Below, in pieces: positions 1-60,056 of a stretch of 60,056 nucleotides of DNA; position 1 is the first letter of the stretch; the number at the start of each line of letters is the position of its first letter. Below the pieces are notes generated by a model, which did not search any database, was not told the DNA's origin, and saw only the letters and a list, made by a program, of their open reading frames with translations. Source of the DNA: Allobosea sp. (GTDB lineage Bacteria; Pseudomonadota; Alphaproteobacteria; Rhizobiales; Beijerinckiaceae); NCBI RefSeq assembly GCF_017308015.1, contig NZ_JAFKFW010000031.1, positions 1 to 60,056 of the forward strand, given 5' to 3'. The translations under genes were made by a program, and so were the position numbers.

Positions 1-867
1 GCCTGCGGCCATGACGGCCACACCGCCATGCTGCTCGGCGCCGCCCGATACCTGACGCAGACCCGCGACTTCGACGGCACCGCCGTGCTGATCTTCCAGC
101 CCGCCGAGGAGGGCGGCGCCGGCGCCAAGGCGATGATCGACGACGGGCTGATCTCGCGCTTCGGCATCCAGGAAGTCTACGGCATGCACAACAAGCCGGG
201 TGTGCCCGTCGGCAAGTTCGAGATCCGCAAGGGCCCCGCGATGGCCGCCGCCGACCAGTTGCACATCAAGATCGAGGGGCTCGGCGGCCATGCAGCCGCG
301 CCACACCGCGTCAACGACCCGATCGTCGCCTCCTGTGCGCTCGTGACGGCGCTGCAGACGGTCGCCTCCCGCAATGCCGATCCACTCGATTCGATCGTCG
401 TGTCGGTGACTGCGCTCAATGCCGGCGAGGCCTTCAACGTCATTCCGCAGACCGCGGAGATCAAGGGCTCGGTCCGCACGCTGACGCCCGAGACCCGCGA
501 CCTCGCCGAGAAGCGCATCGCCGAGATCGTCGAGGGCGTGATGAAGGCCTTCGGCATGAAATACCAGCTCAACTACCGCCGCGGCTATCCGGTGACCTTC
601 AACCATGCCGGCCAGACCGATTTCGCCACCAGCGTGACGAAGGAAGCCTTCGGTTCGGACGCCATCAACACCGAAGTGCCGCCGACCATGGGCTCGGAGG
701 ATTTCTCCTACATGCTGGAGGAACGCCCCGGCGCGTTCATCAATATCGGCAACGGCGACTCGGCCGGCCTGCACAACCCGGCCTATGAGTTCAACGATGC
801 GGCGATCCCGGTCGGCGTGAACTACTGGGCGAGCCTTATCGAGATCGCCATGCCGCAGCGGGCCTGA
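1..867 (+). CDS. M20 family amidohydrolase (hippurate hydrolase-like), 3' part
   Basis: Partial gene whose reading frame is already open at base 1, so the N-terminus (about 100 residues by comparison with the usual family length near 390) lies outside the window. The 288 visible residues contain the metal-binding signatures of the M20D amidohydrolase/carboxypeptidase family: CGHDGHT at visible residues 2-8, QPAEEG at 33-38, HN at 63-64, the MGSEDF segment near the end and a late LHNPAY histidine. These enzymes hydrolyse N-acyl or N-aminoacyl bonds (hippurate, N-acetyl amino acids, IAA conjugates) in the cytoplasm. The substrate cannot be told from sequence. The next gene starts 11 bases after the stop, so the two are probably co-transcribed. 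Confidence 0.92.
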   Translation, partial: ACGHDGHTAMLLGAARYLTQTRDFDGTAVLIFQPAEEGGAGAKAMIDDGLISRFGIQEVYGMHNKPGVPVGKFEIRKGPAMAAADQLHIKIEGLGGHAAAPHRVNDPIVASCALVTALQTVASRNADPLDSIVVSVTALNAGEAFNVIPQTAEIKGSVRTLTPETRDLAEKRIAEIVEGVMKAFGMKYQLNYRRGYPVTFNHAGQTDFATSVTKEAFGSDAINTEVPPTMGSEDFSYMLEERPGAFINIGNGDSAGLHNPAYEFNDAAIPVGVNYWASLIEIAMPQRA

Positions 868-878
868 CGGCCGGGGCG

Positions 879-1985
879 ATGAGCGACATCGATTGTCTGG
901 TGATCGGGGCCGGCGTCGTCGGCCTCGCGGTTGCCCGTGAACTGGCGCTGGCCGGACGCGAGGTCGTCATCGCCGAAGCCGCCGAAGGTATCGGCACCCA
1001 GACCTCGGCGCGCAACTCCGAGGTCATCCATGCCGGGATCTACTATCCGCCCGGCTCGCTGAAGGCCCGCGTCTGCGTCACGGGCCGCAGCAAGCTCTAC
1101 CGATACCTGCAGGAACGCGGCCTGCCGCACAAAGCCTGCGGCAAGCTGATCGTCGCCACCTCCGAGGCCCAGAAGCCGGCGCTGGAGACGATCATGGCCC
1201 GCGCCAAGGCCTCAGGCGTCGACACGCTGCGCTGGCTCTCCGACGCCGAAGCGAAGGCGATGGAGCCTGAGGTGCGTTGCGAGATCGCCCTCCTCTCCCC
1301 CGAGACCGGCGTGGTCGACAGCCATGCGCTGATGCTCTCGCTGCTCGGCGAATGCGAAGCGGCCGGCGGCTCGCTTGCACTCAACACGCCCATCACCGGC
1401 TGGCGACGCGAGGCAGATGGCTTCAGCGTCGATTTCGGCGGGGACGATCCTGCGACCTATAGCGTGCGGACCGTGGTCAATTCGGCCGGCCATGGCGCAC
1501 CGAGGCTGCTCGGCCTGCTGGACGGCTTCCCGGCTGAACATGTGCCGGTGCAGCACTATGCCAAGGGCAATTATTTCGCGCTGACGGGCAAACAGCCGTT
1601 CAGCCATCTGGTCTACCCGGTGCCGGAGGCTGCCGGCTTGGGCATCCATGCCACGATCGACATGGGCGGGCGGGTGAAGTTCGGGCCCGATGTCGAATGG
1701 GTCGAGAGCGATCAGGACCTGGTGGTCGATCCGGCGCGGGCCGAGAAGTTCTACGCGGCAATCCGGACCTATTGGCCGGGGCTGGCCGATGGTGCGCTGG
1801 TCGCGGATTATGCCGGCATCCGGCCGAAGCTGCACGGGCCGACTGAGCCGATGCCGGATTTCCGCATCGACGGGCCGGGGCTACATGGAGTGCCGGAGCT
1901 GGTTAATCTGCTCGGCATCGAGAGCCCGGGGCTGACGAGCTCGCTCGCGATTGCGGAGATGGTGCGCGAGAAGCTCGCGGCGTGA
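879..1985 (+). CDS. FAD-dependent oxidoreductase, L-2-hydroxyglutarate oxidase (LhgO) family
   Basis: A 368-residue DAO-fold flavoprotein. The dinucleotide-binding loop is G10-A-G12-VV-G15 right after the N-terminal strand. The segment NSEVIHAGIYYPPGS near residue 50 is characteristic of L-2-hydroxyglutarate oxidase/dehydrogenase proteins, which oxidise L-2-hydroxyglutarate to 2-oxoglutarate and pass electrons to oxygen or quinone. Length agrees with the family. The ATG lies 11 bases after the upstream amidohydrolase stop, suggesting a two-gene unit that releases an acid and oxidises it. That functional link is inference. Related family members act on other 2-hydroxy acids or amino acids, so the substrate is tentative. 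Confidence 0.85.
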   Translation: MSDIDCLVIGAGVVGLAVARELALAGREVVIAEAAEGIGTQTSARNSEVIHAGIYYPPGSLKARVCVTGRSKLYRYLQERGLPHKACGKLIVATSEAQKPALETIMARAKASGVDTLRWLSDAEAKAMEPEVRCEIALLSPETGVVDSHALMLSLLGECEAAGGSLALNTPITGWRREADGFSVDFGGDDPATYSVRTVVNSAGHGAPRLLGLLDGFPAEHVPVQHYAKGNYFALTGKQPFSHLVYPVPEAAGLGIHATIDMGGRVKFGPDVEWVESDQDLVVDPARAEKFYAAIRTYWPGLADGALVADYAGIRPKLHGPTEPMPDFRIDGPGLHGVPELVNLLGIESPGLTSSLAIAEMVREKLAA

Positions 1986-2003
1986 AAGACGTCTTTCCGC
2001 ACG

Positions 2004-2081
2004 CGCCGCGGCACGCAGTACTGATGCGCAGATGCGGGACCGCGCGAGGTGAAGGCGCCTTTTTCTGAGAACAGTCCCGTG
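2004..2081. repeat. dispersed 78-bp intergenic repeat, copy A
   Basis: By hand alignment this stretch matches 43011-43088 on the same strand without gaps at about 61 of 78 positions. The best-conserved core is CGGGACCGCGCGA (from 2035) followed by GGCGCCTTTT. CGGGAC at 2035-2040 can pair with GTCCCG at 2074-2079. It fills the gap between the convergent ends of the oxidoreductase gene (plus) and eda (minus). Nature unknown: a mobile palindromic repeat or a structured terminator element are both possible. Confidence 0.6.
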
Positions 2082-2086
2082 CGCGG

Positions 2087-2731
2087 TTACCCCCGCGCCT
2101 TCTGGAACGCTTCCTTCGCTTCACGGGCGAGCGTGGTGATGCGGTTCCAATCACCCGCGGCGATCGCCTCGGCCGGGACCAGCCAGGAACCGCCGACGCA
2201 GATGACCTGCGGCAGGGCGAGATAGTCGCCGAGATTCTTCAAGCCGACGCCACCGGTCGGGCAGAAGGTCATCTGCGGGAACGGGCCGGAGAGCGCCTTG
2301 AGGGCCGGTGGGCCGCCGGCCTGCTCGGCCGGGAAGAATTTCGCGGTGGTGCGGCCGGCCGCGACGGCGCGCATGCAGTCGGAAGCTGTCGCGACACCCG
2401 GCAACCAGGGCAGGCCCGCCTTGCGGAGGGCCTCGTCGACGCTCTCGCTGAAACCGGGACTGACAACGGCCTGCGCGCCCGCATCCTTCACCTGCGCGGC
2501 CTGCGCCGGCGTGACAACCGTGCCCGCCACGGCCAGTGCCTTCGGTACCGATTTCGCGATGGCGGCGAGCGCTTCCATCGCAGCCGGGCGGCGCAGCGTG
2601 ACCTCGACGACATCGATGCCGCCGGCGACCAGCGCATGAGCGAGATCGACGGCGCGCGAGGCGTCCTCGATCACCACGACGGGGATGACGCCGCAGCTCT
2701 TCAACCGGGCAATCGCGGCAGTCTCGTCCAT
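2087..2731 (-). CDS. eda: 2-dehydro-3-deoxy-phosphogluconate aldolase (KDPG/KHG aldolase)
   Basis: A 214-residue class I aldolase that splits 2-keto-3-deoxy-6-phosphogluconate into pyruvate and glyceraldehyde 3-phosphate, the last step of the Entner-Doudoroff pathway. The catalytic Glu is E43 in VVEVTLR and the Schiff-base Lys is K131 in KFFPAEQ. PTGGV and VGGSWL form the phosphate-binding end of the barrel. I take the ATG at 2731, because the longer frame would need a TTG five codons upstream. It is the last gene of zwf-pgl-eda, 41 bases after pgl. The dehydratase gene edd, often clustered with these, is not here. Confidence 0.95.
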   Translation of the reverse strand: MDETAAIARLKSCGVIPVVVIEDASRAVDLAHALVAGGIDVVEVTLRRPAAMEALAAIAKSVPKALAVAGTVVTPAQAAQVKDAGAQAVVSPGFSESVDEALRKAGLPWLPGVATASDCMRAVAAGRTTAKFFPAEQAGGPPALKALSGPFPQMTFCPTGGVGLKNLGDYLALPQVICVGGSWLVPAEAIAAGDWNRITTLAREAKEAFQKARG

Positions 2732-2772
2732 GGTCTCGTCTTTCAATCGATTTGAGCGCGGTAATGCCGGCT

Positions 2773-3459
2773 CTACTCCTTCGCCCAGTAGACGTCGAGC
2801 CCTCGCGCGCTGCCAAGCAGGAGATCGACCGGCAGCGGCTTCTGCATGCGCTCCGGGGCAGCCTTCAGCACCGTTTCCTTCGCGGCGCCGGAGACGAGCA
2901 GGCTCGCCCAGCCAGCCCCCAGCAGGCGAGCGGGCGAGAGCGAGAGTCGTGGCGGCAAGCCCGGCGGGCGGGCGACGACGATACCGCTGTCGGGCACCGC
3001 TTCGAAGGTCGCCTCTGCGCCCGGAAAGAGCGAAGCGATATGCCCGTCCGTGCCCATGCCGCTGACCAGCAGGTCGATCTCGGGCAACTCAGCCAGCTTC
3101 GCACAGAGCAGAGCGGCAGCGGCCTCGATATCGCTGCCATGCTCGTGGAAGGACAGGAACGAGGCGCGCCCTGCAGCCAGCGGCGCGAACTGCGCCCGGA
3201 TCATGCGCTCGTTCGAGGCCGCGTCATCAGCCACGACGAAGCGCTCGTCGGTGGGCAGCAGCGTGACCTGTTCCCAGGCCAGATCATGCCGGCCAAGCGC
3301 AGCGAGGAAACCAGCCGGAGTCGAACCGCCGGGCACTGCAAGCAGCGCCCTGCCCTGTCCTGCAAGCAGTTCCTTCAATCGCACCGCCACCGCCTCCGCC
3401 AATGCTTCGGAAGCGTCGGTGAGCGTGGCGAAGCGGTGCCAGGCGAGCGGGCCAGTCAT
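2773..3459 (-). CDS. pgl: 6-phosphogluconolactonase
   Basis: A 228-residue protein of the NagB/DevB fold that hydrolyses 6-phosphogluconolactone after the Zwf reaction. Visible motifs are VPGGSTP (42-48), TDERFV (70-75), SNERM (82-86) and MGTDGHIASLFPG around residue 143, all typical of Pgl. The ATG at 3459 shares one base with the zwf stop codon (TGATG), indicating translational coupling. An in-frame upstream extension into zwf is therefore rejected. It sits between zwf and eda in the same transcript. Confidence 0.95.
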   Translation of the reverse strand: MTGPLAWHRFATLTDASEALAEAVAVRLKELLAGQGRALLAVPGGSTPAGFLAALGRHDLAWEQVTLLPTDERFVVADDAASNERMIRAQFAPLAAGRASFLSFHEHGSDIEAAAALLCAKLAELPEIDLLVSGMGTDGHIASLFPGAEATFEAVPDSGIVVARPPGLPPRLSLSPARLLGAGWASLLVSGAAKETVLKAAPERMQKPLPVDLLLGSARGLDVYWAKE

Positions 3460-4961
3460 CAGACCAGATCCGGATCGGCCCAGGAGCGGCCGTCGCGCTC
3501 GATCAGGCCGATCGCCTGCGACGGCCCCCAGGAGCCTGCGGCGTAGCGATGCGGATGCGGGTAGTAATCCTGCCAGCCGGCGATGATCGGATCGACCCAG
3601 GTCCAAGCCTGCTCGACCTCGTCGCGATGCATGAACAGCGTCTGGTCACCGCGGATCACGTCGGTCAGCAGGCGCTCATAGGCGTCCGGCGTGCGCTCGT
3701 CGAAAGCGGTGGAATAACGCAGGTCAAGCTGGCGCGGCACGATCTTGAGCCGGCCGGAACCCGGTACCTTCATCATCAACTGGAGCTGCACGCCGTCATT
3801 CGGCTGCAGGCGGATGAAGAGGCGATTGGCGTCGAGACGGTCGCAGGAGCCGCCGCCGAAGATCGAGTGCGGCACCGGCTTGAAGGTCACGGCAATCTCG
3901 GAATAGCGCTGCGCCATGCGCTTGCCGGTGCGCAGGTAGATCGGCACGCCGGCCCAGCGCCAGTTGTCGACCTCGCAGCGGATGGCGACAAAGGTCTCGG
4001 TGTTCGAGCCGTGACCGAGCTCCTCCGAATAGCCGCGGACGCGCTGGCCGTCGATCTGGCCGGCGCCATACTGGCCACGCACGGTGAAGCGCTGGACATC
4101 CGGCCCGACGATGGGGCGCAGCGCCTTCAGTACCTTGATCTTCTCCTCGCGGACGGCGCCGGCCTCCAGCATGTTCGGCGGCTCGATGGCGAAGAGGGTC
4201 AGCAACTGCATGAGATGGTTCTGGACCATGTCGCGCATATGCCCGGACTTGTCGTAATAGCCGGCGCGCTGCTCGAGTCCGACCGTCTCGGCCACCGTGA
4301 TCTGGACATGGTCGATGTCGCGGCTCGACCAGGAGCGCTCGAACAGCGTGTTGGCGAAGCGCAGGACGAGCAGGTTCTGCACCGTCTCCTTGCCGAGATA
4401 ATGGTCGATCCGGTAGGTGCGGCTTTCCGGCAGGATGCGCGCGACGGCGTCGTTGATCGCCCGCGCCGAGGCGAGATCGCGGCCGAGCGGCTTCTCCAGG
4501 ATGACGCGCGAGGTCGGCGTCAGGATCTCGGCCTTGGCAAGATTCTCGCAGATCGGAATGAAGAGGTCCGGCGGTGTCGAGAGGTAGAAGGAGCGGACAC
4601 GGTCGCTCTCGCCCAAAGCCTGTTTCAGCGCGCCATAGGTCTCCGGCTTCACCGCATCGAGCATCACCATGGTCAGGCGGCGCAGGAAGGGCTCGACCTG
4701 ATCCTTCGGGATGCCCTCCTCGTCGAGGCGCTTGGCGATCTGCTTCGGCAGACCCTCGACATCCTCCTCCTTGCGGACGACGGCGAGGACGCGGCTCTCC
4801 CCGGGCAGAACGCCTTCGCGATTGCGCTGGGCCAGCGCCGGGAAGAGCTTGCGCAGGGCGAGATCGCCGCCCGCACCGAAGATCACGAGATCGAAGGGCG
4901 GGACCGGCGTCCGCTCGGGAATGGTCTCGGGCCGAAGCACGTTGTCCACGATGGCGTCCAT
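3459..4961 (-). CDS. zwf: glucose-6-phosphate 1-dehydrogenase
   Basis: A 500-residue enzyme oxidising glucose 6-phosphate to 6-phosphogluconolactone with NAD(P)+. The Rossmann motif is GAGGDL (29-34). The substrate-binding/catalytic segment RIDHYLGKE is at 184-192 with EKPLG at 156-160. The start at 4961 is preceded by an AGAGGAC ribosome-binding site. An ATG 16 codons upstream is possible but lacks one. First gene of the zwf-pgl-eda unit that channels glucose into the Entner-Doudoroff route. Confidence 0.96.
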   Translation of the reverse strand: MDAIVDNVLRPETIPERTPVPPFDLVIFGAGGDLALRKLFPALAQRNREGVLPGESRVLAVVRKEEDVEGLPKQIAKRLDEEGIPKDQVEPFLRRLTMVMLDAVKPETYGALKQALGESDRVRSFYLSTPPDLFIPICENLAKAEILTPTSRVILEKPLGRDLASARAINDAVARILPESRTYRIDHYLGKETVQNLLVLRFANTLFERSWSSRDIDHVQITVAETVGLEQRAGYYDKSGHMRDMVQNHLMQLLTLFAIEPPNMLEAGAVREEKIKVLKALRPIVGPDVQRFTVRGQYGAGQIDGQRVRGYSEELGHGSNTETFVAIRCEVDNWRWAGVPIYLRTGKRMAQRYSEIAVTFKPVPHSIFGGGSCDRLDANRLFIRLQPNDGVQLQLMMKVPGSGRLKIVPRQLDLRYSTAFDERTPDAYERLLTDVIRGDQTLFMHRDEVEQAWTWVDPIIAGWQDYYPHPHRYAAGSWGPSQAIGLIERDGRSWADPDLV

Positions 4962-5132
4962 AAGTCCTCTAACTCCGTCAGGCGGTGCCGGTTCTCTGGA
5001 CCAGCGCAAGGCCGTTGCCGTCCACTCAGCTTCGATCCGGACCCAAAGCAGCTAGCGCAAGGCTGCGACCAGAGTGAGACGGATTAGCCGCGCTGCAAAG
5101 AGGGCGCGGCGCAGGGCCGATCCCCTCGCCGC

Positions 5133-5885
5133 TCAGCCCGCGCGCCGGAAGCCCGCGCTCGCGGTCAGCAATTGCTGGGCATAGGCCGTCTGCGGCTGGC
5201 GCGCGGCCAGCGTCTCGACCGTCATTTCCTCGACGGCGCGGCCGAATTGCATGACCAGCAGGCGCTCGCACATATGGCCGACGACCGAGAGGTCGTGGCT
5301 GACGAGGATATAGGTCAGCTTGCGCTCCTGCCGGAGCGCCGCGAGGAGGTTCAGCACCTCGGCCTGGATCGAGACGTCGAGCGCGGATGTCGGCTCGTCG
5401 AGCAGCAGGATCGAGGGTTCGAGCACGAGTGCGCGCGCGATCGCGACGCGCTGCCGCTGACCGCCCGAGAGCTGGTGCGGATAGCGGAAGCGGAACGAGG
5501 CCGGCAAGCCGACATCGGCGAGCGCCTTGCCGATGCGGGCCTCGGCATTGTCGAGGCCATGGATGGCGAGCGGCTCGGCCAGCGTGTCGTCGACCGTCTT
5601 CTTGGGGTGCAGCGAGCCATAGGGGTCCTGGAAGACCATCTGGACGTTGCGATAGAAGGCCTTGTCGCGGACCTTGGGCTGCACGGCGCCCTCGATCGTG
5701 ACATTGCCGCTCCATTCCCGGTTGAGGCCGGAGAGCACGCGCAAGACGGTCGACTTGCCCGAGCCGGACTCCCCGACGAGGCCGTAGCTCTCGCCCTTGC
5801 GGACCTCGAAGGAGAGGTCCTTCACGACATGGGAATCGCCGAAGGAGACGTTGAGCTTGTCGACGGAGATCGCTGCGTTCGTCAT
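5133..5885 (-). CDS. ABC transporter ATP-binding protein, DppF/OppF type
   Basis: A 250-residue nucleotide-binding subunit of a dipeptide/oligopeptide importer. Walker A GESGSGKST (38-46), signature LSGGQRQR (139-146), Walker B ILLLDEP (159-165) and the H-loop VSHD are all intact. The ATG at 5885 overlaps the stop of the upstream ATPase gene (ATGA). The start three codons earlier is less likely. It is shorter than usual DppF proteins (about 320 residues), lacking most of the C-terminal oligopeptide extension. Last gene of the five-gene operon read leftward from 10469. Confidence 0.93.
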   Translation of the reverse strand: MTNAAISVDKLNVSFGDSHVVKDLSFEVRKGESYGLVGESGSGKSTVLRVLSGLNREWSGNVTIEGAVQPKVRDKAFYRNVQMVFQDPYGSLHPKKTVDDTLAEPLAIHGLDNAEARIGKALADVGLPASFRFRYPHQLSGGQRQRVAIARALVLEPSILLLDEPTSALDVSIQAEVLNLLAALRQERKLTYILVSHDLSVVGHMCERLLVMQFGRAVEEMTVETLAARQPQTAYAQQLLTASAGFRRAG

Positions 5886-6739
5886 GCCAGCCATGCCGGG
5901 TCACGGTTGAGGGTAGCGAGCTTCGCCCTGGGATGGTCGAGGTCCGGCAGGCATTCGAGCAGGCCGAGCGTATAGGGATGGCGGCGGCTACGCGCGGCCG
6001 GGTCGGCGAGCTCGGCCGCCGGCAGCGTCTCCATGACCTTGCCGCCATACATGACGATGACGCGGTCGCAGAAGGACTGCACCAGATGCAGGTCGTGGCT
6101 GATGAAGATAAGCCCCATGCCGCGTTCGGTGACGAGGTCGTCGAGGATCTTGAGGATCTGGAGCTGGACAGTGACGTCGAGCGCCGAAGTCGGCTCGTCG
6201 GCGATCAGCACCTCCGGCTCGGCGATCAGCATCATCGCGATCATGACGCGCTGGCCCATGCCGCCCGAGACCTCGTGCGGGTAGAGGTCGTAGACGCGGG
6301 CGGGCTCGCGGATCTGGACCTGTTCCAGCATGGCGAGGCTACGCTCGCGCGCCTCGCGGGGGTCGGCCTTGCGGTGGATGCGATAGGCCTCGGCGATCTG
6401 GCTGCCTACGGTCTCGACCGGATTCAGCGAGAATTTCGGGTCCTGCATGACCATGGAGATATGGCGGCCGCGCAGCTTGCGCCGGGCGCCCTTGTCCATG
6501 GCCGTCAGGTCCTGGCCACGGAAGCGCATGCGGTCGGCGCTGACGACGCCCGGATGCGGGATCAGGTCGAGGATGGCGCGGCCGGTCATCGACTTGCCCG
6601 AGCCGGATTCGCCGACAATGCCGAGCCGCTCGCGGCCGAGCGTGAAGGAGAGGCCGCGTACGGCCCGGACGATTCCGGTCGCCGTATGGAAATCGACCTT
6701 GAGATTGTCGACTTCGAGAAGAGGCTGCTCGCTCGTCAT
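5882..6739 (-). CDS. ABC transporter ATP-binding protein, DppD/OppD type
   Basis: A 285-residue ATPase partner of the downstream DppF-like protein. It has Walker A GESGSGKS (43-50), signature VSGGMGQR (157-164), Walker B VLIADEP (177-183), and the C-terminal RHPYT segment seen in oligopeptide ABC ATPases. Start chosen at the ATG at 6739, which follows GAGGTAA at a normal distance. A start five codons earlier would overlap the permease gene. The upstream permease stop lies a few bases away and the downstream gene overlaps by ATGA, so expression is coupled. Confidence 0.92.
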   Translation of the reverse strand: MTSEQPLLEVDNLKVDFHTATGIVRAVRGLSFTLGRERLGIVGESGSGKSMTGRAILDLIPHPGVVSADRMRFRGQDLTAMDKGARRKLRGRHISMVMQDPKFSLNPVETVGSQIAEAYRIHRKADPREARERSLAMLEQVQIREPARVYDLYPHEVSGGMGQRVMIAMMLIAEPEVLIADEPTSALDVTVQLQILKILDDLVTERGMGLIFISHDLHLVQSFCDRVIVMYGGKVMETLPAAELADPAARSRRHPYTLGLLECLPDLDHPRAKLATLNRDPAWLA

Positions 6740-6743
6740 CGAC

Positions 6744-7649
6744 TTACCTCGCATCCATGACGTCGCGGAGCCCGTCGCCGAGCAGGTTGAAGCCGAGCGC
6801 GACGATGCAGATGGCGACGCCGGGGAAGGTCGCGACCCACCACTGGTCGAAGATCTGCTCGCGGCCGGCCGAGATCATCGCGCCCCATTCGGGCATGGGC
6901 GGCTGGGCGCCGAGGCCGAGGAAGCCGAGGCCGGCGGCGGTCAGGATGATGCCGGCCATATCGAAGGTGGTGCGCACGATCAGCGAGGACATGCACATCG
7001 GCACGACATGTTTCCAGATGATGCGAGCCTGCGAGGCGCCCTGCAGGCGCATCGCGGCGATGTAATCCTGGTTGCGGATCACCATCGTCTCCGCGCGGGC
7101 GACGCGGGCGTAAGGAGGCCAGGTCGTGATCGCGATGGCGATGATGGCGTTGACGATGCCGGGGCCGAGTGCCGCGACGAAGGCCAGCGCCAGAACGAGG
7201 CGCGGGAAGGCCAGGAACACGTCGGTGATGCGCATCAGCAGACGGTCGACCCAGCCGCCGTAATAGCCGGAGATCGCGCCGATCAGCAGGCCGAAGGGGC
7301 CGACGGTGACGACGACAAGCAGCACGATGACCAGCGTGATCCGCGTGCCGTAGACGATGCGGCTGAAGATGTCGCGGCCGAGTGCGTCGGTGCCGAACCA
7401 GTTGGTCGCCGAAGGCGGCATGAGCCGCTTGTCGAGTGCCTGCGCGATCGGATCGAAGGGCGCGATCACGGGCGCGAAGGCAGCGATCAGCAACAGCAGG
7501 ACGATGATGACGAGGCCCGCCACCGCCATCGGATTGCGCTTGAAGGCGAGCCATTGCCGGTAGAGCTGGCCGAGACGGGCCTGGCGGCGCGACTCCGGCG
7601 AGTCGCTGATCAGCCAGGCGTGGAGGCCGGCGGAGGAGGTGTCGCTCAT
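6744..7649 (-). CDS. ABC transporter permease, DppC type
   Basis: A 301-residue inner-membrane permease of the BPD_transp_1 family. The N-terminal cytoplasmic stretch is followed by a hydrophobic helix (AGLVIIVLLLLIAAF), then the FGTDALGRDIFSR motif typical of DppC/OppC and the EAA-type coupling loop near GASQARIIWKHVVP. Strong AGGAGG ribosome-binding site before the ATG at 7649. Partners are the DppB-like gene just upstream and the two ATPases downstream. Confidence 0.94.
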   Translation of the reverse strand: MSDTSSAGLHAWLISDSPESRRQARLGQLYRQWLAFKRNPMAVAGLVIIVLLLLIAAFAPVIAPFDPIAQALDKRLMPPSATNWFGTDALGRDIFSRIVYGTRITLVIVLLVVVTVGPFGLLIGAISGYYGGWVDRLLMRITDVFLAFPRLVLALAFVAALGPGIVNAIIAIAITTWPPYARVARAETMVIRNQDYIAAMRLQGASQARIIWKHVVPMCMSSLIVRTTFDMAGIILTAAGLGFLGLGAQPPMPEWGAMISAGREQIFDQWWVATFPGVAICIVALGFNLLGDGLRDVMDAR

Positions 7650-7659
7650 ATGTGCCTCC

Positions 7660-8724
7660 TCAGCGCACGCGCGGGTCGGCCAGGCGGCCGATGATATCGG
7701 TCAGGAGATTGACCGCGATGAAGACGACGCCGACGACCAGCGTGCCACCGAGAACCGCGTTCATGTCGGCGTTGAGCAGCGCGTTGGTGAGGTAGCGGCC
7801 GAGGCCCGGCCAGGCGAAGATCGTCTCGGTCAGCACCGAGCCCTCCAGCAGATGCATGTAGGAGAGCGCGATCACGGTGAAGAGCGGGACGGCGGCATTG
7901 CGCAGGGCATGGCGCCAGATCACGGCGGTCTCGGAGACGCCCTTCACGCGCGCGGCGATGACATATTGCTGCTGCAGCTCGGTGATCATGAAGCTGCGCG
8001 TCATGCGGCTGATATAGGCGACCGAGAGCAGGCCGAGCACCAGCGCCGGCAGGATCAGGTGCGAGAAAGCGTCCCAGAACGCCTCCCATTCGCCCTCCAG
8101 CGCGGCGTCGATCATGATGATGCCGGTGCGGGTGGTGACGATGTCCTGCCAGACGACCGAGATGCGCCCCGGCCCGGAGACCCAGCCGAGCTTGGCGTAG
8201 AACAGTAGCAGCGCCATCAGGCCGATCCAGAAGACCGGGACGGAATAGCCGACGAGGCCGACGACGCGGGCGACCTGATCCTGCCAGCGGCCCTGGTTGA
8301 CGGCCGCGAGAATGCCGAGCGGCACACCGATGAGCACGCCGATCATGGTGCCGAGCGTGGCCAGCTCCAGCGTCGCCGGGAAGACGCGCTTGATATCCTC
8401 GACGACCGGGTTCGAGGTCAGCACGGAGGTACCGAGATTCCCGGTGAAGACCTTGCCGATATAGATCGCGAATTGCTGCCAGAGCGGCTTGTCGAGGCCG
8501 AGTTCGATGCGCGCCGCCTCATAGGTCTCGGGCTTGGCGTTGTCGCCGACGACCGCGAGTACCGGGTCGATCGGGATGACGCGGGCGATGAAGAAGGTGA
8601 CCAGCAGCAGACCGAACATGGTGATGACCACGGTCGTCAGTTCGCGCGAAAGCGCGCGACCCCAGCGGCCGAGCCTTCCCGGCGAAGCCGCCTTGCCTGG
8701 GGGAGCTTGCGTCACGGCAGTCAT
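7660..8724 (-). CDS. ABC transporter permease, DppB type
   Basis: A 354-residue permease. After a short Pro/Gly-rich N-terminus comes the first membrane helix (TMFGLLLVTFFIARV) and the DppB/OppB-type segment IPIDPVLAVVGD. The C-terminal half holds the coupling loop (VIWRHALRNAAVP) and ETIFAWPGLGRYL, both typical. It is about 20 residues longer at the N-terminus than common DppB proteins. Preceded by GGAGGCGG. It lies between the binding-protein gene and the DppC-like gene. Confidence 0.94.
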   Translation of the reverse strand: MTAVTQAPPGKAASPGRLGRWGRALSRELTTVVITMFGLLLVTFFIARVIPIDPVLAVVGDNAKPETYEAARIELGLDKPLWQQFAIYIGKVFTGNLGTSVLTSNPVVEDIKRVFPATLELATLGTMIGVLIGVPLGILAAVNQGRWQDQVARVVGLVGYSVPVFWIGLMALLLFYAKLGWVSGPGRISVVWQDIVTTRTGIIMIDAALEGEWEAFWDAFSHLILPALVLGLLSVAYISRMTRSFMITELQQQYVIAARVKGVSETAVIWRHALRNAAVPLFTVIALSYMHLLEGSVLTETIFAWPGLGRYLTNALLNADMNAVLGGTLVVGVVFIAVNLLTDIIGRLADPRVR

Positions 8725-8830
8725 GACCCGCCTCCGTTTCTCGTGTTTTGCGTCGGAGAGGCGGAATTGACCGCAAGCGTTTCACGCCGCGCCTTTTTCC
8801 AGGCCATGTCCGGGATGAGGCATGAAAGGA

Positions 8831-8864
8831 AGCCCGCCGCGACCTTTCGGGGTCGCGGCGGGCT
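8831..8864 (-). terminator. intra-operon hairpin between binding-protein and permease genes
   Basis: A perfect 14-bp stem (8831-8844 with 8851-8864) around a 6-base loop lies just after the binding-protein stop on the minus strand. No real T-run follows. Such hairpins after solute-binding-protein genes usually stabilise or partly terminate the transcript so that binding protein exceeds permease. That role is inference. Confidence 0.6.
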
Positions 8865-8879
8865 CCTGAGCCAGCAGGC

Positions 8880-10469
8880 TCAGTTCTTGGTGATCGTGGC
8901 GTAGCGATTGGTATCCGAGCTCGGCCCGATGACCCAGCCGTTCACATTCTTGCGCTCGGCCGAGACCTCGATCTGCTGGAACATGATGACGAAGGGCGAG
9001 ACCTTCTGATGCTCGCGCTGCAGCGTCTCGTAGGTCGCCTTGCGCTTGGCGGCATCGGATTCGAGCACGGCGCCCTGCGTGACCTTGGTCATCTCCGGAA
9101 TATTCCAGGCATTGCGCCAGGCCAGCGTCTTCGACTTCGCCTCTTCGCCATTGTCCTCGTTGATGGCGAAAGTCTCGGCATTGGTGTGCGGGTCGAGATA
9201 GTCCGGGCCCCACTGGCCGATATAGATGTCGTGGGTGCGGGCGCGGTACTTGGTCAGCGTCTGCTTGCCGTCGCCGGGAACGATCTCGAGCTTGACGTTG
9301 GCCTGGGCCCAGGTGGCCTGGATCGCCTGGGCGATATCCGTGATCGGGGAAACCGAGCGGGTGTCCATGGTCACGGTGAAGCCGTTGCTGAGACCGGCCT
9401 TGGCGAGCAGCTCCTTCGCCTTGGCGACGTTGAGCGAGTAGGGCTTGTCCGAGATCGCGCCGAGGAAGCCCTGCGGCAGGAAGGATTCGTGGCCCTTGTA
9501 GGTGCCTTCCAGAATGTTCTTCTCGATCGAAGCGTAATCGACCAGGAGCTTCAGCGCCTCGCGGACTTCCGGCTTGGCAAGGTTCGGGTTCTTCTGGTTC
9601 AGGCCGAGATAGAGGATGTAGCCCTTGTCGCCCTGAACGATCTTGATGGCATCGTTTTTCCTGACGGCCTCAAGCTGATCCTTGGAAAGGTTGCGGGCAA
9701 TGTCGACGTCGCCCTTCTCGACGAGCAGGCGCTGCGAGGCCGGCTCGGCGACATGGCGCACGACGATGCGCTTGCTCTTCGGCGCGCCCTTCCACCAGGT
9801 CTCGTTGGCATCGAGCGTATATTGCTCGTTCGGACGATAGCTGCGGACCTTGTAGGCGCCGGAGCCGGCCGAGTTCAGCTTGAGCCAGCCATTGCCCCAG
9901 TCGCCGTCCTTCTCGTTGGCCTTGACCAGCTTCGAGTCGACGATCGCGGCGACGCCGGAGGTCAGGCAGTTGTAGAAGAAGGTCGGGGCGAAGGGCTTCG
10001 ACACCGTGATCTGGACGGTGTTCTCGTCGACGGCCTTGACCTTGTCGAGCACGTTCTCGGCGACGAAGCCGAACTGGCGCAGGATGAAGCCCGGCGACTT
10101 GTTGAGCGTGACGGCGCGCTGGAAGGAATAGACCACGTCGGCCGCGGTCAGCGGATTGCCGGAGTGGAACTTGACGCCTTTGCGCAGCTTGAAGGTGTAG
10201 GTCAGGTTGTCGGGGCTGACGGTCCAGCTCTCGGCGACGTCCGGGATCAGCTCGTTGTTCTTGGTGATGTCGATATTGATGAGCTTGTCGTAGACATTCG
10301 CGCCAACCTCGACGCCCGAGAACTCGAAAGCCTCGGCCGGATCCAGCGTAATGATGTCGTCGATCTGCTTGGCCATCACGATCGTATCCTTCGGCGTCTG
10401 CGCGAAGGCCGTCGTCGACATCAGGGCGGCAAAAGCCGAAACCGCCATCAATTTCGCTACATGACGCAT
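8880..10469 (-). CDS. ABC transporter substrate-binding protein, family 5 (DppA-like)
   Basis: A 529-residue periplasmic peptide/solute-binding protein. A Sec signal peptide (KLMAVSAFAALMST, cleavage near AFA-QT at residues 23/24) precedes the mature family 5 domain, with YTFKLRKGVKFHSG and PLTAADVVYSFQRA motifs. I chose the ATG at 10469, preceded by GGGGAA. Starts at 10481 and 10559 would place extra residues before the signal peptide. First gene of the operon, and its ligand is not predictable. The region 10470-10715 separates it from the divergent transglutaminase operon and must contain both promoters. Confidence 0.94.
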   Translation of the reverse strand: MRHVAKLMAVSAFAALMSTTAFAQTPKDTIVMAKQIDDIITLDPAEAFEFSGVEVGANVYDKLINIDITKNNELIPDVAESWTVSPDNLTYTFKLRKGVKFHSGNPLTAADVVYSFQRAVTLNKSPGFILRQFGFVAENVLDKVKAVDENTVQITVSKPFAPTFFYNCLTSGVAAIVDSKLVKANEKDGDWGNGWLKLNSAGSGAYKVRSYRPNEQYTLDANETWWKGAPKSKRIVVRHVAEPASQRLLVEKGDVDIARNLSKDQLEAVRKNDAIKIVQGDKGYILYLGLNQKNPNLAKPEVREALKLLVDYASIEKNILEGTYKGHESFLPQGFLGAISDKPYSLNVAKAKELLAKAGLSNGFTVTMDTRSVSPITDIAQAIQATWAQANVKLEIVPGDGKQTLTKYRARTHDIYIGQWGPDYLDPHTNAETFAINEDNGEEAKSKTLAWRNAWNIPEMTKVTQGAVLESDAAKRKATYETLQREHQKVSPFVIMFQQIEVSAERKNVNGWVIGPSSDTNRYATITKN

Positions 10470-10715
10470 CGAGTTCCCCATCGTTTGTGTTGCGCGGGCG
10501 CTGTCAGCCCGTTGGGGCGTTATCTGCAACCAGTCCAGTGCGGCTGTCCAGTCGACCAATGGCCATGGAAAGCGCGGATCGGGTCATTTTGCACATCTCT
10601 TGAGCTGCAAGCCCGGACCATGCGCCATCCGGGCACTCGCGACGCCTTGCGCATGCCGATCGCACGTCTAACCTGACGTCGCAGGCGGCTGGCGCCTCCA
10701 ACTAGAGGGCGAAAC

Positions 10716-13700
10716 TTGGCCATTATCGCCGCGCTGAACCATGTCACGCATTACCGCTACGATCGGCCGGTCACACTCGGGCCGCAGATCGTGCGCCTGC
10801 GGCCGGCACCGCATTGCCGGGCCGCGATCCAAAGTTATTCGCTCAAGGTGACGCCGGAACAACATTTCGTGAACTGGCAGCAGGACCCGGCCGGCAACTG
10901 GCTGGCACGCTATGTCTTCCCCGAACCCGTGGCGGAATTCCGGATCGAGGTCGACGTCGTCACCGAGTTGTCGATCATCAATCCCTTCGACTTCTTTGTG
11001 GAGACGCAGGCCGAGAGCTTCCCCTTCGCCTATACGCCCGAACAGGCTGAGGAGCTCGCCCCCTATCTGGTGAGGGAGCCGGCTGGTCCACGGCTTTCGC
11101 GCTTCCTGGCGGAGCTGCCGCGCGAGCCCGTGAACACGGTCAATTTCATCGTCGATCTCAATGCCCGCCTGCAGCAGCGAATCGCCTATGGCATCCGCAT
11201 GGAGCCCGGCGTGCAGGAGCCGGAGCATACGCTCTCGATCGGCTCGGGTTCCTGCCGCGACACAAGTTGGCTGCTGGTCCAGGCCCTGCGCCATCTCGGC
11301 CTCGCGGCGCGCTTCGTCTCCGGCTACCTCATCCAGATGAAAGCGGATATCGATCCGCTTGAAGGCCCGCGCGGGACTGACAAGGACTTCACCGACCTGC
11401 ATGCCTGGGCCGAGGTCTATATCCCCGGCGCCGGCTGGGTCGGGCTCGACCCGACATCGGGGCTGCTAACCGGCGAGGGCCATCTGCCGCTGGCGGCGAC
11501 GGCACATTACCGCTCGGCCGCGCCGGTCTCGGGCGCGGCGAGCTATGCCGAGACCAGTTTCGACTTCCAGATGAGCGTGACGCGCGTGCACGAAGTGCCG
11601 CGCATCACCCTGCCCTTCTCCGATGCGTCCTGGGGTGAGCTCGATGCGTTGGGCAGCAAGGTTGAGGCCGACCTGCAGGCGCAGGATGTCCGCCTGACCA
11701 TGGGGGGCGAACCGACCTTCGTCTCGATCGACGACCAGACCGGCGAGGAATGGAACATCGCCGCCGTCGGGCCGACCAAGCGGCAGCGCGCCGACACACT
11801 GATCCGGCGACTGCGCCAGCGCTTCGCACCGGGCGGAATGCTGCATTACGGCCAGGGCAAATGGTATCCGGGCGAGAGCCTGCCGCGCTGGGCTTTCGCG
11901 CTCTACTGGCGCCGGGACGGCCAGCCGATCTGGCGCAATGCCGACCTGATCGCCCGCGAGCCGGAGGCCCAAACCGGCGGAGACCGGGAGCTGGAGATCG
12001 CAGCGACCATTCGCGATGCCGAGGCGCTAGCGCAGGGACTGTCCGAGAGGCTCGGCTTCGGCGCCGATTTCGTGGTTCCAGCCTATGAGGATACCGGCGT
12101 CTGGCTGCTGAAGGAGGCGCAGCTTCCCGAGAATGTCGACCCACTCGACCCGCGCCTCTCCGACCCCGAGGAGCGCTCGCGGATGGCGCGCGTCTTCGAG
12201 CTCGGGCTCGGCAACCCGCGCGGCTATGTCATTCCGGTGCAGCGCTGGCAGGCGGGCGCGAGCGACCGCCGCTGGCGCTCGGAAAAATGGAAGCTGCGCC
12301 GCGGCAAGCTCTTCCTCGTCCCGGGTGACTCGCCGGTCGGCTACCGCTTGCCGCTGGGTTCGCTGCCGGTCGTACCCAAAGCCGAGTATCCGCATATCCA
12401 CCCGCAGGACCCTATGGAGCCACGCCCGCCGCTGGCAGCGGGCGGGCCCGCCGGAGCAAGCTGGACCGATCATCCCGAAGCGCGACCGACGCAGCCGCCC
12501 CCCACGGAAGAGCGCCCGGGCCCGCCGCAGATGAGCATCGGCGCGCGGTCTGCCGCCGGTCCGGTCCAGGACCGGCGCGAGCAGGAGATCGGCGGCGATC
12601 ACGTCCGTACCGCACTCAGCCTCGAAATCCGCGACAACGTGCTCTGCGTCTTCCTGCCGCCGGTCGAGCGCCTGGAGGATTATCTCGACCTCGTCGCCTC
12701 GGTCGAGGCGGTGGCGGAGGAGCTCGGCCAGCCCGTGCATATCGAGGGCTATGCGCCGCCCTTCGATCCGCGGCTCGACGTCATCAAGGTCACGCCCGAC
12801 CCCGGCGTGATCGAGGTCAATATCCATCCGGCGACGGACTGGCGCGAGGCGACCGCGATCACGCAGGGCGTCTACGAGGAGGCGCGGCTGGCGCGGCTCT
12901 GCGCCGAGAAGTTCATGGTCGACGGCCGCCATACCGGCACGGGCGGCGGCAACCATGTCGTGCTCGGCGGCGTGACGCCGGCGGACTCGCCCTTCCTGCG
13001 CCGACCGGACCTTCTGAAGAGCATCATCCTCTACTGGAACCGGCACCCTGCCCTGTCCTACCTGTTCTCCGGGCTGTTCATCGGCCCGACCAGCCAGGCA
13101 CCGCGCATCGACGAGGCCCGGCAAGACCAGCTCTACGAGCTGGAGATCGCGCTGGCGCAGGTGCCGAAGCCCGGCGAGGCGTCGATATCGCCCTGGCTGG
13201 CCGACCGGCTGTTCCGCAACCTGCTGGTCGACGTCTCCGGCAACACGCATCGCACCGAAATCTGCATCGACAAGCTCTATTCGCCGGACGGGCCGACCGA
13301 CCGGCTCGGGCTCGTCGAGTTCCGAGGCTTCGAAATGCCGCCGGACGCGCGGATGTCGCTCGCCCAGCAGTTGCTGCTGCGCGCACTGATCGCCTGGTTC
13401 TGGCGCGAGCCGCTGGAGGGCAAGCTGGTGCGCTGGGGCACCGCCCTGCATGACCGCTTCATGCTGCCGGAGATGGTCTGGCAGGACTTCAAGGATGTGC
13501 TCGGCGATCTCGGGCGCGCCGGCTATCCCTTCGATCCCGTCTGGTTCGAGGCGCAGGCCGAGTTTCGCTTCCCCTTCTTCGGCAAGGTCACGCATGGCGG
13601 CGTCGAGATCGAGATCCGGCAGGCACTCGAGCCCTGGCATGTCATGGGCGAGGAAGGCGCGATCGGCGGAACGGTGCGCTATGTCGACAGCTCCATCGAG

Positions 13701-14117
13701 CGCCTGCAGGTCAAGGCGACCGGGCTGGTGCAGGGCCGCCATCTCGTCACCTGCAACGGAAGGCGCCTGCCGATGACGAAAACCGGCATCTCGGGCGAAA
13801 CCGTCGCGGCGGTGCGCTTCAAGGCGTGGAAGCCGGCCTCCGGCCTGCATCCGACCATTCCGGTACATGCGCCCTTGACCTTCGATATCGTCGATCTCTG
13901 GTCCGGCCGCTCGCTCGGGGGATGCGTCTACCATGTCACCCATCCCGGTGGACGCAATTACGAGACACCTCCGGTCAATTCCTACGAGGCCGAGGCAAGA
14001 CGGCTCGCGCGTTTCGAGGTGATCGGTCATAGTCCCGGCCCTCTGGCGATTCCGCCGGAGGAACGCAGCGCCGAATTCCCGCTCACGCTGGACCTGAGGC
14101 GCCCGACAGGGATCTAG
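10716..14117 (+). CDS. transglutaminase-like protein fused to DUF2126 (COG4196)
   Basis: A 1133-residue fusion. Residues 1-85 are a bacterial transglutaminase N-terminal domain. The papain-like core has a complete triad: C180 (GSGSCRD), H229 (DLHAW), D245 (GLDPTSG). From about residue 305 onward runs DUF2126, with MGGEPTF (329-335), HTGTGGGNH (739-747) and EFRGFEMPP (868-876). Iyer et al. 2009 predicted this family to be a circularly permuted glutamine-synthetase-like COOH-NH2 ligase, and the glycine-rich NH motif and the E-R-E motif fit that. A Pro-rich low-complexity stretch lies around 570-620. The start is TTG at 10716 after GAGGG. First gene of a three-gene unit; the next gene starts 8 bases on. 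No catalytic activity is proven for this family. Confidence 0.9.
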
Positions 14118-14125
14118 AGCGAAGA

Positions 14126-16648
14126 ATGCCGGTGCAGGGCCGCATCCGATCAGGACGCAGCAGGGCCGAGCGGCGTGCATCGTTGCTTGCCGGCTATCGC
14201 CCCCTGCCCGGCGTCTTCGACGAGTTCATCGACGAGCACGGCCAAGTGCGACCGCATTGGGAGCCGTTCCTCTCTGCCTGGTGCGCACTGTCGCCTTCGG
14301 AATTGACCCAGCGCTTCGGGCTCGCGGACCGGCATGTCCGCGATACCGGCGTCTCCTATCGCGTCCATGGCGATATCGATCAACGCGACCCTGGCGTTGG
14401 CGAACGGGCCTGGCCCTTGTCGCATGTGCCCCTCGTCATCCCCGAGGCGGAATGGCAGATCATCGCGGCCGGCGTGACGCAGCGCGCCGAACTGCTTTCG
14501 ACTGTGCTGGACGACATCTACGGGCCGGGCGAATTGATCGCGGATGGGCACCTGCCCGCCGCCGCCGTCACCGGCAGCCCCGATTATCTGCGCCCCCTGC
14601 ACGGCATTGCCGGCGGCGGCGCATTGCAACTCTATGCCGCCGATCTCGGCCGTGGTCCCGACGGGCGCTGGTGGGTACTGCAGGACCGGACACAGGCGCC
14701 GTCGGGAACCGGCTATGCGCTGGAAAACCGGCTGGCGCTGGCGCGCGCCTTCCCCGACATGTTCCGCAGCATGAATATCGAGCGACTGGCGGCCTTCTTC
14801 CAGAGCTTCCGTGCGGGGCTCATCACGCGCTCCAAGCGTGTCGAGCCGCGCATCGCCCTGCTGACACCTGGCCCCCTTAACGAAAGCTATTTCGAGCAGG
14901 CCTATCTCGCGCGCTATCTCGGCTTTCTGCTCGTCGAGGGCGGCGACCTCCTGATGCGCGAAGGCCGGGTACATGTGCGCACCATCGCCGGCCTGAAACG
15001 TGCCGACGTGATCTGGCGGCGCATCGACGGCGATTTCGCCGATCCGCTTGAACTCAATTCCGGCTCGGCGCTCGGCGTCGCCGGCCTGGTCGAGGCCGCC
15101 CGGCAAGGTCAGGTCCATGTGGCCAACGGGCTCGGCTCCGGCGTCGTCGAGGCGCGCGCGCTGATGGGCTTCCTGCCGGCGCTCGCCCGACAACTGCTAG
15201 ACCAGGATCTGATCCTGCCGAATATCGCCACGTGGTGGTGCGGCCAGCCGCAGGAACGCCGGACCGTGCTCGACCGTCTCGGCGAGATGAGCATCGCGCC
15301 GGCCTTTCGTAGCGCCGGAAACGGGCTCGACACGACGCAGGTCGTCGCCGGGGAATTGCCCGAAGCGGAGCGCGCGGCGCTGCGGGAGCGCATCGAGGCG
15401 CGCGGCATGGACTATGTCGGACAGGAGGTCGTGCGTCTTTCGACCATGCCGGTCTTCCAGAACGGCCGGCTCGAACCGCATCCGATGACGTTGCGCGTCT
15501 TCGCCGCCGCGACGCCTGACGGCTGGAAGGTGATGCCCGGTGGCTTCTGCCGCATCTCCGACGAGCCCGATGCGCGCGCGGTCAGCATGCGCAATGGCGT
15601 GCGCTCCAGCGATGTCTGGGTCACTGCGGAAGAACCGGTCGCGCAGGTCAGCCTGCTCCCGGCACCGGACCGGGTCAGCATCCGCCGTGTCACCGGCACA
15701 TTGCCGAGCCGCGCAGCCGACAACCTGTTCTGGCTCGGGCGCTATCTGGAGCGCGGCGAGGCGATCCTGCGGCTCGTGCGCGCCCTGCTCGGCCGGCTGA
15801 TCGACCCGGACCCGGCACCGGGGCGCAACGACACCGTACGCCAGCTCGCCGGCATGCTCGCCGCCTGGGGCGCGGCGCCGGGCGGGCAGGAGAAGCGGAT
15901 GCCGGCCGCGCAGGCCTATGCGGCGCTCTACAGCCTCGACGATTACGGTTCGGCCGCAGCCTCGTTGCGCGAAGCGCGGCGCACCGCCTCGGTCATCCGG
16001 GAGCGCCTCTCCATCGATGCCTGGCGCCTGTTCGGCGACCTTCAGAACCAGCTCGCACCCGAGGAGGGCCGCAAGCCGAGCGAGGGCGAGGCCTATGAGA
16101 TCGCCGACCGGGCGCTGAAATCGCTCGCGGCCTTCTCCGGCCTCGGCCAGGAGAACATGGTGCGCGGCAATGGCTGGCGCTTCCTCGATATCGGCCGGCG
16201 GCTGGAGCGCGGCATCGCGACCTGTCGGTTCGCCCGGCAATTCGCCGACAGCAACGCCTCCAGCGACAGCCTCGATGCACTGCTCGACCTGACGGATTCG
16301 CAGATCACCTACCGCTCGCGCTACCTGCTCGGCGCCAGCCTGCAGCCGGTCCTCGATCTCGTGATGCTCGATCCCTACAACCCGCGTTCCGTCGCCTTTC
16401 AGGTCGAGCGGCTCGACACCGAGATCGCCGATCTGCCGACGCTCACGGATGACGGCATGCTGGAGGCACCGCGCCGCCTGGTGGTGCGACTGGCGGCCGA
16501 TTGCCGGACCATGGAAGCAAGCCGGCTCGACCGGACCAGCATCCTCCTGTTCGAGCAGTTGCTGATGGGGCTCTCGGGCGCGATCGCCGATCGCTATTTT
16601 CTCCAGAACAGCGGCCCCGAAGGCTCGCGGATGACGAGCATCGCGTGA
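14126..16648 (+). CDS. circularly permuted ATP-grasp protein fused to alpha-E domain
   Basis: An 840-residue fusion. Residues about 1-480 match the circularly permuted type 2 ATP-grasp family (DUF404/DUF407, COG2308), with YGPGELIADG, LTPGPLNESYFEQAYLAR and LEGGDL-type segments. From about 525 onward begins the all-helical alpha-E domain (DUF403, COG2307), opening with LPSRAADNLFWLGRYLERGE. The two halves are often separate genes, so this is a fused version. The ATP-grasp should form an amide bond using ATP; substrates are unknown. The stop overlaps the GTG start of the next transglutaminase gene (GTGA), showing translational coupling. Confidence 0.9.
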   Translation: MPVQGRIRSGRSRAERRASLLAGYRPLPGVFDEFIDEHGQVRPHWEPFLSAWCALSPSELTQRFGLADRHVRDTGVSYRVHGDIDQRDPGVGERAWPLSHVPLVIPEAEWQIIAAGVTQRAELLSTVLDDIYGPGELIADGHLPAAAVTGSPDYLRPLHGIAGGGALQLYAADLGRGPDGRWWVLQDRTQAPSGTGYALENRLALARAFPDMFRSMNIERLAAFFQSFRAGLITRSKRVEPRIALLTPGPLNESYFEQAYLARYLGFLLVEGGDLLMREGRVHVRTIAGLKRADVIWRRIDGDFADPLELNSGSALGVAGLVEAARQGQVHVANGLGSGVVEARALMGFLPALARQLLDQDLILPNIATWWCGQPQERRTVLDRLGEMSIAPAFRSAGNGLDTTQVVAGELPEAERAALRERIEARGMDYVGQEVVRLSTMPVFQNGRLEPHPMTLRVFAAATPDGWKVMPGGFCRISDEPDARAVSMRNGVRSSDVWVTAEEPVAQVSLLPAPDRVSIRRVTGTLPSRAADNLFWLGRYLERGEAILRLVRALLGRLIDPDPAPGRNDTVRQLAGMLAAWGAAPGGQEKRMPAAQAYAALYSLDDYGSAAASLREARRTASVIRERLSIDAWRLFGDLQNQLAPEEGRKPSEGEAYEIADRALKSLAAFSGLGQENMVRGNGWRFLDIGRRLERGIATCRFARQFADSNASSDSLDALLDLTDSQITYRSRYLLGASLQPVLDLVMLDPYNPRSVAFQVERLDTEIADLPTLTDDGMLEAPRRLVVRLAADCRTMEASRLDRTSILLFEQLLMGLSGAIADRYFLQNSGPEGSRMTSIA

Positions 16649-17523
16649 TCTACGAGCTGCGCCACGTCACCACCTACGGCTATAGCCGGCCGGTGCCCTT
16701 TTCCCGCTGTATCCTGCGATTGCTGCCGCGCGACGGGGCGGGCCAGCGCGTTCTGAAGAGCGAATTGCTGGTCACCCCCCGCCCGGCCGAGCGCAATGAC
16801 GGGCTCTGCTTCTTCGGCAACCACATGACCACAATCACCATTGCGAAGCCGCATCGCGAGCTGAAGCTCGAAATGCGGGCGCGGATCGAGGTCGACCGGC
16901 CGCAGCCGCCCCATGGGGGGCTGACGCGAAACTGGGAGGATGTCGCGGCACTGGCGCTCGATTCCCGGAGCCTGGCGCAGGATTCGCCGGCCCATCACCT
17001 CTATCCGAGCCGGCTCGTGCCGCATGTTCCGGTCGTCATCGACTACGCCCGGTCGAGCTTCGCGGCCGGTCTCCCGGTGCTGGAGGCGGCCTGCGACCTG
17101 ATGGCCCGGATCAGGCGCGACTTCACCTACGATCCCGAGGCGACGGAGGTGACGACGCCGCTGGCGGAAGCCTTCGACCAGCGCCATGGCGTCTGTCAGG
17201 ATTTCGCGCATATCATGATCGCAGGCTTGCGCGGGCTCGGCCTGCCCGCCGCCTATGTCTCCGGCTATATCCGCACGATTCCGCCGCCCGGCCAGAAGCG
17301 GCTCGAAGGCGCCGATGCCAGCCATGCCTGGGCAATGCTGTGGTGTGGACCGGGGATCGGCTGGGTCGGGCTCGACCCGACCAACGACCTGATCGTTGCG
17401 GACGACCATATCGTTACCGCCTTCGGCCGCGACTACGCCGATGTCGCCCCGCTCGACGGCGTGGTGATCGGGCCGGGCACGCAGAAGGTCGGCGTCGCCG
17501 TGGACGTGGTTCCGGTCGGCTAG
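16645..17523 (+). CDS. transglutaminase family protein
   Basis: A 292-residue protein with the N-terminal beta domain (ELRHVTTYGYSRPV) followed by the papain-like transglutaminase core. The triad is complete: C184 (HGVCQDFAH), H227 (ASHAWA), D244 (GLDPTND). The start is the GTG at 16645 overlapping the preceding stop. A start at 16501 would run deep into the ATP-grasp/alpha-E gene. Bacterial members are mostly thought to be peptidases or amidases and not crosslinkers. Its coupling with the two ligase genes suggests it cleaves or transfers the peptide they make, which is inference. Confidence 0.92.
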   Translation: MIYELRHVTTYGYSRPVPFSRCILRLLPRDGAGQRVLKSELLVTPRPAERNDGLCFFGNHMTTITIAKPHRELKLEMRARIEVDRPQPPHGGLTRNWEDVAALALDSRSLAQDSPAHHLYPSRLVPHVPVVIDYARSSFAAGLPVLEAACDLMARIRRDFTYDPEATEVTTPLAEAFDQRHGVCQDFAHIMIAGLRGLGLPAAYVSGYIRTIPPPGQKRLEGADASHAWAMLWCGPGIGWVGLDPTNDLIVADDHIVTAFGRDYADVAPLDGVVIGPGTQKVGVAVDVVPVG

Positions 17524-17529
17524 ATTTCC

Positions 17530-17862
17530 TCAGGCCACGAGCACCACGCAAGCCTTCGCACAGGCGCGACAGGCGGCGACGCAGGACTCCATGTCTCCGA
17601 TCCGCGCGCAATCGGTCGCGCAGGCCTCGCAGACCTCGGCGCATTCCCTGGCCATGTGACGGCCGTGGACCGAATCCATCAAAAGCAGATGCGCCGTCGT
17701 CCGGCAGATTTCGGCGCAAGCCGCCATCAGGCGCAGATGGTCCGGCTCGGCATGAGCGCCGCCCACCTTCAAACAATGGGTCATCGCCATGCCGTGACAG
17801 TGCTTGTAGCAGTCGAGCGCGAGATCGGCTGCGTTGCGCGTCTTCGGATCGAGATGGTGCAT
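17530..17862 (-). CDS. four-helix-bundle copper-binding protein (DUF326, Csp-like)
   Basis: A 110-residue helical protein with 13 cysteines (18, 22, 30, 49, 53, 74, 78, 81, 85, 94, 98, 101, 105), mostly CxxxC or CxxC pairs, plus several Met and His. This is the pattern of the copper storage proteins Csp1/Csp3, which line a four-helix bundle with thiolates and bind many Cu(I) ions. No signal peptide is visible, so a cytosolic Csp3-like store is more likely. Start at the ATG at 17862; the longer frame has non-family residues. It converges on the transglutaminase operon with only 6 bases between stops. Confidence 0.88.
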   Translation of the reverse strand: MHHLDPKTRNAADLALDCYKHCHGMAMTHCLKVGGAHAEPDHLRLMAACAEICRTTAHLLLMDSVHGRHMARECAEVCEACATDCARIGDMESCVAACRACAKACVVLVA

Positions 17863-17926
17863 GTCGCGGCTCCGTTCGGGAGGGATATCCCGATCAACCG
17901 CCGCGACAGGCGCCCTGTTCCGCGGA

Positions 17927-19390
17927 TCAGGCCAGCGTGTAGGCCGTCTTGACCGTGGAGTAGAACTCCTTGGCATAGGCGCCCTGCTCGCGCGGGCCGT
18001 AGCTGGAGCCCTTCCGGCCGCCGAACGGCACGTGATAGTCGACGCCCGCCGTCGGCAAGTTGACCATCACCATGCCCGCCTCGCTGTTGCGCTTGAAATG
18101 CGTCGCATGCTTCAGCGAGGTCGTGCAGATGCCCGAGGACAAACCGAACTCAGTGTCGTTGGCGATGGCGAGCGCCTCGTCGTAGTCCTTGACGCGAACG
18201 ATGTTGGCGACCGGGCCGAAGACCTCCTCGCGCGAGATGCGCATGGCGTTGGTCGTCTCGGTGAACAGCGCCGGAGCCAGATAGAAGCCAGGGGTGTCGC
18301 GCTTCAGGAGCTCGCCACCGAAGACCAGCTTGCCGCCCTCGTCCTTGGCGATCTGGATATATTTCAGGTTCTGGTCGAGCTGGCTCTGGTCGACGACCGG
18401 GCCGATATGGGTGCCGGCCTTCAGCGCATCGTCGACGACGACGGTCTTCAGGCGCTCGATGCAGGCTTCGACGAATCTGTCATGGATGCCGGTTTGGACG
18501 ATCAGGCGCGAAGAGGCCGTGCAGCGCTGGCCGGTCGAGAAGAAGGCGCCATTGACGGCAACTTCGACGGCGACCTTCAGATCGGCGTCGTCGAGCACGA
18601 CGAGCGGATTCTTGCCGCCCATCTCGAGCTGAACCTTCTTCATCGGGTTTCCGGCGATGCAGGCGGCGGCGACCTTGCGGCCGGTGCCGACCGAGCCGGT
18701 GAAGGAGATGGCGGCGACGTCCTTGTGCTCCAGCAGCGCCTGGCCGACGACCGAGCCGCGGCCCATGACGAGGTTGAGCGCGCCCTTCGGCAGGCCCGCG
18801 CGCTGCAGAATGTCGACCAGAGCCCAGGCCGAGCCCGGTACGAGATCGGCGGGCTTCAGGACGACGCAATTCCCCCAGGCGAGCGCAGGCGCGATCTTCC
18901 AGGCGGGGATCGCGATCGGAAAATTCCAGGGCGTGATCATGCCGACGATGCCGACCGCCTCGCGGGTGATCTCGACGCCGACGCCGGGACGGACCGACGG
19001 CACCATCTCGCCACCAAGGCGCAGACACTCACCGGCGAAGAAGGCGAAGACCTGGCCGGCGCGGGTCGCTTCGCCGATGCCCTCGGCCAGCGTCTTGCCC
19101 TCCTCGCGCGAGAGCAGGCGGCCGAGCTCGTCCTTGCGGGCGAGGATCTCGTCGGAGGCTTTCTTCAGGATGTCGTAGCGCTCCTGCGGGGTGGAGCGGC
19201 TCCAGGCCGGGAAAGCGGCCTTGGCGGCGGCGACCGCGTTGTTCAGGTCCTCGACCGAGCCTTGCGTGTACTCCCCGACCACGTCGTTCGTATTCGAGGG
19301 ATTGATGTTGCGCGAGGCGTTGGCCCCGCCGGCCCATTCGCCAGCGATCAGATTCTTGAAGGGCGCGTTCATCTTGTTCTCCGACGACAT
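17927..19390 (-). CDS. aldehyde dehydrogenase, alpha-ketoglutarate semialdehyde dehydrogenase type
   Basis: A 487-residue NAD(P)+-dependent aldehyde dehydrogenase. Catalytic E256 is in QLEMGGKNP and the nucleophile C290 in STGQRCTAS, with the cofactor-binding PWNFP (154-158) and FTGSVGTG (230-237). The C-terminal PFGGRKGSSYGPREQG segment resembles 2,5-dioxopentanoate dehydrogenases, which complete oxidative pentose, hydroxyproline or glucarate breakdown to 2-oxoglutarate. No pathway partners are adjacent, so the substrate is uncertain. An alternative start (MNAPF) lies six codons in. Confidence 0.88.
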   Translation of the reverse strand: MSSENKMNAPFKNLIAGEWAGGANASRNINPSNTNDVVGEYTQGSVEDLNNAVAAAKAAFPAWSRSTPQERYDILKKASDEILARKDELGRLLSREEGKTLAEGIGEATRAGQVFAFFAGECLRLGGEMVPSVRPGVGVEITREAVGIVGMITPWNFPIAIPAWKIAPALAWGNCVVLKPADLVPGSAWALVDILQRAGLPKGALNLVMGRGSVVGQALLEHKDVAAISFTGSVGTGRKVAAACIAGNPMKKVQLEMGGKNPLVVLDDADLKVAVEVAVNGAFFSTGQRCTASSRLIVQTGIHDRFVEACIERLKTVVVDDALKAGTHIGPVVDQSQLDQNLKYIQIAKDEGGKLVFGGELLKRDTPGFYLAPALFTETTNAMRISREEVFGPVANIVRVKDYDEALAIANDTEFGLSSGICTTSLKHATHFKRNSEAGMVMVNLPTAGVDYHVPFGGRKGSSYGPREQGAYAKEFYSTVKTAYTLA

Positions 19391-19489
19391 AGGCTCATGG
19401 TTGGCGTGTTAGCGCCTTTGAGCCCGCAAGGCCAATGCCTTCGACCAGCCGGCTCTCATCCAATCATAGCGCGAGCCGCGGCTGCGGAT

Positions 19490-19642
19490 TTATTTTTCCT
19501 TGATCGACAGCCCGTTCTTGCCGACCGAGATTTCGACGCCGTCAGGCTGTTTCTTCTCCTGGTAAAGCGAATAGCTGGTCACCGCGAGGGCAGCGACGAG
19601 CACGACGACGAGGGCAAGCAGAAGATGACGCGAAGCAAGCAT
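19490..19642 (-). CDS. small single-span membrane protein
   Basis: A 50-residue product: a short basic N-terminus (MLASRH), one hydrophobic helix (LLLALVVVLVAALAV, residues 7-21), then a charged tail ending SVGKNGLSIKEK. An ATG at 19642 gives a normal N-in topology. The frame extends 11 codons further upstream without a better start. I do not recognise a named family; the tail sits in the periplasm if N-in holds. It lies alone between the aldehyde dehydrogenase and the PNPOx-like gene. Confidence 0.6.
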   Translation of the reverse strand: MLASRHLLLALVVVLVAALAVTSYSLYQEKKQPDGVEISVGKNGLSIKEK

Positions 19643-19813
19643 GAAAACCCCAGCTAGAAGGCGGCCGAACCGCAAGCCCGATCCAAACGCAGGACGAGCG
19701 GCGATGTTCCTTCATGGCTTCGGGAACGTTGCTTCCTACGCAGCGTTGGCATGGCGCGCCGGCATTCCCCAGCGAGCCGGAGCATGAGATGATCGTACCG
19801 GCAGGAGGTTGCC

Positions 19814-20302
19814 ATGCCAGACACCGAACTGCAGGATCGCATCTGGACCGCGCTGGCGGCCCATCCTGTCTACATGGTTTCGCTTGTCGTCGAAGGCGAT
19901 ATCAGGACACGGCCGATGTCCGGCCATCTCGATCGCGACCATCATCGCCTGCTCTTCATCACGCACCGGCACACCGGCATCGTCGGCGCCGCCCTGCGCT
20001 CGCCCTCCGCCAGCGTGGCGATCAGCCATGAAGATCGCAACTTCTACGCCGCCATCTCCTGCTCGGCTTCGGAAGTCCCGAGTCGCGAGGTGCTGCGACA
20101 GGTGTGGACGCCGATGGCGAGCGCCTGGTTCCCGAACGGTCCTGACGATCCGGATGCGACCCTGCTGGCACTGACGCCGACCTCGGCCGAAATCTGGGAC
20201 GGGCCATCGAGCAGCATGCTGGTGGCCTTCAAGCTGGCAACCGCCAAGATTCTCGGTCGCACGCCCGATCTCGGCGTCAACGCCACCATCGACATGCGCT
20301 GA
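19814..20302 (+). CDS. pyridoxamine 5'-phosphate oxidase family protein
   Basis: A 162-residue split-barrel flavin-binding protein resembling the general stress protein 26 group. Recognisable features are the N-terminal helix (LQDRIWTALAAHPVYMVS), RPMSGHLDRD, LFITHRHTG and VAISHEDRNFYAAISCSA. These proteins bind FMN or F420-like cofactors; most have no known reaction. ATG at 19814 with an AGGAGG ribosome-binding site upstream. It converges on the PAP2 gene (12 bases between stops). Confidence 0.82.
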   Translation: MPDTELQDRIWTALAAHPVYMVSLVVEGDIRTRPMSGHLDRDHHRLLFITHRHTGIVGAALRSPSASVAISHEDRNFYAAISCSASEVPSREVLRQVWTPMASAWFPNGPDDPDATLLALTPTSAEIWDGPSSSMLVAFKLATAKILGRTPDLGVNATIDMR

Positions 20303-20314
20303 GGCTGGGCCGGA

Positions 20315-20965
20315 TCAGGCCGGGTCGGATTCCGCCATCCTGCGGCCTAGCCAAGCCGTCGCGACGCTGGACCAGACGATACCCAGACACCAGCCGCCGA
20401 GGACGTCGGAGGGCCAGTGCACGCCGAGATAGATCCGGCTCAGCCCGACCAGCCCGACCACGATCACGGCCATCACCATGCAGAAGCGGGCGATATCCGC
20501 CCGCCGCGAGGCGAGACCGACGAAGCCGGCGATGGTCAGCAGCGTCACCGCCGAAAGGAAAGCATGGCCGCTCGGGAAGCTCGCGGTGAAGGTCAGTGCC
20601 GCATGCTCGACGATATCCGGCCGATTCCGCGCGATCACGATCTTCAGACCGGTGCTGGCCAGGAAAGCGGCGACGAGGCTGACGACCAGCCCGACCGCAA
20701 GGTAGCGGTAGCCGCAGAGCCAGAGTGCCAGCGTCGCTGTCAGCGCCATGAAGAACAGGCCCACGAAGCTGCCGAGCGCCGTCATGTCGCGCACGGCTTC
20801 CTGAAACCAGGCCGGCCCGAGCGGAACTGCGGGATTCCCCGCGTCGCGGAACAGCATGATCAGCGTGGTATCAAGGGAAAAGCTGCGCCCGGAGACGATC
20901 AGCAATGCGAGCCCGAGGAAGATCAGGGCGGCAGCAACGGGGACCAGGATACGAAGCTGGGGCAA
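20315..20965 (-). CDS. PAP2 family phosphatase
   Basis: A 216-residue integral membrane phosphatase. All three parts of the acid phosphatase signature are present: K-IVIARN-RP, then PSGH in FTASFPSGHAF, and SRIYLGVHWPSD at the C-terminal side. About six hydrophobic segments, with the active site expected on the periplasmic face. Such enzymes dephosphorylate phosphatidic acid, undecaprenyl pyrophosphate or similar lipids. Next to a diacylglycerol-kinase-like gene, 96 bases away on the same strand, a shared lipid-phosphate theme is possible. Confidence 0.92.
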   Translation of the reverse strand: MPQLRILVPVAAALIFLGLALLIVSGRSFSLDTTLIMLFRDAGNPAVPLGPAWFQEAVRDMTALGSFVGLFFMALTATLALWLCGYRYLAVGLVVSLVAAFLASTGLKIVIARNRPDIVEHAALTFTASFPSGHAFLSAVTLLTIAGFVGLASRRADIARFCMVMAVIVVGLVGLSRIYLGVHWPSDVLGGWCLGIVWSSVATAWLGRRMAESDPA

Positions 20966-21061
20966 GAAGAGAGGTCTCCGGGAGGGCTCGGACGGGAGAG
21001 ATTACCCGGCGATGGCCTGTATCGAACAGGCGGCGTTCTGCCGCCGTGCCTCATGACCTCG

Positions 21062-21961
21062 TCAGGCATTGACCGGGCGGGCGGCGATGACCCGCAGCGC
21101 CTTGGGCAACAGGCCGTAGCTCAGCGGCCCGGCCTTACGCTCGACCTCGCCATCGAAGGTGATGTGTCCGCGCCGCTTGTCACGCCGGATCAGCGTGACG
21201 GCATCGCCGGTGAAGGAGGTCAGGTTATGCGAGTTGCGCCAGTGGCCCGAGACGACAGACAAAGCCGCCTTGCAGCGCGAATAGAGTCCGCCAGCGTTCA
21301 GCACATGGACCTCGAAGACACCTTCATCGAGCCGGGGACGGCGCCAGTCAGCCCCCTCGAAGCAGTTCACCGTAACGAGGACGGCATCGGCTTCCACGAT
21401 GCGATGGTCGTCGCCGACCGTGACGTCGAGCATGACGGGGCGAGTGAACAGGATCGAGCGCATCGCGGCGATGCCGAAGGCGGCGGCGCGACTGAAGGGA
21501 AAACGGCGGCGCGCGTGTTCGCGCTCGCGCGCCATCAGACTGAAGAAGCCCATGCCGGACAGGGAATGAAACAGCCGGTCGTTGACCCGGCCGACATCCA
21601 TCTCGATCGGCTCGCCCCCGCACAGCGCAGCAACCTGCTGCTCCAGCGCGCCGAACAGTCCCAGATCGCGCCCGAGGACGTTCACCGTACCCATCGGCAG
21701 GATACCGATCGGTCGATCGGCCTGAATCAGAACCGGCAGGGCGCCGTTGATTGTTCCGTCGCCGCCGGCGAGAACCGGCACCGCATGGCGGTCCTCGATC
21801 GCAAGCGACAGGGCGTCGTCGATCTCCCGCGGCGGCACGAGATGCACGTCCGCGCCGCAACCATGGGTGGCGAAGGCGGCTTCCAGCCGCGCAGCGAAAG
21901 CATCCGCGCCTGCTTCGAGGACCGTTCCGGCTCGGGCGTTGACGACGATCGTGTAGCGCAT
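21062..21961 (-). CDS. diacylglycerol/lipid kinase family protein
   Basis: A 299-residue DAGK-catalytic-fold protein. The nucleotide-binding motif GGDGTING is at 66-73 and PMGTVNVL at 89-96, where most relatives read P-L-G-T-x-N. The N-terminus VNARAG matches the family opening NPxAG loosely. It should phosphorylate a lipid such as diacylglycerol or a sphingoid base at the inner membrane. Start at the ATG at 21961; the open frame continues upstream into the next gene but without family resemblance. The preceding gene ends 44 bases upstream on the same strand. Confidence 0.87.
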   Translation of the reverse strand: MRYTIVVNARAGTVLEAGADAFAARLEAAFATHGCGADVHLVPPREIDDALSLAIEDRHAVPVLAGGDGTINGALPVLIQADRPIGILPMGTVNVLGRDLGLFGALEQQVAALCGGEPIEMDVGRVNDRLFHSLSGMGFFSLMAREREHARRRFPFSRAAAFGIAAMRSILFTRPVMLDVTVGDDHRIVEADAVLVTVNCFEGADWRRPRLDEGVFEVHVLNAGGLYSRCKAALSVVSGHWRNSHNLTSFTGDAVTLIRRDKRRGHITFDGEVERKAGPLSYGLLPKALRVIAARPVNA

Positions 21962-22005
21962 GGTGCTGGGGTAGATGGGTGGCGCTCGACCATGCGCAAG
22001 AGCGC

Positions 22006-22893
22006 TTACGCAGCGGCCGGGCGGGCGTCGAACTGTTCCGGCATCCGTGCCATCAGCGGCATCGACACGTCCTCGACCTCCTCGGTGACGACCTCGAAGC
22101 GCTGCAGCGTATGTGCCCCGAAAGAACTGATCATCGCGACGTCGGTCGCGTCGCGGCCGCGCGCGATCACGACGCGGCCGATGCGCGGCTCGTTGTGCCG
22201 GGCATCGAACGTGTACCAGCGTCCGCCGAGGAAAACCTCGAACCAGGCGTTGAAATCCATCGGCGCGGGATTGGCCGGTACACCGATATCGCCGAGATAG
22301 CCGTTGCAATAGCGCGCCGGAATATTCATGCAGCGGCAGAGCGCGACCGCGAGATGCGCGAAGTCGCGGCAGACGCCGACCCGCTCCTCGAAGGCTTCGG
22401 CGGCGGTACGGGTATTGCGGGCGAAATGATAGCCGAACGTCAGGTGATTATGGACGAAATCGACGATTGCCTGCACCCGCGACCAGCCGGGCTGGACCTG
22501 CCCGAACAGGCTCCAAGCCTGATCATAGAGCTTGTCGGTCTCGCAATAACGGCTGCCCAGGAGATAGACGAGCGCTGTCTCCGGCAGGCGCGCCGGAGCA
22601 ATCTCGCGTGCGGCTGTATTGATGATATCGGGCTCGCCGGAATCATGGACGACGCCTTCCGATTCCAGACGGATGCCGCCAGGCGGCGCGATCATGCGGC
22701 GGCGGATATTGCCGAAGGAGTCGAGGTCCTGCGTCACGGCGATCCGCAGGGCGGGATCGGCCAGCGCGGTCAGCTTCATCTCGTCCGGCGTCGTCAGATC
22801 GTGCCGGCGCGACGGATGCACGTCAAGCAGCGTGATCAGGGGCATGTCATGGGCACAGACCAGCTCGATCCGATAGCCGTAGCGGATGCGCAT
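22006..22893 (-). CDS. transglutaminase-like protein with substituted His
   Basis: A 295-residue protein with a beta-rich N-terminal half and a papain-like transglutaminase core. C175 is in VGVCRDFAH and the expected Asp is D230 in YTFDARH. The position of the catalytic His in the usual D-x-HAW motif reads Asn: DFNAWFEV, N215, codon AAC. If the sequence is right, catalysis is doubtful. Start at 22893 with AGGAG upstream. It belongs to a different subfamily from the two transglutaminases at 10.7-17.5 kb and is followed 44 bases later by the lipid kinase gene. Confidence 0.85.
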   Translation of the reverse strand: MRIRYGYRIELVCAHDMPLITLLDVHPSRRHDLTTPDEMKLTALADPALRIAVTQDLDSFGNIRRRMIAPPGGIRLESEGVVHDSGEPDIINTAAREIAPARLPETALVYLLGSRYCETDKLYDQAWSLFGQVQPGWSRVQAIVDFVHNHLTFGYHFARNTRTAAEAFEERVGVCRDFAHLAVALCRCMNIPARYCNGYLGDIGVPANPAPMDFNAWFEVFLGGRWYTFDARHNEPRIGRVVIARGRDATDVAMISSFGAHTLQRFEVVTEEVEDVSMPLMARMPEQFDARPAAA

Positions 22894-23065
22894 CTCGTCT
22901 TCTCCTGATGTGAGGGCAGAGACCGCCGCGGCCATGCGAGCTTATTGCTGCGGATCATCCTGCGTCTAAATTCTCTACCAATTAGACGCGCGAAGAGGCT
23001 TCGCTGTTCCGAGGATCGACGAAAAATGCTCGATCAGCCACGAAACCTGGGCATTTTGCGCAAAT

Positions 23066-23101
23066 CCCAAAAAAGAAGATGCGGGCCTTTCGGCCCGCAT
23101 C
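23066..23101 (-). terminator. Rho-independent terminator for the PRC-barrel gene
   Basis: GATGCGGGCC (23078-23087) and its exact complement (23092-23101) form a 10-bp stem around a TTTC loop. On the minus strand the stem is followed by TTCTTTTTT. This is a textbook intrinsic terminator reading leftward, about 160 bases after the PRC-barrel stop. Confidence 0.88.
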
Positions 23102-23156
23102 CCGCCGCCACGACGGTTCGGCTGGGGGGATAGCAACCGCCGCGACCTGCGCCCTG

Positions 23157-23190
23157 ATCGTTTCCGCATTCCCCGAAACGTGGAAACGAT
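23157..23190. repeat. inverted repeat ATCGTTTCC / GGAAACGAT
   Basis: A 9-bp perfect inverted repeat (23157-23165, 23182-23190) with a further GAAACG inside the 16-base spacer, which can pair alternatively with CGTTTC. It lies between the PRC-barrel stop and its terminator. It could be part of the 3' UTR structure or a protein-binding site; no T-run follows. Confidence 0.5.
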
Positions 23191-23259
23191 TCTAATCCTG
23201 GACTTATTGCGCTTTCTTCGCGCGAACCGGCATCCGCTTCGCTTGGAAGCGCCTCGCCA

Positions 23260-23643
23260 CTACATCATCCAGTAGGGCATCGTGCCGTAGTAATCATGGA
23301 CACGCTTGCCATAAGCCTTGTCGTCCCAGTCCGGCTCGCCTTCGCTGTCGTACATCGGCGCCGCCTCGAGCTGCTCCTTGGTCAGCGGCACGACATAGCC
23401 GCCGCGCTGCGTATCGTAGTCGAGCACGCTCCACGGGATCGGGTGGTATTTCTCGCCCAATCCGAGGAAACCGCCGAAAGACATGATCGCGTAGGCGACC
23501 TTCCCCGTCAGCTTGTCGAGCATCACGTCGTAGATCTCGCCGAGATGGTCGCCCGCGGTATTGTAGACATCCGTCCCGGCAACACGGGCCCCTGCGATCA
23601 GCGGATTGGCGGTCGTGACGGTAGTCGTGTGAACGTCGGTCAT
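23260..23643 (-). CDS. PRC-barrel domain protein
   Basis: A 127-residue protein with one PRC-barrel (about residues 17-95), recognisable by VAGTDVYNTAGDHLGEI and KVAYAIMSFGGFLGLG followed by HPIPWSVL. This architecture, widespread in Hyphomicrobiales, is stress-associated, though no reaction is known. The C-terminus is rich in Tyr, Asp and Met. Strong GGGGGAAG ribosome-binding site. Monocistronic, with a terminator at 23066-23101. Confidence 0.9.
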   Translation of the reverse strand: MTDVHTTTVTTANPLIAGARVAGTDVYNTAGDHLGEIYDVMLDKLTGKVAYAIMSFGGFLGLGEKYHPIPWSVLDYDTQRGGYVVPLTKEQLEAAPMYDSEGEPDWDDKAYGKRVHDYYGTMPYWMM

Positions 23644-23898
23644 CGTCTTCCCCCTTGTGTCGCGATGGGATGCCGGAGACTGCGCCCTCCGGCGGGGCTT
23701 GCCTCACCAACCGGCGCTGCTGCCATAGGTTCCGGCGCGGTCGCTAAATTTTGCGGCCTTCGTGCGAACACAAAACTCGTCTCCAAAGCTCAAGACCCAT
23801 GGGCGAGGCCAATGGCCGTTTGCTGCCCGGCGGAACCTTCGTCGCCCGACACTGTTTGGTGCTTCGAGCGACCCATCATCTCACGGAGGAGAGAGATC

Positions 23899-24165
23899 AT
23901 GATAATCAAGAAGCTGCTGCTCGTCGCGGCGCTGGGCGCCACCCTGGGCGCCTGTACGGCCCGCGAGCAAAATGCCGGCACGGGCGCGCTGATCGGCGCG
24001 GGCGCCGGCGCCATCATCGGCGGGGCGGCCACGGGACGCGCGGGCGGCGCGCTGGCGGGTGCGGCCATCGGCGGCGCGAGCGGCGCGATCATCGGCGGCG
24101 CGGCGACGCCCCAGCGCTGCTACGGGCGCGACGAATGGGGACGCCGCGTGGTCTACGACTGCTGA
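23899..24165 (+). CDS. glycine-zipper outer-membrane lipoprotein
   Basis: An 88-residue small lipoprotein. The signal sequence ends in the lipobox LGAC (Cys19), followed by a Gly/Ala-rich double glycine-zipper (ALIGAGAGAIIGGAATG, repeated as AAIGGASGAIIGGAA), and ends with a short tail carrying two cysteines (RCYGRDEWG...YDC). Such 17-kDa-antigen-like proteins sit in the outer membrane. ATG at 23899 with GGAGGAGA upstream. The upstream 255-bp gap holds its promoter and nothing else I recognise. An intrinsic terminator follows 20 bases after the stop. Confidence 0.85.
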   Translation: MIIKKLLLVAALGATLGACTAREQNAGTGALIGAGAGAIIGGAATGRAGGALAGAAIGGASGAIIGGAATPQRCYGRDEWGRRVVYDC

Positions 24166-24185
24166 GGCAGCATTATTTCAAGGAA

Positions 24186-24213
24186 GGCCCGCCCGACCGG
24201 CGGGCCTTTTTTT
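24186..24213 (+). terminator. Rho-independent terminator after the lipoprotein gene
   Basis: GGCCCGCC (24186-24193) pairs with GGCGGGCC (24199-24206) around a 5-base loop and is followed by seven T residues. It ends the lipoprotein transcript and separates it from the convergent hutC. Confidence 0.92.
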
Positions 24214-24238
24214 GTACGGAACGAGGGACGTCCCGGTC

Positions 24239-24988
24239 TCAGGCCGCCCCATAGGGACCGAAGCGCCCCACAAAACGATGCCGGAAACCGGGATAGAGCA
24301 GACGTACGGCCGTCACCGGCTGCGAGTGGTTCCAGGTCCGGCGCTCAACGAGCAGGCAGGGCTCGCCGACCGCGATGTCGAGCAAGGCCGCCTGCTCCTC
24401 TCCCGCCCCGATCGCGCTGATCGCATGCTCGGCCTGCGACCAGAGGCTGTGCTGCAGCAGCCAGTCGCCCGGCGGGGTCTCGGCAAAATCCTCACCCGCC
24501 AGACCGGTTGCGCCGGCCGCGTGGATGACCCGCTCTTCCAGAACATGCGGCCTGCCATCGGCGCGGTGCAGGACAAGGAGATGAGCGATCCTGTCGGAAC
24601 GCTTCAGGCCAAACAGCTCGGCGACCTCCGGCGAAGGCCGGCCATCGGTACGCGCCAGCACCTCATAGGCATAAGCCTGACCGAGCTGGCGCACTTCTTC
24701 CGGGATCGACAGGATGTCGAGCATGGCGTGGCTCGCCGGTGGCGTCGCGACCACGGTGCCCGAACGGCGGCGGCGGATGATCAGGCCCTCGCGCGCAAGC
24801 TGGACGAGCGCGCGATGCACGGTCATGCGGGACGCGCCAAGCTGCTCCATCAGTGCGTGCTCAGGCGGCACGCTCGTGCCCGGCTGCCACTCTCCGCTGA
24901 CGACGAGATCGCGGATCGCCCGCCGGATCTGGTCATAGACCGGCCCGGCGCCGTCCAGTTTCACCGCGTCGAGCCGGGTTTCCGTCAT
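24239..24988 (-). CDS. hutC: histidine utilization repressor, GntR family
   Basis: A 249-residue GntR/HutC-type regulator. The N-terminal winged helix (residues about 15-80) has the standard PPEHALMEQLGASRMTVHRAL recognition segment cut by me here to PPEHALMEQLG plus SRMTVHRAL. The C-terminal UTRA domain senses the effector, urocanate in known HutC proteins. It lies 12 bases after hutF in the same transcript. Expected operators are the TTGCATATGCAA palindromes at 26399, 26425 and 39427. Confidence 0.93.
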   Translation of the reverse strand: MTETRLDAVKLDGAGPVYDQIRRAIRDLVVSGEWQPGTSVPPEHALMEQLGASRMTVHRALVQLAREGLIIRRRRSGTVVATPPASHAMLDILSIPEEVRQLGQAYAYEVLARTDGRPSPEVAELFGLKRSDRIAHLLVLHRADGRPHVLEERVIHAAGATGLAGEDFAETPPGDWLLQHSLWSQAEHAISAIGAGEEQAALLDIAVGEPCLLVERRTWNHSQPVTAVRLLYPGFRHRFVGRFGPYGAA

Positions 24989-25000
24989 CGTCGTTCCTGG

Positions 25001-26368
25001 TTATTCCGTTGCGAGCAGGCGTCGCATCACGCCGGCGAAACGCGCGCGCACCGAATCGCGGGCGACATGCCGCCCCTCGGCCACCACCCTCCTGCCACCG
25101 ACGACGACATCGCGCAAAGGCATGGCGTTGGCGGCGAAGATCGCGCTGTCGACAGCCTCGGCGCCGGAGCGACCGACAAGAGCCGGATGGTCGGTGTCGA
25201 GCGTGATGAAATCGGCGCGATGGCCGGGCGCGATGGCGCCGATGGCACGGCCGCAGGCGCGCGCACCACCGGCACAGGCCGCCTGCCAGAGCGCGAGGCC
25301 GGTCGAGGCCTTCTCCTCCGCGAAGAGCGCGCGGCGGCGGTCGCGCAGGCGCTGCGAATATTCGAGCTGGCGCAGCTCCGAACCGGCATCGATCTGGATG
25401 TTGGAATCGCTGCCGACGCCATAGGCGCCGCCGGCCTGCGCGTAGCGGATGCCGGCGAAGATGCCGTCGCCGAGGCTGGATTCGGTGATCGGGCACAGGC
25501 CCGCGACCGCGCCGCTGCGGGCGATACCGTCGCGCTCGGCATCGCTCAGATGCGTCGCGTGGATCAGGCACCAGCGCCGGTCGAGCGGGATCGTGTCCAT
25601 CAGCAGTTCGACCGGACGCTTGCCGGTGATCTTCAGGCTGGCCTCGACCTCCGGCACCTGCTCGGCGACATGGATATGGACCGGATCGTTCGGGCGCAGC
25701 GCCGAGACCCACCCGAGATCATCGAGCGCGACCGCGCGCAATGAATGCGGGGCCACGCCGAGCCGCGCATCCGGCAAATCGCGGATCGCTGCGAGGCTGC
25801 CTTCGAGCAGGCGTTGATAGGCCTCGCGCTCGTTGACGAAGCGGCGCTGACCATGGACCGAAGGTGCCTGGCCGAAATTGCCGAAGCGATAGAGCACCGG
25901 GAGAAGCGTGAGGCCAAGACCCGCTTCCTGCGCGGCCGATGCGATCGCCTGCCCCATCGTCGCGATGTTGGCGTAGGCGCGGCCGTCCTTGTCGTGATGG
26001 AGATAGTGGAATTCGGCGAGCGCGGTGAAGCCGCCCTCCAGCATCTCGACGAAAGCCTGCGCGGCGATGGCCTGCACGTCATCGGGATCGAGCCTGTCGA
26101 GGAAGCGGTACATCACCTCGCGCCAGGTCCAGAAGGAATCCTCCGGCGCGCCGCGACGCTCGGAGAGGCCCGCCATGCCGCGCTGGAAGGCATGGCTGTG
26201 CAGGTTCGGCATGCCCGGCAGCGCGATACCTGAGAAGCAGCTCTGATCCCCGGCTGGCTTCACCCCTGTCTCGACGGATGTGATCGTGCCGTCGGCAACG
26301 GTCAGCTTCACATCGCTGGCAAAACCTTCGGGCAGAAGGGCCTCGGCCAGATGCAGGGTCTCGGTCAC
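25001..26368 (-). CDS. hutF: formimidoylglutamate deiminase
   Basis: A 455-residue amidohydrolase converting N-formimidoyl-L-glutamate to N-formyl-L-glutamate and ammonia, step four of the five-step histidine pathway. Metal-binding H57 and H59 are in NLHSHAFQ. Further ligands sit in HIHVAEQ, LIHATHL and the late SDSNIQID aspartate segment. It begins with GTG at 26368 after GGAG. First gene of the minus-strand hutFC unit, starting from the operator region shared with hutI. Confidence 0.93.
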   Translation of the reverse strand: MTETLHLAEALLPEGFASDVKLTVADGTITSVETGVKPAGDQSCFSGIALPGMPNLHSHAFQRGMAGLSERRGAPEDSFWTWREVMYRFLDRLDPDDVQAIAAQAFVEMLEGGFTALAEFHYLHHDKDGRAYANIATMGQAIASAAQEAGLGLTLLPVLYRFGNFGQAPSVHGQRRFVNEREAYQRLLEGSLAAIRDLPDARLGVAPHSLRAVALDDLGWVSALRPNDPVHIHVAEQVPEVEASLKITGKRPVELLMDTIPLDRRWCLIHATHLSDAERDGIARSGAVAGLCPITESSLGDGIFAGIRYAQAGGAYGVGSDSNIQIDAGSELRQLEYSQRLRDRRRALFAEEKASTGLALWQAACAGGARACGRAIGAIAPGHRADFITLDTDHPALVGRSGAEAVDSAIFAANAMPLRDVVVGGRRVVAEGRHVARDSVRARFAGVMRRLLATE

Positions 26369-26398
26369 CGCTTCGCTCCGTCACTCGCTAGCGCTCAA

Positions 26399-26410
26399 TT
26401 GCATATGCAA
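26399..26410. promoter_or_regulatory. hut operator box 1 (TTGCATATGCAA)
   Basis: A perfect 12-bp palindrome, 31 bases upstream of the hutF start codon and next to box 2 (centres 26 bp apart). Identical to two other copies in the window. Inferred HutC binding site because it lies between the divergent hut units and HutC is encoded in one of them. The core differs from the operator reported for Pseudomonas HutC. Confidence 0.75.
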
Positions 26411-26418
26411 ATAGCACT

Positions 26419-26447
26419 TGCCAATTGCATATGCAATTGACTAGCAT
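26419..26447 (+). promoter_or_regulatory. candidate sigma-70 promoter of the hutIHGUD operon
   Basis: TTGCCA (26419-26424), a 17-bp spacer and TAGCAT (26442-26447). The spacer contains operator box 2, so repressor bound there would block RNA polymerase. Transcription would begin near 26454, leaving about 28 bases before the GTG start. Prediction from sequence only. Confidence 0.55.
26425..26436. promoter_or_regulatory. hut operator box 2 (TTGCATATGCAA)
   Basis: Perfect 12-bp palindrome, extended to an 18-bp perfect palindrome CAATTGCATATGCAATTG at 26422-26439. It occupies the spacer between the candidate -35 and -10 of the hutI promoter. Confidence 0.78.
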
Positions 26448-26481
26448 GGCTTCACATCAAAGAGTAGCGGGAGGACGCACG

Positions 26482-27714
26482 GTGGCGAAAGCGCCTGGTG
26501 AAACGGTTGTCTGCGACAAGCTCTGGACGAATGCGCGGCTGGCGACGATGTCGGCTGTGGTCGATGCACCCTACGGCGCGGTCCTTGATGGCGTGATCGC
26601 CGCCCGCGAAGGACGCATCGTCCATGTCGGGCCGCGCAGCACGGCGCCCGCTTTCCAGGCTGCCGAGACCATCGATTGCGCGGGGCGCTGGATCACGCCG
26701 GGCCTGATCGATTGCCACACCCATCTCGTCTATGGCGGCGACCGGGCGCATGAGTTCGAGCTCCGCCTGCAGGGCGCGACCTATGAGGAGATCGCGCGGG
26801 CCGATGGCGGCATCCTCTCCACCGTCAGGGCAACGCGCGAGGCGAGCGAGGACACGCTCTTCGCCTCCGCCGATAAACGCCTCGCCGCGCTGATCGCCGA
26901 GGGCGTCACCACCGTCGAGATCAAGTCCGGCTACGGGCTGGAGCAGCAGGCGGAGCTGAAACAGCTTCGTGTCGCGCGGCGGATCGGCCGCGAACGGCCG
27001 GTCACCGTGCGCACCACCTTCCTCGGAGCCCATGCCGTGCCGCCGGAGTACAAGGGCCGTTCGGGCGATTACACAGCCCTCGTCGCCGGACCATTGCTCG
27101 ATGCCGTCGCGGCCGAGGGGCTGGCAGACGCCGTCGACGTCTTCTGCGAGGGCATCGCCTTCTCGCGGGATGAGACGAAAGCCGTGTTCGAGGCCACCAA
27201 GGCCAAGGGCCTCGCGATCAAGATCCATGCCGAGCAGCTCTCCAACCTGCATGGCGCCAAGCTCGCGGCCGAAATGGGCGCGCTGTCCGCCGACCATCTC
27301 GAATATCTCGACGAGGACGGCGTCATCGCCATGGCCAAGGCCGGCACGGTCGCGGTCGTGCTGCCCGGCGCTTTCTATTTCCTGCGCGAGACGCAGAAGC
27401 CGCCGATCGAATTGCTGCGCAAGCACGGCGCCGCGATCGCGCTCGCGACCGACGCCAATCCCGGCTCCTCGCCGCTGACCTCGCCTCTGCTCGTGCTCAA
27501 CATGGCCTGCACGCTCTTCCGGATGACGCCGGAAGAGGCGCTCGCCGGCCTCACCCGCCATGCCGCGACCGCGCTCGGCCTCCAGGACGAGGTCGGCACG
27601 CTCGAATCCGGCAAGCGCTGCGATCTCGCGATCTGGGAGATCGAGCGCCCCGCCGAACTCGCCTACCGCATCGGTTTCAATCCCCTTCACACCCGCATCT
27701 GGAACGGACAATGA
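26482..27714 (+). CDS. hutI: imidazolonepropionase
   Basis: A 410-residue amidohydrolase hydrolysing 4-imidazolone-5-propionate to N-formimidoyl-L-glutamate. Metal ligands H79 and H81 are in [12 protein letters not shown]; the second-half ligands are in [15 protein letters not shown] and [10 protein letters not shown] place the start at GTG 26482, preceded by GGGAGGA. The open frame begins 19 codons earlier at a TTG inside operator box 2, which is unlikely to be translated. The stop overlaps the ATG of hutH (ATGA). Confidence 0.95.
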
Positions 27715-29243
27715 CCACGGTTTCGCTGAACCCGGGCGCAGCCCATCTCACCGACTGGCGCGCGATCCTCGACGGCGCCGTCGCCTCGCTTGGTGGCGAG
27801 AGCGCGAAGAACATCGCCTCCGGCCAGAAGATCGTCGAAGAGATCGTCGCCGCCGGCACCGTGACCTATGGCGTCAATACCGGCTTCGGAAAGCTCGCCA
27901 GCGTCCGCATCGCCGATGCCGATCTCGCGAAGCTGCAGAGCAACCTGATCGTCTCGCATGCGGTCGGCACCGGCCCGGCCCTGCCCGATGGCGTCGTCCG
28001 CCTGCTGCTGGCAATGAAGGCCGCGAGCCTCGCGCGCGGTGCCTCCGGCGTGCGCCCCGTCGTGATCGAAGCGCTGACCAATGCGCTCACGGCTGATGCT
28101 CTGCCGGTGATCCCGGCCAAGGGGTCGGTCGGCGCCTCCGGTGACCTCGCGCCGCTCGCCCATATGACCGCGGCCCTGATGGGCTACGGCGAGATCCGCC
28201 TGAAGGGCGAGACACTGCCGGCGGCCGAGGCCCTGAAGCGCGCCGGCCTCAATACCCTTGCGCTCGGTGCCAAGGAAGGCCTCGCGCTGATCAACGGCAC
28301 GCAGGTCTCGACCACGCTGGCACTGACCGGGCTTGCCGCCATCGCCCGCGTCTTCGACGCCGCGCTCGTCGCCGGTGCGCTCTCGGTCGATGCGCTCAAG
28401 GGCTCCGATACCCCGTTCGATCCGCGCATCCAGACGCTGCGCGGCCAGCCCGGCCAGATCAAGGTCGCCAAGATCCTGCTCGACCTCATTGCCGGCAGCG
28501 CCATCCGCGAGAGCCATCGCCATGGCGATACGAAGGTACAGGACCCCTATTCGCTGCGCTGCCAGCCGCAGGTGATGGGCGCCGTGCGCGACCTGATCGG
28601 CAACGCCGCCGCGACGCTCTCGATCGAGGCCAATGCCGTCACCGACAACCCGCTGGTGCTGGGCCCCGGCGAGATCGTCTCCGGCGGCAATTTCCACGCC
28701 GAGCCGGTCGCCTTCGCGGCCGACATCCTGGCGATGGCCGTCTGCGAGATCGGCAACCTCTCCGAGCGCCGCATGGCGCTTCTGGTCGATCCCGTGATGA
28801 GCGGCCTGCCGCCGTTCCTCGCCCGCGATGCCGGCCTGAACTCGGGCTTCATGATCGCGCAGGTCACCGCTGCCGCGCTCGCCTCCGAGAACAAGCAGAA
28901 GGCCTATCCGGCTTCCGTCGACACCATCCCGACCTCGGCCAACCAGGAAGACCATGTCTCGATGGCGACGCATGGCGCCTTCCGCCTGATCGACATGGCG
29001 AAGAATGCCGCCAGCGTCATCGGCGTCGAATTGATGGCGGCGGCGGAAGCGATCGAACATCACCGCCCGCTCAAGACCAGCGCGCGGCTGGAACCGGTGC
29101 TCGCCCTGCTGCGCAGCAAGATCGCGCCACTGACCGAGGATCGCTATCTCGCCCCCGATCTCGCCGCCGCGACCGAGTTCGTGCTCTCCGGTGCCGTCGG
29201 CAAGGCGGCCGGCCTCGACAGCTTCGCCGAGTGCAGCGCATGA
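27711..29243 (+). CDS. hutH: histidine ammonia-lyase
   Basis: A 510-residue lyase that deaminates L-histidine to trans-urocanate, the first step of the pathway. The MIO prosthetic group forms from A142-S143-G144 in [12 protein letters not shown]. The catalytic YGVNTGFG (53-60), [11 protein letters not shown] and NQEDHVSM segments are present. Length matches the family. Start and stop overlap neighbouring genes by ATGA on both sides, so hutI-hutH-hutG are translationally coupled. Confidence 0.97.
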
Positions 29244-30049
29244 GCGCCGAGGTCGTCACGGTCACGCGGGGTTCGTCCCCGCTGATCCTCTCGATGCCGC
29301 ATCCCGGCACCGGCGTTCCGCCGGAGGTCGCGGCGCAGCTCAACGAGCGCGGCCGGCTAGTCGAGGATACCGACTGGCATATGCGCCAGCTCTACGGCTT
29401 CGCCGCGCCGTTCGCGCCGACCATCGTCGAGGCGCAGCTTTCGCGCTTCGTCATCGACCTTAACCGCGACCCGGCCGGCGTCTCGCTCTATCCGGGCCAG
29501 GCGACGACCGAACTCGTGCCGACGACGACCTTCGACGGCGCGCCGATCTGGCAGACCACGCCGGACGCGAACGAGATCGAGCGGCGCAAGGCAGCCTATT
29601 TCCAGCCCTATCATACGGCGCTGGCTGCCGAGATCGCGCGGGTGAAGGCCGAGCACGGCTATTGCGTGCTGTGGGACTGCCACTCGATCAAGTCGGTGAT
29701 CCCGCGACTGTTCGAGGGCACGCTGCCGACGCTGAACCTCGGCACCAATTCCGGGCAGAGCTGTGCTGCCAGCGTCGAGGCTGCGGCCGTCACCGCCATG
29801 GCGGGCCAACCGGTCGTCCAGATCGTCAATGGCCGTTTCAAGGGCGGCTGGATCACGCGCCATTACGGGCGCCCCTCCGAGCGCGTGCACGCCCTCCAGA
29901 TGGAGATCGCGCTTTCGGCCTATCTGACCGACGAGACCGCGCCCTGGACCTTCAACGCGCCGAAGGCCGCCGCCTTGCAAACCGCCTTGTCCGCCATCAT
30001 CGCCGCCGTCCTCGACGCGGCTAGGCAACTCGAACGGAGCCGCTCATGA
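29240..30049 (+). CDS. hutG: N-formylglutamate deformylase
   Basis: A 269-residue hydrolase releasing formate and L-glutamate from N-formylglutamate, the last step. It belongs to the FGase/HutG2-type family, seen in [29 protein letters not shown] and LWDCHSIKS. The ATG at 29240 overlaps the hutH stop; the GTG three codons earlier is less likely. Its presence with HutF shows the organism uses the formylglutamate route, not the formamide-releasing one-step HutG. Confidence 0.93.
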
Positions 30050-31713
30050 CCCGCCTGGACAACACCCGCGTCATCCGCCCCGCCACCGGCACCGAGCTCA
30101 GCGCCAAGAGCTGGCTGACGGAAGCGCCGCTGCGCATGCTGATGAACAACCTGCATCCGGATGTTGCCGAGAACCCGCAGGAGCTCGTGGTCTATGGCGG
30201 CATCGGCCGCGCCGCCCGCTCCTGGGAGGATTTCGACCGCATCGTCGCCGCGCTGCGCCAGCTCGAGGCCGACGAGACCCTGCTCGTCCAGTCCGGCAAG
30301 CCGGTCGGCGTGTTCCGCACGCACAAGGATGCGCCACGCGTCCTGATCGCCAACTCGAACCTCGTGCCGCATTGGGCGAACTGGGACCATTTCAACGAGC
30401 TCGATAAGAAGGGGCTCGCGATGTACGGCCAGATGACGGCCGGCTCCTGGATCTATATCGGCACGCAAGGCATCGTGCAGGGAACCTACGAGACCTTCGT
30501 CGAGGCCGGACGCCAGCATTATGGCGGCAATCTCAAGGGCAAGTGGGTACTGACCGGCGGCCTCGGCGGCATGGGCGGCGCCCAGCCGCTGGCAGCAGTA
30601 ATGGCCGGTGCCTCCTGCCTCGCGGTCGAGTGCAATCCGGACTCGATCGATTTCCGCCTGCGCACCCGCTATCTTGACGAGAAGGCCGAGACGCTCGACG
30701 AGGCCTTGGAGATGATCGCCCGCTGGACCAAGAACGGCGAGGCTAAGTCGGTCGGCCTGCTCGGCAACTGCGCCGAAATCCTGCCCGAGATGGTCCGCCG
30801 CGGCATCCGCCCGGACATGGTCACCGACCAGACCTCGGCGCATGACCCGATCAACGGCTACCTGCCGAAGGGCTGGACCATGGGCCAGTGGAAGCAGGCG
30901 CGCGAGGCCAACCCCAAGTCCGTCGAAAAGGCGGCGCGCGCCTCGATGCGCGAGCATGTCGAGGCGATGATCGCCTTCCAGGACATGGGCATCCCGACTT
31001 TCGACTACGGCAACAACATCCGCCAGGTCGCCAAGGAAGAGGGCCTCGAGAACGCCTTCGCCTTCCCGGGCTTCGTGCCGGCCTATATCCGCCCGCTGTT
31101 CTGCCGCGGCATCGGCCCGTTCCGCTGGGCTGCCCTCTCGGGCGACCCGGAGGACATCTACAAGACCGACGCCAAGGTGAAGGAGCTGCTGCCCGACAAC
31201 AAGCACCTGCATAACTGGCTCGACATGGCGCGCGAGCGCATCGCGTTCCAGGGCGTGCCGGCGCGCATCTGTTGGGTCGGCCTCGGCGACCGCCACCGCC
31301 TCGGCCTCGCCTTCAACGAGATGGTCAAGAACGGCGAACTCAAGGCGCCGGTCGTGATCGGCCGCGACCACCTCGACTCCGGTTCGGTCGCCTCGCCGAA
31401 CCGCGAGACCGAAGCGATGAAGGACGGCTCGGACGCGGTCTCCGACTGGCCGCTGCTCAATGCGCTGCTCAACACGGCGTCCGGCGCGACCTGGGTCTCG
31501 CTGCATCATGGCGGCGGCGTCGGCATGGGCTTCTCGCAGCATTCGGGCGTCGTGATCTGCGCCGACGGCACGGATGACGCGGCCGCCCGCCTCTCGCGCG
31601 TGCTCTGGAACGACCCGGCGACCGGCGTGATGCGCCATGCCGATGCCGGCTACGAGATCGCGCTGGACTGCGCCCGCGAGAAGCAGCTCAACCTGCCGGG
31701 TATCCTGGGCTGA
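30046..31713 (+). CDS. hutU: urocanate hydratase
   Basis: A 555-residue NAD+-dependent urocanase adding water to urocanate to give imidazolonepropionate. Family hallmarks are [13 protein letters not shown], the NAD-binding [22 protein letters not shown] and the active-site cysteine segment [11 protein letters not shown]. The C-terminus has [15 protein letters not shown]. The ATG overlaps the hutG stop (ATGA). Downstream, 150 bases containing a palindromic repeat separate it from hutD. Confidence 0.97.
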
Positions 31714-31734
31714 GCTAGGCTTACGCTCTACGGT

Positions 31735-31832
31735 GTCATCCCGGGCGACCGAAGGGAGACCCGGGATCCATTCCGGAAGGGTCCAGGAATGGATCCCGGA
31801 TCGGCGCAGCTTCGCTGCTTGTCCGGGATGAC
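31735..31832. repeat. palindromic repeat with GTCATCCCGG termini, inside hut operon
   Basis: The element begins GTCATCCCGG (31735-31744) and ends with its complement CCGGGATGAC (31823-31832). Inside, CCGGGATCCATTCC (31761-31774) and its exact complement (31786-31799) form a second stem. A shorter element with similar ends is at 48973-49017. This looks like a REP-type intergenic element; in the hutU-hutD gap it may affect mRNA stability. Confidence 0.75.
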
Positions 31833-31863
31833 CCGCGTCTTTTGCATTCGAAGGACAGAGCAC

Positions 31864-32424
31864 ATGCGCATCATCCGCGCCGCCGATTGCAAGGTCATGC
31901 CGTGGAAGAACGGCGGCGGCACCACGACCGAAATCGCGGTGGCGCCGGAAGGCGCCTCGCTCGGCGATTTCGACTGGCGCATCTCGATGGCCCATGTGGG
32001 CGCAGACGGACCGTTCTCGTCCTTCCCCGGTATCGACCGGACGCTGTCGGTGCTGACCGGCAACGGCATCCGGCTGGCTTTCGGCGACGGCGAGACGGTT
32101 GCACTCGACCGCGCGACCGCGCCGTTCTTCTTCGCCGCCGACCGGGCGGTGGATGGCGTTCTGGTCGACGGCGCGATCGACGATCTCAACGTCATGAGCC
32201 AGCGTGGCCGCTGGCGGCACCGGGTCGAGCGCTTGTCGGGTGAAGGCTCGCTCGCCGCGAGCGAAGGCCCGCTGGTGCTGGTCGCCCGCAAGGGCGACTG
32301 GCTGGTGAACGGCGTGAGCTTAGCAACCGGCGACAGCGCGATCCTCGACGCGCCGGGGCATGTCGAACTTGGGGTAAGCGGCAGTGAGGCAGAACTCTAC
32401 GCCGTGTGGCTGACGGCGTCATAG
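31864..32424 (+). CDS. hutD: HutD family protein
   Basis: A 186-residue cupin-fold HutD protein, identified by IRAADCKVMPWKNGGGTT near the N-terminus, SMAHVGADGPFSSFPGIDRTLSVL and NVMSQRGRW. HutD is not an enzyme of the pathway. In Pseudomonas it is reported to act as a governor keeping hut expression within bounds, by a mechanism not settled. ATG at 31864; an open frame extending 25 codons upstream enters the palindromic repeat. Last gene of the plus-strand hut operon. Confidence 0.9.
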   Translation: MRIIRAADCKVMPWKNGGGTTTEIAVAPEGASLGDFDWRISMAHVGADGPFSSFPGIDRTLSVLTGNGIRLAFGDGETVALDRATAPFFFAADRAVDGVLVDGAIDDLNVMSQRGRWRHRVERLSGEGSLAASEGPLVLVARKGDWLVNGVSLATGDSAILDAPGHVELGVSGSEAELYAVWLTAS

Positions 32425-32437
32425 ATAAGCGCGGGAT

Positions 32438-32568
32438 CCCCTCTCCCGGATGGGAGAGGGGTGGGGGTGAGGGACCGCCGCGAATTATTGGAAGGCAACG
32501 GCACCGCTGCGGCTTCATCCGGCAAGAGCAGGCCCTCATCCCTGCCCTTCTCCCGCACGGGAGAAGGG
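32438..32568. repeat. REPIN-like inverted pair of 36-bp palindromic units
   Basis: Two units of 36 bp, at 32438-32473 and 32533-32568, are inverted relative to one another. Each contains its own hairpin (CCCTCTCCC-GGGAGAGGG in the first, CCCTTCTCCC-GGGAGAAGGG in reverse in the second) and a TGAGGG end. A 59-bp non-palindromic stretch lies between. This arrangement is typical of REP doublets. It sits between the convergent ends of hutD and the citrate-synthase-like gene. Confidence 0.75.
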
Positions 32569-32589
32569 TTCCCCGCGCTCTACCTGAAC

Positions 32590-33669
32590 CTACGCCGCCT
32601 GCCGCGGCTGCGGGCCGACATAGACCGATTGCGGGCGGATCAGCCGGCCTCCGGCAATCTGCTCCTTGGCATGGGCGAGCCAGCCCATCGTCCGCCCCAG
32701 CGCAAAGACGCAAGTGAAGGAATCCGGCGTGAAGCCGAGCGCCTCCAGCAGCAGCGCCGTGTAGAACTCGACATTGGTTTCCAGAGTCCGGTTCGGCTTG
32801 CGCTCACGCAGGATGGCGAGCGCCGCCTGCTCGACCGCCTCCGCCAGCGCGAGGCGTCCGCTATCGGCGCCGAGGCGGCGGATCGCACCCTTCAGCGCAT
32901 CGGCACGCGGATCGCGGACGCGATAGATTCGATGGCCGAAACCCATTAGCCGGTCGCCACGATCCAGCGCGGTTTCCAGCCAGACACGGGCGTTCGCGGG
33001 CGCGCCGATCGCATCGAGCATCTCGATCACCGGACCAGGCGCACCGCCATGCAGTGGTCCCTTCAACGCTCCGATGCCGGCCAGAACAGCCGAGACCAAT
33101 CCGGCGCGGGTCGATGCGACGACGCGGGAGGCGAAGGTCGAGGCGTTGAGGCCGTGATCGGCAACCGTCACGAGATAGGTATCGAGCGCCGCCGCCTGCT
33201 GCTTGGTCGGGGCTTTGCCGGTCAACATGCGCAGCGTGTCGGCCGCCTGCGACAAGGACGGATCGGGCGCGACCGGCGCAAAGCCCTGTCGCAGGCGCAG
33301 CGAAGCGGCCGTGAACACGGCCGGCGCAGCCAGAAGCCGCAGCACCGTGCCGACATCCTCGCCATCGGGAATCAACGCCGTCATCGCCCTGATCATCTCG
33401 ACCGGACCGAGCGTCGCCGGGACAACAGCTTTCTGCACCACCGTCTCGAACAGCTCCTGCCGGGCCACGCCGAGCGCCACGGCTAAGTCCTTCATGGCGG
33501 GCAGGTCCGGCACGAAGCCATCGAGCATCAGTGCGGCCATCTCCTCGAAGGAGGTGTGCCCCGCAAGCTCATCCAGGCTGTGGCCGCGCATCACCAGCCG
33601 GCCCGCCGCTCCATCGACTTCCGAGAGCACGGTATGGGCGGCAACGACATCTTCAAGGCCATCGGACAT
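32590..33669 (-). CDS. citrate synthase family protein
   Basis: A 359-residue citrate/2-methylcitrate synthase-type enzyme. It shows HGLNASTFASRV (first catalytic His region), GPLHGGAPG and GFGHRIYRVRDPRA (second His). At the third position relatives read NVDFY, whereas this protein has NVEFY, so Asp is replaced by Glu. Start at the ATG at 33669 with GAGGAG upstream. Shorter than housekeeping GltA (about 430 residues). Divergently transcribed from the HTH-fused paralogue at 33758. Confidence 0.88.
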   Translation of the reverse strand: MSDGLEDVVAAHTVLSEVDGAAGRLVMRGHSLDELAGHTSFEEMAALMLDGFVPDLPAMKDLAVALGVARQELFETVVQKAVVPATLGPVEMIRAMTALIPDGEDVGTVLRLLAAPAVFTAASLRLRQGFAPVAPDPSLSQAADTLRMLTGKAPTKQQAAALDTYLVTVADHGLNASTFASRVVASTRAGLVSAVLAGIGALKGPLHGGAPGPVIEMLDAIGAPANARVWLETALDRGDRLMGFGHRIYRVRDPRADALKGAIRRLGADSGRLALAEAVEQAALAILRERKPNRTLETNVEFYTALLLEALGFTPDSFTCVFALGRTMGWLAHAKEQIAGGRLIRPQSVYVGPQPRQAA

Positions 33670-33699
33670 GGCGGCTCTCCTCAACATCTGAGGCCTTGA

Positions 33700-33749
33700 A
33701 GATTGATAGCTTCACCGATAGAATCAATCTTGAACAATATAATCAATCT
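33700..33749. promoter_or_regulatory. repeated ATCAATCT motifs and promoter between divergent citrate synthase genes
   Basis: The 88-bp gap holds ATCAATCT at 33723-33730 and 33742-33749 (direct, 19 bp apart) and its complement AGATTGAT at 33700-33707. The first two form a near-perfect longer inverted repeat (TTGAAGATTGAT / ATCAATCTTGAA). A consensus -10 hexamer TATAAT lies at 33738-33743, predicting a start only about 8 bases before the ATG of the plus-strand gene. The motifs are candidate operators for the HTH-citrate synthase. Confidence 0.55.
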
Positions 33750-33757
33750 ATTTTTCG

Positions 33758-34897
33758 ATGACCGATTGGCTGACGGCGCAACAGGTGATGCAGCGGCTCG
33801 GGCTGAAGCCCCAGACGCTCTACGCCTATGTCAGCCGCGGGCTGATCGAGGCGCGCGGCGACGCGGCCGATTCACGGCGGCGCCTTTACCGCGCCGAGGA
33901 CGTGGCACGGCTGGAGCATCGCAAAGCGCGCGGGCGGAAACCGGCCGCTATCGCCGAGGATGCGATCGCCTTCGGCGAGCCGATCCTGGCCTCAGGGATT
34001 GCCACGATCCAGCGCGGCAAGCTCTGGTATCGCGGGCAGGATGCGGAGGCGCTCGCTGAGACGGCGAAGCTGGAGGATGTAGCAAGGCTGCTCTGGGATT
34101 GCGGTTCGCAGCGCTTTCCGCCGCTGTTCACGATCGTGCCCGAGGCGCCGGCCCGGCAGCGGATGTTCGCGGTGATCGCCGCCCGCGCCGCCAGCGATCC
34201 CGCCATGGCCGGTCGTACGAAGAAGGCGCTCTATCTGGAGGCCGCCTCCGTCATCGACTCGCTCGTCGATGCCATCGCCGGGCGGCCGGGCCAGGGGCCG
34301 ATCCATCATCGGTTGGCGCAGGCCTGGGGCTGCGACGAGCACGGTGCCGACCTGATCCGCCGGGCGCTGGTATTGCTCGCCGACCATGAGCTCAATGCCT
34401 CGACCTTCGCGGTCCGGGTCGCGGCTTCTACACGCGCCTCGCTCGCCGCCTGCATACTGGCCGGACTCGCGACGTTGTCAGGGCCGCTGCATGGCGGAAT
34501 GACGCCGCGCGTGCTCGGGCTGATGCGCGAGATCGCCAGCGAAGGCGTGGAGATGGCGGTCTCCGCCCGGCTCGCAACGGGCATGCCCCTGCCCGGCTTC
34601 GGCCATCCGCTCTATCCTGACGGCGACCCGCGGGCCCGCGCGCTGCTCACCGTGTTCGCTTTGCCACCGGCCTATGCGGAGACGCGCCGGGCCGTCACCG
34701 CGCTGACCGGCGAGGAGCCGAATATCGATTTCGTGCTGACGGCGATCGCCAGCGAGCTCGGGCTTGCACCGGATGTCTCGTTCCAGATTTTCGCCGCAGC
34801 GCGCTGCGCCGGCTGGATCGCCCATGCATTGGAACAGGGCGAGACCGGACGGTTGATTCGGCCTCGCGCCCGCTATGTCGGGCCGGAGCCGGCCTAA
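33758..34897 (+). CDS. citrate synthase family protein with N-terminal helix-turn-helix
   Basis: A 379-residue fusion. Residues 1-60 form a MerR-like/excisionase-type DNA-binding domain (LTAQQVMQRLGLKPQTLYAYVSRG then RRRLYRAEDVARLE). Residues about 75-375 form a citrate-synthase domain with HELNASTFAVRV, GPLHGG, GFGHPLYPDGDPRA and NIDF. Catalytic His and Asp positions are kept, so it may be an enzyme, a metabolite-sensing regulator, or both. There is no Shine-Dalgarno before the ATG and the predicted transcript is almost leaderless. Its stop lies within the convergent cfa stop. Confidence 0.88.
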   Translation: MTDWLTAQQVMQRLGLKPQTLYAYVSRGLIEARGDAADSRRRLYRAEDVARLEHRKARGRKPAAIAEDAIAFGEPILASGIATIQRGKLWYRGQDAEALAETAKLEDVARLLWDCGSQRFPPLFTIVPEAPARQRMFAVIAARAASDPAMAGRTKKALYLEAASVIDSLVDAIAGRPGQGPIHHRLAQAWGCDEHGADLIRRALVLLADHELNASTFAVRVAASTRASLAACILAGLATLSGPLHGGMTPRVLGLMREIASEGVEMAVSARLATGMPLPGFGHPLYPDGDPRARALLTVFALPPAYAETRRAVTALTGEEPNIDFVLTAIASELGLAPDVSFQIFAAARCAGWIAHALEQGETGRLIRPRARYVGPEPA

Positions 34898-34905
34898 ACC
34901 GGCTC
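34886..34905. terminator. short hairpin enclosing both convergent stop codons
   Basis: GAGCCGG (34886-34892) and CCGGCTC (34899-34905) form a 7-bp stem. The 6-base loop CCTAAA contains the TAA of the plus-strand gene and the TAG of the minus-strand gene. No T-run. A bidirectional termination or pausing role is possible. Confidence 0.35.
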
Positions 34906-36135
34906 GGCAACCTTCGTCGGCACCGGCTTCCGCCCAAGCTCGCTCTCGCGCTCCGCGATATAGCCACGCGTGATCGGCAGACCGTCGAGCTTCTTGGCGA
35001 GCTGGAACTGGAAGACGACGAGGTCGTCATGCCGGAAGCTCGCCTCGCAAGCGGCGAGATAGAACTCCCACATCCGGGCAAAGCGCTCGTCATACATCGC
35101 CACCGCCTCGTCGCGGCGAGCGAGGAAGTTCTCGCGCCAGATCTTCAGCGTCTCGGCATAGTGCAGGCGCAGCACCTCGACATCGGTGATGACGAGCCCT
35201 TCCTGCTCGACCGCCGCCGCCACCTCCGACATGGCGGGGATGTAGCCGCCGGGAAAGATGTATTTGGCGATGAAGGGATTGGTCGCGCCCGGCGGTGTCG
35301 AGCGACCGATGGTATGGACCAGCGCCACGCCGTCATCGCTCAGCAAGCTCCGAATCTTGCGGAAATAGTCACGATAGTAGCCGACGCCGACATGCTCGAA
35401 CATGCCGACAGAGACGATACGGTCGAAAGGCTCGCTCAGATGACGGTAGTCCTGCAGCCGGAACTCGACCGGCAGGCCGGATTCGGCACCGCGCCGCTGC
35501 GCGATGGCGAGCTGTTCCTCGGAGAGCGTGATGCCGGTGACCGAGGCCCCGGTTTCGCCGGCGATCGAGAGCGCCATGCCACCCCAGCCGCAACCGATAT
35601 CGAGCACGCGCTGACCTCGTCGGAGATCGAGCTTGCCCATGATGTGGCGCTTCTTGGCGAGTTGCGCCTGCGCGAGCGTCATGCCGGGCTCAGCGAAATA
35701 GGCGCAGGAATACTGCATGTCCGGATCGAGGAAGAGCTGGAAGAAATCGCTTTTCAGGTCGTAGTGATGCGCGACATTTCGCTTCGCCAAAGCCGGTGTG
35801 TTGTGCTGATGGAAGCGCCGCACCGATGTGCGCAAGCCCTCCAGCACCTTGCCCCAGCCCTGGGGGCGGGCGCGGTGGACGGCGGCGACCAGCGCATCGA
35901 GCAGATCATAGAGCGAGCCCTGCTCTACCACGACCCGGCCATCCATCACCGCCTCGCCGAGGGCAAGCTCGGGATTGAGCGCAAGCTTCAGTTCAGTCGG
36001 CGAATCCACGATGCGCATCCGCAAGCGCGGCACGGCGCCCTGCCCGACCGACTGCAATGTGCCATCGGGAAATACGACATCGATACGTGGCTCGATCGCG
36101 AGCCGAGACAACATCCTGGCTATCAGCGAATGCAT
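34894..36135 (-). CDS. cfa: cyclopropane-fatty-acyl-phospholipid synthase
   Basis: A 413-residue SAM-dependent methyltransferase of the CFA/mycolic acid cyclopropane synthase family. It adds a methylene group to unsaturated acyl chains of membrane phospholipids. AdoMet motif I is VLDIGCGWGG (177-186), with HHYDLKSDFFQLFLDPDMQYS before it and SVGMFEHVG in the active-site region. ATG at 36135 chosen, after GGTGGGG; a 29-codon upstream extension has no family resemblance. Confidence 0.93.
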   Translation of the reverse strand: MHSLIARMLSRLAIEPRIDVVFPDGTLQSVGQGAVPRLRMRIVDSPTELKLALNPELALGEAVMDGRVVVEQGSLYDLLDALVAAVHRARPQGWGKVLEGLRTSVRRFHQHNTPALAKRNVAHHYDLKSDFFQLFLDPDMQYSCAYFAEPGMTLAQAQLAKKRHIMGKLDLRRGQRVLDIGCGWGGMALSIAGETGASVTGITLSEEQLAIAQRRGAESGLPVEFRLQDYRHLSEPFDRIVSVGMFEHVGVGYYRDYFRKIRSLLSDDGVALVHTIGRSTPPGATNPFIAKYIFPGGYIPAMSEVAAAVEQEGLVITDVEVLRLHYAETLKIWRENFLARRDEAVAMYDERFARMWEFYLAACEASFRHDDLVVFQFQLAKKLDGLPITRGYIAERESELGRKPVPTKVAEPV

Positions 36136-36285
36136 TGGCCCCACCTTCGGCAGCGCCCCTTTCGCTAAACATGGCAATTCGACGCGTCGTCGTAACGCCC
36201 CCTCAGCGCAAGGCAGGCCCACGCCTGCGACATGACAACGCAGGCGACGTAACGCTGTTCCGCCATGAAGGCATGACTGGCGGGA

Positions 36286-37065
36286 CTAATGTCCCGCTGC
36301 GATCACCTCGGCGCGGATTTCCTCGACGAGCCGCTCCTTCAACGCGACAAATTCGGGCGTCGTCTTGATGGTGTAAGGCCGCGGATGAGGCAGATCCACG
36401 CGGATATCGGCCTTGATCCGCCCCGGGCGTGCGCTCATCACCACGACGCGGGAGCCGACGAAGATCGCCTCCTCGATATCGTGAGTGACGAAGAGCACGG
36501 TCTTCTGCTCGCGCTCCCAGATGCCGAGCAGCATTTCCTGCATCAGCGCGCGGGTCTGATTGTCGAGCGCGCCGAAGGGCTCGTCGAGCAGCAGGATCTT
36601 GGGATCGTTGGCGAGCGCGCGTGCGATCGCCGTGCGCTGCTGCATGCCGCCCGAGAGCTGCTTGGGGAAGTGGTCGACGAAGCTGCCCAGCCCCACGCGC
36701 GCCGCCCAGTCGCGGGCGATCTTCAGGCGCTCGGCATCGGACACGCCCTTTTCGCGCAGGCCGAAGGCGATGTTCTGCTGCACCGTCAACCACGGGAAGA
36801 GCGTATAGCTCTGGAAGACGAAGCCGCGATCCGCGCCCGGCCCCGCGACCGGCGCACCGTCGAGCAGGATGCGCCCCTCGCTCGCCGTCTCCAGCCCGCC
36901 GATGATGCGCAGCAAGGTCGACTTGCCGCAGCCGGAAGGGCCGAGGATGGTGATGAAATCGTTGTCGGCGACATTGAGCGAGGTCGGCATCAGCGCCCGC
37001 GTGGGTTCCCCGCCACGCTGCCCCGGAAAGACCTTGCCCACATTCTCGATGACAAGCTTGCTCAT
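36286..37065 (-). CDS. ABC transporter ATP-binding protein, NitT/TauT family
   Basis: A 259-residue ATPase with Walker A GPSGCGKST (42-50), Q-loop FVFQSYTLFPW, signature LSGGMQQR (137-144), Walker B ILLLDEPFGALD, and FVTHDIEEAIF. The SsuB/TauB-like pattern marks nitrate/sulfonate/taurine-type importers. The ATG at 37065 overlaps the permease stop (ATGA). A start four codons upstream is possible. Last gene of the minus-strand unit read from the binding protein at 39331. Confidence 0.93.
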   Translation of the reverse strand: MSKLVIENVGKVFPGQRGGEPTRALMPTSLNVADNDFITILGPSGCGKSTLLRIIGGLETASEGRILLDGAPVAGPGADRGFVFQSYTLFPWLTVQQNIAFGLREKGVSDAERLKIARDWAARVGLGSFVDHFPKQLSGGMQQRTAIARALANDPKILLLDEPFGALDNQTRALMQEMLLGIWEREQKTVLFVTHDIEEAIFVGSRVVVMSARPGRIKADIRVDLPHPRPYTIKTTPEFVALKERLVEEIRAEVIAAGH

Positions 37066-37835
37066 GTGCGCGCCCATGGAAACAGGCGCTGGTTGACCGC
37101 CTTGAAGAGGAAGTCCGAGATCAGGCCAATCAGGCCGATCACGATGATGCCGAAGATGATCTGCCCGGTGTTCAGCAAAGCCTGGCTGTCGGTGATCATG
37201 TGGCCGATGCCGGACGACGAACCGATCAGCTCGGCGACGATGACATAGGTCCAGGCCCAGCCGAGCACGAGGCGGAATATCTCGGCGATCTCCGGCGCGG
37301 CATTGGGCAGCATGACGCGGCGCACGACCGAGCGGTCGGTCGCGCCCAGCGTATAGGCGGCGTCGACGAGGTCGCGCCGGATCGAGCCGACCGAGACCGC
37401 GATCATCAGGATGAGCTGGAAGACCGAGCCGATGAAGATGACGAGCAGTTTCTGCGTCTCGCCGATGCCGGCCCAGAGGATCAAGAGCGGGATGAAGGCC
37501 GAGGCCGGCAGGTAGCGCGCGAAGGAGACGAAGGGCTCCAGGAACGCCTCGATCGGCTTGTAGGCGCCCATCAGGATGCCGATCGGCAAGGCGACGATGA
37601 CGGCGAGGACGAAGCCGCCGAGGACGCGCCAGATCGTCATCATGATGTCGAAGCCGAAGCCGTAGCGCGTCATCAGGCTCCAGCCCTCGCCGACCATGGT
37701 CAGCGGGTCGGCGAGGAAGAGGCGCTGGACATAGCCGCCGAAGGTCGCGACCGACCAAAGCGCGACGAACAGCGCGAAGAAGGCCAGCCCATATCCGATA
37801 CGGGCCGAGGCCGAGACGGGTTGCAGTGGTCTCAT
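37062..37835 (-). CDS. ABC transporter permease, NitT/TauT family
   Basis: A 257-residue permease with about six membrane helices. The coupling loop is TLGATDRSVVRRVMLPNAAPEI, quoted here by its ends TLGATD and LPNAAPEI, as in SsuC/TauC proteins, and FIPLLILWAGIGE precedes it. Both ends overlap neighbours by ATGA: the start overlaps the stop of the DNA glycosylase gene and the stop overlaps the ATPase start. Confidence 0.93.
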   Translation of the reverse strand: MRPLQPVSASARIGYGLAFFALFVALWSVATFGGYVQRLFLADPLTMVGEGWSLMTRYGFGFDIMMTIWRVLGGFVLAVIVALPIGILMGAYKPIEAFLEPFVSFARYLPASAFIPLLILWAGIGETQKLLVIFIGSVFQLILMIAVSVGSIRRDLVDAAYTLGATDRSVVRRVMLPNAAPEIAEIFRLVLGWAWTYVIVAELIGSSSGIGHMITDSQALLNTGQIIFGIIVIGLIGLISDFLFKAVNQRLFPWART

Positions 37836-38347
37836 CGCGTGGGAATTCCGGTCACGGCCATGGCCAATTGCTTCCAGGGTTCGATCGACCAGAAGCCGGC
37901 AGCGGCGCCGGAGGTCGAGGGGAGGACGTAGATGTCGGCATCGGCCAGTCCGTGCGCCTGCAGCCCATAGGCGAGCCGCCCGCCACTGATCCCGAGGGCG
38001 GCCTGCGCCGCGCGCTTGCCGTTGAAGGCGAGGATGCGGGGCCGGTTCTCAGCGATCCGCGCGGTGAGGCCCGCGACGTCGAAATGGCCGCCGCGCAGCG
38101 CGGAATCCGGCCCCGAAGTGCGCTTGGCGAGATCGGTCAGGCCGATGCCGTAGCGCGGCAAGGTCCGGAATTCGTCCGGCCGGAGCCTCTTCGGGACGAG
38201 TCCGATCTGGTGAAGCACCGGCCAGAACTTGTTGCCCGGCCCGGCGTAGTAGGCGCCGCGTCTGGCCGAGACTGCACCGGCCTGCGTGCCGCAGAAGACG
38301 ACACGCAGGCCGGGCTCCAGAACATCCGGGAGGATGTCGTCGATCAC
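37832..38347 (-). CDS. mismatch-specific uracil/thymine-DNA glycosylase (Mug family)
   Basis: A 171-residue Mug/TDG-type glycosylase that would remove uracil or thymine opposite G. It aligns well with E. coli Mug: GLRVVFCG, GPGNKFW and the C-terminal LPSTSG loop. In Mug the first motif reads GINPG with a catalytic Asn; here it is GTQAG, Asn replaced by Gln. The second motif, usually NPSG, is STSG. It lies between the binding-protein gene (24 bases upstream) and the permease (ATGA overlap), an odd place for a repair gene. Confidence 0.88.
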   Translation of the reverse strand: MIDDILPDVLEPGLRVVFCGTQAGAVSARRGAYYAGPGNKFWPVLHQIGLVPKRLRPDEFRTLPRYGIGLTDLAKRTSGPDSALRGGHFDVAGLTARIAENRPRILAFNGKRAAQAALGISGGRLAYGLQAHGLADADIYVLPSTSGAAAGFWSIEPWKQLAMAVTGIPTR

Positions 38348-38371
38348 GCAGGGGCTGTTACTTGCGCGAGT

Positions 38372-39331
38372 TCACTTGCCGGCGACGAACCGCGTATCGA
38401 TCAGCGAGGCGAGATCGGGCTTGGTCTTGATCAGGCCGATATCGAGCAGCAGATCGGCTGCCTTGGCAGAAAAGGCCTGCCAGTCGCCCGAGAAGAACTT
38501 CTTGTTACCCTCGGCGTCCGACCAACGCAGGAAACCGGCCGATTTTCCGAACTGCTCGCCGGTCTGCTTCACATCGGCGCCCATGATTCCATAGGCCTTG
38601 GCCTGATCCTTCCCGATCATCTCCAGCGCCTCGAAATAGCTCTGGGTCAGCGCCGCCGCGGCCTTGTCGTTGACGAGGAAGGCCGGGGTACAGCCGAAGG
38701 TGTCCATCACCATCGGGTAATCGAGGGTGGTGGCGATGATCTTGCCGGCATCCGGCTTCTCGCGGACGGTCGAAAGATAGGGCTCATAGGTCATCGCGGC
38801 ATCGTTCTGGCCCGCGATGAAGGCCTGGGCTGCCGGGCCAGGCTCCATGTTGACGACCTTGACGTCCTTCACCGAGAGGCCGTTCTCCTTGAGCATCCAG
38901 GCCAGCGCGAAATAGGGCGAGGTGCCTGGCGCCGAGGCTGCGACCGTCTTGCCCTTCAGGTCCTTGATCGCGGCGACATCCTTGCGCACGGCCATGCCGT
39001 CCGCGCCGTAGCTCTTGTCGAGCTGAAAGATCTGCTTGGTCTTGATGCCGGCTGCATCCCAGACGATCCAGGTCTCGACCGTGGTCGCGGCGCACTGGAT
39101 GTCGCCCGAGGCGATGGCGAGGTGGCGATCCTTCTGCGGGATCTTCTTGATGGTTACGTCGAGGCCGTTCTTCGCGAAGATGCCGGCCTCCTTGGCGAGC
39201 ACCAGCGGCGCGAAGCCGGTCCAGCCGGAAATGCCGATATTGACCTTGGTCTGCGCCTGGGCACCGCCCGCTGCGAGAAGCGCCGCAAGGCCAAAACCGG
39301 CCGCAACGCCGACGCGCTTGAAAACTGCCAT
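38372..39331 (-). CDS. ABC transporter substrate-binding protein, NitT/TauT family
   Basis: A 319-residue periplasmic binding protein (SsuA/THI5-like). The signal peptide spans residues 1-25 (KRVGVAAGFGLAALLAAGGAQA in sum; cleavage AQA-QT). The mature part shows GISGWTGFAPLVLAKEAG and GKTVAASAPGTSPYFAL. Start at the ATG at 39331; the open frame continues 49 codons upstream through the operator and promoter, so it is not coding there. The ligand is unknown. The hut operator upstream points to histidine or a related compound. Confidence 0.92.
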   Translation of the reverse strand: MAVFKRVGVAAGFGLAALLAAGGAQAQTKVNIGISGWTGFAPLVLAKEAGIFAKNGLDVTIKKIPQKDRHLAIASGDIQCAATTVETWIVWDAAGIKTKQIFQLDKSYGADGMAVRKDVAAIKDLKGKTVAASAPGTSPYFALAWMLKENGLSVKDVKVVNMEPGPAAQAFIAGQNDAAMTYEPYLSTVREKPDAGKIIATTLDYPMVMDTFGCTPAFLVNDKAAAALTQSYFEALEMIGKDQAKAYGIMGADVKQTGEQFGKSAGFLRWSDAEGNKKFFSGDWQAFSAKAADLLLDIGLIKTKPDLASLIDTRFVAGK

Positions 39332-39419
39332 GGTTGAACCCTTCCCCTGTTTTTTGGCTGACGCCTCACTCAGACGCCTAAACGTCATCGATGGCGCGAT
39401 GCAACCTTCGTTCCAGATC

Positions 39420-39447
39420 AGCGTAATTGCATATGCAAACACGTCAA
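39420..39447 (-). promoter_or_regulatory. candidate promoter of the NitT/TauT-type operon
   Basis: Read on the minus strand: TTGACG (39447-39442), a 16-bp spacer, TACGCT (39425-39420). The spacer contains the third TTGCATATGCAA box, the same arrangement as at hutI. Predicted start near 39413, about 80 bases before the ATG. Confidence 0.5.
39427..39438. promoter_or_regulatory. hut operator box 3 (TTGCATATGCAA), distal copy
   Basis: Exact copy of the palindromes at the hutF-hutI divergence, 95 bases upstream of the ABC binding-protein gene and 133 bases upstream of the divergent TPP-enzyme gene. A 12-bp exact AT-rich match in GC-rich DNA, located in an intergenic region, is unlikely to be chance. 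Confidence 0.72.
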
Positions 39448-39571
39448 GCGGCCGATCAGCGTCGCTTGAGGAAGTCATGACATTCTCTCGTTTGACAGGG
39501 CAGAGGGAATTTCCTCCTCTTCCGCCCGCCGGCGCGGGAAGCGCCTTGTTTCATGAGTCGAGGTTTTTAGG

Positions 39572-41128
39572 ATGAACGGCGCCGACCGCCTTTGCGACAC
39601 GCTTCTGATCAACGGCGTCGATACCTGCTTCGCCAATCCCGGAACCTCCGAGATGCATTTCGTTGCGGCGCTCGACCGCAAGCCGGAGATGCGCTGCGTG
39701 CTCGGCCTGTTCGAGGGCGTGGTGACCGGTGCAGCCGACGGCTATGCCCGCATGGCCGACAAGCCGGCGGCGACGCTGCTGCATTGCGGGCCGGGCATGG
39801 CGAACGCGCTCGCCAACATGCACAATGCTAGGCGCGCCCGCACGCCGATGATCAATGTCGTCGGCGACCACGCGACCTACCACCTCCAGCATGACGCGCC
39901 CCTGACCAGCGATATCGAGAGTCTGGCCGAGCCGATGTCGCATTTCGTCCGCCGCATCGCGACGGCGGAGGATGTCGGGCCGGCGATCGGGGAAGCCTAT
40001 GTCGCCTCGCTCACCCTGCCCGGCGTCACCACCGTGATCCTGCCGGCCGATTGCGCCTGGGGCAGCGTCGAGCCCGCCACGCTGAAGCCGACCGAACTGC
40101 CGGCGCTGAAGAATGTCGATGCGGCGACGATCCGCGAAGTCGCGGCCGGCCTGCGCAAGCATGGCAAGCGCGGCGCGATCTTGCTGACCGGGCTCGCGCT
40201 GCGCGAGAAGCCGATGGAGATGGCCGCCCGCATCTGCGCGGTGACCGGCGCCCAGATCTTCAGCCAGATGTCGAACGGGCGCATTCAGCGCGGCGCCGGC
40301 CGCGTCGCCATTCCGAAAGTGTTCTATCCGATCGACAAGGCGCTCGAGCAGCTCAAGGATATCGACTATCTCGTGCTCGTCGGCGCGCAGGTCCCGGTCG
40401 GCTTCTTCGCCTATCCCGGCAAGCCTGGACGCCTGATCCATGACGGCTGCGAGGTCGCCAAGCTTGCGATCCCCGGCGATGACCTGCCGGCTGCGATCAA
40501 CGCGCTCGCCGAGGAGATGGGCGCCACCAAGACCGCCCCGCTCTACATCGCCCCGCCGCGCAAGGAGCAGGCCGGCCTGCCGACGGGCAAGCTCGATGCC
40601 GACAAGGCCTGCGCCATCGTCTCGGCCCTGCTGCCCGAGAACTGCATCATCTGTGACGAGTCGGTCTCTTCCGGCCGCAACTTCTACTATGATTGCCACA
40701 GCGCGCCGCAGCACGATTATATCCAGCTCACGGGCGGCGCAATCGGCGAGGGCATCCCGCTCACCATCGGCGCGGCCGTCGCCTGCCCCGACCGCAAGGT
40801 CATCGGCATGCAGGCAGACGGCTCGGGCATGTACACGGTCCAGGGCCTGTGGACGCAGGCGCGCGAAAATCTCGACATCGTCACGGTCGTCTTCGCCAAC
40901 CGGACCTATCAGATCCTGCATGGCGAGATGCGCGCCGTCGGCGTCAACGATTTCGGCCGCAACGCCACGCTGATGCTCAATATCGACGAGCCGGCGCTGG
41001 ACTGGGTGATGATGGCCAAGGGCATGGGCGTCGAAGCCGCGCGCGCCACCACGGCCGAGGAGTTCACGAGCCTGTTCAAGGCTGCCCTGGCCAGGAAGGG
41101 TCCCTTCCTGATCGAGGCTGCGATCTGA
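39572..41128 (+). CDS. thiamine-pyrophosphate enzyme, acetolactate synthase large-subunit family
   Basis: A 518-residue ThDP enzyme. The Pyr domain (1-165) carries the catalytic Glu E48 in GLFEGVVTGAADGYARM. The central domain spans about 180-330, and the PP domain has ADGSGMYT followed about 25 residues later by the Asn of FANRTYQIL, the ThDP-binding motif. Shorter than IlvB (about 570) and with no ilvN-type small subunit beside it, so a decarboxylase or carboligase on another 2-oxo acid is likelier than true acetolactate synthesis. Divergent from the ABC operon across the hut-type box. Confidence 0.87.
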   Translation: MNGADRLCDTLLINGVDTCFANPGTSEMHFVAALDRKPEMRCVLGLFEGVVTGAADGYARMADKPAATLLHCGPGMANALANMHNARRARTPMINVVGDHATYHLQHDAPLTSDIESLAEPMSHFVRRIATAEDVGPAIGEAYVASLTLPGVTTVILPADCAWGSVEPATLKPTELPALKNVDAATIREVAAGLRKHGKRGAILLTGLALREKPMEMAARICAVTGAQIFSQMSNGRIQRGAGRVAIPKVFYPIDKALEQLKDIDYLVLVGAQVPVGFFAYPGKPGRLIHDGCEVAKLAIPGDDLPAAINALAEEMGATKTAPLYIAPPRKEQAGLPTGKLDADKACAIVSALLPENCIICDESVSSGRNFYYDCHSAPQHDYIQLTGGAIGEGIPLTIGAAVACPDRKVIGMQADGSGMYTVQGLWTQARENLDIVTVVFANRTYQILHGEMRAVGVNDFGRNATLMLNIDEPALDWVMMAKGMGVEAARATTAEEFTSLFKAALARKGPFLIEAAI

Positions 41129-41158
41129 GCGGCATCAAGCGGCGCTGAAGGGCGTCAT

Positions 41159-41200
41159 CTCCCCCGCGCCGCGGCACGCCGGTGCTGCGGCGCGGGGGAG
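41159..41200. terminator. long GC hairpin between convergent genes
   Basis: CTCCCCCGCGCCGC (41159-41172) pairs perfectly with 41187-41200; a further GCAC-GTGC pair sits in the loop. It lies between the stops of the TPP-enzyme gene (plus) and the deacetylase gene (minus). No T-run, but the 14-bp stem could act as a bidirectional terminator. Confidence 0.6.
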
Positions 41201-41223
41201 ACCTGCGATCACAAAGACGGACG

Positions 41224-42267
41224 CTACTTGAACTCTCCGAGGAACGCGTCAAGGCAGTCCCCTATCGCCTCGACGGCGTAGCCGCCCTCCTGCACCACCA
41301 AGGTCGGCAGGCCGAAACCCTTCACCAGCCGGCCGATCGTACCGAAATCGCTGGCCTCCAGCTTCAGCACGCCAATCGGGTCGTCCTTGTGGGCGTCGTA
41401 GCCGAGCGCGATCACCACAACCTCGGCGCCGAAATCGCGGATCGCCTTGCCGGCCTCGGCGACCGCGGACTCCATCGCGGCACCGCCCGCACCATGCGCC
41501 AGCGGCAGGTTGAGGTTGAAGCCCTCGCCCGGACCGTTGCCGCGCTCGTCGGCATAGCCAGTGAAGAACGGGTAGTAATTCGACGGGTCGGCATGGACCG
41601 AGATCGTCAGCACGTCGTTGCGGCGATAGAAGATCTGCTGCGTGCCGTCGCCGTGATGCGCGTCGACGTCGAGGATCGCGACCTTGCCGAATTTAGAGCG
41701 CAGGCGCTGCGCGGCGATCGCCGTGTTGTTGAGATAGCAGAAGCCAGTCGCGCGGTCGGCACGGGCGTGGTGGCCGGACGGGCGGCAGAGCGAATAGACG
41801 GCGCGCTCGCCGGCCAGCACGGCGTCGGCGGCGGAGACGGCCGTCTCGGACGAGCGCAGCGTCGAATGCCAGCAATGCTCACCGATCGGCACCGAGAGAT
41901 CGCCGAGATACCAGCCGAGCTGGCCGATGAAGCCGGTCGGGCGGCAGGGCGAGCGGACATCCTCGTCCGGGCGGCCGCTCCAATAGGGAAAGGTGCTCGG
42001 CCAGACTTCCGGCCCGCGCTCGGCCGGCAGGTCCTGCCAGCGCGCCCAGGCGGTCTCGAGAAATTTGACGAAGCCGGCATCATGGATCGCGAGGATCGGA
42101 TCGGTGCCATGCGCCGCCGGCTCCTCTGGCGCGATGCCGTGCTTCTTCAGCGCGCCAAGCAGACGTTCGGTCCGTTCCGGCAGGTCCTTAGGGGCAACGA
42201 CCTTGCCGAAGCGCATATATTGCTGGGGATCGTGAAGGGCTTGATCGGGGTGATAGAAGGCGCGCAT
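41224..42267 (-). CDS. histone deacetylase family protein, acetylpolyamine amidohydrolase type
   Basis: A 347-residue zinc hydrolase of the HDAC/AphA fold. It shows the general-base tandem histidines in RPSGHHA, the metal ligands in DVDAHHGDGTQ, the SVHADPSNYYPFFTG segment, and the C-terminal GYDAHKDDPIG. The SVHADP..YPF..G pattern and the length suggest acetylpolyamine deacetylation. Start at the ATG at 42267 (MRAFYHP, the usual AphA opening); the frame extends 21 codons upstream without similarity. Confidence 0.9.
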   Translation of the reverse strand: MRAFYHPDQALHDPQQYMRFGKVVAPKDLPERTERLLGALKKHGIAPEEPAAHGTDPILAIHDAGFVKFLETAWARWQDLPAERGPEVWPSTFPYWSGRPDEDVRSPCRPTGFIGQLGWYLGDLSVPIGEHCWHSTLRSSETAVSAADAVLAGERAVYSLCRPSGHHARADRATGFCYLNNTAIAAQRLRSKFGKVAILDVDAHHGDGTQQIFYRRNDVLTISVHADPSNYYPFFTGYADERGNGPGEGFNLNLPLAHGAGGAAMESAVAEAGKAIRDFGAEVVVIALGYDAHKDDPIGVLKLEASDFGTIGRLVKGFGLPTLVVQEGGYAVEAIGDCLDAFLGEFK

Positions 42268-42395
42268 CAGGTGAAGGATCCTCGTCAGATCGCGAGGCGA
42301 CCCGCGGCCCCGCATGGGGGATGCTAGCAACCGCCAACGCGCCGGTCAGCCATGGCGATGCCGCCTGCCTCTGCGTGGAAGGCGGGGCAAAAGGC

Positions 42396-42992
42396 TCAAG
42401 GTGGCGAGAGCAGCGCCACGAATTCGCGCGCCAGAGCATCGATCGCATAGCGTTCCGGCCGATACCAGTCAGTCGAGCCGTTGAGCGCTCCGAGCAGGAA
42501 GAGGCGCAGCACGTCCGGTGAGTTGCCGGCGGGGATGCCGCCCGTCCCCTGCCACTCGGCGATTAGCCCGCGCCAGACATCCTCATAGGCCCGGCGCGCC
42601 GCGCGTACGCTTTCCGGCACGGGTGCCGCGCCGAAGGTGAAAACCTTGATGCTGGCGGATGTGTAGTCGCCATGGCCGTGCAAGGCGGAGAGATGCGCGC
42701 GGATCGCTGCTTCCAGCCGGTCGCGTGGCGAGGCGCCCTCCTCCGCGGCGAGCGCCGCGACGACTGCCTCATGGACGAAGCGCACGCCATCATTGACGAC
42801 AGCCTCGACGATCTCTTCCTTCGAGCCGAAATGGTAATAGAGGCTCGCCTTGCGAATGCCGACGGCCTCGGCGATTTCGCGCAAGGTGGTCTGGTGATAG
42901 CCGCCGCCGCGCAGCAGCCGTGCGGCATGGTCGAGGATCAGGCGGCGCGAGCCGCCTTCGGTTGCTGGCCGGGTGGTTGAGGCTTGACTCAC
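42396..42992 (-). CDS. TetR family transcriptional regulator
   Basis: A 198-residue regulator. The N-terminal HTH (about 18-65) reads ILDHAARLLRGGGYHQTTL, then REIAEAVGIRKASLYYHFGSKEE. The C-terminal part has the EGASPRDRLEAAIRAHL type helix of TetR proteins acting on acyl-CoA or lipid genes. Start is GTG at 42990-42992, after AAGGGAAGG; the frame continues far upstream into the repeat at 43011-43088, which is not coding. It lies downstream of an acyl-CoA dehydrogenase gene on the same strand and may regulate it (inference). Confidence 0.88.
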   Translation of the reverse strand: MSQASTTRPATEGGSRRLILDHAARLLRGGGYHQTTLREIAEAVGIRKASLYYHFGSKEEIVEAVVNDGVRFVHEAVVAALAAEEGASPRDRLEAAIRAHLSALHGHGDYTSASIKVFTFGAAPVPESVRAARRAYEDVWRGLIAEWQGTGGIPAGNSPDVLRLFLLGALNGSTDWYRPERYAIDALAREFVALLSPP

Positions 42993-43010
42993 AAGGTGCC
43001 TTCCCTTGCG

Positions 43011-43088
43011 CGCTGCAGCGCGTAGTGCCGCTGCGCAGAAACGGGACCGCGCGACGAGAGGGCGCCTTTTCCGGAGGACGGTTCCGTG
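43011..43088. repeat. dispersed 78-bp intergenic repeat, copy B
   Basis: Ungapped match to 2004-2081 at about 61 of 78 positions. The stem CGGGAC (43042-43047) pairs with GTTCCG (43081-43086) through one G-U wobble where copy A has a full pair, so the pairing is kept. It lies between the acyl-CoA dehydrogenase stop and the tetR start, both on the minus strand, so it would be transcribed in antisense orientation relative to the plus-strand reading. Confidence 0.6.
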
Positions 43089-43128
43089 TCTGCACAACAG
43101 CGCGCACGGGATGACAGGCGCCTGTCTC

Positions 43129-44307
43129 TCACAGCCGCTTCGCCACTTCCTCGAGCATGACTTCGGTCGCACCGCCGCCGATCGACTGAACACGGGCGTC
43201 GCGGGTCATGCGCTCGATCGCGCTTTCGCGCATGTAACCCATGCCGCCATGGAACTGCAGGCAGTCGTACATGACTTCGTTGACCAGCTCGCCGCAATAG
43301 GCCTTGGCCATCGAGACCTCGCGGGTGGCGTCGAAGCCCTGCGCATCGAGCCAGGCGGCGTGGTAGACGAGCTGGCGGCCGGCCTCGACCTTGCCCGCGA
43401 GCTCGGCAAGGCGCTGGCGGATGGCCTGCTTCTCCCAGAGCGGCGCGCCGAAGGCCTTGCGCGTCCGGACATAGTCCAGCGTCAAGTCGATCGCGGCCTG
43501 TGCCTCACCCATCGCCATGGCGCCGATCACGGTACGCTCGTTCTGGAAATTGCTCATGATCGCGTAGAAGCCGCGGCCCTCCTGCCCAAGCAGGTTTTCG
43601 GCCGGCACCCTGCAATCGACGAAGGAAAGCTCAGCGGTATCCGAGGAGCGCCAGCCGTGCTTGTCGAGGGCACGCGAGACCGAGAAGCCCGGTGTGCCCT
43701 TCTCGACAACGAAGATCGAGACCGATTGGGAGGGCCGCGCTTGCGGGTCCGTCTTGGCCGCGACGCAGTAGAGATCGGCATGGACGCCGTTGGTGATGAA
43801 CATCTTGGCGCCGTTGAGGATGTAATGGTCGCCCTCGCGCCGCGCCGTGGTGCGGATGCCCTTCACGTCCGAGCCGGCATCGGGCTCGGTGACGGCGACC
43901 GCGACGATCTTCTCGCCGGCGATGATCGCGGGCAGATATTTATCCTTCTGCGCCTGGCTGCCGGCATTGGCGATATGGACGGAAGCCATATCGGTATGGA
44001 CCAAGGCCGTTATTGCGACGCCCGAGAAGGTGGAGCGGCCCAGTTCCTCGGCCAGAACGACCGTCGCCATCGTGTCCATCTCGGAGCCGCCATACTCGGC
44101 CGGGTAGCGGATGCCGAAGAAGCCGAGTTCGCCCATCCTGCGCAGCACCGCGCGCGGGACGAAGCCGTCCTCCTCCCATTGCAGGGCATGCGGCTTGATC
44201 TCGGTCTCGACAAAGCGGCGGATCTGGTCGCGCAGCGCCTCATGCTCCTCGCTGAAGTAAGGCGAGCGGCGGACGCCGTCCGCTCCAGGTTTTTCGACGG
44301 CCGACAT
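43129..44307 (-). CDS. acyl-CoA dehydrogenase
   Basis: A 392-residue FAD enzyme of the acyl-CoA dehydrogenase superfamily. It shows AVTEPDAGSDVKGI and MFITNG in the middle domain, and the C-terminal FHGGMGYMRESAIERMTRDAR with GGGATEVM. It introduces an alpha-beta double bond into an acyl-CoA, passing electrons to ETF. Start at the ATG at 44307 after GGGAGAAG. No other beta-oxidation genes are adjacent, so chain length and branching preference are unknown. Confidence 0.92.
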   Translation of the reverse strand: MSAVEKPGADGVRRSPYFSEEHEALRDQIRRFVETEIKPHALQWEEDGFVPRAVLRRMGELGFFGIRYPAEYGGSEMDTMATVVLAEELGRSTFSGVAITALVHTDMASVHIANAGSQAQKDKYLPAIIAGEKIVAVAVTEPDAGSDVKGIRTTARREGDHYILNGAKMFITNGVHADLYCVAAKTDPQARPSQSVSIFVVEKGTPGFSVSRALDKHGWRSSDTAELSFVDCRVPAENLLGQEGRGFYAIMSNFQNERTVIGAMAMGEAQAAIDLTLDYVRTRKAFGAPLWEKQAIRQRLAELAGKVEAGRQLVYHAAWLDAQGFDATREVSMAKAYCGELVNEVMYDCLQFHGGMGYMRESAIERMTRDARVQSIGGGATEVMLEEVAKRL

Positions 44308-44407
44308 CGTCTTCTCCCGTTCTGACCGCATCACCGACATTCATCTACCTTCCGGACGGTAGGTGAATGGCCGACCGAGATCAAGCTATCGTCCCCGCGA
44401 AGCAATG

Positions 44408-45541
44408 TCAGGCGACATCATCCCAGTGGGCAACCATGCTGCGGCCCTTGCCGGCGCGCTTGGCCCCATAAAGCGCCTCGTCTGCGGCTCGCGTCAGGAC
44501 CTCCGCCGTCCAATGCGCGTTTTCCCGCTCCGACTTGACGGAAATCCCGACGCTGGCACCGACGGAAACGAGCTGTCCCATCAGCAGGAACGGAGCCTTG
44601 ACCACGGACACCGCCCGGTTGGCGACTTCGGAGAGCGCAGCCGCATCCTCGATGCCGCGCACGACCAGTGCAAATTCGTCTCCCCCCAGCCGCGCTACGC
44701 TATCGCCGGGCCGGACAACGCTCTTCAAGCGCATCGCGACCTGCTTGAGCAGTTCGTCACCGGCCAGGTGGCCATGGCGATCGTTGATCAGCTTGAAACC
44801 GTCGAGATCGAGCAACAGGAGGCCGAGCGCCTCACCGCTCTCGCCAGCTTCGCGCAGCACGCTGTCGAGCCCGCGGCGATTCGCGAGCCCGGTCAACGGA
44901 TCATGGCTCGCGGCGAAATCGAGCTCGCGCCGCACCATCAGCAGTTCCTCGAACTGGCCGATGATGTGATCAGAGCTTTCATAGATCGAATAGAGATAGA
45001 CGAGGAGCAGCACGCTGAGCGCCTGATAGAGCGGATCGCCCGAGACCAGGAAGGCGACGACCAGCGTTCCGATCGCGATGGTCGAGAGCGCCGCACAGAT
45101 CCAGAAGCGCAGGGTGCGCAGATAGGACCCCGCCGTCAGCGCCATGGTGAGCCCGAGGCTGAGCACGAAGCCGCCCGCATAATCGGTGGCAGCCGCGGCC
45201 AGCGTCAGCGCAGCGATGACAAGCGTGAAGGCGAAGGCCGTGTAGGCGTAGCCGGCCTCCCAGCGCCGCGCCTCCGCCAAGGTCAGCCCGCGCGCGGGGT
45301 CGCGGCGGTTGAAGCCGACGATATTGGCGACACGCAGCAGTGTCGTCACGACGCCTGCTCCCGTCAGCCACCAGAAGATTGCCTGCCCCGTCTGGACCGC
45401 CATGATGGCGGAACCGACGATCAGTCCTGCTGCGATGCAGAGGATTTGAGGCAGGGCCGCGAAGAGACGCGAGATGATCTCGATCTCGATGTCCGCGGGC
45501 AACTGCGCGGCGCGTTTGCGGGGCCTCATCAGCAGATGCAT
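44408..45541 (-). CDS. membrane-bound diguanylate cyclase (GGDEF)
   Basis: A 377-residue protein. Residues about 20-190 contain some six hydrophobic helices with no recognised sensor domain name. A short linker leads to a GGDEF domain (about 210-370) with DPLTGLANRRGLD at its start, DLDGFKLINDRHGHLAGDELL quoted here by DLDGFK and RHGHLAGDELL, and the active-site motif RLGGDEFAL. It should synthesise c-di-GMP. No RxxD inhibitory site is obvious just before GGDEF, where the sequence is SVVRPGDSVARLGG. Standalone gene. Confidence 0.93.
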   Translation of the reverse strand: MHLLMRPRKRAAQLPADIEIEIISRLFAALPQILCIAAGLIVGSAIMAVQTGQAIFWWLTGAGVVTTLLRVANIVGFNRRDPARGLTLAEARRWEAGYAYTAFAFTLVIAALTLAAAATDYAGGFVLSLGLTMALTAGSYLRTLRFWICAALSTIAIGTLVVAFLVSGDPLYQALSVLLLVYLYSIYESSDHIIGQFEELLMVRRELDFAASHDPLTGLANRRGLDSVLREAGESGEALGLLLLDLDGFKLINDRHGHLAGDELLKQVAMRLKSVVRPGDSVARLGGDEFALVVRGIEDAAALSEVANRAVSVVKAPFLLMGQLVSVGASVGISVKSERENAHWTAEVLTRAADEALYGAKRAGKGRSMVAHWDDVA

Positions 45542-45793
45542 GGCACATGGCTCTAAGCAGGAGGCTCTAAGAACCCGTCAGCCCGATGCCCGGCATTTTA
45601 ACGGTCGGATCGGCGTTTGCCGTGCCACGCCATTTGCTGCCATCGGCGATACCGCCCTTCGCCGATCCAACGCCCGCCGGAGTTCCTTTCCCGCGCCCCG
45701 AGGTTGCCTCAGCAGCCGTTCATGATGGGCCGGCTAGAGAGAACGAACGCCGTGCCGGCCCGCCCGCCCGCGCGGATATTGAAAGGAACGAAC

Positions 45794-46111
45794 ATGCTGC
45801 GTCGCCAGCTCACGATCTCTGTTCTGGCCTGCACCGTCCTGCTCGGCGCCCTTCCGGTCCATGCTCAATATTACGGCGGACCTTACAACAATCCGCAGGC
45901 TTATGACGACGACGATGACGACGATCGCCCGCCACCGAGGCGGCATTACCGCCGCGACTACGGCTATGAGCGCCCGTATTACCGGCAGCCGCGCTACGGC
46001 GATATCTGCGTCACCGGGCGGGGCGATTGCCCGACGCCGCCGCTACCCTATGGTTCGAACTGCGGCTGCAACATTCCCGGCTTCGGGAGCAAGCGCGGCA
46101 TCGTGCAGTAG
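45794..46111 (+). CDS. small secreted Asp/Tyr/Arg-rich protein
   Basis: A 105-residue product with a Sec signal peptide (LTISVLACTVLLGALPVHA, cleavage before QYYGG near residue 24). A run of seven Asp follows, then a PPPRR/Tyr/Arg-rich repeat-like stretch (RRHYRRDYGYERPYYRQPRYGD). The C-terminus has four cysteines (CVTGRGDC, CGCNIPG) that could form disulfides. ATG at 45794 after AAGGAACG. I recognise no family beyond similar small secreted proteins in Hyphomicrobiales. The 252-bp upstream gap presumably holds its promoter. Confidence 0.72.
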   Translation: MLRRQLTISVLACTVLLGALPVHAQYYGGPYNNPQAYDDDDDDDRPPPRRHYRRDYGYERPYYRQPRYGDICVTGRGDCPTPPLPYGSNCGCNIPGFGSKRGIVQ

Positions 46112-46179
46112 CCGGCTTCAGGGCCTCGCAATCGCATTTTCTTCAGGCGAGCCGGTATCCACTTCGCTCGCCAACGCTC

Positions 46180-47139
46180 TCAGATCCGGCGAGAGCTCTC
46201 CGTCCCGAGATAGCAGATTCCCTCGCCGGGCTTAGCCTTGGGGTTTGGGAAGATGATGAAACCGTCGCGCGGCATCGTCACGACGGTGCCGTCGGCGCGG
46301 CGGGCGATCGGCGTGCCCCTGGCGACGCGGTCACCGGTTTTCCAGCTCCCTTCGACGTGGTCACCCTCGGCCTCGCAGATGACGAGATCGTCCATATGGA
46401 CGACGGTCCGGGCGACCGGTGCCGGCGCCGCCTCCTCGGTCAGGCCGATATGCGCAAGCGCGTTGCGGATCGCCCTGTAGCCGACATCGACGGAAGCCGG
46501 GTCCTCGTGGCGACCGCATTCGAGCGTCACGCCATAGCCACCGGCGAAGCGCATGAATTCCGTCGTGCCGAACCCTTCGGTGACGGCGAGCCGCGGCAGG
46601 TTCAGCCGCTCGCGTGCCGCAATCAGCCGGACATAGATGTCGAGCCAGCCATGGATCATCAGGTCGACGCCAAGGCAGGCGGCGAAGGCCGCTTCCGCCG
46701 CGCCATGGCGGAACGGTTCGAGCGAGCCGCGGTTGTCGTCCGGACCGAAGAAGACGAAGGGCACGCCCTCCCCGGTGAAGAAGGAATGGACGTCGAGCAG
46801 CATGTCGTGCTGACGCAGGATGGCGGAGAGGCGATTACCGATCCGGTCCTCGTTGTCGACAGGCTGCGGCCGCTCGCGCAGGTCGCGGTTGAGGTTGCGG
46901 TCGCCCTCGCGGGTGTTCTGCCGGTAGGCCTTGGGATTGGCGACAGGCAGGAAGGTGACCTCGCCTCGCTGGATCGAGACACGGCCGGCGCGGCAGTCCT
47001 CGATCACACGGGCGATCGCATTCGGCCCGCAGGTCTCGTTGCCGTGGACGGCCCCGAAAACGAGGAGCTTCGGCCCCGCCTTCAGTCCGTGGAAGCGGAT
47101 GGTCTCGAGCGGTGGATCGATCGGGTCTGGCGTGGTCAT
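46180..47139 (-). CDS. succinylglutamate desuccinylase/aspartoacylase family (M14) hydrolase
   Basis: A 319-residue zinc carboxypeptidase-fold deacylase. Zinc ligands are H32 and E35 in GAVHGNETCGP and a later His in LLDVHSFF; NTREGDRNLNRD and ERPQP follow the family pattern. The C-terminal 70 residues form the extra beta domain (LVICEAEGDHVEGSWK). It would remove acyl groups from N-acyl amino acids. It ends a six-gene minus-strand cluster, starting 11 bases after a permease stop. Confidence 0.85.
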   Translation of the reverse strand: MTTPDPIDPPLETIRFHGLKAGPKLLVFGAVHGNETCGPNAIARVIEDCRAGRVSIQRGEVTFLPVANPKAYRQNTREGDRNLNRDLRERPQPVDNEDRIGNRLSAILRQHDMLLDVHSFFTGEGVPFVFFGPDDNRGSLEPFRHGAAEAAFAACLGVDLMIHGWLDIYVRLIAARERLNLPRLAVTEGFGTTEFMRFAGGYGVTLECGRHEDPASVDVGYRAIRNALAHIGLTEEAAPAPVARTVVHMDDLVICEAEGDHVEGSWKTGDRVARGTPIARRADGTVVTMPRDGFIIFPNPKAKPGEGICYLGTESSRRI

Positions 47140-47150
47140 AGGCTCTACTG

Positions 47151-47972
47151 TCAGGCTTTACGAAGCTGCGAATGCGGGTCGAGGATGTCGCGCAGGCCAT
47201 CGCCCAGGAGATTGAGGCCGAGCACCGTCATGAAGATGGCCAAGCCTGGAAAGACCGAGATCCAGGGCGCGGTGGTGATCTGGTCGCGCGCATCGGAGAG
47301 CATCGAGCCCCAGCTCGGGAAGGGCGGACGGATGCCCAGCCCCAGGAAGGAGAGCGCCGCCTCTGCCAGCACGGCGCCGCCCATGCCGAGCGTGCCGATG
47401 ACGATGATGGGGCCAGCGATGTTCGGCAGAATCTGCAGCAGCATGATGCGCAGGTTGCTCGAACCGAAGGAGCGCGCCGCCTCGACATAGCCCTGCTGCT
47501 TGATCGACAGCGTCGCAGCACGCGACAGCCGGCAGGTATAGGACCAGTTGGTCAGGCCGAGCGCGATCAGCAGGCTGGTGAGACCCGGCTGGAGGATGGC
47601 CATGATGGCGAGCGCAAAGATCAGCGAGGGGATCGACAGCATGAGATTGGTCAGGCCGTTGACGAAATCGTCCCACCAACCGCCGAAATAGCCCGCCGAC
47701 ATGCCCAGCGCCACGCCGATCACCGTGTTGATCATCTGCGAAACGATGCCGACCGTCAGCGAGATGCGCGCGCCGTAGAGCACGCGGCTGTAGATGTCGC
47801 GGCCCTGCGCATCCGTGCCGAACCAGAATTCGCTGCCGGGCGGAACCTCGGCGTTCATCAGGTTGGCATCCATGACGGGGTCGGTATGCGCCAGCCAGGG
47901 CGCCAGCGTCCCGCCGATCACGACGGCGGCAAAGAGCGCGCCGCCGATCCACAGATTAGCCCGGAATTTCAT
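47151..47972 (-). CDS. ABC transporter permease, DppC type
   Basis: A 273-residue permease opening with a membrane helix (WIGGALFAAVVIGGTLA) and the FGTDAQGRDIYSR motif. The coupling region is ARSFGSSNLRIMLLQILPN and the C-terminus reads GLNLLGDGLRDILDPH. It pairs with the DppB-like permease 9 bases upstream. No ATPase gene belongs to this cluster. Confidence 0.93.
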   Translation of the reverse strand: MKFRANLWIGGALFAAVVIGGTLAPWLAHTDPVMDANLMNAEVPPGSEFWFGTDAQGRDIYSRVLYGARISLTVGIVSQMINTVIGVALGMSAGYFGGWWDDFVNGLTNLMLSIPSLIFALAIMAILQPGLTSLLIALGLTNWSYTCRLSRAATLSIKQQGYVEAARSFGSSNLRIMLLQILPNIAGPIIVIGTLGMGGAVLAEAALSFLGLGIRPPFPSWGSMLSDARDQITTAPWISVFPGLAIFMTVLGLNLLGDGLRDILDPHSQLRKA

Positions 47973-47981
47973 GCCCCGCCC

Positions 47982-48923
47982 CTAGGTGTATTTGATGCGC
48001 GGATCGATCAGAGCGCAGAGCACGTCCACGATGATGTTCACGACGAGGAAGAAAAGAACGAGCAGCAGGATGCAGGCCTGAACGACGGGAATGTCGCGCA
48101 GCGACACGCTGTCGACCAGGAGCGAGCCGATGCCCGGCCAGGCGAAGAGCTTCTCGATCACGACCGCGCCGCCCATGATCGAGCCGAACTGCAGCCCGAG
48201 CGTCGTCAGCACGATGACCATGGCGTTGCGCGCCACGTGCCAGCGCATCACCCGGGTCTCGCTATTGCCCTTGGCGCGCGCGGTTCGAACGAAGTCGGCA
48301 TTCATGACCTCGAGCACGGCGGCACGCGTCGTGCGGGCGAGCAATGCGAGCGGCGCCACGCCGAGCGCGACAGCCGGCAGCACAATATAGCGCGGATTGC
48401 CGTCGCCATAGCCGAAGCTCGGGAACCATCCAAGCACCAGCGCGAAGGCATACATCAGCATCAAGCCGAGCCAGAACTGCGGCAGCGACAGGCCGGACAC
48501 GGCAACGAACATCGACTGCATGTCGAGCCAGCCGCCCGGCTTCAACGCCGCCAGGAAGCCGAGCGGGATACCGAGGGCGATGGCGAAGGCCATCGCGGCA
48601 ATGGCCAATTGCAGACTGGGCCAGATCCGTTCGAGCAGCGAATTGATCACCGGCTGGCGGGTACGGAACGAGGTGCCCAGATCAAACGTCGCGAGCTTCA
48701 TCGCGTAATTCGCGAAGCGCACATGGACGGGATCGTCAAGGCCGAACTGCTTGTTCATGCGCGCGACCTGCTCGGCATCGACGACCGAGCGGCCGTCGGC
48801 CATCTGGGTCGAGGCGAAATCGCCGGGAATGACGCTGAACATCACGAAGATGAGTCCGGCTACCGCAAGCAGGATCGGGATGGCCTGCAGCAGGCGGCGG
48901 ACGACATAGGGCAGCATGGTCAA
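47982..48923 (-). CDS. ABC transporter permease, DppB type
   Basis: A 313-residue permease with the standard N-terminus (YVVRRLLQAIPILLAVAGLIF begins at residue 5), VIPGDFAS, and the C-terminal EKLFAWPGIGSLLVDSV and VLCALIDPRIKY. The ATG at 48923 follows a GGAG-type site. It is separated from the binding-protein gene by 133 bases holding a palindromic element. Confidence 0.93.
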   Translation of the reverse strand: MTMLPYVVRRLLQAIPILLAVAGLIFVMFSVIPGDFASTQMADGRSVVDAEQVARMNKQFGLDDPVHVRFANYAMKLATFDLGTSFRTRQPVINSLLERIWPSLQLAIAAMAFAIALGIPLGFLAALKPGGWLDMQSMFVAVSGLSLPQFWLGLMLMYAFALVLGWFPSFGYGDGNPRYIVLPAVALGVAPLALLARTTRAAVLEVMNADFVRTARAKGNSETRVMRWHVARNAMVIVLTTLGLQFGSIMGGAVVIEKLFAWPGIGSLLVDSVSLRDIPVVQACILLLVLFFLVVNIIVDVLCALIDPRIKYT

Positions 48924-48972
48924 CTCCTGATCGCCGCCGCGGGGCGGACTCAGGTCGAGGCTCGAAAATCTT

Positions 48973-49017
48973 CGTCACCCCGGACAGGCGGCATGGCCGC
49001 ACCGGTCCGGGATGACG
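48973..49017. repeat. palindromic element in binding-protein/permease gap
   Basis: CGTCACCCCGGAC (48973-48985) pairs with GTCCGGGATGACG (49005-49017) with one mismatch; an inner GCGGC/GGCCGC stem follows. The ends match those of the element at 31735-31832. It lies in the same operon position as the hairpin at 8831-8864 and may protect or attenuate the transcript after the binding-protein gene. Confidence 0.65.
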
Positions 49018-49056
49018 GATATCGTCGAGCTGGCGGGAGCTTCTGCGGAAGCGCGC

Positions 49057-50652
49057 TTACTTCGCCGCGGGCGAAGAGGCGTCGACCCAGAGATCCTCAT
49101 AGCGCTGGAGCGCGAGCTCCGTCGCGTTCGCCTGGAGGCCGTGCAACCAGGGCTGATAAGCCATCACCGCCTTGTTGTAGTTGAAGAACCAGACGGGGGC
49201 CTCTTCCTGCAGCAGAGCGTTGGCCTTCTTCATGAGCTCGATCTTCTTGCCGGTATCCCTCTCCGCCGCAGCCTCTTCGAACAACTTGTCAAAAGCGGCG
49301 CTCTTGAAGGTGGTGTAGTTGCAAGACGAGCGCGGCGTTGCCGAGTGGAAGCACTTCAACGCCGTCAACGGATCGGGTCCCGACGTGTTCGACCAGATAT
49401 AGGCCTGGAAGTCGCCCTTCGCGATGATACCGCCGAGCGCCGAAGTCTCGACCGGCTTGACCTTCACCTTGATGCCGACCTTGGCGAGCATCGGGATCGT
49501 CGCTTCGACGATCGGAATACCCCAGCTCTCGTTCGGCGTCGCCGTCCATTCGAACTCGAAGCCATCCGGATAGCCGGCTTCGGCCAGGAGCTTCTTGGCC
49601 TTCTCCGGGTCAAAGGCATAAGGCTTGGCACTCTTGTCGAAAGCCGGGACCGAGCTCGGCAGCCAGCTCACCGCGCGATAGGCCTTGTCGCGAACAAGGC
49701 GCTTGATGATCAGGTCGCTGTCGATCGCATAGTTGATCGCCTGGCGCACGCGCTTGTCGGAGAAGGGCTTGTAGGCCGGGTTCATGCCCATGTTGCGGGT
49801 GAAGACCTCCGCAACCTCCAGGATGCCCTTTTTCAGGTTCGGATCGGCCTGATAGGCGACATATTGGGTCGACCCCAGGATCGAGACGTCGATTTCCTTG
49901 TTGCGGAAGGCGACGTCACGCGCGGCCGCCTCGCCCATCGGCGAGATCACCAGCTTGTCGGCATAGGGCTTGCCGGGCTTGTAGTATTTCTCCCAGCGCT
50001 CGAAGACCATGCGCGAGCCGGGAACATGCTCGACGAACTTGAACGGACCGAGGCCGATCGGCTTGTTGAAGAAGTCAGGCTGCTGCGCTTCCTTGGCCGG
50101 CATGATCGCCGTGGTGGCGCCGAAGAACAGGAAGCTGGGATCGGCCGGATCGGTCATCGTCATCTCGATGGTGAAATCATCGATCTTCTTGAGACCGGAG
50201 ATCTCCTTTGCCTCGCCTTTGCGAACGGCCTCAGCGCCCTTGATGCGCACGACGCGGCTCGCACCCGGATAGTTCTTGGAACCGTCGACCAGACGATGGA
50301 ACGACCAGATCACATCGTCCGCCGTCATCTTGCGGCCATTGTGGAAGAGCGCGTCATCACGCAGCTTCAGCGTGTGCGTCAGTCCGTCCGCCGAGCTGGT
50401 CATGGTCTTGACGAGTTCGGGCTCGGGCTTGCCGGCCTTCGAATCCCAGCGGAACAGCATGCTGTGCAGCGCATAGCCGTAGATCTCGTCCTGGATCTGG
50501 TTCGAGACATGGCTGTCATTGCTGACGAAGGAGGCGCCATAGGGCGCCGTGAAGCGGATCGTCCCGCCGCGGCGCGGTTCCTGAGCCTGTGCAGATACCG
50601 TGAAGGCGGCCAGCGTCAGCGCGGTAGCGAAGGCAAGTTTCTTCAACAACAC
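49057..50652 (-). CDS. ABC transporter substrate-binding protein, family 5
   Basis: A 531-residue periplasmic peptide-binding protein. The signal peptide is residues 1-23 (LKKLAFATALTLAAFTVSAQA; cleavage before QEP). The mature domain shows GGTIRFTAPYGASF, THTLKLRDDALFHNG and KMTADDVIWSFHRL. I choose GTG at 50652, 7 bases after GGGAGG. The open frame begins 22 codons earlier without a site. Neighbouring hydrolases suggest it captures peptides or acyl-peptides. Confidence 0.92.
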   Translation of the reverse strand: MLLKKLAFATALTLAAFTVSAQAQEPRRGGTIRFTAPYGASFVSNDSHVSNQIQDEIYGYALHSMLFRWDSKAGKPEPELVKTMTSSADGLTHTLKLRDDALFHNGRKMTADDVIWSFHRLVDGSKNYPGASRVVRIKGAEAVRKGEAKEISGLKKIDDFTIEMTMTDPADPSFLFFGATTAIMPAKEAQQPDFFNKPIGLGPFKFVEHVPGSRMVFERWEKYYKPGKPYADKLVISPMGEAAARDVAFRNKEIDVSILGSTQYVAYQADPNLKKGILEVAEVFTRNMGMNPAYKPFSDKRVRQAINYAIDSDLIIKRLVRDKAYRAVSWLPSSVPAFDKSAKPYAFDPEKAKKLLAEAGYPDGFEFEWTATPNESWGIPIVEATIPMLAKVGIKVKVKPVETSALGGIIAKGDFQAYIWSNTSGPDPLTALKCFHSATPRSSCNYTTFKSAAFDKLFEEAAAERDTGKKIELMKKANALLQEEAPVWFFNYNKAVMAYQPWLHGLQANATELALQRYEDLWVDASSPAAK

Positions 50653-50861
50653 GATCAATCCTCCCGTTTCCCATCTAATCCGGCTGATCCGGAGTTTTTT
50701 GCTTTCCAGTCGAACCATAACGGCTTTGCCGCGCTTGTCTTCCCCTGCGTGGTCAAATTCGCCGAACCGCTCGGCAATTCACGCTGTTACGAGCCTTTTA
50801 TGCGCTATTTTTCGCATTTTATTCAGACGAGACCGCATTTTTCGCGCAAAAATGCTCCACC

Positions 50862-52484
50862 TCAGGCACCTCGTTCGTAAACGACATTGCCGCCGAGGAT
50901 GGTCAGATCGCAGCGTGTGTCCTTGAGGATATCGGCCGGCGCGGCGCTCAGCAGGTCGCGCGAGAACACCGCGACGTCCGCCAGAAAGCCCGGCGCGAGC
51001 CGGCCCTTCACCTTCTCCTGCTTCTGCGAGAAGGCGCCGAATTCGGTATAGGCCTGCAACGCCTCCTCGATGGTGACGCACTGGGCGGCGTCCATCACCG
51101 TGCCCTTCCAGGTTTCACGCGTCAGCATGGTGTGGAAGTTCGGGAAGGGGTTGGGATCGCAGACCGGCGCGTCGCTGCCCGTCGCCGGCTTCAGGCCAAG
51201 ATCGAACCAGGTGCGGAGCGGATAGCTCGGCAGCGCCCGCTCGGGTCCCAGAACCTTTACATAGGCATCGCCGAAATCATGGATGAAGACCTGCTGCGGG
51301 CAGGGATAGATGCCGGCCTTGACCATGCGCTCGTGCTGGACCGGGGTCGAGAAACCGCAATGCTCAATGCGATGGCGCCGGTCCGCATCGGGATAGGCGG
51401 CGAGCGCCTTCTCATAGGCGGTGATGAGCTGCTCGATCGCGGCATCGCCGATGGCGTGACAGGCGAGTTGATAGCCCTTCTTGTGAGCGTCGAGCACCAT
51501 GCGCTCAAGCTCGGCATCCTCCCACATCCAGACGCCGGTGGTCTTGTCCTCGCCGAGATAGGGCTCGGTCATCCAGGCGGTGCGGCCGCCGGCCGAGCCG
51601 TCGAGGAAGAGCTTGACCGCGCCGACCATCAGCATCTCGTCGCCGGTGCCGGAGATCAGGCCGGCTGCGTAGCACTCCGGTACGATCGAGCGGCCATCGT
51701 CGCCGAGCAGCGTCAGCCAGGTGCGAACCGGCAGACGGCCGTCGCGCTTGGCGCGATGATAGGCGGCGATCTCGCGGAAGCCGCCCTTCTGGCCGACAGC
51801 GGCATCCATGCAACTGGTGATGCCGAGCGAGAGCAGGTAGCGGCCGCCGCGCTCGATGCCGGCGATAATGTCCTCCTCGGTCGCGGCCGGAATCGCCGCC
51901 TGGACCGGGGCGCGGGCGTTCTCGGCCAGCAGGCCGGTCAGGCGGCCGTTCTGCTGCTCGATCAGACCGCCTTGCGGCGTCGGCGATTGTTCGTCGATAC
52001 CGCCGAGGCGCAGAGCCTCGGAGTTGCAGATCGCGATATGACCGCAGGCGCGCACCAGCATCACCGGGTTGTTCGGGGCCGCGCGGTCGAGTTCCTCGCG
52101 ATAGGGATGGCGGCCGGTATCGAGCTTGGTCTGATCGTAGCCGCGCGAGAGGATCCATTCGCCCGGCTTCGATTGTGCGGCGCGCGCCGAGATCGCACCG
52201 AGCAGAGCTTCCAGCGTCGGCGCGGCCTCGGGCTTGGAGTCGACCCAGCCCATGGTCATGCCGAGCGAGACGAGATGCAGATGCGAGTCGTTGAGGCCCG
52301 GCGTGGCGAGCCGGCCCTTCAGATCGATGACGCGGGTCTTCGGCCCGATCAGCGGCTTGATCTCGGCATCGCTGCCGGCCGCCAATACCTTGTCACGGAA
52401 GATCGCCAGTGCCTCGACGACGCCTTCCTCGCGCCCGCACCAGATCGGCCCGTTGCGCAATACGATATCGGCCTGAATCGCCAT
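50862..52484 (-). CDS. amidohydrolase family protein, YtcJ-like
   Basis: A 540-residue amidohydrolase superfamily protein (COG1574). Metal-binding HLHLVSLG follows RLATPGLNDS near residue 70, with LACHAIGDAAIEQ and RIEHCGFSTP in the second half and TGSDAPVCDPNP carrying the last Asp. YtcJ-type enzymes hydrolyse amide or cyclic amide bonds of poorly known substrates. AGGAG precedes the ATG at 52484. Between this gene and the binding-protein gene, 209 bases contain no other gene. Confidence 0.88.
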   Translation of the reverse strand: MAIQADIVLRNGPIWCGREEGVVEALAIFRDKVLAAGSDAEIKPLIGPKTRVIDLKGRLATPGLNDSHLHLVSLGMTMGWVDSKPEAAPTLEALLGAISARAAQSKPGEWILSRGYDQTKLDTGRHPYREELDRAAPNNPVMLVRACGHIAICNSEALRLGGIDEQSPTPQGGLIEQQNGRLTGLLAENARAPVQAAIPAATEEDIIAGIERGGRYLLSLGITSCMDAAVGQKGGFREIAAYHRAKRDGRLPVRTWLTLLGDDGRSIVPECYAAGLISGTGDEMLMVGAVKLFLDGSAGGRTAWMTEPYLGEDKTTGVWMWEDAELERMVLDAHKKGYQLACHAIGDAAIEQLITAYEKALAAYPDADRRHRIEHCGFSTPVQHERMVKAGIYPCPQQVFIHDFGDAYVKVLGPERALPSYPLRTWFDLGLKPATGSDAPVCDPNPFPNFHTMLTRETWKGTVMDAAQCVTIEEALQAYTEFGAFSQKQEKVKGRLAPGFLADVAVFSRDLLSAAPADILKDTRCDLTILGGNVVYERGA

Positions 52485-52530
52485 GGTATTCTCCTATGCG
52501 CTTGTCATCGCCGGCTCCTGCGAGCCGCGG

Positions 52531-54018
52531 TCAGATATCGTCCAGCGGGAAGATCGGACGGCGGACCTTCTTGTAGGGCCGCTCCTTGAAATTGCGGGTC
52601 GAAAGCGCGCCGGTATCGACCTCGAGCACCTCGCGCGCGATCGGCTGGAAGGCGGCCCGGAAATGCTGCATCGACTTGACGATCACCGTCGACTTCCGGG
52701 TCGGATCGATGCCGAGCGAGGTGAATTGCGCGAGGTCGGTCGCCTGGCCGTTATGGGTGATGACAATGATCTCGACATCGTCCACCCGTAGCAGGGCCGA
52801 GAGCCCGTAATTGCGCCAGACGCCGCCGGCCATCGGGCCATGGCAGAGGAAATGTCCGTCGGTGACGGCGACAACATGCGCGTCGAGATCAAGTGGCCCG
52901 CCGCCCATCGTCGGATCGACCTTGCCGCCGAGCCTGATGCGGCCGCGCTTGCCGACGCCGATCGCCTGCGCGACGAGCACCGCTTCGGGGTCGCAGATCG
53001 CATGGAAGCCGACATTCTTCAGCCCGGCATCGAGCACGGCGCGCAACAGGTTGGTGGCGTCGCCATAGGCGCCGGAACCGGGATTGTCGGAATAATCAGA
53101 GATAACGACCGGCTTGTAGCCGGGCTTGCCCGTGTCGGCTTCGCCGGCCTTGGCACGGGCCATGGCCTCGGCCAGCGGCGTGAAATGGATCGAGGAAAAG
53201 CGGCGCTGCGCCCAGGCATAGTCCATCAGTTCCTCGGCGATGCCTTGAGCCTTGTTGCGATCATCGGCCGTGACCGCGATCGAGGGGCCGATATCGTGCA
53301 CGTCGGCCGAAGAGAAGCCGGCCTGAACGCTGACGACGAGCGCGTCGCCGGAGGCTTCGAGTGCGTCGCCACGGCGCAGCAGTTCGAGGAAGGGAGGCGA
53401 GGTGGTGCGGCCGCCGTCGAGCGCGTAGAGGATCGGACGTCGGGCGAGCGCAACCTTGGGTCTGATCTCGCTTTTCATCGCGCGCTGCAGCAGTTCGGCC
53501 GCCTGCCAGGTCCGCTCGTACTGATCGATATGCGGATAGGTGCGGTACGAGATCAGCGCATTGGCATTGTCCGCCATGAGCTGCGTCACGGTCGCATGCA
53601 GGTCGAGCACGACGACCACGGGCACATCCGGCCCAATGCGCTTGCGCAATCGAGCGAGCAATTCGCCCTCGCCGTCGTCCGAGCTTTCCGTCGCCATGGC
53701 ACCATGGAGGTGCAACAGCACGCCATCGGCCCCGGAGGCGGCATCAACGATCTGGCCGGCAAAGAGGTCGAAGGCGGCATCGGTGACGCGACCGGACGGG
53801 TTGGCACCGGCCACCAACGGATGGGCAAGGCTCCAGCCGAACTTGTCGGCCGCCTCGAAGGCCGCCCCCATCGAGGTGCGCGTGCCGCGGAAGGCGCCTG
53901 GAATTTCGTTGTCGCGGTAGACGCGACGGGCCTGGAAGGTGGCCTCGTCCGTGAGCTGAACACTGAAGGTGTTCGTCTCGTGCATGAACTCGGCGATCAA
54001 AACGCGCGGCACCGTCAT
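52531..54018 (-). CDS. M81 family metallopeptidase (MlrC-like)
   Basis: A 495-residue protein of the M81/MlrC family: an N-terminal domain (IAEFMHETNTFS at 8-19, VLLHLHGAMATES, VVLDLHATVT, SYRTYPHIDQYE) and a C-terminal MlrC domain (ISDYSDNPGSGAYGDATNLL). MlrC of microcystin degraders cleaves small linear peptides at Adda; environmental homologues have other unknown substrates. GAGGGAG precedes the ATG at 54018. First gene of the six-gene peptide uptake/hydrolysis cluster. Confidence 0.9.
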   Translation of the reverse strand: MTVPRVLIAEFMHETNTFSVQLTDEATFQARRVYRDNEIPGAFRGTRTSMGAAFEAADKFGWSLAHPLVAGANPSGRVTDAAFDLFAGQIVDAASGADGVLLHLHGAMATESSDDGEGELLARLRKRIGPDVPVVVVLDLHATVTQLMADNANALISYRTYPHIDQYERTWQAAELLQRAMKSEIRPKVALARRPILYALDGGRTTSPPFLELLRRGDALEASGDALVVSVQAGFSSADVHDIGPSIAVTADDRNKAQGIAEELMDYAWAQRRFSSIHFTPLAEAMARAKAGEADTGKPGYKPVVISDYSDNPGSGAYGDATNLLRAVLDAGLKNVGFHAICDPEAVLVAQAIGVGKRGRIRLGGKVDPTMGGGPLDLDAHVVAVTDGHFLCHGPMAGGVWRNYGLSALLRVDDVEIIVITHNGQATDLAQFTSLGIDPTRKSTVIVKSMQHFRAAFQPIAREVLEVDTGALSTRNFKERPYKKVRRPIFPLDDI

Positions 54019-54509
54019 CTCCCTCGATATCGTTTAATTTTTTTGACAATGTGATTGAAGAACCCGCGCCCTGACCACTGATTTTCGCGCATGCCTCCAC
54101 AGAAACCTGCACGCTTGTCGAAATGTGGTGAATATGCTCGACTAAGTGGAAGCAACTGGGCGATGCCCCTTCCACAACAAGTCTCCGCGAGCCACGCAAC
54201 GCCGGCTTCCCCGCACGCCAAACGCGCTTCCGCCGCGACGCGACTGTGGTGAATTTCGTCTGACGAACTCACGATTCACCGCATCCGCTCCTTCCTGTCA
54301 GGAGGCGGAAAGGTCACCGGGAGGACGCGCGGTGACCGGCGCCATCCGAGGCACTCCGTCGACCTGTCGACTATCGAAGCCTTGAAGATGGCGCCTCGTG
54401 TCTTTCGGCACGACAGCGTCGCCTCCGGCCCCAGGCACCGTCAGGTCGCGCCATGCGCCTGCATGCGGCAGCCGGCCGGATCGTTATCGTGCCGCTACCA
54501 AGCCGAGGT
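54019..54509. other. 491-bp intergenic region upstream of the M81 operon
   Basis: It separates the M81 gene from the end of the hemC-like gene, both on the minus strand. AT-rich sequence at 54030-54060 and around 54120-54140 probably carries the M81-operon promoter. A 7-bp inverted repeat GGTCACC/GGTGACC lies at 54312-54337, and a nearby imperfect TCCGC-type stem at 54284-54309. I see no gene, RNA or clear T-run terminator here. Confidence 0.5.
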
Positions 54510-55448
54510 CTACAGCGACTTGAAGCTCGGATAGTGGCCGCGATAGCTCTTCTCGAGGATTGCGACGCCACCCCGGTCCTTCAGGATCTGCGCCACCGAG
54601 AGGCCCAGCTCGCGCGCCTGTTCCGGCGGTGCGCTCTGATCGGCTATGACGCGTTCGGTGCCCTCGATCGAAGTGACCTGCGCATGCAGCGTCAGGCGGC
54701 CGTCCTGCCAAAGCGCACAGGCGCCAACGGGCAGGCTGCACCCTGCCCCCAGCGCATGCATCATCTCGCGTTCGGCCTCGGCCTCGGCACGGGCCTGCGG
54801 GCATTCGATCGCCTTCAGCACCTCGAGCACCGCCGTATCCTCGGCACGGGCCTCCAGTCCAAGCGCACCCTGCCCGACGGCATAGGGGAACAGGGACGGG
54901 GCGAGCGCCTCCGACGAGGCTTCGTGAAGCCCCAACCGGCGCAGGCCGGCCTGAGCGAGGATGACCGCATCGAGCGCATCCTCACCGTCGATCTTGGCGA
55001 GGCGCGGGCCGACATTGCCTCGGATCGGAACAACGGTCACATCCGGCCGCAGGTTCAGAATCTGGGCGCGGCGCCGGAGCGAGCCCGTACCGACGCGCGC
55101 GCCCTGGCGCAGCGAGGCCATGGTCGCGCCGCAGAGCGCATCGCGCGGGTCCTCGCGCGGCGGCACCGAAGCGAGGACGAGGCCCTCATGCAAGGTGGTC
55201 GGCAGATCCTTCAGCGAATGGACGACGAAATCGACCTCTCGCTTCACCAGTTGCTGCTCATGCTCGACGGCGAAGACGCCGACCATGCCAAACTGGTGGA
55301 ACTCGGAGACGCGATCGCGATCGGCGATGGTGGCGATCTGGCAGAGAGTGAACTCCACCTCCGGGAACTTCTCCCGGATCATGCCCATGACGTGGTTGGT
55401 CTGGGCCATCGCCAGCGGGCTGCGGCGTGTGCCGATCCTCAGATGCAT
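54510..55448 (-). CDS. hemC: hydroxymethylbilane synthase homologue (divergent)
   Basis: A 312-residue porphobilinogen-deaminase-family protein. Conserved: RIGTRRSPLA (Arg and Ser of the active site), HSLKDLPT with the catalytic Asp, SLRRR, IRGNVGPRL, and the dipyrromethane-cofactor Cys in GAGCSLPVG. Changed: the loop that in E. coli reads GKGLFVKE is here MVGVFAVE, losing both lysines, and the GTSSLRR Ser is Gly. Start at ATG 55448 (MHLRIG). No other haem gene is nearby. It could be the housekeeping enzyme or a paralogue with another role. Confidence 0.8.
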   Translation of the reverse strand: MHLRIGTRRSPLAMAQTNHVMGMIREKFPEVEFTLCQIATIADRDRVSEFHQFGMVGVFAVEHEQQLVKREVDFVVHSLKDLPTTLHEGLVLASVPPREDPRDALCGATMASLRQGARVGTGSLRRRAQILNLRPDVTVVPIRGNVGPRLAKIDGEDALDAVILAQAGLRRLGLHEASSEALAPSLFPYAVGQGALGLEARAEDTAVLEVLKAIECPQARAEAEAEREMMHALGAGCSLPVGACALWQDGRLTLHAQVTSIEGTERVIADQSAPPEQARELGLSVAQILKDRGGVAILEKSYRGHYPSFKSL

Positions 55449-55566
55449 GATTTCAAAGCTCTCGGTCCTGTCCGGCCGGGCCGGTCCTTGCGGCGGTCTA
55501 TAACAGGGGCGCACCGGGCTGACGAGTGCGGCGCAATTTCGCGCCGGCAGGGAAGGCACCCCCTTT

Positions 55567-57030
55567 TCAAACGCCGCCGGCGCTCGGCGCCACCTGCTGG
55601 ATGGCCGGCATCGCCTGCCTGAGCACTTCGATGACCCGCGGATCGCGCGACTGGGCGACATTGAAGCGCATGAAACTGCCGGCAGTCTGGGCCACGCTGA
55701 AGACATTCCCCGGTGCCAGCACCACGCCCTGCATCACGGCCAGGCGGGCAAGCTCGGCGGAATCGACGCCCGCCGGAAGGTGGCACCAGAGGTAGAAGCC
55801 GCCGCGCGGCATCAGCCAGGGACGAATTTCCAGCGCTTCCAGCCGGTCGGCGACCTCCCGCCGCGCTTGGGCCAGGCGACGGCGCAGGTCTTCCATGTGC
55901 TTGCGGTAGCCGCCGCCGGCGAGAACCCCGGCCAGCAGTTCCGTCGAGACCGGACCGGGTCCGCCGAAGCTGGTCGCGACCTGCAGGTCGACGAGCCCCT
56001 CGACCCAGTCCGCCCGCGCCGCGATATAGCCGCAGCGGACGGCGGCCGACAGCGTCTTGGAGAAGCTGCCGATCCGGATGACACGCTCCAGTCCATCGAG
56101 CGCCGCCAGCCGCGAGGATGGCTCGGGCTCGAAATCGGCGAAGATGTCATCCTCGACGATGATTACGTCATTGGCGGCAGCAGCGCTGAGCACACGATAG
56201 GCAGCCTGTGGCGACAGGCCAGCACCGGTCGGATTATGCAGCCCCGAATTGGTCAGGTAGAGGCGCGGGCGCTCGGCCGCGACGACCGTCTCGAACAACG
56301 CCGTATCCGGACCGGACGGCGTATAGGGCACACTCAGGACGCGCACCTGATGCGCCCGCAAAAGCGCCTGAAAATTGAAATAACAGGGGTCGTCGACGAG
56401 CACGGCATCGCCCGGCCGCAGCAGGAACCGACAGATCAGGTCGAGCGCCTGCGTGCCCGAGCCCGTTAGCATGAGCTGTTCCGGCGTAACCGCAAGCCCG
56501 GCCTCGGCCAAGCGCCCGAGCAGGAGACGGCGCAGGACAGAGGCACCGCGCGTGCCGCCATAATCGGTAAGGATGGCCCCATCGGCGCGGGCCAGCGCCC
56601 GGAAGCCGCGGCGCAAGGCTTCGTCCGGCATCCAGCCGGGTGGGAGCCAGCCGCAGCCCGGTTTCAGCGTGCCGGGCCCGGCATCGAGCGACTGGCGCGA
56701 GACCCAGAACGGATCGACCACAAGCTCCTGCGGCGATGCAGCTTGCGTCAGCGCCAGGGGCGGCAGGCCCCCGCCGGTCACATAGAAGCCGGAGCCTTGC
56801 CGCGCGCGGATCAGGCCTTCGGCTGCCAGACGGTCATAGGCTTCGACCACGGTGGAGGGCGAAACCTTCATCGTCGCGGCAAAGCCGCGGATCGAGGGCA
56901 AGCGGTCGCCCGGGGCCAGCGTCCGCGCCGCCAGGCGACCACGAATCGCTGCCATCACCGCCTCCGTTCGGGTCGCGGCGGATTTGCTTTTGACGATTGT
57001 ATGGCGATCCATAGCCACACAGTTTGCCAT
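55567..57030 (-). CDS. MocR-type regulator: GntR HTH fused to class I aminotransferase
   Basis: A 487-residue fusion. Residues about 20-90 are a GntR winged helix (LAPGDRLPSIRGFAATMKVSPSTV in two parts: LAPGDRLPSIRG and MKVSPSTVVEAYDRL). From about 115 on is a PLP aminotransferase fold with LTGSGTQALDL, NPTGAGLS, and the PLP Lys in RIGSFSKTLSAAVRCGY. MocR proteins sense PLP or amino compounds and usually control a divergent gene. That gene here is the EamA transporter starting about 70 bases away. An alternative start is the ATG six codons in. Confidence 0.92.
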   Translation of the reverse strand: MANCVAMDRHTIVKSKSAATRTEAVMAAIRGRLAARTLAPGDRLPSIRGFAATMKVSPSTVVEAYDRLAAEGLIRARQGSGFYVTGGGLPPLALTQAASPQELVVDPFWVSRQSLDAGPGTLKPGCGWLPPGWMPDEALRRGFRALARADGAILTDYGGTRGASVLRRLLLGRLAEAGLAVTPEQLMLTGSGTQALDLICRFLLRPGDAVLVDDPCYFNFQALLRAHQVRVLSVPYTPSGPDTALFETVVAAERPRLYLTNSGLHNPTGAGLSPQAAYRVLSAAAANDVIIVEDDIFADFEPEPSSRLAALDGLERVIRIGSFSKTLSAAVRCGYIAARADWVEGLVDLQVATSFGGPGPVSTELLAGVLAGGGYRKHMEDLRRRLAQARREVADRLEALEIRPWLMPRGGFYLWCHLPAGVDSAELARLAVMQGVVLAPGNVFSVAQTAGSFMRFNVAQSRDPRVIEVLRQAMPAIQQVAPSAGGV

Positions 57031-57101
57031 GAATGTATCGGTCTGTCGCTGGCTTCGTCGCTTTCCCGCACCTAGAGCACGGCTTCCGGCGAAGCAGCAG
57101 G

Positions 57102-57977
57102 ATGAATCGCATGTTCGGCAACCTGGGTGGCAAGGGCTGGGGCAGCGGGCTCGTCGGCGTGCTGATCTTCAGCGGCTCGCTGCCGGCGACACGCGTGGCG
57201 GTGGCCGGATTCTCGCCGCTGTTCCTGACCGGCGCCCGCGCTGCCATCGCGGCTCTCCTGGGCGCGGCCTGCCTCGTACTGCTACGCCAGCAATGGCCCG
57301 GGAAGGCCGATATCCGCCCGCTCGCGATCGTCGCGCTCGGGGTGGTGCTCGGCTTTCCGCTGCTCACGGCGCTCGCCCTGCAGCATATTCCCTCGGCACG
57401 CTCGATCGTCTTCATCGGCTTGTTGCCGCTCGCGACGGCGCTGTTCGGCGTACTGCGCGGCGGCGAACGGCCGAAGCCGATGTTCTGGCTGTTCTCGGGG
57501 ATCGGCAGCGCGACCGTCGCGGGCTTCGCGCTCGTCAATGGCGAAAGCGGCTCGCTGGCGGGTGACCTGCTGATGGTCGCGGCCGTCCTGCTCTGTGGGC
57601 TCGGCTATGCTGAGGGCGCGACCTTGTCGCGCCGGCTCGGTGGCTGGCAGGTGATTTCCTGGGCGCTGCTCCTGTCGTTGCCAGCGATGGCTGTCATCGC
57701 CTTGCTGTTCTGGCCCGCGACTTGGCAGGGCATCGGCACGCCGGCCTGGATCGGGCTCGGCTATGTCTCGGTCTTCAGCATGCTCGTCGGCTTCGTGTTC
57801 TGGTATCGCGGCCTGGCGCTCGGCGGTATCGCCAGTGTCGGCCAACTTCAATTGCTCCAGCCGTTCTTCGGGCTGATGCTGGCGGGCTGGCTGCTCGGCG
57901 AGCCGATCGCCTGGACGATGATCGCGGCGACCGCCGTGGTCGTGCTCTGCGTCGCAGGCGCGAAGCGCTTCGCCTGA
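57102..57977 (+). CDS. EamA/DMT family transporter
   Basis: A 291-residue inner-membrane protein with about ten hydrophobic helices in two EamA repeats (about 10-135 and 150-285). It includes FIGLLPLATALFGVL in repeat one and GQLQLLQPFFGLMLAGWLLGEP in repeat two, typical of drug/metabolite exporters (RhaT/YdcZ superfamily). The ATG at 57102 lies directly after AGCAGG; the ATG three codons later has a better-spaced site and may be the real start. Divergent from the MocR regulator, so it may export an amine or amino acid sensed by it. Confidence 0.88.
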   Translation: MNRMFGNLGGKGWGSGLVGVLIFSGSLPATRVAVAGFSPLFLTGARAAIAALLGAACLVLLRQQWPGKADIRPLAIVALGVVLGFPLLTALALQHIPSARSIVFIGLLPLATALFGVLRGGERPKPMFWLFSGIGSATVAGFALVNGESGSLAGDLLMVAAVLLCGLGYAEGATLSRRLGGWQVISWALLLSLPAMAVIALLFWPATWQGIGTPAWIGLGYVSVFSMLVGFVFWYRGLALGGIASVGQLQLLQPFFGLMLAGWLLGEPIAWTMIAATAVVVLCVAGAKRFA

Positions 57978-58046
57978 CCGGATCCCTCCCCGAACTCTTG
58001 GAATTCCCGCCGTCCAAGGCCATCTTGAGGCTATGGAGGTTGCGAC

Positions 58047-58310
58047 ATGGCAAGCGGATGGGCTCCCGACGGGGCGGTTCAGGACCAGATCGATGGCTCG
58101 ATCACGGATGCGGTTCGTCTTGCACGCTCACGGCTGCCAAGCGGCCCCGGCGAGATCTACTGCCAGGAATGCGGCGAAGAGATTCCCGAAGCGCGTCGGC
58201 TCGCCATGCCTGGCGCCCGGCTCTGCGTCGCCTGCCAGTCCGGACACGACCGCTCGGCGGCGCAATCCAGCTACAACCGGCGCGGCAGCAAAGACAGCCA
58301 GTTGAAGTAA
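58047..58310 (+). CDS. DksA/TraR-type zinc finger protein
   Basis: An 87-residue protein with a four-cysteine zinc finger: C39-x2-C42 (YCQECGEEIPEARR) and C60-x2-C63 (LCVACQSGHD). The short N-terminal helix contains VQDQIDGSITDAVRLAR. It resembles the small YbiI-like relatives of DksA, too short for the full coiled coil that enters the RNA polymerase channel. Its role is unknown; relatives may modulate transcription. ATG at 58047 after GGAGGTTGC. Confidence 0.85.
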   Translation: MASGWAPDGAVQDQIDGSITDAVRLARSRLPSGPGEIYCQECGEEIPEARRLAMPGARLCVACQSGHDRSAAQSSYNRRGSKDSQLK

Positions 58311-58414
58311 GAGCGGCCACAGCGGAACGCGCTCCATCTCTCCGGCTGCGTCCGAAAACGGGGCACCCATCAGAGGCGATGGCCATGACGCGCTGCGATG
58401 TCGGGGAATAATCG

Positions 58415-58490
58415 TGGTGCCGCAAGAGGGATTCGAACCCCCGACCCCCTCATTACGAATGAGGTGCTCTACCAGCTGAGCTATTGCGGC
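58415..58490 (-). tRNA. tRNA-Thr, anticodon CGU
   Basis: A 76-nt cloverleaf on the minus strand. The acceptor stem GCCGCAA pairs with TTGCGGC, then discriminator A and encoded CCA (58415-58417). The D-arm AGCTC-GAGC, anticodon stem CCTCA-TGAGG with loop TTCGTAA (anticodon CGT in DNA) and T-arm GGGGG-TTCGAAT-CCCTC are all intact. CGU reads the ACG codon, frequent in this GC-rich genome. Confidence 0.97.
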
Positions 58491-58581
58491 AACGGGTGGC
58501 GCTGTACCAGCAGGCGCCGGGCTTGGCAAGCCAAACTCGACGCCATGCACACCGTCTCGACGGGACTGTGCACACCAGCCG

Positions 58582-59529
58582 TCAATCCTTGCGCAGCTTC
58601 TCCGTCTCGGGCTTCTCCTGGCCGAGCGCGACGATGCCGCGGCGGATGGCGCGGGTGCGGGTGAAGTGCTTGTGCAGGGTCTCGCCATCGCCATAGCGGA
58701 TGGCGCGGGTGAGCAGGGCAAGGTCCTCGTTGAAGCGGCCGAGCATCTCCAGCACGGCCTCCTTGTTATGCAGGAAGACGTCGCGCCACATCGTCGGGTC
58801 GGAGGCCGCGATGCGGGTGAAGTCGCGGAAGCCGCCGGCCGAGAACTTGATCACCTCGGACTGCGTCACCGCCTCCAGATCCTCGGCCGTGCCGACGATG
58901 TTGTAGGCGATCAGATGCGGCAGATGGCTGGTGACGGCCAGCACGAGGTCATGATGCTGCGCGCTCATCACTTCGACCAGCGCGCCCATCCCCTCCCAGA
59001 ACTGGCGGGTTTTCGCGATGGCCGCCGCGTCCGTGCCCTCCGGCGGTGTCAGGATGCACCAGCGGTTGAGGAAGAGACTCGGGAAGCCGGCATCGGGGCC
59101 AGAATTCTCGGTGCCCGCCACCGGATGGGCCGGCACGAAGGCGACGCCTTCCGGCAGATGCGGCGAGACGGCATCGACGACCGAGCCCTTGACCGAGCCG
59201 ACATCGGAAACGATCGCACCGGGCTTCAGCTCCGATGCGATCTCGGCCGCGACCGGGCCGCAGGCTCCGACCGGCACGCAGAAGATGATGTGATCGGCAT
59301 CGCGGGCCGCCTCCGCCGCCGTCTCAGCGACGACATGGCCGAGGCCGAGCTCGCGCGCCCGCTTGCGGACGGCCTCGTCGCGATCGGCCAGCACGATCGT
59401 GCCGGCAAGGTTCAGCTCCTTCGCCGCGCGCGCGATCGAGGAGCCGATCAGCCCGATGCCGATGATGGCGAGGCGGGCGAAGACCGGCTCAGAACGGCGC
59501 GGCGCGAAGCTTTCCGCCATCTCGGTCAC
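58582..59529 (-). CDS. tyrA: prephenate/arogenate dehydrogenase
   Basis: A 315-residue NAD(P)+-dependent TyrA-family enzyme making 4-hydroxyphenylpyruvate from prephenate, or tyrosine from arogenate. Rossmann motif [10 protein letters not shown] (about 24-33), the active-site [10 protein letters not shown] and the C-terminal helical dimerisation domain ([24 protein letters not shown]) are clear. No chorismate mutase or ACT domain. Its ATG overlaps the stop of the upstream aminotransferase gene (ATGA), linking two tyrosine-pathway steps. Confidence 0.94.
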
Positions 59530-60056
59530 GCCTTGATGAAGTCGGCGAGCGCGGCGACGACGAGACGGTTGGCCTCCTCACTGCCGATGGTCATACGCAG
59601 CGCATCCGGCAGGCCATAGCCGCCGACGGCGCGCAGGATGAGGCCGCGCTGGGTCAGGAAGGCGTCGGCATCCTTGGCGGTCTTGCCGGGCGTCCTGGTG
59701 AAATGGATCAGCACGAAATTGCCGACCGAGGGCGTGACGGTCAGGCCGAGCTTCTCCAACTCCGCCGTCGTCCAGGCCAGCCACTTCTCGTTGTGCTCAA
59801 GGGCGGCAGAGACGTGTGCGTCGTCGGCGACAGCGGCGGCGCCGGCCTCGATCGCAGCGCCGTTGACGTTGAACGGGCCGCGGATGCGTTCGAGCGCGTC
59901 AATGATATGGGCCGGCGCATACATCCAGCCGATGCGCAGATTGGCGAGGCCGTAAATCTTCGAGAAGGTTCGGGTCATCACGACATTCTCGCTCTCGGCG
60001 ACGAGCTCGATACCGGAGGCGTAGTCGTTGCGGCGAACATACTCCGCATAGGCCGC
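59526..60056 (-). CDS. hisC: histidinol-phosphate/aromatic aminotransferase, C-terminal part
   Basis: Partial gene: the frame is open to the last base of the window, so the N-terminal half lies beyond it. The 176 visible residues are from a class I/II PLP aminotransferase of the HisC family. The PLP Lys sits in [16 protein letters not shown], about 30 residues into the visible part, and FVLIHF and [11 protein letters not shown] are in the small domain. Coupled by ATGA to tyrA, it could act on histidinol phosphate, phenylpyruvate or prephenate. The hisC symbol refers to the family. Confidence 0.88.

Follow-up and report, generated by a model that had tools for sequence, protein, structure and literature searches.

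A DUF2126-transglutaminase operon of Allobosea with a probable pseudo-ATP-grasp, and a second locus encoding a residue-complete ATP-grasp and Anbu

An amidoligase network for peptide modification was reportedly predicted from gene context by Iyer et al. in 2009. Anbu, one of the proteins met in this context, is debated as a proteasome relative, and an ATP-grasp synthetase and a cysteine amidase are combined in the enzyme GspS. Excerpts of a study on the Yersinia Anbu operon report that its intact-type ATP-grasp releases phosphate from ATP, that pull-downs of the operon's proteins gave no stable complex and that no peptidase activity of Anbu was seen (PMC6376114). A search of the open-licence full-text literature yielded no publication dealing with the DUF2126 operon or with its ATP-grasp, and earlier notice elsewhere is possible. 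Here we describe such an operon in a window of 60,056 nucleotides (the whole stretch of DNA analysed) from Allobosea sp. It has the domain set of the systems predicted by Iyer et al. (ATP-grasp, alpha-E, transglutaminase and glutamine synthetase (GS)-like ligase), but the system appears to be split over two loci and to include a pseudo-ATP-grasp. Gene context has pointed to this network since 2009; three of its proteins can now be told apart, namely a residue-complete ATP-grasp, a pseudo-ATP-grasp and the DUF2126-transglutaminase fusion.

The operon (10716-17523), on contig C45 of a genome of 4.9 Mb in 56 contigs, consists of three tightly coupled genes (Table 1). Genes 1 and 2 are 8 bases apart, and genes 2 and 3 share a GTGA. 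Gene calls and domain matches agree on this arrangement, which had been proposed in a sequence-only reading of the same DNA, and the TTG start of gene 1 is credible because the first methionine of its relatives aligns with this position in 90% or more of 57 rows. The genome has a single DUF2126 copy. The operon is not a chance assembly, since at least 596 stretches among the collected genomes carry a DUF2126 relative and a gene 2 relative is present at 74 of the 81 loci compared (80 kept from these stretches, plus the window; several are cut by contig ends). Among the best four of the 80 loci, the nearest named relatives of gene 1 come from Bosea and an unclassified Hyphomicrobiales MAG, at 80-84% identity, so the source is probably Bosea or close to it. 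The shared domain families likewise support the kinship, suggested earlier, to the predicted ATP-grasp/alpha-E/transglutaminase/Anbu network.

Table 1. Coordinates of the features in the window and in the second operon on contig C51, the latter numbered on stretch L028
Feature	Position	Strand	Remarks
Divergent peptide-type ABC importer, five genes	5133-10559	-	SBP_bac_5, two permeases, ABC_tran ATPase, further ATPase
Gene 1	10716-14117	+	TTG start; 1133 aa; Bact_transglu_N, Transglut_core, DUF2126 (PF09899, 1324.5 bits)
TG1, N-terminal transglutaminase-type domain of gene 1	10716-11519	+	triad C180/H229/D245
DUF2126, predicted GS-like amidoligase, gene 1 residues ~276-1128	11541-14099	+	predicted structure
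Variable Pro-rich linker inside DUF2126, residues ~578-626	12447-12593	+	pLDDT under 50
Gene 2	14126-16648	+	ATG start; 840 aa; CP_ATPgrasp_2 (469.7 bits), Alpha-E (231.4 bits)
Circularly permuted (CP) ATP-grasp fold of gene 2, probably catalytically impaired	14429-15556	+	fold kept, site residues replaced
Q186-D187-R188 where all unfused relatives have the E-x-N pair, gene 2	14681-14689	+	sequence comparison
A391 replacing the Gly-loop lysine (K364 in the C51 protein), gene 2	15296-15298	+	sequence comparison; loop degenerate
Alpha-E helical domain, gene 2	15701-16600	+	Pfam match; W/R/E-R motif residues retained
Gene 3 (TG2, second transglutaminase-type protein)	16645-17523	+	GTG start; 292 aa; Bact_transglu_N, Transglut_core
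C51 ATP-grasp	L028 5050-6465		unfused; E-x-N pair and lysine intact
C51 alpha-E	L028 6539-7480
C51 transglutaminase	L028 7536-8360		Ala for catalytic Cys
C51 Anbu protein	L028, frame end 9177		matches PDB Anbu chains

The DUF2126 part of gene 1 is predicted to adopt a GS-type fold. Glutamine synthetases match the model in collinear order over 216-296 residues, and a weak profile alignment with GlnA spans the PG-x-x-E and G-x-G-x-H stretches; DUF2126 differs from these enzymes in its sequence (6-14% identity), in its large insertions and in its fused transglutaminase domain. Because of the collinear match, the label of circularly permuted GS-like ligase that had been given to DUF2126 is unsupported, and the model points instead to a GS-like amidoligase that is not visibly permuted. 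Seven residues of the domain (E677, E700, N702, H747, R846, E868 and R870) are invariant in 57 of 57 rows, as is the whole TG1 triad. In several genomes the DUF2126 profile match fragments near the variable linker. A GS-fold amidoligase would make its amide by way of an acyl phosphate, and TG1 would act as a papain-like, transglutaminase-type cysteine enzyme transferring or hydrolysing amides, so that gene 1 would encode a bifunctional protein in which a ligase and a cysteine amidase or acyltransferase make and resolve an amide. In contrast to E. coli GspS and trypanothione synthetase-amidase, the ligase joined here to a transglutaminase-type domain is predicted to be of the GS type.

The ATP-grasp half of gene 2 retains the CP-ATP-grasp fold of an active type 2 ligase but has neither the E-x-N pair nor the Gly-loop lysine, their positions being taken by Q186, R188 and A391. 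From homology with 3n6x and GspS, we take the pair to be Mg-binding and the lysine to belong to the ATP site; the pair of GspS itself, E330/N332 by count, presumably has this Mg role, and gene 2 differs from GspS in lacking it. All 52 unfused ATP-grasp copies retain the pair and the lysine, and none of the 85 gene 2-type relatives keeps even two of the three residues. The clade of gene 2, nearly always fused to alpha-E, is separated from the unfused clade in a tree with a support of 100/100, the two sets having been sorted by closer reference before the tree was built and the tree program warning of long branches (L206, L126). We conclude from this comparison that the ATP-grasp half is probably catalytically impaired, a pseudo-ATP-grasp. 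Decay into a pseudogene was considered and rejected: the reading frame is fully open and at least ten charged residues (R120, D130, R176, R202, E257, R298, R299, D306, E342 and R457) are identical in 85 of 85 relatives. The protein may rather serve as a conserved non-catalytic subunit that holds or positions a substrate or a partner. Of the "both ligases" read earlier in the operon, the domain names therefore stand, but the window has no second intact ligase, since the whole gene 2 clade has lost residues matching the Mg ligands together with the Gly-loop lysine. A lack of nucleotide-binding residues in DUF2126 and ATP-grasp, which that reading had named as speaking against itself, was observed in part, for the ATP-grasp half.

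No Anbu gene was found within the operon or in the adjoining genes, as the sequence-only reading had stated; for the genome the statement does not hold. A search revealed a second CP-ATP-grasp copy on contig C51, and a Bact_transglu_N search placed a third transglutaminase of the genome on the same contig, where alpha-E and Anbu genes accompany them. The Anbu protein matches all five PDB Anbu chains listed, with E values from 3.1e-57 to 4.8e-80 (the latter for 5loy), and its translation retains Thr1, Asp17 and Lys32, the residues named for Anbu in excerpts of the literature (PMC6376114). This protein is beyond the reach of the Pfam proteasome model, which explains how it could escape a plain family search. 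The genome thus holds a canonical Anbu operon that shares ATP-grasp, alpha-E and transglutaminase families with the window operon, which differs in having DUF2126 and no Anbu, in the fusion of ATP-grasp to alpha-E and in the lost ATP-grasp residues. Taken genome-wide, an intact-type ATP-grasp with alpha-E and an Anbu with its three residues are both found on C51, and transglutaminases with a complete triad are TG1 and TG2 of the window. Both window triads are complete, as had been read: the TG2-type proteins (n=89) have the Cys in 89, the His in 89 and the Asp in 87, and gene 3, which would be a second transglutaminase-type enzyme, has all three. The C51 transglutaminase has an Ala where the catalytic Cys is expected. 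A reciprocal decay of transglutaminases between the two loci was rejected as a general rule, the Cys being absent from 5 of 43 Anbu-operon transglutaminases, 3/21 in genomes with DUF2126 and 2/22 in those without it. Separately, a genome of the same genus (G018) has an Anbu-like gene (L030:6268-7002) away from ATP-grasp genes, beside a regulator that looks AraC-type by eye, and weak proteasome-family matches resembling it were seen in G004, G005 and G007.

The distribution of these genes was surveyed in two samples, the second partly overlapping the first, with counts that ignore kinship. Among 289 alphaproteobacterial genomes, DUF2126 is present in 44, Anbu (searched with a single query, which very distant Anbu may escape) in 93 and CP-ATP-grasp in 124, and ATP-grasp accompanies DUF2126 in 44/44 and Anbu in 93/93 genomes. 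Among 299 Pseudomonadota, the numbers over the cut-off are 92, 115 and 171 (three weaker ATP-grasp matches, in G344, G443 and G592, were dropped before tabulation), with ATP-grasp in 92/92 DUF2126 and 113/115 Anbu genomes; the two exceptions (G408, G550) were excluded from the test within ATP-grasp genomes. In the 124 alphaproteobacterial genomes with ATP-grasp, 33 have both DUF2126 and Anbu, 11 DUF2126 only, 60 Anbu only and 20 neither, so that the two are independent (odds ratio 1.0, p 1). The corresponding figures for the 171 Pseudomonadota are 58, 34, 55 and 24 (odds ratio 0.74, p 0.42) and, for those outside Alphaproteobacteria, 25, 25, 22 and 12 (p 0.26). The rule at the genome level is that ATP-grasp comes first and that DUF2126 and Anbu are independent add-ons. 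Judged by score, the ATP-grasp that comes with DUF2126 includes an unfused-type copy in 42/44 and 92/92 genomes, a call read by eye from best matches no higher than 1.2e-157, against 2.5e-154 for the best of the fused copies listed; in the two exceptions (G234, G261) DUF2126 occurs together with a fused copy.

We lean towards a reading that places the operon, as the DUF2126 branch, in a modular amide-bond system; the residue-complete ATP-grasp, alpha-E and Anbu of this system would be supplied in trans by the operon on C51, and the system may play a part when nitrogen is scarce. Since these components are encoded there, the genome is better described as holding one modular system over two loci than a self-contained two-ligase operon. 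Gene order in other genomes bears on this reading. Sixteen DUF2126 stretches, picked as distant or Anbu-less, all carry the transglutaminase (TG)-DUF2126 fusion; nine have the gene set of the window, two of them (L130, L133) with an unfused ATP-grasp-alpha-E pair also nearby, and four have TG-DUF2126 alone. The window's set lies beside an unfused ATP-grasp-alpha-E-Anbu set in L117, beside Anbu in L116 and, on a short contig, next to an unfused ATP-grasp-alpha-E pair in L129. On a Caballeronia plasmid both ATP-grasp types surround the fusion gene, and in L206 the full set is adjacent: intact ATP-grasp and alpha-E, TG2 and pseudo-ATP-grasp-alpha-E, Anbu and TG-DUF2126. The distance between DUF2126 and Anbu in the 58 Pseudomonadota with both is at most 20 kb in 14 and at most 1 kb in 11. 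In Caballeronia, moreover, the unfused pair is separated from the TG-DUF2126 gene by a gene for a putative zinc-binding metallopeptidase (L164:8814-9875).

The two operons may instead be separate, with DUF2126 as sole ligase, a new binding or sensor role for the fused ATP-grasp and a co-occurrence that reflects shared history. We give this a lesser but real chance: DUF2126 and Anbu are independent once ATP-grasp is given, and three genomes (L261-L263) have the fused ATP-grasp-alpha-E and TG2 with no DUF2126, but DUF2126 is rarely found without an unfused-type ATP-grasp, and the adjacency in L206 and the close linkage elsewhere also speak against separation. The proposal we started from, in which the operon is complete in itself for peptide synthesis or tagging, both ligases work, the transglutaminases trim and Anbu is not needed, now appears improbable. 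The domain content, the tight operon and the DUF2126 genomes in which Anbu went undetected would fit it, but the ATP-grasp residues are gone from the entire fused clade, an unfused-type copy nearly always accompanies DUF2126, and this genome does have Anbu. Least probable of all is an active gene 2 with altered metal or phosphoryl chemistry, R188 standing in for the Mg-binding Asn: the Arg kept in 83/85 relatives and the ten invariant residues indicate selection and not decay, but the Gly-rich loop and its lysine, kept by active relatives such as 3n6x and by the C51 copy, are lost as well.

The modular two-locus reading indicates which protein is worth testing for ATP use and which should not be expected to be active, and it implies that co-expression of one operon alone may fail; L206 offers a compact locus with all the parts. 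More speculatively, and with a good deal of doubt, we propose that across many Pseudomonadota a conserved, non-catalytic pseudo-ATP-grasp-alpha-E protein is the dedicated partner that links the GS-transglutaminase fusion with an active ATP-grasp/Anbu machinery from another locus, for a proteasome-related amide conjugation linked to nitrogen limitation and built of separately movable modules.

Nitrogen control of the network is well supported elsewhere. Excerpts of published studies report that a gene cluster for an ATP-grasp (DUF404/407), an alpha-E protein (DUF403), a transglutaminase and a large transglutaminase protein is down 6- to 9.4-fold when ntrC is mutated in Burkholderia cenocepacia (PMC5491218), the large transglutaminase protein being likely TG-DUF2126. 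Excerpts on Pseudomonas putida describe an 11- to 37-fold increase of PP_2686-2688 of the Anbu operon when nitrogen is limiting, with little change of PP_2685 (Anbu) in two of the three strains (PMC7801951); a separate study found PP_2685 and PP_2688 to be higher by about 2^4 with nitrate than with ammonium (PMC8050072). Marine metagenomes, again from excerpts, link the network domains to urea metabolism (PMC3597751). A contrary excerpt describes Anbu-operon expression as unchanged under various conditions (PMC5666114). We scanned for -24/-12 (sigma-54) sites, scored against the 95th and 99th percentiles of a control. Sites before unfused ATP-grasps exceeded these in 18/49 and 13/49 cases, those before TG-DUF2126 in other lineages in 12/47 and 10/47 (seven of the ten being an identical site in one genus) and those before TG-DUF2126 in the window's lineage in 11/78 and 2/78; no such site was seen at the window operon. 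Given the published expression and the scan by lineage, we claim nitrogen control for relatives, in some of which nitrogen limitation is the likely inducing condition; for the window operon itself it is not supported.

The genes flanking the operon are not conserved. The divergent peptide importer noticed earlier is indeed there, and the best NCBIfam matches of its further ATPase are dipeptide/oligopeptide ones, below their cut-offs; as a conserved neighbour it does not hold, with a relative of its binding protein at 7 of 81 loci. Genes for glucose-6-phosphate dehydrogenase, a 6-phosphogluconolactonase-type protein and KDPG aldolase are consecutive at 2087-5009. Behind the operon, a small ORF (17530-17976) has a weak likeness to Csp1-type copper storage proteins (NCBIfam 28.4 bits, cut-off 100) and adjoins an aldehyde dehydrogenase gene (17927-19390). 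Finally, two amidohydrolases, the first carrying a HutF N-terminal domain, form a histidine-use cluster together with an aromatic amino acid lyase (25001-29243), which places nitrogen and amino-acid genes about 7 kb downstream of the operon.
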